27,340 nucleotides of DNA, taken from a virus. A program made the translations under genes and the position numbers. The stretch is taken from the IMG/VR virus record IMGVR_UViG_3300028569_000142, positions 1-27,340 of that record. One strand, written 5' to 3'. Under the pieces are notes generated by a model. That model was given only the letters and a program-made list of their open reading frames with translations, had not been told where the DNA came from and did no database searches. This document shows positions 1 through 27,340 of this stretch, piece by piece; positions within the stretch are counted from its first letter, which is position 1, and each line of letters begins with the position of its first letter.

Positions 1-136
1 CTAGAGGTCCCTCCACAAAATCTTTTGTGCAGGTCTCCTGGATGTGATTCATCTTGTCGAAGCGATCAGATTGCTCGACCCATTCATTACCGGCCTCCCA
101 GGCCTCGTCTACTGACTTGTAAGTAGTATTATTCAT
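1..136 (-). CDS. Hypothetical small acidic protein, 3' end outside window
   Basis: The frame opens with ATG at 136 and runs off the left edge after 45 codons (MNNTTYKSVDEAWEAGNEW...), so the C-terminus is missing. The visible part is acidic, has three Trp or Tyr residues in its first 20 positions, and shows no signal or membrane segment. A TAATAT -10-like box (147-152) lies 10 nt upstream, and the leader CAATACTGTC is nearly identical to that of the gene at 833-1015. I do not recognise the family. It is probably one of the small early genes that fill this end of the window. Confidence 0.6.
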   Translation of the reverse strand, partial: MNNTTYKSVDEAWEAGNEWVEQSDRFDKMNHIQETCTKDFVEGPL

Positions 137-155
137 GACAGTATTGATATTAGAC

Positions 156-611
156 TCAGATGTAGGAACGTGCCAGTCTTTTTAGCTTAGATGAGCAGTT
201 CTTATGGAGGGAGCATTTATCGCACGTACGAGCGTTATTAAGATAGATGTCCGGTCTCCAGCATTGGTTGCGGGTTAGCTCCCGGCACGCTTCAGCATTA
301 GTAACAAGATCGATACTCAGAGGTGGCTCATTCTTAAAGACTGGGATATCGTATCGTTGGTCTTCGTTCTTCTCGATGACTAGCTTCTTGGTACGAGCTT
401 TCCTAACACGAACGACCCTTGGAGCTTTACCCACACCCCGGCACGCCTTACACCTAAACCCCATCAAAAGCTTCTCAAGCGATCCGTACTGAGCGATCCG
501 GCTAATAAGGTTGGTTCCGAACATAGTCGTTTTATTACCACAACCGCAATATACGTGTGGGTGGGATAGTAGCTTACCGGTGTCTTTAAAGGACTTGATT
601 TGATCTTTCAT
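156..611 (-). CDS. Double zinc-cluster protein, paralogue A
   Basis: This 151-residue protein starts at the ATG at 611 (MKDQIKSF), which matches the start of its paralogue at 2890-3402; an earlier in-frame ATG at 650 lies in non-conserved sequence. The N-terminal half holds C22-x-C24 and C54-xx-C57, a zinc-ribbon-like pair after the shared motif TGKLLSHPH. The C-terminal cluster is CWRPD-(I/L)YLN with C117, C130-xx-C133 and C139. A basic linker (about 65-80) lies between them. The layout suggests a nucleic-acid- or protein-binding factor with two metal sites; no enzyme motif is visible. The codons are much richer in G+C than in the other copy. The specific function is unknown. Confidence 0.8.
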   Translation of the reverse strand: MKDQIKSFKDTGKLLSHPHVYCGCGNKTTMFGTNLISRIAQYGSLEKLLMGFRCKACRGVGKAPRVVRVRKARTKKLVIEKNEDQRYDIPVFKNEPPLSIDLVTNAEACRELTRNQCWRPDIYLNNARTCDKCSLHKNCSSKLKRLARSYI

Positions 612-650
612 TGTGATAATACTAGCTGCTATTGCCGGAACTGGCAACAC

Positions 651-836
651 TCAATTAGAGGATTTTACGATTGTGAGTTGGAATTCAGCTCCACTTTTGA
701 GCCTGAGAACGATCCCAGCGTTGTTGGTCAGGATACCCCGGTCCTCAAAAGACTCGGCATGCTCGCACTCCCCCGATTCAGTGATATCATTATAGATGAT
801 ATCCAGGAGGTAATCTTGTACGTCAAATTCGTTCAT
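651..836 (-). CDS. Hypothetical small acidic phage protein
   Basis: This 61-residue acidic protein (MNEFDVQDYLLDIIYND...) has a C-terminal half reading GILTNNAG(I)VLRLKSGAEFQLTIV. That pattern of a short beta-rich segment around 'LT-x4-G-xV-x3-L-x-G-xEF' is common in small phage proteins of unknown function. Its ATG overlaps the stop of the gene upstream in ATGA (833-836), so translation is probably coupled. There is no signal peptide, membrane segment or catalytic motif. I cannot assign a role. Confidence 0.7.
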   Translation of the reverse strand: MNEFDVQDYLLDIIYNDITESGECEHAESFEDRGILTNNAGIVLRLKSGAEFQLTIVKSSN

Positions 837-1015
837 TGTGTGGGTTGTTCTTTGGTAGCTCGGGCAGCGTAGGGATCTTCAGAGAGCTCGAGGATTGCTA
901 ATCGAAGCTTCATCCTCTTCTTAGCAGCAGCTGGAGTCTCATCGAACTGGAGATCGTCAGAGAAGTAAGTTCGGATAAGCGAGGTGAGTAGTGTTAGTTT
1001 GTGGGTGTCGTTCAT
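833..1015 (-). CDS. Hypothetical small helical protein
   Basis: The gene encodes 60 residues from the ATG at 1015 (MNDTHKLTLLTSLIRTYF). I chose this start because the longer frame to 1054 would run through the -10 box (1026-1031) and would begin in promoter sequence. The product is predicted to be helical, with a basic middle (AAAKKRMKLR). It is preceded by a TTGCCT-N17-TATTAT promoter and the leader CAATACTGTA shared with the gene at 1-136. Its stop overlaps the next start by ATGA. Family unknown. Confidence 0.65.
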   Translation of the reverse strand: MNDTHKLTLLTSLIRTYFSDDLQFDETPAAAKKRMKLRLAILELSEDPYAARATKEQPTQ

Positions 1016-1025
1016 TACAGTATTG

Positions 1026-1054
1026 ATAATAGGTGCTCCGGGGGGAACAGGCAA
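1026..1054 (-). promoter_or_regulatory. Early-type promoter for 833-1015
   Basis: On the minus strand, TTGCCT (1049-1054), a 17-nt spacer containing GTTCC, and TATTAT (1026-1031). The -10 box ends 10 nt before the ATG at 1015. Confidence 0.6.
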
Positions 1055-1060
1055 CGGTTA

Positions 1061-1246
1061 TTATTCCGGAATAAACCTTGCAAGTTCCGGCATATCGGTG
1101 ATATATTCCGCCGCGCAATCGACGATAATATCCGGAACCTCGTTATAATCGGGGTGCACGCCGAGGTTTTTTCCGAGCTCGGCAAGCTGGGATTCGGATA
1201 ATTTTAGGAGTTTCGTTCGGATTTCGGTATAGGTAGCATTCATCAT
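1061..1246 (-). CDS. Hypothetical small acidic protein
   Basis: This 61-residue acidic protein (MMNATYTEIRTKLLKLSESQLAELGKNL...) starts at 1246 or at the adjacent ATG at 1243. The first half, with 'LLKLSESQLAELGKNLGV', looks like a short helical hairpin, and the rest is acidic. The start lies 7 nt after a CATAAT -10 box, so the transcript may begin at the ATG itself. The upstream region carries a tandem 38-bp repeat with -35-like hexamers (1279-1362), which suggests this gene or operon is specifically regulated. Function unknown. Confidence 0.65.
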   Translation of the reverse strand: MMNATYTEIRTKLLKLSESQLAELGKNLGVHPDYNEVPDIIVDCAAEYITDMPELARFIPE

Positions 1247-1253
1247 GACCTTT

Positions 1254-1281
1254 ATTATGGAGGAACTAGCGGGAAACGCAA
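1254..1281 (-). promoter_or_regulatory. Early-type promoter next to tandem repeats
   Basis: Minus strand: TTGCGT (1276-1281), 16-nt spacer with GTTCC, CATAAT (1254-1259), then 7 nt to the ATG at 1246. The -35 overlaps the start of the first 38-bp repeat. Each repeat carries a further TTGACT hexamer (RC of 1314-1319 and 1352-1357) without a matching -10. Confidence 0.6.
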
Positions 1282-1362
1282 GCTTGAAATTCCCGACCTG
1301 GAGGCCCCAGGAAAGTCAAGCTTGAAATTCCCGACCTGGAGGCCCCAGGAAAGTCAAGCTTG
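1279..1362. repeat. Tandem 38-bp direct repeat with palindromic core
   Basis: Two identical 38-bp units (1279-1316, 1317-1354) are followed by an 8-bp partial unit (CAAGCTTG, 1355-1362). Each unit holds HindIII-like AAGCTT, an inverted repeat CCTGG-5 nt-CCAGG, and on the minus strand TTGACT. Its position directly upstream of the 1246 promoter suggests a duplicated operator or activator site rather than coding sequence. The 37-residue lipoprotein gene ends only 5 bp beyond it. Confidence 0.85.
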
Positions 1363-1367
1363 TTTTA

Positions 1368-1481
1368 TCAGGGAAGTTCCTCTGGCCGTTCCCGGAAGTT
1401 TGGACTATTATAGCTAGTCCCTCCATGGCAGCCAGTTAGCAGTACTAGTGCCAGGAGGGTTAGGAGTGCGAGCCGTACCAT
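1368..1481 (-). CDS. Very small phage lipoprotein
   Basis: This 37-residue product, MVRLALLTLLALVLLTGC followed by HGGTSYNSPNFRERPEELP, has a textbook bacterial lipoprotein signal: a basic residue, a Leu-rich h-region and the lipobox L-T-G-C with Cys18 as the lipidated residue. The mature part is only about 20 polar residues. The ATG lies 1 nt after the stop of the gene upstream (TGA C ATG), so translation is coupled. Phage-encoded mini-lipoproteins such as T5 Llp act in superinfection exclusion by blocking the receptor. The same role here is an inference from size and signal only; it could also be a lysis or envelope-modifying factor. Confidence 0.7.
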   Translation of the reverse strand: MVRLALLTLLALVLLTGCHGGTSYNSPNFRERPEELP

Positions 1482-1482
1482 G

Positions 1483-1836
1483 TCAGAAGGGATTAACTAC
1501 TTCGGTGGTCTCTTCTTTGGTAGATTCATTGGACTTAGTACGTGTCTTACCGTTGTACTTGAGGAGGTTATCCCGGTTAGGGTACTCCGTATTAGCAGTA
1601 ATGGTTGCAAGTCCCTCTTTAGATACATAGTATGTGATGAGGTCCTGGACTGAGACATTAAGCTTTTGTGCTTTAGCATCCAAGTACTTCTGGTTAGTGG
1701 GTCGTGATTTACCGGTAACAGTGCATGTCAGTTTGAGAGCTGCTTTTGGCACCTTAACCGCTTTATTAGCACGAACGATTTGTCCGGACTTGTTCTTTGT
1801 GACTTTGATTGTGTTTTCTGTTGTTGTTTTGCTCAT
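1483..1836 (-). CDS. Hypothetical basic protein
   Basis: This 117-residue, Lys/Thr-rich protein starts MSKTTTENTIKVTKNKSGQ. Its central part reads CTVTGKSRPTN-(Q)KYLDAKAQKLNVSVQDL with ITYYVSKEGL, which looks like a compact helical domain followed by a low-complexity polar tail. Similar 'vTGkxr.t....l..Ka...gvs...l...YvsK' segments occur in small basic phage proteins of unknown role, and DNA binding is plausible from the charge. It is transcribed from the promoter at 1882-1910 with a leader of about 40 nt, unlike its leaderless neighbours, and is coupled to the lipoprotein gene. Confidence 0.7.
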   Translation of the reverse strand: MSKTTTENTIKVTKNKSGQIVRANKAVKVPKAALKLTCTVTGKSRPTNQKYLDAKAQKLNVSVQDLITYYVSKEGLATITANTEYPNRDNLLKYNGKTRTKSNESTKEETTEVVNPF

Positions 1837-1881
1837 TTTGTGTGTATTTGTTGTTTATTGGTGATCTCTTATTATTCGTAT

Positions 1882-1910
1882 TTTATACCGGAACACGCCT
1901 ATTAGTGCAA
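1882..1910 (-). promoter_or_regulatory. Early-type promoter for 1483-1836 and lipoprotein
   Basis: Minus strand: TTGCAC (1905-1910), 17-nt spacer ending GTTCCGG, TATAAA (1882-1887). The ATG is at 1836, so this transcript has a real leader, rich in A and C. Confidence 0.6.
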
Positions 1911-1961
1911 CGGAATTATTATCTATTATTTTCTATTAGCTCTTTGTTTCTCCTGTTTTGT

Positions 1962-2342
1962 TTAGTAATCAATATCAGACTCTTTAATGTCTTCAACAAA
2001 TACTTCTCCGTCCATTATTCGAATCATAATCTCTTGGTCCTCATAATATGGATCTTTCATACGTTCTTTTGAATTAAAGAAACTTTCCACAAATTTAAAA
2101 CATTCTCCTCCCAAAGCGCACATTGTGTATCCTTCAGTCATTATCTCTCTGAAGGTCCCATTCTTAATTCGTTCTAGATTCTTTGTGAATTCTTTCAATT
2201 GCCAAATCAATTCATCTCCGTCAATCTTTGCTCCTGCTGCAATTGAATCATTCACCATATCCTGATGAAACTCAATAATACGTGCTTCAATATCTTCTCT
2301 CTGTACTTCAACGATCTTTACCACTTTTTCTTTTATTTTCAT
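1962..2342 (-). CDS. Hypothetical acidic protein
   Basis: This 126-residue acidic protein (MKIKEKVVKIVEVQREDIEARIIEF...) is predicted mainly helical with an acidic C-terminus ending ESDIDY. It has no signal peptide, metal cluster or known catalytic motif. The ATG lies exactly 6 nt after a TAGAAT -10 box, so the mRNA is predicted leaderless. It begins the AT-rich part of the window. Function not recognised. Confidence 0.75.
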   Translation of the reverse strand: MKIKEKVVKIVEVQREDIEARIIEFHQDMVNDSIAAGAKIDGDELIWQLKEFTKNLERIKNGTFREIMTEGYTMCALGGECFKFVESFFNSKERMKDPYYEDQEIMIRIMDGEVFVEDIKESDIDY

Positions 2343-2348
2343 ATCTTT

Positions 2349-2377
2349 ATTCTATATTATACCTGCCGGAACTGCAA
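2349..2377 (-). promoter_or_regulatory. Early-type leaderless promoter for 1962-2342
   Basis: Minus strand: TTGCAG (2372-2377), 17-nt spacer starting TTCCGG, TAGAAT (2349-2354), then 6 nt to the ATG. An alternative TATAAT lies within the spacer but is badly placed relative to the -35. Confidence 0.6.
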
Positions 2378-2454
2378 TATCTTTCTGTGTTTTTCTTTAT
2401 CTTTATAATTATCAATTACTTACGTTTTATTCTATACCCTTATCTTATATCTTT

Positions 2455-2748
2455 TTATCGTTTATTTGTCATTTTTACCTTGTTTTCTCTTATATTTTCC
2501 CTCAATTTAATGTTCTTTTTCTCTTCTACCCCGAATTCTTCATACCCTACACTATCAAATAGATCTATTACTGCTTCTTTGATTAGATCAATATTGGAAT
2601 TCTTATTATATACCTCCTCTATTACTGCTCTCTCCAGTCCCCTCCAATCAACATCCTCTAGATTAAATTGAGTAAATGCATCACCAATGAGGAGCTCTTC
2701 CACGATTTGTTTTATTAGCTCCTGGCAACTTGGTGTTCTAATTTTCAT
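2455..2748 (-). CDS. Hypothetical small protein
   Basis: This 97-residue protein (MKIRTPSCQELIKQIVEELLIGDAF...) has an acidic helical body and a strongly basic C-terminal tail (EKKNIKLRENIRENKVKMTNKR). The ATG is 6 nt after a CATAAT -10 box, again a leaderless arrangement. There are no recognisable domains. The acidic body plus basic tail could suit nucleic-acid or RNA polymerase binding, but that is speculation. Confidence 0.7.
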   Translation of the reverse strand: MKIRTPSCQELIKQIVEELLIGDAFTQFNLEDVDWRGLERAVIEEVYNKNSNIDLIKEAVIDLFDSVGYEEFGVEEKKNIKLRENIRENKVKMTNKR

Positions 2749-2754
2749 GCTATC

Positions 2755-2783
2755 ATTATGGAGGAACTCTCCTCTTCCTTCAA
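2755..2783 (-). promoter_or_regulatory. Early-type leaderless promoter for 2455-2748
   Basis: Minus strand: TTGAAG (2778-2783), 17-nt spacer ending GTTCCTC, CATAAT (2755-2760), 6 nt to the ATG at 2748. Confidence 0.65.
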
Positions 2784-2790
2784 GCCTATT

Positions 2791-2886
2791 CTAGCCAAAA
2801 ATCCATATTAGCAACTTAACTATTAGATACCAAACTATAAGACAAAAAAAAGTACCCCCTAACCATGCTAAACCTCTGATTGACAT
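2791..2886 (-). CDS. Single-pass membrane peptide
   Basis: This 31-residue reading frame, MSIRGLAWLGGTFFCLIVWY then LIVKLLIWIFG, is almost wholly hydrophobic after a short basic N-terminus and should form one transmembrane helix. The ATG lies 3 nt after the stop of the zinc-cluster gene upstream (TAA TAT ATG), which favours coupled translation and argues that the frame is real. Tiny membrane peptides are common among phage early genes, as inhibitors or envelope factors. The role here is unknown. Confidence 0.5.
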   Translation of the reverse strand: MSIRGLAWLGGTFFCLIVWYLIVKLLIWIFG

Positions 2887-2889
2887 ATA

Positions 2890-3402
2890 TTACTTCTTTC
2901 GTTTAGTTTTTACTGGTGCAGTAATAGGAGCCTTTACCTTGCGGCCACTATCGTTAACCATTCTCTTACAAGCAGCTCTGCAGTTTTCATACAAGTTGCA
3001 CCCATTACAAGACCTATCCCAGTTTAGGTAAAGATCTGGCCTCCAGCATACCTGTAAATGCTTCCAAGCATTATCTTTATCTTTTACCAAGTTAACAAAC
3101 TCATGAGGAGAATTAAGGTTAATCTTCGGAATATCGTAAACCTTATTCTCGTCTTTCTCAATCTTTACCTTGCCGTTCTTCTTAACTTTCTTAAACTTAG
3201 GCTCTCTCTCTGGCTTACCTTCATTACGGCAACCTTTACAGATAAAACGAGTTAGAAGGTCTTCCAGAGAGCCAAACTTAGCAATACGACCCTCTAAGTT
3301 AGTCCCAAACATAGTAGTCTTTCCTTGGCACTTAGAGCAAAGAATATGAGGATGACTGAGGAGCTTTCCCGTCGTTTTAAAGTTGTTAATGTTATCTTTC
3401 AT
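2890..3402 (-). CDS. Double zinc-cluster protein, paralogue B
   Basis: This 170-residue paralogue of the 156-611 product shares the start MKD(N/Q)I, the motif TGKLLSHPH, TTMFGTNL and CWRPD. Metal-site candidates are C22-xx-C25 with C55-xx-C58 (zinc-ribbon spacing) and a C-terminal set C119, C132-xx-C135, C141, C145. The linker is Lys-rich and the C-terminus adds a basic tail ending KTKRKK that copy A lacks. This fits a nucleic-acid-binding phage protein. Codon use is AT-rich, in contrast to copy A. The -10 box at 3410-3415 ends 7 nt before the ATG. The precise function is not known. Confidence 0.8.
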   Translation of the reverse strand: MKDNINNFKTTGKLLSHPHILCSKCQGKTTMFGTNLEGRIAKFGSLEDLLTRFICKGCRNEGKPEREPKFKKVKKNGKVKIEKDENKVYDIPKINLNSPHEFVNLVKDKDNAWKHLQVCWRPDLYLNWDRSCNGCNLYENCRAACKRMVNDSGRKVKAPITAPVKTKRKK

Positions 3403-3409
3403 TGTTCTT

Positions 3410-3438
3410 ATATTAAAGGACCTTTGGGGGATTTGCCA
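3410..3438 (-). promoter_or_regulatory. Probable promoter for zinc-cluster gene B
   Basis: Minus strand: TGGCAA (3433-3438), 17-nt spacer, TAATAT (3410-3415), 7 nt to the ATG. The -35 is weak, but the spacing matches the other leaderless genes. Confidence 0.45.
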
Positions 3439-3457
3439 GAATAATATTCCAGAAAGT

Positions 3458-3619
3458 TTATGCTTGATGTTCCTCTATTAGAGAGGAGTGCCAAAGATGA
3501 AAATTTGATAACCAAAACAGTAAAAAGCTATTGCCTTTACCAAGGTCATAATCAATCCTATTAGGCACAAGGAACAGCATTAGAGGAGCAATTGCAGAAG
3601 CTATGTCGTCGTTTTTCAT
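3458..3619 (-). CDS. Hypothetical 53-residue protein
   Basis: This reading frame encodes MKNDDIASAIAPLMLFLVPN and a further 33 residues, including hydrophobic stretches (APLMLFLV, SFLLFWLSNF) and a polar end. It has an unusually good promoter for its size: TTGACT-N17-TAGTAT, with the -10 ending 7 nt before the ATG, the same layout as neighbouring genes. It may associate with the membrane. No family is recognised. Confidence 0.5.
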   Translation of the reverse strand: MKNDDIASAIAPLMLFLVPNRIDYDLGKGNSFLLFWLSNFHLWHSSLIEEHQA

Positions 3620-3626
3620 AATCCTT

Positions 3627-3655
3627 ATACTATATCATATAGTCGGAACAGTCAA
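3627..3655 (-). promoter_or_regulatory. Early-type leaderless promoter for 3458-3619
   Basis: Minus strand: TTGACT (3650-3655), 17-nt spacer starting GTTCC, TAGTAT (3627-3632), 7 nt to the ATG. It lies inside the 3' end of the upstream gene (3630-3809). Confidence 0.65.
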
Positions 3656-3809
3656 GCTCGAAGACTTCCATTTCCTGGCAATTATTCCTCTGCTCTTCAG
3701 TTAGGAACCTCTCCCAAACAATCTTCCTTGCCTCTCTTTCAGTTTCAGCTTCAACAGTATTCAGCATCTCGTTGTTCCATCCTAGGATACATACTACATC
3801 ATATTTCAT
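3630..3809 (-). CDS. Hypothetical 59-residue acidic protein
   Basis: This frame encodes MKYDVVCILGWNNEMLNTVE, then a charged helical middle (AETEREARKIVWERFLTEEQ) and an acidic end. Its ATG overlaps the stop of the gene upstream as ATGA (3806-3809), strong evidence that it is translated. The N-terminus (beta strand, then helix) resembles a small alpha/beta fold. Family unknown. Confidence 0.65.
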   Translation of the reverse strand: MKYDVVCILGWNNEMLNTVEAETEREARKIVWERFLTEEQRNNCQEMEVFELDCSDYMI

Positions 3810-4009
3810 TCTAACATATTCCTTTCGATATTGTTAACAATGTCATGATCTTTAGGCGATGCTCCATGAAACATTACCCCTCCTAACACCCACTCTTCGT
3901 TCTTTTTATACTTTTTAAATAGACTTCTCAAAAAGTCTCCATTATAATCAATCATGTAATCATGAAGCTTCCTGCTAATAAACAGTGTTGTTGAATCTAG
4001 AAGTGTCAT
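3806..4009 (-). CDS. Hypothetical 67-residue protein
   Basis: This 67-residue protein (MTLLDSTTLFISRKLHDYMI...) has no recognised motif. Upstream on the minus strand, TTGAGT-N17-TAATAT with a TTCCTCC spacer resembles the other early promoters, here with 12 nt from -10 to ATG. Its stop overlaps the next start (ATGA), so the two genes are coupled. Confidence 0.6.
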   Translation of the reverse strand: MTLLDSTTLFISRKLHDYMIDYNGDFLRSLFKKYKKNEEWVLGGVMFHGASPKDHDIVNNIERNMLE

Positions 4010-4050
4010 ATCATTGTTGAAATATTAGATAAACGGGAGGAGGAACTCAA

Positions 4051-4437
4051 CTACTTTCTCAAAATTAGTTTTTGCCCTAGGATAATCTTATTGATATCTT
4101 TTAAATTGTTGAGCTTTAAGATGTTATCAATAGAAACTGAGTACTTCTTAGATATCTTAGTTAGTGTATCTCTTTTTTGTACAACAACATATGTAGGTTT
4201 GGAGGGGTAATTTTTATTAATTTTATCTGGATCAAGCTGCTTTATTTTATTAGTATCTACAAGCTTAGGAGTAGGAGAAGGAGTAGGCTCAACTCCAACA
4301 TAAACAGCTTCCTTACTCTTGAGAAACTTAACATCGTCAGCTCTTGCCTTTGTCGAACCTCCCATTACAGTCAATATAATAATGAGATGAATTGTTAGAA
4401 CTACTGCAAATGCTAATTTGAATGATATTGGTTTCAT
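4051..4437 (-). CDS. Membrane-anchored LysM protein
   Basis: In this 128-residue protein, residues 7-25 form a hydrophobic helix after a basic N-terminus (signal anchor or uncleaved signal; no lipobox). Next come a polar segment, a Pro/Thr-rich stretch (about 50-58) and a C-terminal LysM domain at about 82-126 (Y-VVV-KRDTLTKISKKYSVS, then ILKLNNL, then ILGQKLIL). LysM domains bind peptidoglycan N-acetylglucosamine. The protein would therefore sit in the inner membrane with LysM in the periplasm touching the cell wall, which suits lysis control, envelope sensing or exclusion. No catalytic lysin domain is present. The promoter at 4446-4474 ends 8 nt before the ATG. Confidence 0.85.
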   Translation of the reverse strand: MKPISFKLAFAVVLTIHLIIILTVMGGSTKARADDVKFLKSKEAVYVGVEPTPSPTPKLVDTNKIKQLDPDKINKNYPSKPTYVVVQKRDTLTKISKKYSVSIDNILKLNNLKDINKIILGQKLILRK

Positions 4438-4445
4438 ATATGTGT

Positions 4446-4474
4446 ATAATAAATGGAAATTTCTAATAGGGCAA
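4446..4474 (-). promoter_or_regulatory. Early-type promoter for LysM gene
   Basis: Minus strand: TTGCCC (4469-4474), 17-nt spacer with TTCC, TATTAT (4446-4451), 8 nt to the ATG at 4437. Confidence 0.6.
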
Positions 4475-4482
4475 CAGTTTTC

Positions 4483-4782
4483 TTATTTGTAGTACGTATC
4501 TTGTTTAGTCTCAAAGTTCTTTGTCCAGATCTTAGATGCTTTGGAAATAACCTTTGCATTATTAATATTTTCCTTCCATCTAGCAAAAGCTTCTGAAAGT
4601 ATATAATTCTCTTTTCCTTCTGCTGCTTCATCAATATTATCAAGAAGTTCCATAGGATCCTCTTCTGAAATATCAAAAGCATCTTTATTCTTTAGCTCTT
4701 TGATTTCTTGCTTAAGCTCTTGAACTTCAATATGAAGTGCTTCAATTTCTGCTTTAATATGATTGACTATTTCCTCGTTCAT
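4483..4782 (-). CDS. Coiled-coil hypothetical protein
   Basis: In this 99-residue protein, residues about 8-33 (IKAEIEALHIEVQELKQEIK) form a clear heptad coiled coil, likely a dimeriser, followed by an acidic linker and a more basic C-terminus. There is no catalytic motif. The ATG at 4782 lies 6 nt after the -10 box of the promoter that diverges from the seven-gene array, so the protein may be co-regulated with that array. Function unknown. Confidence 0.7.
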   Translation of the reverse strand: MNEEIVNHIKAEIEALHIEVQELKQEIKELKNKDAFDISEEDPMELLDNIDEAAEGKENYILSEAFARWKENINNAKVISKASKIWTKNFETKQDTYYK

Positions 4783-4791
4783 ACCTATAAT
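4763..4791 (+). promoter_or_regulatory. Strong promoter of the seven-gene array
   Basis: TTGACT (4763-4768), 17-nt spacer, TATAAT (4786-4791): one mismatch from the sigma70 consensus. The start site should fall near 4798, leaving at most a few nucleotides before the TTG start at 4805. The -10 is half of the palindrome CCTATAATATAGG (4784-4796), shared with the minus-strand promoter. Confidence 0.8.
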
Positions 4792-4817
4792 ATAGGAGAA
4801 GGGATTGGATAGTGCAA
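4789..4817 (-). promoter_or_regulatory. Divergent promoter of the coiled-coil gene
   Basis: Minus strand: TTGCAC (4812-4817), 17-nt spacer, TATATT (4789-4794), 6 nt to the ATG at 4782. It overlaps the plus-strand -10, so both promoters cannot be occupied at once. Confidence 0.65.
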
Positions 4818-5365
4818 CAGATTTTATAAATAAAATAGTGGAATCTTTTAAGAAATTTGTAAAGGAATATGTTTTAGAGGTTGAACCTCTTGATAATATG
4901 GAGTATAGTCAAGCTTTTAGAATTAACTATTTGTCTGATTATGGATCAAATAATTCTTGGGGAGTAGATATAACTCCAATAAAAATTAACGATAATGGAA
5001 CTTCTAATTTGGCTACTGGATTTCTTATTTCAAAAAGATATTCTAAAGAGGAGGTTGCTACTATTTTAAAGCAATCAGAACAATCAATTTGTGTTTATCA
5101 ACATCATATTGTTTCTATTTTAGAGAAAGCAAGAATACACAATCCAAGAATAAAGGTAAAAGGAACAATAGGTAACCCTATTCCCTATCACAGTGACAAT
5201 ATACTTTATAAGGTTTTAACATCTCCAGAAGATATTAAAAAATTAAGTATTAAACTAAATTACTTTAACAATCTCTTTGAAATACATCATAGTTTTAACT
5301 TAGTTCCTTTAAAGATAGATATTGAAGTAAAGGATACATTTAGAGATCTTTATAACGAATTATAA
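4805..5365 (+). CDS. Array protein 1 (shared C-terminal FRDLYNEL tail)
   Basis: This 186-residue first member of a seven-gene paralogous array has a probable TTG start at 4805, with AGGAG 6 nt upstream; the next in-frame Met is at residue 32, inside the conserved N-motif. It has a helical N-terminal extension (about 1-22), then the family motif VEPLDNMEY, a divergent alpha/beta core, and the C-terminus DTFRDLYNEL. The same ending closes all seven products. The tail looks like a short linear docking peptide and resembles the C-terminal clamp-binding peptide of T4-type DNA polymerase, a similarity I recall and have not computed. The core function is unknown. Confidence 0.8.
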   Translation: MDSATDFINKIVESFKKFVKEYVLEVEPLDNMEYSQAFRINYLSDYGSNNSWGVDITPIKINDNGTSNLATGFLISKRYSKEEVATILKQSEQSICVYQHHIVSILEKARIHNPRIKVKGTIGNPIPYHSDNILYKVLTSPEDIKKLSIKLNYFNNLFEIHHSFNLVPLKIDIEVKDTFRDLYNEL

Positions 5366-5368
5366 TAT

Positions 5369-5863
5369 ATGAACTTAAAAGTAGAATTATTAGAACCAAT
5401 AAATTACAGTAAAGCCTATGTCCCTATTTTTAATTCTCTGGATGATTCTTATAATGTTTACAGAATAACAAAAACATATATGAGAAAAGTTCCTTATGTT
5501 ACTCCAGCTTATAAAAATATGGATTTTGTTTACAAAACAAACAACCCAGATGAATTAGATGAATTAGATGATACAGAATCATGTTTTATTATAGGAGGAG
5601 CAGATTTAGAATACGTAAAGCAATATGAAGAAAGAAACAATAGGATAATAAATGTGGAAGGAGAAAGAACCTTTCCATTAATTAAAAAAAAGAAGATGAA
5701 TGTTATAGCTTATTATAAAGTTTTAAATGATATGAGCTCTCCAGAATTTTTAAATTTGCTTAATACTGGACCTAGCTCAAAATTTCGATCGGTATTTCTT
5801 GTACCTACAGGAATAGATAATTCAACGAAAGAAGTATTTAGAGACCTTTATGATGAACTTTAA
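5369..5863 (+). CDS. Array protein 2 (C-terminal FRDLYDEL tail)
   Basis: This 164-residue protein starts 3 nt after the stop of array gene 1. It opens MNLKVELLEPINYSKAY (family motif E-L-L-x-P-x-x-Y), has an acidic run DELDELDDTE (about 61-72) in a divergent core, and ends KEVFRDLYDEL. The last codons overlap the start of the next gene. There are no enzymatic motifs, signal peptide or membrane helix, so it is probably a cytoplasmic adaptor or inhibitor built on the shared N and C motifs. Confidence 0.8.
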   Translation: MNLKVELLEPINYSKAYVPIFNSLDDSYNVYRITKTYMRKVPYVTPAYKNMDFVYKTNNPDELDELDDTESCFIIGGADLEYVKQYEERNNRIINVEGERTFPLIKKKKMNVIAYYKVLNDMSSPEFLNLLNTGPSSKFRSVFLVPTGIDNSTKEVFRDLYDEL

Positions 5864-6440
5864 TAAAAAATACAAAAGCATATCAGAATCAGTTGGATCT
5901 AATTTCTCCGATTTTAATCTCATGACACCGCTATTAGTTAAACCTGCAGATTATAGTAGGGTACTAGTTACAGATAGAGCAACTATATTGCCTATTATTA
6001 AGCCTAATAAGAGCTATAATGTATCTAATCATAACTTCTTTCTCAATACGGCAAATAAAGATAATATAAGCGGAGTTTACCCAGGAACACCTATGTATAA
6101 AAAAATAACGAACAGTTGGGAGCGTTTGCCTGCAGTAAAGGTTTTCTTTTTAAAAAACAGAGATGAATCTGATGGACCATTTAGATCCTCTTTAACAGAA
6201 GATGATAAAGATTGTCTCTTTATAGTTAATGAGGATATTATAGAGTATTATGCTAAGATTTTTAAAAAAAATACTAAACACGGTATAACTCAATACTATT
6301 TAAATGGATTCATAGAAGATGGTATCTTCAATAGACCAGGAAATTATTTCCCTGTTAACTATGATTATTTCGAGCCGTCCTTAAGTGATTTGGATGCAGA
6401 GACAAGAGATACCTTTAAGGATATATTTGGAGAGCTATGA
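5850..6440 (+). CDS. Array protein 3 (C-terminal FKDIFGEL tail)
   Basis: At 196 residues this is the longest member. Two adjacent ATGs (5850, 5853) lie inside the final codons of gene 2, so reinitiation after gene 2 is likely. The N-terminus is extended (FNKKYKSISESVGSNFSDF) before the family motif TPLLVKPADY. The core has no recognisable fold, and the protein ends RDTFKDIFGEL. The codons for its last residues (GGA GAG CT ATGA) supply both a Shine-Dalgarno-like sequence and the start of gene 4. Confidence 0.8.
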   Translation: MMNFNKKYKSISESVGSNFSDFNLMTPLLVKPADYSRVLVTDRATILPIIKPNKSYNVSNHNFFLNTANKDNISGVYPGTPMYKKITNSWERLPAVKVFFLKNRDESDGPFRSSLTEDDKDCLFIVNEDIIEYYAKIFKKNTKHGITQYYLNGFIEDGIFNRPGNYFPVNYDYFEPSLSDLDAETRDTFKDIFGEL

Positions 6441-6901
6441 GTGATAAGGTAATAATAGAATTAGAATTGTTGACTCCTATGAAGTATGAAAAATTTATTT
6501 CTACTGATGAACCTTTCTCAGAAATTATGTATGAAGTAACTAAGGTACATAAAGAGAAGAATACTGTTAGGAATACTAGACATTTAGGAAAACCAGATTA
6601 TGATGATATGGATAGAGCTGAGAGAGTTATATCAATAGCCAGCATTAATATAAGATCTCTATTAGATGAAAAAGCCTATACTTACGATATGGTTGAGTTT
6701 AAGGGTCTTTGTGACTTAGAAGAGAATAATTATTGCGCTTTATTATACATAGTAACTAATTCACATCACAGTAAAGTGAGGTCTTTTCTAAAGACATTTG
6801 TTAGTGGTAGAATAGATAGTACTGCAGGAAGTTATGTCATTAGGACTGATTTAGATGATAAAACAATTGGAACATTTAAGGATATGTTTGAAGAGCTATG
6901 A
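6437..6901 (+). CDS. Array protein 4 (C-terminal FKDMFEEL tail)
   Basis: This 154-residue protein starts in an ATGA overlap with gene 3. Its N-terminus, MSDKVIIELELLTPMKYE, is almost the same as in proteins 5 and 6. The core is divergent, with a segment FKGLCDLEENNY-x-ALLYIV that aligns with FKGFYKLEGQYRH-x-CSLVYIV of protein 6. It ends IGTFKDMFEEL. With 5 and 6 it forms the most recently duplicated subgroup. Confidence 0.8.
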   Translation: MSDKVIIELELLTPMKYEKFISTDEPFSEIMYEVTKVHKEKNTVRNTRHLGKPDYDDMDRAERVISIASINIRSLLDEKAYTYDMVEFKGLCDLEENNYCALLYIVTNSHHSKVRSFLKTFVSGRIDSTAGSYVIRTDLDDKTIGTFKDMFEEL

Positions 6902-7356
6902 GTGATAAAATTATAATAGAATTGGAATTGTTAACACCTATGGAGTATGAAGAGGTGTTTTGGAAAGATATGGTTGTGGGAAGCAAACCAACAATTTTTA
7001 CAATAGAGAAGCCTCATAGTAAAGGTTATAGAATAACAAATATAGCAATAGATGCGGGACATGCGAGAAAAAAAGAAGTAAAAAGTGAAGAAGATTATAT
7101 AGGGTTTGAACAAATACAATGGTTCGGAAGCGATGATAAATCTAGAATTGAATACCCGGAAAGATATGAATTAAAAGGACTTCATAAGGACGAATTTTTA
7201 GAACATTGTAATTTATATTATAGAATATTAAACCTTCCTGATGAGGGGTTTAAAAGAATAAGACATCGAAATAGTAATACTAAATGTTTCGTTAAGCCTA
7301 CTCACTTAGATAAGGATACAATTGAAACCTTTAAAGATATGTTTGATGAATTATGA
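6898..7356 (+). CDS. Array protein 5 (C-terminal FKDMFDEL tail)
   Basis: This 152-residue protein is joined to gene 4 by ATGA. The start MSDKIIIELELLTPMEYE and end IETFKDMFDEL are nearly those of protein 4, while the middle is strongly different apart from YELKGLHKDEF and a following NLYYRIL that mirror the FKGL...ALLYIV segment of protein 4. Conserved ends with a fast-changing core suggest that the ends bind a constant partner and the core a variable one. Confidence 0.8.
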   Translation: MSDKIIIELELLTPMEYEEVFWKDMVVGSKPTIFTIEKPHSKGYRITNIAIDAGHARKKEVKSEEDYIGFEQIQWFGSDDKSRIEYPERYELKGLHKDEFLEHCNLYYRILNLPDEGFKRIRHRNSNTKCFVKPTHLDKDTIETFKDMFDEL

Positions 7357-7805
7357 GCGATAAAATTATAATAGAATTAGAATTGTTAACTCCTTTAAAG
7401 TATAAAGAATCTATATATATATCTAATACTGGTTGGGGAGTTGTTCTAGAAATAAGAGAGGTATATAAGGCAGGGAATTATTTAAAAAATACTTACGCTC
7501 CCCATAATATAGGAAGACCATCAACACTAATAGATATAGAACAAGCGGAAGAATGTTTACTTATAGAGAGTTCTGAATTACATGAAAGAAAATTTAAAGA
7601 GCATATAGAGTTTAAAGGGTTTTATAAGCTAGAAGGACAATACAGACATATATGTTCACTTGTTTATATAGTAAAGAATCCAAATAAGGAAGTAGAAAAT
7701 GTTTTAGATAAAGGAGTTAGGAGTAGAATGAAGTATTATGTTAAAAAGTTTAATATAGATCAAGAAACTGTAGATGTATTTGGAGATATGTACGGAGAAT
7801 TATGA
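7353..7805 (+). CDS. Array protein 6 (C-terminal FGDMYGEL tail)
   Basis: This 150-residue protein is joined to gene 5 by ATGA. It starts MSDKIIIELELLTPLKYKES and ends VDVFGDMYGEL. The central block IEFKGFYKLEGQYRH and LVYIVKNPNKEVENVL match protein 4 positions, supporting common descent. No known domain. Confidence 0.8.
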   Translation: MSDKIIIELELLTPLKYKESIYISNTGWGVVLEIREVYKAGNYLKNTYAPHNIGRPSTLIDIEQAEECLLIESSELHERKFKEHIEFKGFYKLEGQYRHICSLVYIVKNPNKEVENVLDKGVRSRMKYYVKKFNIDQETVDVFGDMYGEL

Positions 7806-8287
7806 ATATAGAAAAATTAGAACCAAGTGAATATAAGAGTATAATAATGTTAGGATATGGTGTTCCACCTTATAGAAGATTACCAGATCTAAAAAATCTC
7901 AAATATCTGGCAAAGTCTTTAGATAATTTTGTTAAGCGAGATGTTATTAAAGGGGGTAGATTGCATGATACTAGAGATGATGTTGCAATAGAAGATTTAA
8001 CCAAACCTGATTTAGAGAGAGGTTATATGGTAGATAGAAACTTTTTATCTAGACACAAAATTATGAGGGAATCTAGAAGTAATCATTCCGAAGAATGGTA
8101 TAGAATTGACAAAGAGGTTATTAAATCTATATTTAGAAGAAATGATGAAACTTTGAATAGACATTTTGCTGACAAATACAAAAAATTTTGCTGTGATACA
8201 GTATTAGATACTCTCTTTGAGAGAACATGGGGCAAAGATGAGGGTGATATAAAAGATGTCTTTATGGATATGTTTACAGAGTTATAA
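7802..8287 (+). CDS. Array protein 7 (C-terminal FMDMFTEL tail)
   Basis: This 161-residue last member is joined to gene 6 by ATGA. It starts MNIEKLEPSEYKSI, a short version of the N-motif, has a basic, Arg-rich core, and ends IKDVFMDMFTEL. No gene follows, so here the conserved tail cannot be explained by overlap with a downstream ribosome-binding site. The terminator hairpin follows immediately. Confidence 0.8.
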   Translation: MNIEKLEPSEYKSIIMLGYGVPPYRRLPDLKNLKYLAKSLDNFVKRDVIKGGRLHDTRDDVAIEDLTKPDLERGYMVDRNFLSRHKIMRESRSNHSEEWYRIDKEVIKSIFRRNDETLNRHFADKYKKFCCDTVLDTLFERTWGKDEGDIKDVFMDMFTEL

Positions 8288-8289
8288 AA

Positions 8290-8315
8290 AAAAAGCGCTC
8301 TATAGAGCGCTTTTT
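8290..8315. terminator. Perfect bidirectional terminator
   Basis: A 26-bp perfect palindrome: A5 then GCGCTC, TATA centre, GAGCGC then T5. A GC-rich stem with a U-run on either strand serves both the plus-strand array and the minus-strand operon ending at 8335. Confidence 0.9.
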
Positions 8316-8334
8316 CTGTTTAATTTAATTTAGT

Positions 8335-8613
8335 TTATACTCCAAAGAAAATATTAAGCTTCTTAAAAGTTACGTCCATAATGTTATTATGAAGAACTTT
8401 CATAGCCCTTCCTACAGCAATTTTATTACCTAGCTTCCTATTATAATTATCCTTAATGTGACAATAGGATGTACCCCAAGCACTAGTTCCTTCTGGGGTT
8501 GTGATCTCAATCTTAGTTACCCTTTGCTCTTCATCACTAAAAGCATGAATAACTCTTACTTTATATCCACTCTTACGAAGTTGATGAATCGTAGGTGTAT
8601 TGTATTTGGCCAT
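8335..8613 (-). CDS. Hypothetical protein
   Basis: The gene encodes 92 residues from the ATG at 8613 (MAKYNTPTIHQLRKSGYKVRVIHAF). This start gives stop-T-ATG coupling to the upstream gene; an in-frame ATG at 8646 would overlap that gene by 32 nt. The sequence suggests an alpha/beta fold with a beta hairpin (RVTKIEITTPEGTSAWGTSY) and a helical C-terminus. Family not recognised. It is the last gene before the bidirectional terminator. Confidence 0.7.
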   Translation of the reverse strand: MAKYNTPTIHQLRKSGYKVRVIHAFSDEEQRVTKIEITTPEGTSAWGTSYCHIKDNYNRKLGNKIAVGRAMKVLHNNIMDVTFKKLNIFFGV

Positions 8614-8614
8614 A

Positions 8615-8833
8615 TTACAGTTCAAATCCAATGTTGTAATTCTCATTATAAATGAAATTATCTCTATTGTTTTTCCTTGCAGAACCTACAATTGTATGTA
8701 GGTCTTGCGCTAGTCCTTTATCAACTCTAAGCAAACTAACCAGAGTGTTGTAGGCTTCTGGAGAAATGCCTTCGTTTGATGTCAATGTTTGATTAATGTA
8801 TTGCTCAATTAGCTCTACAGCTTCTTTGTTCAT
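8615..8833 (-). CDS. Hypothetical small protein
   Basis: This 72-residue, mainly helical protein (MNKEAVELIEQYINQTLTSNE...) has a promoter of its own at 8890-8917. The ~50-nt leader contains a 7-bp hairpin (8863-8881 region), which may shield the 5' end or modulate translation. No known domain. Confidence 0.65.
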   Translation of the reverse strand: MNKEAVELIEQYINQTLTSNEGISPEAYNTLVSLLRVDKGLAQDLHTIVGSARKNNRDNFIYNENYNIGFEL

Positions 8834-8889
8834 TTGTTGTACTTGTATTTTGTATTAATTTAATAGGAAGTCTTTTCCTATCTTTTTTT

Positions 8890-8917
8890 ATTATACGTGA
8901 ACGTTCTTACTCATCAA
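8890..8917 (-). promoter_or_regulatory. Promoter for 8833-8335
   Basis: Minus strand: TTGATG (8912-8917), 16-nt spacer, TATAAT (8890-8895). Downstream, ATAGGAA-5 nt-TTCCTAT can form a hairpin in the leader. Confidence 0.6.
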
Positions 8918-9119
8918 CTGTTTTTTTCATAGTATTACTACCTTCAATTATACTATTGCATTCTTCTATACTACCACAAATGACTAAAGTAAATGGCGAT
9001 GATGTGATGCCAGAGCATTGAATAGGAGGTACAACTATTGAGTTACTATCTTCATCAACAATATACCACCAGTCAGTATTATTCGTAATATAATTTTGTG
9101 GGTTATTAATTTTTTGCAT
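8907..9119 (-). CDS. Small tail-fibre operon protein
   Basis: This 70-residue acidic protein (MQKINNPQNYITNNTDWWYIVDEDSNSI...) starts 1 nt after the LRR gene upstream. It is beta-rich with a Cys pair (C34, C48). Its place at the end of the fibre operon suggests a fibre-tip or chaperone role, but nothing in the sequence proves it. Confidence 0.6.
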   Translation of the reverse strand: MQKINNPQNYITNNTDWWYIVDEDSNSIVVPPIQCSGITSSPFTLVICGSIEECNSIIEGSNTMKKTVDE

Positions 9120-9120
9120 A

Positions 9121-9915
9121 TTAATTTGTTGTTACTGTCCAACCTCTAGATATTAAGATATTCTTATTTACTATACCAGCTGGTGAAGGTGCTTGATTAC
9201 CAGGGCCTCCTATGATAAGAACTCTATAACCGCTAGCTTTACCTGCATTAACAAATTCTTGCAATATACTATCAATAGCAGAAGAATCAAAGAGGTTATT
9301 GCTAGCAATAAAGTAACCTAAAGAAGAAGATACAGTACCTCCAATCCAGCTACTTATTTGATTATTGGAAATAACAAAATCTTCTAGTATAGGATTAAAG
9401 TTTAAATGACCAATGCCTCCTGTTAGCTTTATTGCTCCTAATTGACTGGAAGTGACAAAGGTCTTGAGCTTAACGCAAGCCGTGAGTGAAGGTATTTCTC
9501 CTTCTAAAGAGCAGTTACTAACAGAAAAGTTTTGAAGCAAAGACAAGCTTGATAGCGAAGGAATATTACCAGTTAAGTTAGGGTTACTATTAAATAAAAC
9601 TCTTACAGAAGAAGCTGGAAGAGGAGGTATAGATCCTGTAAACTGATTACTATGTAAAAATATAATAGATAATGGTTTATTATCTAATCTTTCTATAGTA
9701 TTGCTTATAACGTTATTATTAGCAGTAATGTTAATAAGCTTTTCATTATCACCATATCCATATAAACCTGTAAGACCATTAGATGTACATCTAAAATTTT
9801 CTAAATTTTCCAACCCAGAAAGATCTATATGACCTGCTAGAGGTGGTGAAGAGGAACCGCAATTTATATTAATAATATTTTTTAAAACTGAGGGCGATTT
9901 TAAAGATATTATCAT
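9121..9915 (-). CDS. Leucine-rich-repeat protein of the tail-fibre operon
   Basis: This 264-residue protein carries irregular leucine-rich repeats from about 20 to 215 (L-x-x-(F/L)-x-x-(S/A)-x-N-x-(L/I)-x-G-x-I-P), for example NLTGNIPSLSSLSLLQNF and SLEGEIPSLTACVKLKTF, then a C-terminal unit ending KNILISRGWTVTTN, a common ending of bacterial and phage LRR proteins. There is no signal peptide. LRRs form curved binding surfaces. Within a fibre operon, with 1-nt gaps to its neighbours, it is most likely a virion adhesin or receptor-binding accessory protein. A soluble effector is less likely but possible. Confidence 0.85.
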   Translation of the reverse strand: MIISLKSPSVLKNIININCGSSSPPLAGHIDLSGLENLENFRCTSNGLTGLYGYGDNEKLINITANNNVISNTIERLDNKPLSIIFLHSNQFTGSIPPLPASSVRVLFNSNPNLTGNIPSLSSLSLLQNFSVSNCSLEGEIPSLTACVKLKTFVTSSQLGAIKLTGGIGHLNFNPILEDFVISNNQISSWIGGTVSSSLGYFIASNNLFDSSAIDSILQEFVNAGKASGYRVLIIGGPGNQAPSPAGIVNKNILISRGWTVTTN

Positions 9916-9916
9916 A

Positions 9917-10843
9917 TTAAATCAAGTCACCTAAAGCAATAAAGGAGTTAGTGAGAGGGTCTTTATAAACTAAAGCTTTATCCATACTAAAAACTAAACT
10001 ATCTCCTTGAGATAATATAGTTGAGTTGGATGATTTTATAGTAAGAGTGTTATTTGATCTTAATACAATACCTAGATTGAAACCATTGGGTAGTGGATCA
10101 TTAAAGAAAGCAGTTAAAGGACCTGTTAATGTATCTATATGTAGTACTTTTCCTGAATGTTCTTCAAGCGCTGTAAAGTTAGAAGGACCACTATGATATA
10201 TAATATCCATTAATATAGTATTTGTATATGCATTATCCCATTTAGCGGAATTAGAACTTACTGTTGTATAGGTACTATCCCAATCTCCTGTAAGAGCTCT
10301 TACATCAGTATCTACTAGCTGTATTCCTGTTAAAGAAGATCCATCTCCATACACCTTTTTAGCATAAACTTCACCCGATGTAGATAAATTATTAACAAAA
10401 GTAAAGTTGGATTGGGGAGCAGTTATATTAGATCCTAATATGAAAGTATTACTCTTATCATTAGTACTGTTACTATCTCCTCCTAATATAGAAGAATAAT
10501 TACCGGAAGCTATATTATTACTTCCTCCAACAATTACTGAGTAGTTACCTGTAGCGGATTGTGCATCACTAGATCTACCCATTTGAAAATCTATAGCTGT
10601 TGTATTTCTGTTTTCTGTAGGAGCTGGAAAAGGAATTCGTCTTAAATCGTTTGCCCCGAATCTGTGAATTATCTCTTTTCTATCTGTATTAATAGCTAAT
10701 TCCCCAACCTCCATAGCTGATGCCCCTGCATTTTTAGTATCTAATTCTACCTCTGTTCCTTTTAATAATATAATTTTATCAAAAACAATATCTTGTAAAC
10801 TTTGGTTAGGGTAATCTGAATAAATTGGGTATTTATTAGGCAT
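9917..10843 (-). CDS. Tail fibre/spike protein with YadA-head-like repeats
   Basis: The gene encodes 308 residues from the ATG at 10843 (MPNKYPIYSDYPNQSL); an earlier in-frame ATG at 10888 lies inside the upstream gene. Residues about 46-60 (VGELAINTDRKEI) form a motif common at the base of phage fibres. Residues 99-125 (GNYSVIVGGSNNIASGNYS) are left-handed beta-roll repeats as in YadA-type heads. Residues 164-202 (VYGDGSSLTG, then TGDWDSTYTTVSS) match a module in the 454-residue protein encoded at 11719-13083. It likely forms a trimer. A late-type AATAAATA box lies 4 nt upstream of the ATG. Confidence 0.85.
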   Translation of the reverse strand: MPNKYPIYSDYPNQSLQDIVFDKIILLKGTEVELDTKNAGASAMEVGELAINTDRKEIIHRFGANDLRRIPFPAPTENRNTTAIDFQMGRSSDAQSATGNYSVIVGGSNNIASGNYSSILGGDSNSTNDKSNTFILGSNITAPQSNFTFVNNLSTSGEVYAKKVYGDGSSLTGIQLVDTDVRALTGDWDSTYTTVSSNSAKWDNAYTNTILMDIIYHSGPSNFTALEEHSGKVLHIDTLTGPLTAFFNDPLPNGFNLGIVLRSNNTLTIKSSNSTILSQGDSLVFSMDKALVYKDPLTNSFIALGDLI

Positions 10844-10847
10844 ATTG

Positions 10848-10855
10848 TATTTATT
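10848..10855 (-). promoter_or_regulatory. Late-promoter-like AATAAATA
   Basis: The minus-strand AATAAATA ends 4 nt before the ATG at 10843, in the gap between two fibre-operon genes. Confidence 0.4.
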
Positions 10856-10859
10856 TATG

Positions 10860-11717
10860 TTAAGGGACCTTAAAGAATGATAAATCAAAATGTGTTAGCT
10901 GATAACCTGTATTGATTCCAACTTGTGTATCAAGTTGAGATATCATTGTATTAATATCATTTTTAAGATTTAATACACTTGTACCCGCCCCTGCGCCTCC
11001 GAAGGTCCATATAGTTAGTATTACTAGCTCTCCATTTATAATCATAAAGCAAGGATTTGAACTATCACCTCCAATAATATTTTCGAAAAACTCTAATCTT
11101 TTAGAATTAATAGGAATCATAAAGTTAACAAAATTGCCTATCGTATTACCATCAGTAACAAGTGCTTTTTCTTCTTGATCTAAAGCAAGACAAGGAGTTC
11201 TTTTAAACGTGTTTAAATATGTTTGCCAATTTGTGGGTAAAATTTTACAAAATTTAATAGAAGATGGAGCATCATTATCTAAAACAGCTATGTTTATATC
11301 TGGATAATAAGGTCTATAGTCCGGATGAGTTTTAACCGCAGTAATTGTTCTTTGTATTATTTGATTATCTTTTGTAATAAAACGCATAACTGTACCAGGC
11401 CAGGGATGGAAATGTTCGGCAAATATAACATGTCTAGGTGTGATTAAAGTTCCTGCAAGTTGATTATATCCGCTAGAATTCCAAGGACTAATACCTGTTA
11501 AATCTACATCATATGCCCAACAATTTATATTTCTCACATATGTGCTTAAAGAATGATTTTGAGTAGAATATATATTTTTTGCTATTGAAGCGTTTTTATT
11601 TAAAAGTCTTGTGTCGACAGCTATAGAGGAATTTACATTTAAAAGAAAATAATCTTCTACCGGAGCTTTAGAAGAAATTTTAGTGCTACTATTTAATTGC
11701 GCTACTATTCTAGCCAT
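10860..11717 (-). CDS. Trypsin-fold serine protease in tail-fibre operon
   Basis: In this 285-residue protein the chymotrypsin-fold triad is readable: His102 in LITPRHVIFAEHF (like the 'TAAHC' block), Asp140 in DINIAVLD, and Ser219 in GGDSSNPCF (variant of GDSGGP). A following VILTIWTFGGAGAGTS matches the substrate-pocket strand. There is no signal peptide or propeptide. The N-terminal ~50 residues are Ser/Asn-rich and may attach to the virion. Such proteases in phage tails could trim fibre proteins or digest host surface proteins; the choice here is an inference. The gene sits between two fibre genes with gaps of 1 and 16 nt. Confidence 0.85.
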   Translation of the reverse strand: MARIVAQLNSSTKISSKAPVEDYFLLNVNSSIAVDTRLLNKNASIAKNIYSTQNHSLSTYVRNINCWAYDVDLTGISPWNSSGYNQLAGTLITPRHVIFAEHFHPWPGTVMRFITKDNQIIQRTITAVKTHPDYRPYYPDINIAVLDNDAPSSIKFCKILPTNWQTYLNTFKRTPCLALDQEEKALVTDGNTIGNFVNFMIPINSKRLEFFENIIGGDSSNPCFMIINGELVILTIWTFGGAGAGTSVLNLKNDINTMISQLDTQVGINTGYQLTHFDLSFFKVP

Positions 11718-11718
11718 A

Positions 11719-13083
11719 TTAGTATTTTATTTTTATAGTATCTAGAGAACCACCCCAGTAAGTGATATCCCCAGACCCTGTAACTTGTATAGAAAGTGTC
11801 TTATTAGTATTGTCTATATTAACGTCAGCTTTTAAATTTATGTCTTCTTCTATTTGTTCTTTTATTGTAAAAGGAGATAGAGTTAGGGTGTTGCCTATAC
11901 TTTTTACAAAACCTTTAATAAAATATACATTACAAAGTTCACTCTCAATATTAAAACCCGTTACATTAACATTAAAATAATATATTGTATTGTTAGGTAT
12001 TTCAAAATAAGAAGTTGCTCCATCTAGTGCTAAATTTTTATATTTGTTTGAGGAATCAGTAGTAGTAGAAAGAGTAAAAAAACTTTTTTGAAAGGATCCA
12101 CTTAAATTATTAAATCTTGAATTACTAAAAGCAATCTCCCCTTCATGAGAAGTAACAGCATGTTTTCCACCCACTATAGAGGAGTAATCGCTAATTGCTT
12201 GATTAAAACCATTACTTGGCTGAATAGCGTTTACTCCCTCTCCTCTTTGAAAGACTCCCCAATCTCCACTAAAAGAACTAACTGTGGTAAAAGTGTTTTG
12301 CCAATCACCTGTAATAGCTCTTACACCTGTATCAATAGATGTAGAAACAATATTGGTAAGTTCAGACCCATCTCCATAATATTTGTAAGCACTTACATTA
12401 CCAGCAACTGTAAGAAGTTCGTTTGGAGAAGTAGTACCAATACCAACTTTATCTTCATCTAACGTTAAAATCGAATAAAGAGAATTGGTTCTAGCAACGT
12501 GATTACGAATTGTTAATATAGATCCACTAACATTTCCACTGAAAGAATTATATTTATTTTGACAATAAATGGAAGTTCCTGTCGAATTTCCTCCTTTAAA
12601 AGTTATTCCTCCCAGTGCATCGTATGGTGACAAAATAAATGATGTCGAGTAATCATTTGAATTTCCTGAGCTAGTTCTAACAAAATCAAGTTGAGCATTA
12701 AAATCCAAACCAGCACCGGGTACTGTAACAGCGTGACTTCTTAGTTCAATAATTCTGCTTGGCAAGTAGTTATCTGTTACAAATTGAAATCCTTTACGCG
12801 AAAGATTTTTTGTCGATGCTGCACTTGCTCCTACAACAATTGTTCCATTTGAATCGATAAGAAAAGAAGTAGCATTTGGATTTGTATTGTCTTCAACTAA
12901 TAGAACATTACCTGTACCTCTTTGAGTAACTCTAAGAGCAGGTGTCGAAGAAAAGGTATCGACTATAATAGCACTAGTCGCAGATAAGGTTGTGATACCA
13001 AAAGTACCGGTAACTGTTAAGTCTTTTTCTACTAATACATTTTCTTTAAATATAGCATCATTAATGAAATAATCTTGGACCAT
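11719..13083 (-). CDS. Tail fibre/spike protein
   Basis: This 454-residue first gene of the fibre operon has an N-terminal beta-rich stalk (KDLTVTGTFGITTLSATSA), the typical fibre phrase DKVGIGTTSPNELLTVAGN at about 211-229, and YYGDGSELTN to TGDWQNTFTTVSS at 235-275, which recurs in the 308-residue protein. A YadA-like phrase SDYSSIVGGKHAVTS follows, then a C-terminal beta domain (about 330-454) that may be the host-contact head. No enzymatic motif. A late-type AATAAATA lies 5 nt before the ATG. Confidence 0.85.
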   Translation of the reverse strand: MVQDYFINDAIFKENVLVEKDLTVTGTFGITTLSATSAIIVDTFSSTPALRVTQRGTGNVLLVEDNTNPNATSFLIDSNGTIVVGASAASTKNLSRKGFQFVTDNYLPSRIIELRSHAVTVPGAGLDFNAQLDFVRTSSGNSNDYSTSFILSPYDALGGITFKGGNSTGTSIYCQNKYNSFSGNVSGSILTIRNHVARTNSLYSILTLDEDKVGIGTTSPNELLTVAGNVSAYKYYGDGSELTNIVSTSIDTGVRAITGDWQNTFTTVSSFSGDWGVFQRGEGVNAIQPSNGFNQAISDYSSIVGGKHAVTSHEGEIAFSNSRFNNLSGSFQKSFFTLSTTTDSSNKYKNLALDGATSYFEIPNNTIYYFNVNVTGFNIESELCNVYFIKGFVKSIGNTLTLSPFTIKEQIEEDINLKADVNIDNTNKTLSIQVTGSGDITYWGGSLDTIKIKY

Positions 13084-13088
13084 GAAAG

Positions 13089-13096
13089 TATTTATT
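13089..13096 (-). promoter_or_regulatory. Late-promoter-like AATAAATAC upstream of fibre operon
   Basis: The minus strand reads AATAAATACTTTC then ATG. The box ends 5 nt before the start codon at 13083. It resembles T4 late TATAAATA with one change. Confidence 0.55.
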
Positions 13097-13137
13097 GCAA
13101 TAAAGTCATAAGCACATAAACTTTCTTAAAAAGATAG

Positions 13138-13209
13138 CGACTCTGCGCAGAATTGAACTGCGGTTACGTGGATGAAAACCACGTGTCTTAACCACTAGAC
13201 GACAGGGTC
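13138..13209 (-). tRNA. tRNA-Glu(UUC)
   Basis: Acceptor GACCCTG/CAGAGTC (one C-A mismatch), anticodon stem CGTGG/CCACG with loop TTTTCAT (anticodon UUC), T-loop TTCAATT. CCA is not encoded. Confidence 0.9.
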
Positions 13210-13225
13210 ATATAAATTTTAAAAA

Positions 13226-13307
13226 TGGTACACCCGGCGCGACTCGAACGCGCATACTCCAGTTACTCGGTTAACGACCGCTTAGAAGGCGGTTGAGATA
13301 CGGGTGA
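13226..13307 (-). tRNA. Atypical tRNA-Arg(UCU)-like gene, D-arm missing
   Basis: Anticodon arm ACCGC-CTTCTAA-GCGGT (UCU), T-arm GCGCG-TTCGAGT-CGCGC, acceptor (T)CACCCG/CGGGTG(T) and encoded CCA are clear. Only 7 nt (TATCTCA) separate acceptor and anticodon arm, so no normal D-arm can form. The variable region is 23 nt and can pair GTTA/TAAC. It may be a D-armless tRNA, a rearranged gene or a decaying one. Confidence 0.6.
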
Positions 13308-13314
13308 GTAGAAA

Positions 13315-13390
13315 TGGTGGGCCTGATCGGATTCGAACCGATAACCAAGTCTTTATGAGAGACACGCTCTAACCTTTGAGCTACAAGCCC
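13315..13390 (-). tRNA. tRNA with CAU anticodon (Ile2 or Met)
   Basis: Acceptor GGGCTTG/CAGGCCC, D-arm GCTC/GAGC, loop CTCATAA (CAU), variable TTGGT, encoded CCA. The overall pattern resembles bacterial tRNA-Ile2, whose C34 is modified to lysidine to read AUA. Elongator Met cannot be excluded. Confidence 0.85.
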
Positions 13391-13397
13391 TAAATTT

Positions 13398-13577
13398 TTA
13401 AGGTAATTCTACAGGATCTACCTTAGGTTCAAGAAGATCTTTAATCTCATCTTCTATTCTTTTAATCTCTTCTCTAAAGCCACGAGCAGAAACTTTCTTT
13501 TGCTCTCTCATTTCATCGAGCTCTTGACACAGTTGATATACTTTGGATTCTTTAGATCTTGTATTTGTATCTTGCAT
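13398..13577 (-). CDS. Small coiled-coil protein inside tRNA cluster
   Basis: This 59-residue, highly charged protein (MQDTNTRSKESKVYQLCQEL...) is predicted to be a continuous helix or coiled coil up to a short Pro-containing end (EPKVDPVELP). It lies between two tRNA genes, with 7 nt to the downstream one and 8 nt to the upstream one. There are no catalytic motifs. It may be co-transcribed with the tRNAs and released by their processing. Confidence 0.6.
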   Translation of the reverse strand: MQDTNTRSKESKVYQLCQELDEMREQKKVSARGFREEIKRIEDEIKDLLEPKVDPVELP

Positions 13578-13585
13578 ATTAAAAT

Positions 13586-13661
13586 TGGTTGCGGCGTAGG
13601 GACTCGAACCCTAGTTGTGTGCTTATGAGACACACCAGACCACCTGGCCTAGCCCACCGCG
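13586..13661 (-). tRNA. tRNA-Met(CAU), with C1-A72 as in initiators
   Basis: Acceptor CGCGGTG/CGCCGCA gives an unpaired C1-A72, a hallmark of bacterial initiator tRNA. Anticodon loop CTCATAA (CAU), T-arm TAGGG-TTCGAGT-CCCTA, CCA encoded. The anticodon stem lacks the three G:C pairs of initiators, so elongator function remains possible. Confidence 0.85.
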
Positions 13662-13672
13662 TTATGTCATTA

Positions 13673-13700
13673 ATTATATAGGAAAATTTGTTTTAATCAA
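13673..13700 (-). promoter_or_regulatory. Promoter for the downstream tRNA group
   Basis: Minus strand: TTGATT (13695-13700), 16-nt spacer ending TTCCTA, TATAAT (13673-13678). The start would fall a few nt before the tRNA at 13661. Confidence 0.65.
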
Positions 13701-13713
13701 CTGATTTTTTTTA

Positions 13714-13785
13714 TTGGCTCGACGGGATTTGAACCCGTCCCGACTCAGTCACAGTGAGTAATGCTAGCCTCTACACCACGAGCCA
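13714..13785 (-). tRNA. tRNA-His(GUG)
   Basis: Acceptor TGGCTCG/CGAGCCA is perfect. Anticodon arm ACTCA-CTGTGAC-TGAGT (GUG), T-arm GACGGG-TTCAAAT-CCCGTC. No encoded CCA. A G precedes position 1, as expected for histidine tRNA. Confidence 0.9.
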
Positions 13786-13786
13786 C

Positions 13787-13943
13787 ATCTAAATTTTTCA
13801 GCTGAGTCTACATTGGCTTCCGGGTCTTTAACCCGATGGACGTAGATTGTCATTTAAACCTGCCTAATCGGTACTGTGATAAGTCTGCAACGGTGAGCTT
13901 TTTAAGAACAGAACAGCACTCCATTCCCGTCCGACTTATCTAA
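13787..13943 (-). ncRNA. Short structured non-coding segment
   Basis: This AT-poor segment has no reading frame of interest. An 8-bp stem (GATAAGTC 13878-13885 with GACTTATC 13933-13940) encloses a 47-nt loop. A second hairpin pairs CGGGT (13821-13825) with ACCCG (13831-13835), inside CTAC/GTAG (13808-13811, 13842-13845). It lies directly after the glycosyltransferase stop and before tRNA-His on the transcribed strand. The strand is inferred from its neighbours. Confidence 0.45.
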
Positions 13944-13944
13944 A

Positions 13945-14631
13945 TTAAAATTTAATTGAATGCACCAGAAGATTTGATGGAATATTTTCTAGATCTTTTT
14001 CATGAAACCTTTTGTTATAGTCGAAATATTCTTTGTTTAAAAGATTATCGTCAATAATAGAATGATATGTTAAATTTTCTAAATTGCAAACTGTAAAAGG
14101 AAAAACTTCATGATGAGCGTAAATGCCTTTTTCAGTTAAAAATATCATAATTTCTATAATTTTTTTAGAAAATCTAAATATTTGACCTAATCCACCTGCT
14201 GTAGGAATTTTTGTTTTATAATTACCTCTAATTAAATTACTGTATAAAGTCCACCAAGAGCTTTTGTCATTTAAGGTATAATGAGGACAAATTAAATCAT
14301 ATTCCTCATTTTTATAAAAATTAAAAAAATTTTCAAAATCTCCGTTAAAAACTACATCATCTTCTAACAACCATATGTAATCATATTGTTCTAATTTATG
14401 CAAGTCATATATAGAAGCGAATGTAGCATATATTATATTAATAGGCTCTTTTATGTAATTGTTGAAACTATACTCAAAATGGTTTATACTATTACTATAT
14501 TTTAGGTTATCTTTAAAATCGGAAATAATATAAGTACTATAGTCTTGATCTGGAAGTTTTTTATATCTTTCTTCCATTTTGGAAACATTTTTATTACATG
14601 TTAAATAGCATATAGCTGTTTTTTTACTCAT
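13945..14631 (-). CDS. GT-A-like glycosyltransferase
   Basis: The gene encodes 228 residues from the ATG at 14631 (MSKKTAICYLTCNKN); an upstream in-frame ATG at 14682 lies in the tRNA and is rejected. The N-terminal strand AICYLTCNKN and the block YDYIWLLEDDVVFNGDF (D91-D92, DxD-like) mark a GT-A nucleotide-sugar-binding fold. A later PTAGGLGQIFRFSKKI fits the acceptor-side region of small glycosyltransferases. There is no membrane segment. It could glycosylate phage DNA, virion protein or host glycan; the substrate cannot be read. A late-like AATAAATA ends 5 nt upstream. Confidence 0.75.
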   Translation of the reverse strand: MSKKTAICYLTCNKNVSKMEERYKKLPDQDYSTYIISDFKDNLKYSNSINHFEYSFNNYIKEPINIIYATFASIYDLHKLEQYDYIWLLEDDVVFNGDFENFFNFYKNEEYDLICPHYTLNDKSSWWTLYSNLIRGNYKTKIPTAGGLGQIFRFSKKIIEIMIFLTEKGIYAHHEVFPFTVCNLENLTYHSIIDDNLLNKEYFDYNKRFHEKDLENIPSNLLVHSIKF

Positions 14632-14636
14632 ACAAA

Positions 14637-14644
14637 TATTTATT
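14637..14644 (-). promoter_or_regulatory. Late-promoter-like AATAAATA for glycosyltransferase
   Basis: The minus strand reads AATAAATATTTGT then ATG; the box ends 5 nt before the start at 14631. Confidence 0.5.
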
Positions 14645-14652
14645 AAAATTGA

Positions 14653-14774
14653 AAGAAGTGGATGGATTCGAACCATCGGCATGCTTTACCGTCCAGTGTT
14701 TACGGTCCTTCACCGGTAAAGTCTTTTAGACTTTAGCAAGGACGTGGCCGCTCTACCAACTGAGCTACACTTCT
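14653..14774 (-). tRNA. tRNA gene with ~50-nt insert, anticodon unclear
   Basis: The ends are a good tRNA: acceptor AGAAGTG/CACTTCT, D-arm GCTC-AGTTGGTA-GAGC, T-arm GATGG-TTCGAAT-CCATC. Between the D-stem and T-stem lie 72 nt where about 23 are expected. The insert holds strong inverted repeats (TAAAGTC-TAAAA-GACTTTA, and CTTTACCG with CGGTAAAG). No unique anticodon can be assigned: loop CTAAAAG (AAA) is one option. It could be an intron, a very long variable arm, or a disrupted gene. Confidence 0.55.
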
Positions 14775-14779
14775 TTTTT

Positions 14780-14851
14780 CTGCAATAGATGGACTTGCAC
14801 CATCAACCCCCTGACTACAAATCAAGACTCTACTACTTGAGCTATATTGCA
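14780..14851 (-). tRNA. tRNA-Thr(UGU), copy 1
   Basis: Acceptor TGCAATA/TATTGCA is perfect. D-arm GCTC-AAGTAGTA-GAGT, anticodon arm CTTGA-TTTGTAG-TCAGG (UGU), T-loop TGCAAGT. No encoded CCA. Confidence 0.85.
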
Positions 14852-14852
14852 T

Positions 14853-15296
14853 ACTAAATCTAATGGAGGTAAGAAGGTCACATTTATCCGAAAGACCTTA
14901 TCCTACACGCATTCGGTTAGCTCCGTAATCTAATTAAAGATTCTCCATAAAATTGTTACCAAGACTTCTCATTCTCTTGCAAGAAGAAGTTCCCTATAGG
15001 TTAAATGTTGTTTCCGGAAACATTGCATTGTTATCTATCGCGGAGAGCTTTCGAAGGCATCTGCGCTTGGTAAAAGAACACCCACCAAAGTGTGCATCAA
15101 CTTACTCCTAGTTGCCTTGTACTTCAGAAACTACTACTACGTAAGTGAGAGGCATAGTGGGTCTACTAGATTATCAAAGATCATTACCGCTGATTCGCAT
15201 TGCTGGCTCAACGGTCAAGCCTCTGTAGGTTTCCTGCCTCTGGCAGAGAACAAACTATCCGATTTTGTATCGACCGAGTATTCCCAGTCCCATGGC
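14853..15296 (-). ncRNA. Candidate large structured non-coding RNA
   Basis: About 440 nt with no convincing reading frame, visibly richer in G+C than its surroundings and full of pairing segments. Examples are AAGGTC/GACCTT (14874-14879, 14894-14899), palindrome TGTTTCCGGAAACA (15009-15022), AGAGGC/GCCTCT (15148-15153, 15219-15224) and the tight hairpin CTGCC-TCT-GGCAG (15234-15246). It sits between tRNAs downstream of a good minus-strand promoter (15457-15484). I see no tmRNA tag frame, RNase P core or group I intron core. Ornate phage RNAs such as GOLLD and ROOL occur next to tRNAs and are a possible class. Strand and ends are inferred. Confidence 0.5.
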
Positions 15297-15449
15297 TCAT
15301 CGGGAACCACTATTAAAGAAAAATTTAATATAACTTTTAACCATTAAAAATTCAGAATAGATAATGAGGTAAATAATAACAGGAAGCTTTCTAAGCATAA
15401 AAAACAAATACCAAGCCCAGAAAAGAATCCTATTTATAATCTCATTCAT
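15297..15449 (-). CDS. Small hydrophobic membrane protein
   Basis: This 50-residue frame, MNEIINRILFWAWYLFFMLR followed by KLPVIIYLIIYSEFL and a basic tail, could give one or two membrane helices. The ATG at 15449 lies exactly 7 nt after a TATAAT -10 box with TTGCCA 16 nt upstream, the layout seen for other small genes here. It ends at the start of the structured RNA region. It could instead be a short leader peptide of that transcript. Confidence 0.5.
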   Translation of the reverse strand: MNEIINRILFWAWYLFFMLRKLPVIIYLIIYSEFLMVKSYIKFFFNSGSR

Positions 15450-15456
15450 TATTTAT

Positions 15457-15484
15457 ATTATATAGGAACTTTAAAAAATGGCAA
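15457..15484 (-). promoter_or_regulatory. Promoter upstream of small ORF and structured RNA
   Basis: Minus strand: TTGCCA (15479-15484), 16-nt spacer with GTTCCTA, TATAAT (15457-15462). The -35 is formed by the 3' end and encoded CCA of tRNA-Gln. Confidence 0.65.
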
Positions 15485-15554
15485 CAGAGGAAGGGTTCGA
15501 ACCTTCAACCACTAGATCCAAATTCTAGTGCGCTACCAATTGCGCCACTCTGTT
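15479..15554 (-). tRNA. tRNA-Gln(UUG)
   Basis: Acceptor AACAGAG/CTCTGTT, D-arm GCGC-AATTGGTA-GCGC, anticodon arm CTAGA-ATTTGGA-TCTAG (UUG), T-arm GAAGG-TTCGAAC-CCTTC, encoded CCA. Confidence 0.92.
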
Positions 15555-15558
15555 AATG

Positions 15559-15630
15559 CTGTCCCGGTAGGATTTGAACCTACAACCAGTGAGTTAACAG
15601 CTCACGGCTCTACCATTGAGCTACAGGACA
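15559..15630 (-). tRNA. tRNA-Asn(GUU)
   Basis: Acceptor TGTCCTG/CGGGACA, D-arm GCTC-AATGGTA-GAGC, anticodon arm GTGAG-CTGTTAA-CTCAC (GUU), T-arm GTAGG-TTCAAAT-CCTAC. No encoded CCA. Confidence 0.93.
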
Positions 15631-15631
15631 A

Positions 15632-15706
15632 TGGAGCCAGAAGTCAGATTTGAACCGACGACCGACGGTTTACAAAACCGTTGCTCTACCACTGAGCTAT
15701 TCCGGC
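15632..15706 (-). tRNA. tRNA-Thr(UGU), copy 2
   Basis: Acceptor GCCGGAA/TTCTGGC, D-arm GCTC-AGTGGTA-GAGC, anticodon arm ACGGT-TTTGTAA-ACCGT (UGU), T-loop TTCAAAT, encoded CCA. Its body differs from copy 1, so the two are not a simple duplication. Confidence 0.92.
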
Positions 15707-15709
15707 AAA

Positions 15710-15794
15710 TGGTGGGAAGTGCTGGACTCGAACCAGCGAACTCCGAAGAGGGGAGATTTACAGTCTCCAGTAATTGCCGCTATACGAACTACCC
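15710..15794 (-). tRNA. tRNA-Tyr(GUA)
   Basis: Acceptor GGGTAGT/ACTTCCC, anticodon arm GGAGA-CTGTAAA-TCTCC (GUA), type II variable arm with CTC-TTCG-GAG hairpin, T-arm GCTGG-TTCGAGT-CCAGC, encoded CCA. Confidence 0.93.
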
Positions 15795-15799
15795 TAAAA

Positions 15800-16261
15800 T
15801 TATTTTGTTTTTAAAAGTGATAACAATTTAGAAGCTCTAGAGTAGTTTCCTCCTCTAGGAGATAAGCCTACTTTTATTAAAGCTTGTCTTATATTGTTAG
15901 TCTCAGTTAAGCTTTGAATAAGCTCTTTATCAGATACTTTCTTTTTACCTGTGTTTATTCCTCTACCTCTAAATGTACTAGTTTGAGAATGACAATTAGG
16001 ACAAAGTAATCTTAAATTTACAATTTTACAATTATGTGCATTACCGTCAATATGATCAAGCTCTAAGGCTAGTTCTTTGTTATTCCACTCGAATAAATTG
16101 CAGTTAAAACATTTATATTCTAACAGACTATATTCCTTTATAATACATTTAAGGTAACAATTGCTTCTATAGATACCACTTTCGTTTAAATCTTTTAAAA
16201 CTTTTTCTTTTTTTGTTTTTATTGATTTAATTCTTTCTTCTATTGTAAATGTATGTGACAT
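15800..16261 (-). CDS. HNH endonuclease in tRNA cluster
   Basis: This 153-residue protein has a basic N-terminus (IKSIKTKKEKVLKDL), C51-xx-C54, the HNH core LELDHIDGN (Asp69-His70, Asn74), NLRLLCPNC (Asn82, C87, C90) and His91. The two CxxC pairs bind structural zinc. The C-terminal 100-150 (DKELIQSLTETNNIRQALIK, then RGGNYSRASKLL) is a helix-turn-helix-like DNA-binding tail typical of phage free-standing homing endonucleases. Such enzymes cut DNA and spread themselves between phages, and tRNA clusters are common homes. A TATAAATA late-type box ends 5 nt before the ATG. Confidence 0.92.
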   Translation of the reverse strand: MSHTFTIEERIKSIKTKKEKVLKDLNESGIYRSNCYLKCIIKEYSLLEYKCFNCNLFEWNNKELALELDHIDGNAHNCKIVNLRLLCPNCHSQTSTFRGRGINTGKKKVSDKELIQSLTETNNIRQALIKVGLSPRGGNYSRASKLLSLLKTK

Positions 16262-16266
16262 ACTTA

Positions 16267-16274
16267 TATTTATA
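16267..16274 (-). promoter_or_regulatory. Late promoter TATAAATA for HNH gene
   Basis: Minus strand TATAAATA, 5 nt, ATG at 16261. Exact match to the T4 late core octamer. Confidence 0.65.
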
Positions 16275-16302
16275 AGTGTTAGACACTTTTTTAATTAAAA
16301 AA

Positions 16303-16387
16303 TGGTGCCTCTACTCGGACTCGAACCGAGAAGCCCTAAGGCATTCGATCTTAAGTCGAATGTGTTTGCCAATTTCACCATAGAGGC
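16303..16387 (-). tRNA. tRNA-Leu(UAA)
   Basis: Acceptor GCCTCTA/TAGAGGC, anticodon arm ATTCGA-CTTAAGA-TCGAAT (UAA), long variable arm GCCTTAGGGCTT, T-arm CTCGG-TTCGAGT-CCGAG, encoded CCA. Confidence 0.93.
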
Positions 16388-16445
16388 TTATAAAAATTAC
16401 CGAACTTTCAAAGATCATTCAACGTCGTTTCCGACGCTGTTATAT

Positions 16446-16473
16446 ATTATATAGGAACCTTGCTTCCTATCAA
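16446..16473 (-). promoter_or_regulatory. Promoter for tRNA-Leu group, with 5' hairpin
   Basis: Minus strand: TTGATA (16468-16473), 16-nt spacer with GTTCCTA, TATAAT (16446-16451). The transcript would begin with a GNRA-capped hairpin CGTCG-GAAA-CGACG (16423-16436). Confidence 0.7.
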
Positions 16474-16483
16474 CAACTATTTA

Positions 16484-16720
16484 TTACCAAGTTCCTCGAA
16501 CTCTCGTCTTAGCAGTTTGCTTATTGTCCCATGCTTGGTATTCTTCCTGAAAGCCTTCTGTCTCGATTAGATTGAGAACATATGCTGCGCTCCAGAGAAT
16601 GTGTTGTCTGGGGTCCTTTCCCTCTTCACAGTGATCTACATAGTCGATATGATTAATATCGTTGTCATATATATACTGAGCACATTCTAGGGAATGATCT
16701 ACGTTGTTTAAAACAATCAT
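16484..16720 (-). CDS. Hypothetical small protein
   Basis: This 78-residue acidic protein (MIVLNNVDHSLECAQYIYDN...) contains a His/Asp-rich centre (HIDYVDHCEEGKDPRQHILW) and a C-terminus with basic RVRGTW. It has no known domain. It overlaps the upstream gene by ATGA and is the last gene of a three-gene set ending just before the tRNA-Leu promoter. Confidence 0.7.
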   Translation of the reverse strand: MIVLNNVDHSLECAQYIYDNDINHIDYVDHCEEGKDPRQHILWSAAYVLNLIETEGFQEEYQAWDNKQTAKTRVRGTW

Positions 16721-16872
16721 TTTGTTTTTTCTGGCTCAGGTAGATTGCTCAGCACTTTACCAAGTTTAGTTCTCTCATTATCGGAAAGAAAGTTATAAAG
16801 GCCTGGATCTGTTAGCATCGTAATAAGATCGTGAAGGCTTTGTTCTAGTTTATCTATGTATGTGTTTTTCAT
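16717..16872 (-). CDS. Hypothetical 51-residue helical protein
   Basis: The frame encodes MKNTYIDKLEQSLHDLITML then a soluble helical remainder ending NLPEPEKTK. It starts 3 nt after the upstream stop and overlaps the next start in ATGA, which makes it very likely translated. Function unknown. Confidence 0.65.
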   Translation of the reverse strand: MKNTYIDKLEQSLHDLITMLTDPGLYNFLSDNERTKLGKVLSNLPEPEKTK

Positions 16873-16875
16873 ATT

Positions 16876-17238
16876 TTACCAAGTTAAATGTTTAAGCAAT
16901 TGAATTCTATTTCCTTCAAATTTTTCCCACCCGTGCGATTTACACAAGTAATACTCAGGTAAATCCTGAGTTAGCTTTGAAGAAATTCTAACAATATCTC
17001 CTACAGAGAGAGAAGGTCCTTTAAAATTGTTTTCTTTTAGTATCTGTTTTTGAGATTTGGTTAGTATTTCCTCTGGAGCATTGGTAATTACAAATGCCTC
17101 TTCAGCCGCTTTAGTTCCTTTCTTACTAGTAGTAAACTCAAATACCTCAAACCTATCTCTATACCAATTTTCTCTTTCATCAAAATTAAGAAATATATCT
17201 TTAGATCTATAAACTGAAACAATATTAGTTTTAATCAT
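16876..17238 (-). CDS. Hypothetical protein
   Basis: The gene encodes 120 residues from the ATG at 17238 (MIKTNIVSVYRSKDIF); a longer frame to 17283 would run into tRNA-Ile. It is alpha/beta with a basic centre (FTTSKKGTKAAEEAF) and a C-terminal SLSVGDIVRISSKL-x5-Y-YLCKSHGWEKF, which reads like a small beta-barrel ('VGDIV.....yyC...GWe') seen in phage proteins of unknown role. First of three coupled genes. Confidence 0.7.
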   Translation of the reverse strand: MIKTNIVSVYRSKDIFLNFDERENWYRDRFEVFEFTTSKKGTKAAEEAFVITNAPEEILTKSQKQILKENNFKGPSLSVGDIVRISSKLTQDLPEYYLCKSHGWEKFEGNRIQLLKHLTW

Positions 17239-17248
17239 GTATGTAAGT

Positions 17249-17342
17249 TGGTACTCTAGCCCGGATTTGAACCGAGATTGCACAGGCGTCTCCCCGCTTC
17301 TGGTGTATAAGACCAGCGTTTTAACCGTTAAACTACTAGAGC
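17249..17342 (-). tRNA. tRNA-Ile(UAU) with unusually long variable arm
   Basis: Acceptor GCTCTAG/CTAGAGT (G1-U72), D-arm GTTT-AACGGTTA-AAAC, anticodon arm CTGGT-CTTATAC-ACCAG (UAU, codon AUA), T-arm CTCGG-TTCAAAT-CCGGG, encoded CCA. The variable region is 23 nt (GCG-GGGAGA-CGC stem possible), where isoleucine tRNAs normally have about 5. Confidence 0.85.
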
Positions 17343-17356
17343 GTTATTATTCTTCT

Positions 17357-17384
17357 ATTATGTAGGAAAAGGATGTTCTTGCAA
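17357..17384 (-). promoter_or_regulatory. Promoter for tRNA-Ile group
   Basis: Minus strand: TTGCAA (17379-17384), 16-nt spacer ending TTCCTA, CATAAT (17357-17362); start expected near 17350. Confidence 0.65.
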
Positions 17385-17392
17385 CTAGAAAG

Positions 17393-17405
17393 TATAAATA
17401 CTATT
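17393..17405 (+). promoter_or_regulatory. T4-type late promoter, exact consensus
   Basis: TATAAATACTATT on the plus strand, identical to the T4 late-promoter consensus, 6 nt before the ATG at 17412. It supports a gp55/gp33/gp45-type late transcription system in this phage. Confidence 0.8.
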
Positions 17406-17411
17406 AATATT

Positions 17412-17765
17412 ATGCACAGAGAATCTTCGTCAATTTTTGAAAGTTATAGATTAATAAGAGAGCAAACCGCACCTATTTCTCCTACAACTCAGGCACTCAT
17501 TACTGCTATTCAGAATACTAGTCAACTTACCCCTGCAATGAAGGATACCTTCATAAAGGTCGCTCAATCTCCTCAATTTGTTGCAGATATGGATAGGGCT
17601 AATCAACAAACAGGTCAGGCCTCATATGGTGATGAATATGCAGACATAAAGGCTCAACAAGACAAACAAGCACAAGAAGATATAAATGCTGCAAATGCTA
17701 CTTCTACTAAGGGACCTCAAAACGTTGATGCAGAGGGCAATATAATTGACCTGGGTGCTCTTTAA
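17412..17765 (+). CDS. Hypothetical virion-type protein
   Basis: The gene encodes 117 residues from the ATG at 17412 (MHRESSSIFESYRLIREQTA); an in-frame ATG at 17373 lies upstream of the late promoter and is rejected. The N-terminus FESYRLIRE resembles short N-terminal capsid-targeting peptides of T4-like internal proteins (inference). The middle is helical and the C-terminal half is Gln/Asp/Ala-rich and low complexity. The only plus-strand gene near here, it converges on the ATPase gene with overlapping stops. Late expression suggests a structural or internal virion protein. Confidence 0.7.
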   Translation: MHRESSSIFESYRLIREQTAPISPTTQALITAIQNTSQLTPAMKDTFIKVAQSPQFVADMDRANQQTGQASYGDEYADIKAQQDKQAQEDINAANATSTKGPQNVDAEGNIIDLGAL

Positions 17766-18613
17766 GGCTTAACAAAGACTTTACCTTTTTTTACAAAAGA
17801 CGAGTTGTTAAGATACTTCATTGCGTTATAATAATTACCAAACACTTTAGTAGCTTCCTGGATAGTAATACTCTTAATATCTTCTAGAGGATCTTTTTGC
17901 TTTTTATCCTTAGAAGACAAAGAACCTGATAGATCAAATCCCTGCTCTGTTAGAGAGATAGTAATGAATGAGGTAGGACCGAAACGATTCTTTGTTGACA
18001 TAATATCTCTTAGATTAATATCATCAGGATCTTCTTCGTTCTTCTGCATGATAATGTTACAGTCTACAGAGTGAGGAAGAAGGGTGCTACCCTTATAGTT
18101 ACCTTGCTTGGTAACATGCTGAATAAGACCCATTACTGTGCCAACTTTCTTAGCGGTAGAGCATATTTTTTCAACTATAACCTCTTCTTTCTTTCTAGTA
18201 TTCATAATACCCTTAACCCTAAGAGTTGGAAATGAATCAATAACTACGAAGTCAAACTTATGCCTCTCAATCTGTGCACAGATTTCATCTACATCAGTCA
18301 TATTAGACACTTTTACCCCTCTTACTCCTATACGCTTGCAGGTAAATGATATTTGAATTATACTCTCTTCGCCGGAAATATAAGCAACATTTTTACCTTG
18401 ATGAGCCAGCATATTGCAAATTTGCAAAAGGAAAGTAGATTTACCTGATCCTGGACCTCCTGCGAGAGTAAAAGAGGAACCTGGCAAGAAACCATTTCCT
18501 CCAAAGAGAGTATCGATAAATTCATTATCACATTTGAACCTGCGATAAAACTCGTCAGGAATAGGGATATCTTCTACAGAGATGAAGTCGGTCTGTTCAA
18601 GGTCAATTTTCAT
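17762..18613 (-). CDS. RadA/RecA-family ATPase
   Basis: This 283-residue RecA-fold ATPase has Walker A GGPGSGKST at 52-60, Walker B VVID at 123-126, an AYISGEES block (77-84) and KNRFG at 208-212, which is the RadA/Sms signature. It lacks RadA's N-terminal zinc finger and C-terminal Lon-like domain; instead it ends with about 50 residues (IQEATKVFGNYYNAMKYLNN) of a small helical unit. Expected activity is ATP-driven movement on single-stranded DNA in recombination or replication restart. The promoter at 18620-18648 is early-type with 6 nt from -10 to ATG. Confidence 0.88.
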   Translation of the reverse strand: MKIDLEQTDFISVEDIPIPDEFYRRFKCDNEFIDTLFGGNGFLPGSSFTLAGGPGSGKSTFLLQICNMLAHQGKNVAYISGEESIIQISFTCKRIGVRGVKVSNMTDVDEICAQIERHKFDFVVIDSFPTLRVKGIMNTRKKEEVIVEKICSTAKKVGTVMGLIQHVTKQGNYKGSTLLPHSVDCNIIMQKNEEDPDDINLRDIMSTKNRFGPTSFITISLTEQGFDLSGSLSSKDKKQKDPLEDIKSITIQEATKVFGNYYNAMKYLNNSSFVKKGKVFVKP

Positions 18614-18619
18614 ACTATC

Positions 18620-18648
18620 ATAATAGATGAACTCGACCGGAACTGCAA
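18620..18648 (-). promoter_or_regulatory. Early-type leaderless promoter for RadA-like gene
   Basis: Minus strand: TTGCAG (18643-18648), 17-nt spacer starting TTCCGG, TATTAT (18620-18625), 6 nt to ATG. Confidence 0.7.
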
Positions 18649-18655
18649 TAAAAAA

Positions 18656-19987
18656 TTATCTGACTCCGCCTCTAGATCTATTTACCTTGGTGAATTCCAG
18701 TCTATCTACTATTTTGACGTGAGTGTCTCCATTAAAAACGACATGCCCTTCACCTTTTGTAGCAATAAGTTCCCCTACAGGGTTGAGAAAGAACGTTTTA
18801 CTTAAAGAGTTAGTTACTTTTTCTACTAGCTTCATTATTATCTTCTTTATCTTTATCATCTTAGAGAACATTTTCATTAAAGCAAAAATACTAGAATGAT
18901 TTTGTTCCAAAAAGGAAAAAAGACTTCTCAATTTTTCCCTATGACCTGCTCTTCCTTTTTCTGTCTTGAGCTTTTCAATTGATACTTCAAATCTTTTTTC
19001 AATAAAAAGCTTAAAACCGTTTAAAAATTTCTTTAAATCACTCTCGTTTAACTCTTTACCAAAAATACCTCCGTTAGGAAGATCTACTTGTTTATTAATA
19101 TAGATCTTTAGATACTCCATAACTTGGCTATTAACGTAATTGATATCAAACTCGTCAGTAATTTTTGGTAATAAAGCATCACATTCATTTATAATGAATT
19201 TTATATCTTCTATAACTTTATCATTAACATCTACTTTAGCTTGATTAAAATTAGCACCTAAAATAAACACCCCTGCTCTTCTTCCTGATTCAATAATAGA
19301 ATTTACTTTTCTTGATACCTGTTGCAATCTCATATGTGTATCGCTAGGAATACCTTTGAAAGAATCGTGAACTACTATACCAACATCACTGTTATTAACT
19401 TCATTATATATAGAACTAGATTCATCAACAGGTATTGCATATGCAATAACGTTTGGTTTAAATACAATAAAATCTTCACCATCTATTCTTACTATACTCT
19501 TATCAATTTCATCAGCATATAAAACGTCACACTGATAGATAAAACCTGAATTATCATAGGCTCTATTTAATTCCCTAAACAAATTAGAAAGCTTCTTTGC
19601 AAATTCAGGTTTATCTCCATAAAATTCATTTATTTCCTTATCTGAGTGAAGCAGCTTAGCGCCTTCTTTAATAATTCCTTTAGCAGGATCAACGGCATAT
19701 TTTAAAGCTATAAAAAATTGGTTAAGGAATTGTTCTCTTGTATCAATACCAAATAAAAGGGCGGGGGATCCATCAACCTTAGCGTTTATTTCTACACTTG
19801 ACTCTTGGCCCTTTAGCTTTAATAGCAATAAATTTATAGTAGATACAAAGTCCTGAAATCCCTGTTTTCCTTTTTCAATAGCTAGATCCTCAATATGAGT
19901 AAGATGGGTTTCCATTTGCTTAGAAGCGCTATTATCTTCTAGAAGTATGCAGTTATCTAGATACAAATATTTTTTAAAGTTAACCAT
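18656..19987 (-). CDS. Ligase-like nucleotidyltransferase candidate
   Basis: This 443-residue protein has K70-V-D-G73 in NAKVDGSPALLFG, matching motif I (KxDG) of DNA/RNA ligases and capping enzymes, where Lys takes AMP or GMP. FIYQCDVLY (149-157) fits motif IIIa, and near the end EGHVVF (413-418) and THVKIVD (422-428) fit motifs IV and V. About 200 residues separate III from IV, so there is a large insertion or a different fold. Similar phage proteins are annotated DUF6267, as I recall. The N-terminus VNFKKYLYLDNCILLE looks like a capsid-targeting peptide. It overlaps the HxGH transferase gene by 8 nt. The enzymatic role is inferred. Confidence 0.65.
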   Translation of the reverse strand: MVNFKKYLYLDNCILLEDNSASKQMETHLTHIEDLAIEKGKQGFQDFVSTINLLLLKLKGQESSVEINAKVDGSPALLFGIDTREQFLNQFFIALKYAVDPAKGIIKEGAKLLHSDKEINEFYGDKPEFAKKLSNLFRELNRAYDNSGFIYQCDVLYADEIDKSIVRIDGEDFIVFKPNVIAYAIPVDESSSIYNEVNNSDVGIVVHDSFKGIPSDTHMRLQQVSRKVNSIIESGRRAGVFILGANFNQAKVDVNDKVIEDIKFIINECDALLPKITDEFDINYVNSQVMEYLKIYINKQVDLPNGGIFGKELNESDLKKFLNGFKLFIEKRFEVSIEKLKTEKGRAGHREKLRSLFSFLEQNHSSIFALMKMFSKMIKIKKIIMKLVEKVTNSLSKTFFLNPVGELIATKGEGHVVFNGDTHVKIVDRLEFTKVNRSRGGVR

Positions 19988-20624
19988 TTAGTATATTTAT
20001 TATTTGTTGGAGATCTGCACCAGGTAAATTACAAGGAAGGAAACTTAATATATCACCTTTGTTGGTGAGCGCTTCTCTAAATTTAGTTGCGCTAGTCATT
20101 CTGTCAACTGGCTTAAAGTCTATACCTATAACAGTTTTACCTATATAAGGTTCTTTTCTCATTCTTTCAAACCTAGCTTGATCTTCCGGAGAAGAATAAA
20201 GGTTTAAGTTAACATTATTACCCACGTTAAGAAAGGATTGTATTACTCTAGATTCATCTATAAGAGAAGTAATATTTGACTTAGGGGCAGACGATTGAGG
20301 TGATGGTAAGTATTCACCATTATTAAAGATATTAGCCAACTCATAACATGCTAGCACTGGAGTAGGTCTTACTACAAATGGTATTATATTAGGAATATGT
20401 TTATTGTATATATTCCATACAGCAAGAGAGGTATCAGCTGTATAACCTTCATGCTCTTTTTCTGATATTAAAACAATAACAATATCATTCTCACTACTAG
20501 CAACCTCACAAGTTTTGTAATGTCCCTTGTGAGGTGGTTTAAATTTACCCGGAAAAACGCCTATGTTCTTAGCATCAACTTCTTTTAAAAGAGCCTCAAC
20601 TAGTTGCTTGAACTTATAATTCAT
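19980..20624 (-). CDS. HxGH cytidylyltransferase-like nucleotidylyltransferase
   Basis: This 214-residue protein has GVFPGKFKPPHKGH at 22-35 with H32-x-G-H35, and MTSATKFR (176-183) as the (I/M)SxTxxR motif: the two active-site signatures of the NMN/pantetheine-type nucleotidylyltransferase fold. Phage members are often called nicotinamide-nucleotide adenylyltransferase, but the substrate cannot be read here. The first ~17 residues (YKFKQLVEALLKE) precede the fold and resemble a T4-type capsid-targeting peptide. A TATAAATA late box ends 7 nt before the ATG. It is coupled to the ligase-like gene. Confidence 0.85.
   Translation of the reverse strand: MNYKFKQLVEALLKEVDAKNIGVFPGKFKPPHKGHYKTCEVASSENDIVIVLISEKEHEGYTADTSLAVWNIYNKHIPNIIPFVVRPTPVLACYELANIFNNGEYLPSPQSSAPKSNITSLIDESRVIQSFLNVGNNVNLNLYSSPEDQARFERMRKEPYIGKTVIGIDFKPVDRMTSATKFREALTNKGDILSFLPCNLPGADLQQIINILNG
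19994..20001 (-). promoter_or_regulatory. Late-promoter-like AATAAATA for ligase-like gene
   Basis: Minus strand AATAAATA ends 6 nt before the ATG at 19987, inside the 3' end of the upstream gene. Confidence 0.45.
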
Positions 20625-20630
20625 TAAGAA

Positions 20631-20774
20631 TTATTTATAGGTATATGTCTTCTTACCTTTTTTAATTGTACAATTTTTTTCTTCTTTACTAGAAGGCTTT
20701 TCCTTTTTTATTACCTCCCAATTGTCATAATACTTCTTATAATCTGTATCTCTCCATTTTGATCCTTTACCCAT
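20631..20774 (-). CDS. Small basic protein
   Basis: This 47-residue, Lys/Tyr-rich protein (MGKGSKWRDTDYKKYYDNWE...) has a basic end (KKGKKTYTYK). The stop lies 6 nt before the nucleotidylyltransferase start, and the late promoter of that gene sits in its last codons. Its start overlaps the preceding reading frame. 'MGKGSxWR' starts occur in small phage proteins; function unknown. Confidence 0.6.
   Translation of the reverse strand: MGKGSKWRDTDYKKYYDNWEVIKKEKPSSKEEKNCTIKKGKKTYTYK
20632..20639 (-). promoter_or_regulatory. Late promoter TATAAATA for nucleotidylyltransferase
   Basis: Minus strand TATAAATA, 7 nt, ATG at 20624; exact core octamer. Confidence 0.65.
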
Positions 20775-20939
20775 TTAATAAGTTCTCCATTTCTTCTATT
20801 TTTTTTAATATTTCCTGAAATGTCTTAGGAGGTAAACCATCTACTGAACCTTCTCTATCTGCTTTTTGCTTAAGGGTCTCAATAGAAGTTCTACATCTCA
20901 TAAACATAAATTTTATCCTGTTAATAATATTACGTTCCA
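20767..20939 (-). pseudogene. Small gene split over two frames (frameshift)
   Basis: From the ATG at 20939 one frame gives MERNIINRIKFMFMRCRTSM and 13 more residues, then TAG. The -1 frame continues open with a protein-like acidic helix (ETLKQKADREGSVDGLPPKT, then FQEILKKIEEMENLLNG) to a stop overlapping the next start, but has no start codon of its own. One extra base near 20880 would join them. C-AAA-AAG in frame could also allow -1 slippage. It is a broken gene, a sequencing error or a programmed frameshift. Confidence 0.4.
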
Positions 20940-20996
20940 TACTATGCTTTTATTTAATTTACTATTGTAAAAAATAAACTATTAATAAGTAATTAT

Positions 20997-21965
20997 ATGC
21001 CGACGAAAATAGGAATAAGATTACTTACTAACGCAAATTTATACGCTAATCCAGCCCATCCTGATCTAGAGCGTTCTACAATACTTTCTTCTACTCTTAA
21101 AGAGTTTGTATCAGATTCAAGATTAGGTCCTCTTTTAGCAGAGACTTCTATTCCTGGAAGTAAGATTATAGGTGGACTAGCGGGAAGTAAGTTAACAGAT
21201 CAATCTGTTACTGGTGAAGCTGTTAATACAGGTAACAACCCTGTAGTGTTAGGTAAAATAGCTCTTGCTACTATAACAGGAGCCAATATTGCTAATAATA
21301 GTGTTGATTTAGATAAGGTAAAAAACGTATCTGCTCTTTCTGTTTTAGGAAGAAATATTAATTCTAATGGCCCTCTTGTAGAAGTTACATCGGCAATATC
21401 TGGTGATGTTTTGAGACGGTCAGGAGATACTATAGGATTTGGTTCATTAGATACTTCTTCTTTTGGATCTGGTACTCTACCTGTTACCAGAGGAGGAACG
21501 GGTAATAATTCCACTCCTTTATACGGCCAGCTTTTAATAGGAAATTCTTCTTCTGGATATACTTTAGGAACTATTAAAGGTGGTGAAAATGTCACAGTGA
21601 CAAATAATACTGAGGGTATTAAAATAGATGCTTCTTTACCCTTTCCGGTACCAATTAAAGGGGTTAATGGGTCTCAAACTCTTCCTTCAGGTATTATAAT
21701 TAAATGGGGTGAATTATCTTTAATAAACTTTGGAGAAGGTCCTCGACCTATTACATTTACTACTGAATTTCCTAATGCATGCTACCAGGTTACCACTAGT
21801 CTAGATATTACAGGTTATGAAGCGCCCTCATCAGGGGCTAATGCTAGTACACAAGTACATGATATTAATAAAACAGGTTTTAATTGCTACTTACAGGCTC
21901 AAAATACTATTACAGGTAATGCAGGATTAAATTGCAAAATAAGATTCATAGCAATAGGTAATTAA
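20997..21965 (+). CDS. Tail fibre protein, gp53-like C-terminus
   Basis: This 322-residue protein is beta-rich and Gly/Asn/Thr-rich through the stalk, with a fibre repeat phrase LPVTRGGTGNNS and YGQLLIGNSSSGYTLG (about 160-190). The C-terminal ~100 residues (GIIIKWGELSLINFGEG, then ITFTTEFPNACYQVTTSL) match the receptor-binding C-terminal domain known from phage fibre 'gp53-like' proteins. No chaperone is evident next to it. It is the only plus-strand gene of its region, with stop codons overlapping the converging minus gene. An AATAAACTATT late-like element lies upstream (about 20971-20981). Confidence 0.88.
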   Translation: MPTKIGIRLLTNANLYANPAHPDLERSTILSSTLKEFVSDSRLGPLLAETSIPGSKIIGGLAGSKLTDQSVTGEAVNTGNNPVVLGKIALATITGANIANNSVDLDKVKNVSALSVLGRNINSNGPLVEVTSAISGDVLRRSGDTIGFGSLDTSSFGSGTLPVTRGGTGNNSTPLYGQLLIGNSSSGYTLGTIKGGENVTVTNNTEGIKIDASLPFPVPIKGVNGSQTLPSGIIIKWGELSLINFGEGPRPITFTTEFPNACYQVTTSLDITGYEAPSSGANASTQVHDINKTGFNCYLQAQNTITGNAGLNCKIRFIAIGN

Positions 21966-22363
21966 ACCAAGCTATCATCCCAACAAAAAACAACATTTTT
22001 AAAATTTTCTAAACTTCTAACAAGATTATGTCTAATCAATTTTTGCCATATATAAAACTTGTTAGCCAGCCCTCCACCTAATTGAGAAATATAAAACGTT
22101 TTTTTCGGTCTCTTTTGAATAATTTTTTTTAATTTTTCTAGTTCTTCAAAGAATATTGCAGAGTATTCTTCTGGTTTATAAAATGAACTATCAGAATTAT
22201 CAGGAAACTTTTTAGTAATAAAGCCGATTGAATGGGGATGGTCTCTTAGTTTTGCTGCCCCTCCATGTCCCCATCTTTCTAAATTGTCACCAAATATAAA
22301 GTAAGCATCTGGATTATTATCTAGAAACTCTTGGGTAATTTTTATATCTTTATAAATTGCCAT
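21962..22363 (-). CDS. Macrodomain-like phage protein
   Basis: In this 133-residue protein, FIFGDNLERWGHGGAAKLRD (about 22-41), SIGFITKKFPDNSDSSFY and FYISQLGGGLA form a pattern of phage proteins often described as macrodomain- or ADP-ribose-binding-like (FGDN-x5-GxGGAA and a GGGxA loop). They may bind or hydrolyse ADP-ribose-type ligands; this is family knowledge from memory, without a search. The neighbouring gene is a CX5R phosphatase, so both may act on phosphorylated or ADP-ribosylated targets. An AT-rich promoter region lies upstream, with several TATAAT-like boxes. Confidence 0.7.
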   Translation of the reverse strand: MAIYKDIKITQEFLDNNPDAYFIFGDNLERWGHGGAAKLRDHPHSIGFITKKFPDNSDSSFYKPEEYSAIFFEELEKLKKIIQKRPKKTFYISQLGGGLANKFYIWQKLIRHNLVRSLENFKNVVFCWDDSLV

Positions 22364-22420
22364 ATTATATCCAATTATAATATATATTTACCCAACATAT
22401 CCCCAGGGGGAACGAATATT

Positions 22421-22942
22421 TTACCAAGACCGTTTATCCTTTAACTTTTTAACAAGAGTAACAAGATCTTGATTTAATCTATTAGAAGCAAACCTGAGCA
22501 TTCTTAAATTAGGCCAGGCCTGGTATTTAACTTTAATTATTTCTTGTAGTGCTTCATCTGGGGTTTTGCCTTGAAGAACCCATGCAATAATACCTATAGC
22601 AGTAGACCTAGATACCCCAGCAAAGCAATTAATACCTAAGTGAAACTCTTTATTGGAACTAACAATAGGCTCAATAAATGAAATGATACTGTTTACATGT
22701 TGCTCACTAGGGCCTTGTTCTTCTATGTTCTTCTGTATAAAAGGTTCTATATCTTCATCTGACCAATCAAAGAAAAATTGAGCAAGAAAAGGAATACTTC
22801 TTTTACAAAAATTCTTTCTCATTATCCTTATCTTTTTTTCATCTTCTTGGTCGACAGTAGAAATCCATGCATTTTGCTTTATCGTTTTAAACGAAGCAGA
22901 AACAGCATCAGAAAGGTCAGTTATTTTAACGCTAGCAATCAT
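22421..22942 (-). CDS. Dual-specificity/tyrosine phosphatase-like protein
   Basis: In this 173-residue protein, INCFAGVSRSTAIG gives the CX5R(S/T) P-loop with Cys106 and Arg112, the catalytic pair of cysteine phosphatases. DWSDED (59-64) is a possible general-acid loop. The usual His before Cys is Asn105. Helix KTPDEALQEI after the P-loop is typical of dual-specificity phosphatases ('.p..A...v...R'). It lacks extra domains. The substrate could be phosphoprotein, RNA 5' end or nucleotide. It starts at the stop of the upstream gene (1-nt overlap). Confidence 0.85.
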   Translation of the reverse strand: MIASVKITDLSDAVSASFKTIKQNAWISTVDQEDEKKIRIMRKNFCKRSIPFLAQFFFDWSDEDIEPFIQKNIEEQGPSEQHVNSIISFIEPIVSSNKEFHLGINCFAGVSRSTAIGIIAWVLQGKTPDEALQEIIKVKYQAWPNLRMLRFASNRLNQDLVTLVKKLKDKRSW

Positions 22943-23142
22943 TAAATTCTTTGTAAAAATTGATTTAAATCCCAGCTATAAACGCCATGATTTCCATCTT
23001 CCATTATAGGACATGTTTTACCTCTCATAAAATTATCCCATTCTTCAATTAAATTATAAGGTAGATGAAAAAGTATTTCACTTTCCTTAATATTACTATT
23101 ATTAAGGGTTAGATCTTCTAAAGTTTGAATCCAACTATTCAT
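22942..23142 (-). CDS. Hypothetical 66-residue protein
   Basis: A small acidic protein (MNSWIQTLEDLTLNNSNIKE...) with a core LPYNLIEEWDNFMRGKTCPI and SWDLNQFLQR. No domain recognised. It overlaps both neighbours by 1-4 nt and is likely translated with the phosphatase. Confidence 0.7.
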   Translation of the reverse strand: MNSWIQTLEDLTLNNSNIKESEILFHLPYNLIEEWDNFMRGKTCPIMEDGNHGVYSWDLNQFLQRI

Positions 23143-23843
23143 TTAATAAGAAAAAGAGCTCTTTCTGTCTCTTGAATAGCAGACTTATATTCACCTATCT
23201 TAAGATTAATTTCTTCTTTTGTTGCTGCATAAGGGTTGCTATGATTAGTAAGTACAAGTATTTTTTTACCTTCTTTTTCAACTACATACCCGTAACCATC
23301 TCCTTCCCAACAATGATGTAGAATAGTAAATTTAGAAACAATCTTACCAAAAATTCTTTCTATGTTTTGTTCTGTATATGTTTTCATTTCTTTTTTTGTA
23401 TTAAGATATTCTAGAAAGTCTTTATCTTTTTTGTCAAAGCTAGATGTATGATCCCAAGATACGAGTACATCGCTTTCGTTTAACTTTAAACCATACTCAT
23501 CAACATGTTCTTTATAAATAAGACTGCTATAAGACTCGTCATCCCAAGAACCTGTGTATGAAGGGTAATTGGGAAAATCATTATCTGTTGCAGATAATGT
23601 AATAGAACTTAGGCTAAATGTAATTGTATCACCATCGTTTGCGAACAAGGGTGCGTTAAAGTAAGCTGTAGCAAACGATGTCTCTAGTTCTAGCTTAGAC
23701 AGCTCATCTACATACTCACTGTACATATAATCATTATTTTTAGTAATTAGACCAGCAGTTCTTGTTTCCTCTAGCTTAATTTTTGCTCTGAGCAATTTAA
23801 CTTCTCTTTCTAGCTCTTCTACTCTTTGCTCAAGATATTTCAT
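23139..23843 (-). CDS. Coiled-coil hypothetical protein
   Basis: In this 234-residue protein, residues 1-28 (MKYLEQRVEELEREVKLLRA) are a strong coiled coil. The rest is an acidic alpha/beta region with DGDTITFSLSSITLSATDND and CWEGDGYGYVVEKEGKKILVL segments, and a helical end. No catalytic motif is evident. It is preceded by a good promoter and an AGGAG ribosome site 8 nt before the ATG, so this gene, unlike many here, has a short leader. Confidence 0.7.
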   Translation of the reverse strand: MKYLEQRVEELEREVKLLRAKIKLEETRTAGLITKNNDYMYSEYVDELSKLELETSFATAYFNAPLFANDGDTITFSLSSITLSATDNDFPNYPSYTGSWDDESYSSLIYKEHVDEYGLKLNESDVLVSWDHTSSFDKKDKDFLEYLNTKKEMKTYTEQNIERIFGKIVSKFTILHHCWEGDGYGYVVEKEGKKILVLTNHSNPYAATKEEINLKIGEYKSAIQETERALFLIK

Positions 23844-23982
23844 AAATGTCTCCTATATTATAACGTACCCATGTATTTTTATCAACTAAAATTTCAGTTA
23901 ATCCTTCATTTATATCTTCTATATAGAATGAATATCTCTTAAAGATCCAAAAACCCCAAGATTCCTTATAGTATATTTTCAT
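23830..23982 (-). CDS. Hypothetical 50-residue protein
   Basis: The frame encodes MKIYYKESWGFWIFKRYSFY and an acidic remainder. The start overlaps the AbrB-like gene stop as ATGA and the end overlaps the next start by 14 nt, consistent with a real coupled gene. Aromatic-rich; function unknown. Confidence 0.55.
   Translation of the reverse strand: MKIYYKESWGFWIFKRYSFYIEDINEGLTEILVDKNTWVRYNIGDIYEIS
23857..23885 (-). promoter_or_regulatory. Promoter for 23843-21962 group
   Basis: Minus strand: TTGATA (23880-23885), 17-nt spacer, TATAAT (23857-23862), followed by ATAGGAGAC and the ATG at 23843. The stretch TATAATATAGGAGA also occurs at the promoter of the seven-gene array. Confidence 0.7.
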
Positions 23983-24254
23983 TTATATTGTTCAAGTCCT
24001 TTCTCTAAAATATTTGATATGACTTCATTGACTGAAACATCCATATCACAAGATTCTTGGATTAGAAACTCCAATACTTCTCTTTCGACTTCTGACATAT
24101 CAATATCAATAGTAGCAAATTTTTCAAGTAAAATTCCTTCATCTGTTTCTTTAACGGAAAATTTGTCTCCTTGTTTAATGTTAAGTTGTGTAAGTTCATC
24201 TTCTGTAAACTTTACACAGACATCTCCTGTTGGTTCTACTGTTTTTTTAATCAT
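23979..24254 (-). CDS. AbrB/MazE-like small protein
   Basis: In this 91-residue protein, residues about 12-46 (VCVKFTEDELTQLNIKQGDK, then VKETDEGILLEKF) match the swapped-hairpin SpoVT-AbrB/MazE DNA-binding fold ('v.lp...l..lgi..Gd...v...d..i.l.k'). A helical acidic C-terminus follows. Such proteins are dimeric transcription regulators or antitoxins. No MazF/toxin-like neighbour is visible, so a regulator role is the simpler reading. Overlaps the upstream gene by ATGA. Confidence 0.65.
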   Translation of the reverse strand: MIKKTVEPTGDVCVKFTEDELTQLNIKQGDKFSVKETDEGILLEKFATIDIDMSEVEREVLEFLIQESCDMDVSVNEVISNILEKGLEQYK

Positions 24255-24592
24255 ATAAGTTTTTCGAGTAAATCTTTTTCGTTACAAATAAAGTTACAAT
24301 CAGTCCAGTCTCTAGATTGAATGCTGTTTTCATATTTATCATCTAAAATAGTATACATAGTTTTGAGTGCTTTTTTAGTATCATTGCTCAATTTAGATTT
24401 TAAAAGAGTTAGAATGTCCTCTATGTCTTTATCATCTAAATCAAATCTCAACTTACTACCATCATACTTTGACCCATAATTAAAGTCAATCATTAATTCT
24501 ACATGGGGATGAAAGTCTCCAAAACATTTACCACTAAAATCTGAATAGTAAACTGCTTCTTCTTTTTCTGTTGGTTTAGTTATTTTTTTCAT
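24251..24592 (-). CDS. Hypothetical protein
   Basis: A 113-residue acidic protein (MKKITKPTEKEEAVYYSDFS...) with a beta-rich first half (HVELMIDFNYGSKYDGSKLRF) and a helical second half. No recognised motif. It is coupled to both neighbours by overlaps (4 nt downstream, 17 nt upstream). Confidence 0.7.
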   Translation of the reverse strand: MKKITKPTEKEEAVYYSDFSGKCFGDFHPHVELMIDFNYGSKYDGSKLRFDLDDKDIEDILTLLKSKLSNDTKKALKTMYTILDDKYENSIQSRDWTDCNFICNEKDLLEKLI

Positions 24593-24884
24593 TTAATCGA
24601 TCTTTAACTTCTTCCCAAAGAGAAGGAATATCGTAACAAATTTCTTTACCGTCCGCATCTGTAGCAAGATTTACTTTATTCGTAAATCCAATGCGCTCAT
24701 ATAGATACCAATCTATCCAATCTTTACCTTCCTCATCGAAAATAGATGATATTAAACTAGTGATAATATTATGATATATATCTTCATAATCCATTAAATT
24801 AACTCCTAGAGTATATAGAGAGTGAGATTGATCTCTCGCCTTCTCTAATCCTTCAATTACAATTTTAAATTGTTCGTATTCCAT
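24576..24884 (-). CDS. Hypothetical protein
   Basis: A 102-residue acidic, mostly helical protein (MEYEQFKIVIEGLEKARDQS...) containing DWIDWYLYERIGF and DADGKEICYDIPSLWE. This kind of 'WIdWwlYE....g....a.dadGkeI' phrase is common in small phage proteins of unknown function. Starts 1 nt after the upstream stop. Confidence 0.7.
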   Translation of the reverse strand: MEYEQFKIVIEGLEKARDQSHSLYTLGVNLMDYEDIYHNIITSLISSIFDEEGKDWIDWYLYERIGFTNKVNLATDADGKEICYDIPSLWEEVKDRLNEKNN

Positions 24885-24885
24885 A

Positions 24886-25146
24886 TTAAAATTCTATCTT
24901 AAGAGTTGTAAATACATTAGTTTCTTTTATTTCGTTTTTAAAGCAATCTAAATCAACGCCCAAGGCATTAGATAGACTAACAATATATATATGATCTTCA
25001 TATAATTTAAAGCTATATTCTATATTGTTATTTGAAGTTAAATTTTTATTAGAGTCTTGTAAATAATTTACATTACCTTTAAAGTTGAAGCCTTGCAATA
25101 AGCAAATATTGAAGGTAATTAGCAAAAGTACAATAATTTTTTTCAT
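24886..25146 (-). CDS. Secreted or membrane small protein
   Basis: This 86-residue protein has the N-terminus MKKIIVLLLITFNICLLQG, a classic signal peptide (basic, hydrophobic core, small residue near 19) without a proper lipobox. The mature ~65 residues are polar and beta-rich with one Cys. It is probably periplasmic. It overlaps the upstream gene by ATGA, with a TATAAATA late-type box 10 nt upstream. Confidence 0.7.
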   Translation of the reverse strand: MKKIIVLLLITFNICLLQGFNFKGNVNYLQDSNKNLTSNNNIEYSFKLYEDHIYIVSLSNALGVDLDCFKNEIKETNVFTTLKIEF

Positions 25147-25736
25147 TGAAAATTTCTATTTATAAATGAGTATATATTGTTAAAAAACCTTGATAAAAAA
25201 TAACACATTCTACCTATTTTTCTCCAGATAAAGAACCACCCAGAATATTTTTTAAGCTTATTAGAGAAGCTATTTTGTTTGCTCTCGTAAATCTTCCAAT
25301 ACTCATCCATTTTAATTTTACGGTTTTCGTATTTTTCGACCTTAACTAATTCTAGTTTATCTAGCTTTCCGTAAACAAAATATGCATCAAAATCAACCCA
25401 AACAGACTCTTCATCACTAAAATCAAGAGTTTCATAAAAAGTAATTTTACCATGAAAGTCTACTTTCTTGGTTTCTTGTTTTACTATCTTTTGGTCTTTG
25501 ACCATATTCCAAGGTTTGTGATCTTTTTGCTTCTTTTCTTCTTTTGAGTAGTAGGTGTATTCGTATTCTATTACCTCCTCCAACAATTCTCCGTCTTCTG
25601 AGATAATATAAGTCTCTAAACAATTATCTAAATCTTTAGTTTGGAATTGTGCTTCTTCCCACTTTACAGTAAGACCTTTTAGCTCATCTGTTAAGGGTAA
25701 TTCTTTTTTACATTTAATATATGAAAACATTCCCAT
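25143..25736 (-). CDS. Phage 'MGMF' family hypothetical protein
   Basis: A 197-residue protein with the start MGMFSYIKCKKELPLTDELK, typical of a widespread phage family of unknown function ('MGMFd.i.c...lPlp'), here with a long charged body and an aromatic/basic C-terminal amphipathic segment (SGWFFIWRKIGRMCYFLSRF) that may bind membranes. The ATG at 25736 is 7 nt after a TATAAT -10. Function unknown. Confidence 0.75.
   Translation of the reverse strand: MGMFSYIKCKKELPLTDELKGLTVKWEEAQFQTKDLDNCLETYIISEDGELLEEVIEYEYTYYSKEEKKQKDHKPWNMVKDQKIVKQETKKVDFHGKITFYETLDFSDEESVWVDFDAYFVYGKLDKLELVKVEKYENRKIKMDEYWKIYESKQNSFSNKLKKYSGWFFIWRKIGRMCYFLSRFFNNIYSFINRNFQ
25157..25164 (-). promoter_or_regulatory. 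Late-promoter-like TATAAATA
   Basis: Minus strand TATAAATA ends 10 nt before the ATG at 25146, inside the 3' end of the upstream gene. Confidence 0.4.
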
Positions 25737-25743
25737 AAGTTTT

Positions 25744-25771
25744 ATTATAGCTTTATTTTTTATTAAGTCCA
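25744..25771 (-). promoter_or_regulatory. Probable early promoter for 25143-25736
   Basis: Minus strand: TGGACT (25766-25771), 16-nt spacer, TATAAT (25744-25749), 7 nt to ATG. Strong -10, weak -35. Confidence 0.5.
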
Positions 25772-26380
25772 GAAATAATTTCTACGTTTTACAAATTCTG
25801 TTAAAATTTCTGTATCCAAATTATCAATCAATTTTTCAATACGATTGACTTCCTTATATTTTACCTCATAAGGAATATCATCAGTCAGCATTTTAAACAT
25901 TTTTCTTCCGTTTTCATCTTCAAATGGTTCGAACATTTCAGTTAAGTGTTTACAGGGGGGATATGCATTTTCTAAATCTTTCTCTAATTGAGATCTTTCT
26001 TTTGTTATATATATATAGCTTTCTTCCAACCACTCAGCAAACTCTTTATGACTCTCTGTTCCGGACCAATCTACAATATCTTTAGAATACTCATCTTCAT
26101 AAAAAGCTTTAATAAATTCAAAATTTACATCAATCATTAAATGGGAAATGTCTTTCCATGTTCTAGGAATGGATTTACGGATTCTTTGATTGCATGGTTT
26201 AAAGATTGGTTTAATAATTTCCCAATAATACATTCTCAAACGACCAGGAAAAATGTCAATAAAGTCCCAAACTCCATACTTTTCGTAAAGATAACCTCTG
26301 ATCTTAGAGAAAGCGTTTTGAGGTTTATCTGGGTGCTCTTTAAGCAAATGATTTCTGGCTAAAAAGTTATCTTCGTTCAT
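25763..26380 (-). CDS. Large hypothetical early protein
   Basis: The gene encodes 205 residues from the ATG at 26380 (MNEDNFLARNHLLKEHP), chosen because a -10 box lies 6 nt upstream and a longer frame would enter it. It has a basic, aromatic N-terminal part (RIRKSIPRTWKDISHLMIDV), then an acidic half with DWSGTESHKEFAEWLEESYIY. This combination recurs in hypothetical proteins of large phages; no activity known. Well-placed early promoter. Confidence 0.75.
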   Translation of the reverse strand: MNEDNFLARNHLLKEHPDKPQNAFSKIRGYLYEKYGVWDFIDIFPGRLRMYYWEIIKPIFKPCNQRIRKSIPRTWKDISHLMIDVNFEFIKAFYEDEYSKDIVDWSGTESHKEFAEWLEESYIYITKERSQLEKDLENAYPPCKHLTEMFEPFEDENGRKMFKMLTDDIPYEVKYKEVNRIEKLIDNLDTEILTEFVKRRNYFWT

Positions 26381-26386
26381 ATAATT

Positions 26387-26415
26387 ATAATATACCAATA
26401 TTTAAGAACAGTCAA
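26387..26415 (-). promoter_or_regulatory. Early-type leaderless promoter for 25763-26380
   Basis: Minus strand: TTGACT (26410-26415), 17-nt spacer starting GTTC, TATTAT (26387-26392), 6 nt to ATG. Confidence 0.75.
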
Positions 26416-26696
26416 GATTTTTTAAGCCATTTATTGAATTTTTTAGCAGTATCTTGTAAATGTTTTTCACAAGCTTTCATGGCAGCCTCTTCTGTTTTAT
26501 AAGACTTATTGGAAATTTTTGTAATATCATCATCAAATCTGCTAAAATACAAACCACCAATAAATCCAGTAAAGTCTCCCATACAGAAGTTACTATCTAC
26601 AATATATTCCCATCCAATAACAGGAACTATTGCTGAATACCAATGCCCAGATTTATCGTCACACCATTTTTTCTTCCACTTTAATTTAGTTTTCAT
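26412..26696 (-). CDS. Hypothetical basic protein
   Basis: The gene encodes 94 residues from the ATG at 26696 (MKTKLKWKKKWCDDKSGHWY); a TTG at 26705 in the same frame is less likely. Trp/Lys-rich N-terminus, glycine-rich beta centre (GDFTGFIGGLYF) and a helical basic C-terminus (AMKACEKHLQDTAKKFNKWL). The layout 'W....w....Y.I.......y......g......F.sleeAk..ae.' resembles small phage double-beta-strand/helix proteins. Function unknown. Confidence 0.7.
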   Translation of the reverse strand: MKTKLKWKKKWCDDKSGHWYSAIVPVIGWEYIVDSNFCMGDFTGFIGGLYFSRFDDDITKISNKSYKTEEAAMKACEKHLQDTAKKFNKWLKKS

Positions 26697-26701
26697 TTTT
26701 T

Positions 26702-26869
26702 TCAAACCTCAACAATAAATGTACATATCCCTATCAGGAATATTAAGAATAACCACCAAGAAATATAAATCCACAAAGGAGATAACACCCAAATCCAAGA
26801 CCATGTTACGTGATTTGTTGTTTTTAGTCCTATAAAAAGAACTGTTAGTAGTATTGATAGTAACTTCAT
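26702..26869 (-). CDS. Small transmembrane protein (Fragile-X-F-like)
   Basis: This 55-residue frame encodes MKLLSILLTVLFIGLKTTNH followed by VTWSWIWVLSPLWIYISWWL and a hydrophobic end. Two membrane helices flank the conserved-looking phrase 'LK-x5-(V/I)-x-WSWxWVLxPLW', a pattern of tiny phage membrane proteins often labelled 'transmembrane Fragile-X-F protein'. The ATG overlaps the upstream stop as ATGA. Role unknown. Confidence 0.75.
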   Translation of the reverse strand: MKLLSILLTVLFIGLKTTNHVTWSWIWVLSPLWIYISWWLFLIFLIGICTFIVEV

Positions 26870-27276
26870 GCTATGTTTAAAATATAGTTTATAAACTTTT
26901 GCAGATTAGTCAAGTCTTCTTCCGTGATACTTGAGACACTCAATACTGCTGTTGGCCCGGAATAATCTTTTCTGTCATGCAATACTACTTCTGGGTAGTA
27001 TCTCAAATCAAATGTAAAATAATTTTCAAAAACTGGCATCAGTGCTTCAAGATGAATTCTTTTGATTTTTTCATGCTGACTTTTAAACCCAAATTGCCAA
27101 AATGACATCGTTTCTTCTATGTCTGGTTTTTCTTTAGCAACAGACATATCTTTCCAGTTGCTGGAATAACGACCATCTGAATACCAAAAGCATTCAAGAT
27201 TTTCGAAGCCATATTCCTTTAAAACTTCTCTAAAAGAATCTACTTTTCTAATTATTTTGATTAGTTCTGGACTCAT
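26866..27276 (-). CDS. Hypothetical protein
   Basis: A 136-residue protein (MSPELIKIIRKVDSFREVLK...) with mixed alpha/beta composition; aromatic-rich segments (FENLECFWYSDGRYSSNW, MSFWQFGF) and a helical end. No motif recognised. It starts 3 nt after the stop of the frame at the right edge and is coupled to the small membrane protein downstream. Confidence 0.7.
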   Translation of the reverse strand: MSPELIKIIRKVDSFREVLKEYGFENLECFWYSDGRYSSNWKDMSVAKEKPDIEETMSFWQFGFKSQHEKIKRIHLEALMPVFENYFTFDLRYYPEVVLHDRKDYSGPTAVLSVSSITEEDLTNLQKFINYILNIA

Positions 27277-27279
27277 ATG

Positions 27280-27340
27280 TTATTTCATTAATCTCATCTC
27301 TAAGTCTACTACAATCTTTGTCTGTAGGTCAAGCATTTTT
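27280..27340 (-). CDS. 3' end of a gene cut by the right edge
   Basis: An open frame ending ...LDLQTKIVVDLEMRLMK then TAA at 27280-27282 enters from beyond the right edge. It could be the end of a longer gene or an 18-residue frame from the ATG at 27336. The 3-nt spacing to the next start fits an operon. Confidence 0.35.
   Translation of the reverse strand, partial: KMLDLQTKIVVDLEMRLMK

Follow-up and report, generated by a model that had tools for sequence, protein, structure and literature searches.

The window analysed here is the whole of record IMGVR_UViG_3300028569_000142, a stretch of 27,340 bases. The genes that neighbour the array described below place it in the T4 superfamily; the protein encoded by one of them has relatives among the phages of cyanobacteria and Methylophilales and among pelagiphages. 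Close homologues, with identities of up to 88%, lie on an 8 kb contig (L001), which ends before the array. The IMG project numbers suggest that the clade probably comes from freshwater.

On the plus strand, opposite to most of the surrounding genes, seven open reading frames run end to end from 4805 to 8287 and encode proteins of 186, 164, 196, 154, 152, 150 and 161 amino acids. The original prediction of seven consecutive plus-strand genes with a common C-terminal end was borne out, both in the coordinates and in all seven ends. Gene 1 (4805..5365) begins with TTG and has the tail IDIEVKDTFRDLYNEL; gene 2 (5369..5863, tail IDNSTKEVFRDLYDEL) starts 3 nt past the stop of gene 1, with no nested start. 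The start of gene 3 (5850..6440) lies within the tail codons of gene 2 (ATGATGAACTTT), and genes 4 (6437..6901), 5 (6898..7356), 6 (7353..7805) and 7 (7802..8287) each start through an ATGA overlap with the preceding gene. Gene 7 is the last of the series and retains the tail with no gene following, no downstream start codon having been found. Just upstream of gene 1 lies a putative sigma70-type promoter (TTGACT-17-TATAAT; 4763..4791, plus strand) that matches the consensus at 11 of 12 positions, although its position is suggestive only, two such matches having been present within the 3.9 kb scanned. Three nucleotides after the last stop codon, a strong hairpin with an 11 bp stem (AAAAAGCGCTC-TATA-GAGCGCTTTTT; 8290..8315, plus strand) has the form of an intrinsic terminator closing the operon, the terminator search having returned one candidate against 1.4 expected in shuffled sequences. 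Given the candidate promoter before gene 1 and the hairpin after gene 7, the array looks like a single operon.

The seven proteins end, in gene order, in KDTFRDLYNEL, KEVFRDLYDEL, RDTFKDIFGEL, GTFKDMFEEL, ETFKDMFDEL, DVFGDMYGEL and KDVFMDMFTEL. Alignment extends the shared block to about 16 residues, longer than the nine first noted, with the form [LI]Dx[DE]Tx[DE][TV]Fx-D-[MLI]-[FY]-x-E-L. The codons for these 16 residues occupy positions 5315..5362, 5813..5860, 6390..6437, 6851..6898, 7306..7353, 7755..7802 and 8237..8284 in genes 1 to 7, respectively, those of gene 2 including the start codon(s) of gene 3, and they differ from one another by synonymous substitutions at the F, D, E and L positions. 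In genes 1, 2, 3 and 7 the cores have diverged and the tail codons have diverged synonymously, with the same tail residues; genes 4 to 6 have both ends in common at the DNA level. An E-x-L-x-P-x-x-Y-like motif near the N-terminus, also part of the earlier description, is present in degenerate form (gene 1 reads EPLDNMEY, with N for P, and gene 3 LLVKPADY).

No direct homologues of the window array proteins were found in IMG/VR by protein, alignment and tail DNA pattern searches, and three open reading frames that carried the tail pattern were 30-residue fragments, which we read as chance. The same tag was nevertheless recovered from relatives. G001 (L018), a 218 kb contig with about a dozen genes in common with the window, contains on full reading 23 genes with tail motifs such as LSKDTRDSFGGLLDVL, some in arrays at 7368-9572 and 194210-199008 and others scattered, together with two internal copies. 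With the G001 polymerase as bait, we fetched 79 loci of the clade and read the greater part of 27 additional contigs. A tail profile located one more array, five genes at 1036-3364 of a third contig (G012). Another profile, built from 21 G001 tails alone, was run on the C-termini of 4,266 other open reading frames, and its top 12 comprised six window genes, the five G012 genes and one other protein; as a control, one shuffled sequence exceeded 5 bits. Because a profile derived from G001 alone recovers the array genes of both the window and G012, the shared tail is, as judged from these comparisons, real rather than a product of chance and wider than the window. The tag is common to at least three phages.

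This likeness is confined to the end of the proteins. Profile-profile comparison of the window, G001 and G012 families aligned nothing but the final 19-22 residues (E = 5e-4, 1e-3 and 2e-3). A whole-family profile search of relatives was empty because only the tail is shared, and tail genes in relatives were found instead through fetched contigs and a scan of C-termini. When 50,697 phage records were searched by tblastn, neither the two tail peptides nor an array protein of G001 gave a useful hit, and no C-terminal array was found in phages C48C1 and HTVC008M. The G001-type tail pattern had three matches in bacterial genomes, taken as chance. Within G001, one protein consists of three units with the motif at the end of each, two of these copies being internal, and at 49178-50146 the tag is joined to an NT5C nucleotidase domain. 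These two arrangements argue that the tag is a portable module.

The cores of the array proteins are far more diverse. They range from 91 to 322 residues, mostly have no detectable similarity, and are everywhere less conserved than the tail. With tails removed, BLASTP recovers relationships among window genes 4, 5 and 6 and a marginal match between genes 3 and 5 (E = 0.001), and for genes 1, 2 and 7 it finds no match at E ≤ 0.01; in G001, just a few core pairs are linked. None of the seven window proteins matched Pfam or PHROG above the curated cut-offs. AlphaFold2, given 10 sequences, models one G001 member with a beta-rich core, residues 11-100 being mostly at pLDDT 84-90 (71 at residues 31-40), and predicts the tail (residues 101-117) as a helix lying outside this core (pLDDT 59/49), the first 10 residues scoring 44. 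For window gene 5 (7 sequences) the model is weaker as a whole, with a mean pLDDT of 72, and places the tail helix at residues 139-151. Foldseek searches of both models against the PDB gave no match at E ≤ 0.001 (best Z 4.9 and 2.8). These results support the view of the seven as a family of small proteins in which the cores have diversified and the C-terminal peptide has stayed constant.

The models bear on a first alternative, in which the tail is simply the final helix of a fold that all members share in very divergent form, kept because folding needs it and not for any separate partner. In the window gene 5 model the tail helix scores about 72, much like the remainder of the protein, so that in this protein the tail may pack onto its own core, and within the window the N-terminal strand motif is shared together with the tail. 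Against this, the better, G001 model makes the tail the least confident part besides the N-terminus, and a single fold sits poorly with cores of such different lengths and so little similarity in which the tail is the best conserved element. We therefore consider a common fold an unlikely account of the tail, and place the tail outside the core on the strength of the better model.

The tail codons have a second use at many junctions. At 10 of the 23 tails in G001 and four of the five in G012, the final nine codons of the tail double as the Shine-Dalgarno sequence and start codon of the next gene. In the G001 cases the codons for F-G-G-L-[LI]-D-V read TT[TC]GGAGG......GATGT, with GGAGG 8 nt before the ATG that opens the next gene, at -11 as counted from the stop codon's end; among the G012 junctions the start is GTG once and the Shine-Dalgarno a weaker AAGG once. 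The window junction between genes 2 and 3 has a related geometry (-14/-11), with the start inside the gene 2 tail codons (ATGATGAACTTTAA). No nested junction was found in 37 further records; additional local matches looked random, and the best of these, in contig G016, was checked and sits inside another gene.

Such junctions raise the possibility that the tail is merely a by-product of translational coupling, that is, conserved DNA comprising a Shine-Dalgarno sequence and a start codon that happens to be read in another frame. The constant spacing of GGAGG and ATG or GTG within the tail codons favours this reading, and the overlap does force some residues (GG, DV), so that F-GG-xx-DV is nearly dictated at nested junctions. 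The motif nonetheless persists where no start is nested, in window genes 1 and 7 and in the G001 genes at 7368, 49178, 195315, 197404, 207383, 207833, 208212 and 210388; the tails outside the nested set retain the F, the hydrophobic positions and the end. It is also kept in terminal and solitary genes, across overlap geometries of -11, -4 and none and in the two internal copies, it includes an L[SD]x[DE]T block that is conserved although it precedes the Shine-Dalgarno, and its E and L codons vary synonymously. Tails without overlap thus keep the motif, which argues that selection acts on the peptide too. Overlap with the initiation site accounts for some residues of the motif and not for the whole of it; as a complete account of the tail, coupling is largely refuted and in our estimation has very little probability, whereas as a partial account it stands. 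The earlier argument against a ribosome site as the explanation of the tail accordingly needs qualification: the tail doubles as an initiation site at many junctions, and it persists without a following start codon, as that argument had noted for gene 7.

The original prediction read the tail as a peptide that binds the sliding clamp and the array as a family of small effectors tethered to the clamp or to another constant partner. Under this reading, a PIP-like tail would dock each protein on gp45 or on the host beta clamp. The C-termini of T4 gp43, gp55 and gp33 are interchangeable clamp tags of hydrophobic and acidic residues (PMC2988020; PMC7892883), and the array tails are likewise short, acidic and hydrophobic, lie at the extreme C-terminus and, in the G001 model, fall outside the core. 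The window tails (FxD[ML]F) have h-x-D-h-F in common with the polymerase tail of the clade (LFDLF) and are locally similar to the L-x-D-L-F of T4-type clamp motifs and the PIP box. The window, being a fragment, was found to carry no gp43, gp45, gp55, gp33 or other replication core genes, so the comparison was made in its relatives. Of about 70 polymerase C-termini read from the clade, nearly all finish in the PIP-like QTDLFDLF/L or something very close to it. On the G001 and G012 contigs, each of which holds both polymerase and array, the polymerases end in QTDLFDLL(S) and QTDLFDLF(GD), whereas the array tails are SFGGLLDVL-like and QWGGIVDEL-like; the array tails have no Q, no consistent pair of aromatics and no conserved terminal aromatic, and conserve instead an upstream N-cap and an F/W, the F/W being absent from the polymerase. 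All 22 gp55 homologues found, including those of G001 and G012, have unrelated acidic tails with no hydrophobic clamp tail. Nor is the polymerase singled out by the tail profile, its best rank varying from 6 to 258 among 3,103 non-array C-termini. The conserved block, at 16 residues and helical, is moreover longer than the clamp motif, and two of the G001 copies are internal. In view of the polymerase, gp55 and profile evidence, the likeness of FKDMF to the LFDMF of RB69 is best seen as a local coincidence, since the invariant parts of the two motifs differ, and the sequences make the clamp an unlikely partner, a tether of this kind being in our judgment highly improbable, with the h-x-D-h-F likeness of the window tails as what still speaks for it. 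The proposal of small proteins with diversified cores and a constant peptide survives without the clamp as their partner.

Simple tandem duplication, with gene conversion acting on the ends of the genes, in which shared ends would reflect recent copying and have no special function, could describe genes 4 to 6, which are alike at both ends in DNA, but it is scarcely credible for an array whose genes 1, 2, 3 and 7 keep the tail residues despite diverged cores and synonymously diverged codons, and for a tail that profile-profile comparison finds in other phages on unrelated cores.

The tag probably serves to dock the array proteins on a single shared partner, and the N-termini of the G001 and G012 members hint at where that partner might lie. 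A strict pattern finds an N-terminus resembling the T4 capsid-targeting sequence (CTS) in 12 of the 22 G001 tail proteins, against 12 of 287 other proteins (Fisher p = 9e-10), although the MSF, MYF and MNF starts overlap the tail DNA and the F at the third position is therefore not fully independent of the tag. All five G012 members look CTS-like by eye, and both contigs also encode other proteins with a CTS-like N-terminus and no tag. In the window, the N-termini of gene 1 (DFINKIVES) and gene 3 (MNFNKKYKSISES) are only loosely similar, and those of genes 2 and 4 to 7 are not CTS-like, so that for these five proteins packaging would follow only by way of their relatives. The putative sigma70-type promoter, being more typical of early than of late genes, counts against this reading, as do the untagged CTS-like proteins and the mostly acidic character of the array proteins (median pI about 5 to 5.8). 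The idea that the C-terminus is a prohead-protease site was set aside, since the G001 tails show no consistent site.

Taken with the CTS-like N-termini of most G001 and G012 members, sorting to the particle appears to be the most likely use of the tag. The explanation we favour, and hold with middling confidence, is an accessory operon of diversified small proteins with a shared C-terminal docking helix, perhaps for virion packaging. Each of these fast-diversifying proteins of a freshwater T4-superfamily phage would consist of a folded variable core followed by a constant C-terminal amphipathic helix of 16 residues with an N-cap, following the consensus [LIV][SDE]x[DE][TV]x[DEQ]x[FW]xx[LMIV][LIVFY]xx[LI]. 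The exposed peptide would bring many different cores to one common partner, most likely sorting the proteins to, or holding them with, the phage particle (the prohead core or the inner head), from which they may be delivered with the DNA as anti-host or anti-defence factors. The tail codons would at the same time act as a cassette junction, each cassette among the overlapping genes ending in the initiation site of the next, and this junction may both couple translation and offer neighbouring genes a homologous block for the swapping of cores. A bolder form of this explanation, which we advance tentatively, is that a portable C-terminal sorting tag is carried by dozens of unrelated small phage proteins, its codons serving as the ribosome-binding site and start of the next cassette.

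Two known systems offer partial parallels. The T4 internal proteins IPI, IPII and IPIII, encoded at hypervariable loci, are likewise small and highly diverse, with only a short sorting peptide in common: in IPIII the first 10 residues are enough for packaging, the internal proteins have little else in common, and IPI* is injected and inhibits restriction (PMC9026906, PMC3012670). The array proteins of the window are similarly small, hypervariable and encoded in a cluster, and many of their G001 and G012 relatives are CTS-like, an anti-host-defence role being known on the T4 side for IPI* (PMC3012670, PMC9026906). The differences are substantial, however. The constant tag is C-terminal here and window members mostly have no CTS; the T4 proteins are basic, whereas the array proteins are mostly acidic (median pI 5.75 in the window, 5.0 in G001 and 4.9 in G012); the array junctions double as initiation sites; and no sequence similarity was found. 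In translationally coupled overlapping genes, the start and Shine-Dalgarno of one gene likewise lie within the 3′ end of the preceding one, whereas in these arrays the peptide at the overlap is conserved in its own right and recurs from one gene to the next as a cassette junction. That a conserved, sorting-like peptide and a nested initiation site are combined in one recurring junction is the clearest new fact to emerge from the analysis. As far as the literature could be searched, we found no description of such arrays or of such a sorting tag.

The tail codons place protein and translation-initiation constraints on the same 27 bases and are reused in gene after gene. If our explanation holds, arrays could gain members and exchange cores at the junction without losing either the tag or the coupling of translation, which would provide a built-in cassette grammar for an effector arsenal that is possibly delivered from the virion. 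With one peptide present across unlike proteins, finding its partner would reveal the site of action of every member. Should the tag direct proteins into the particle, it would correspond, at the C-terminus, to the T4 capsid-targeting sequence and would provide a sequence marker for virion-delivered anti-host proteins.

The 113 aa protein encoded at 24251-24592 on the minus strand carries internally a stretch (LSNDTKKALKTMYTIL) that resembles the shared C-terminal tail of the seven-gene array, and its homologue in G001, a 218 kb relative, is located amid the tail genes of that genome (208619-208966, 50% identity). The top non-array C-terminal match of the G001 tail profile is the end of the clade's tail sheath proteins (G001 144158-146545 and homologues), which terminate in IATRTGQNF[SEQ]ELI, a likeness that probably arose by chance. 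A single match resembling a GGAGG-N8-ATG junction, at about 9398 on the minus strand of L149 (G016, a further contig), falls within another gene; on checking, it does not denote an array.

Elsewhere in the window, a minus-strand tail-fibre-like block (9121-13083) includes a leucine-rich-repeat-like protein (9121-9915, minus); another of its products (10860-11717, minus) is trypsin-like and contains the segment GGDSSNP. Eleven tRNA genes (Glu, two Met, His, two Thr, Gln, Asn, Tyr, Leu and Ile) are clustered at 13137-17342 on the minus strand; the ORF predicted at 15616-15831 is probably spurious, reading through tRNA genes.

The minus-strand product of 19980-20624 is nucleotidyltransferase-like, weakly matching phage NMN adenylyltransferase, and its N-terminus (MNYKFKQLVEALLKE) resembles the T4 capsid-targeting sequence. 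The CFAGVSRST segment of another minus-strand protein (22421-22942), 73% identical to its homologue on the 8 kb contig L001, is reminiscent of a C-x5-R phosphatase loop. Two minus-strand Cys-rich proteins, at 156-650 (CGCGNKTTMFGTNL...) and 2890-3402 (CSKCQGKTTMFGTNL...), are paralogues of each other with relatives in G001 and in the contig G013, and may bind zinc.
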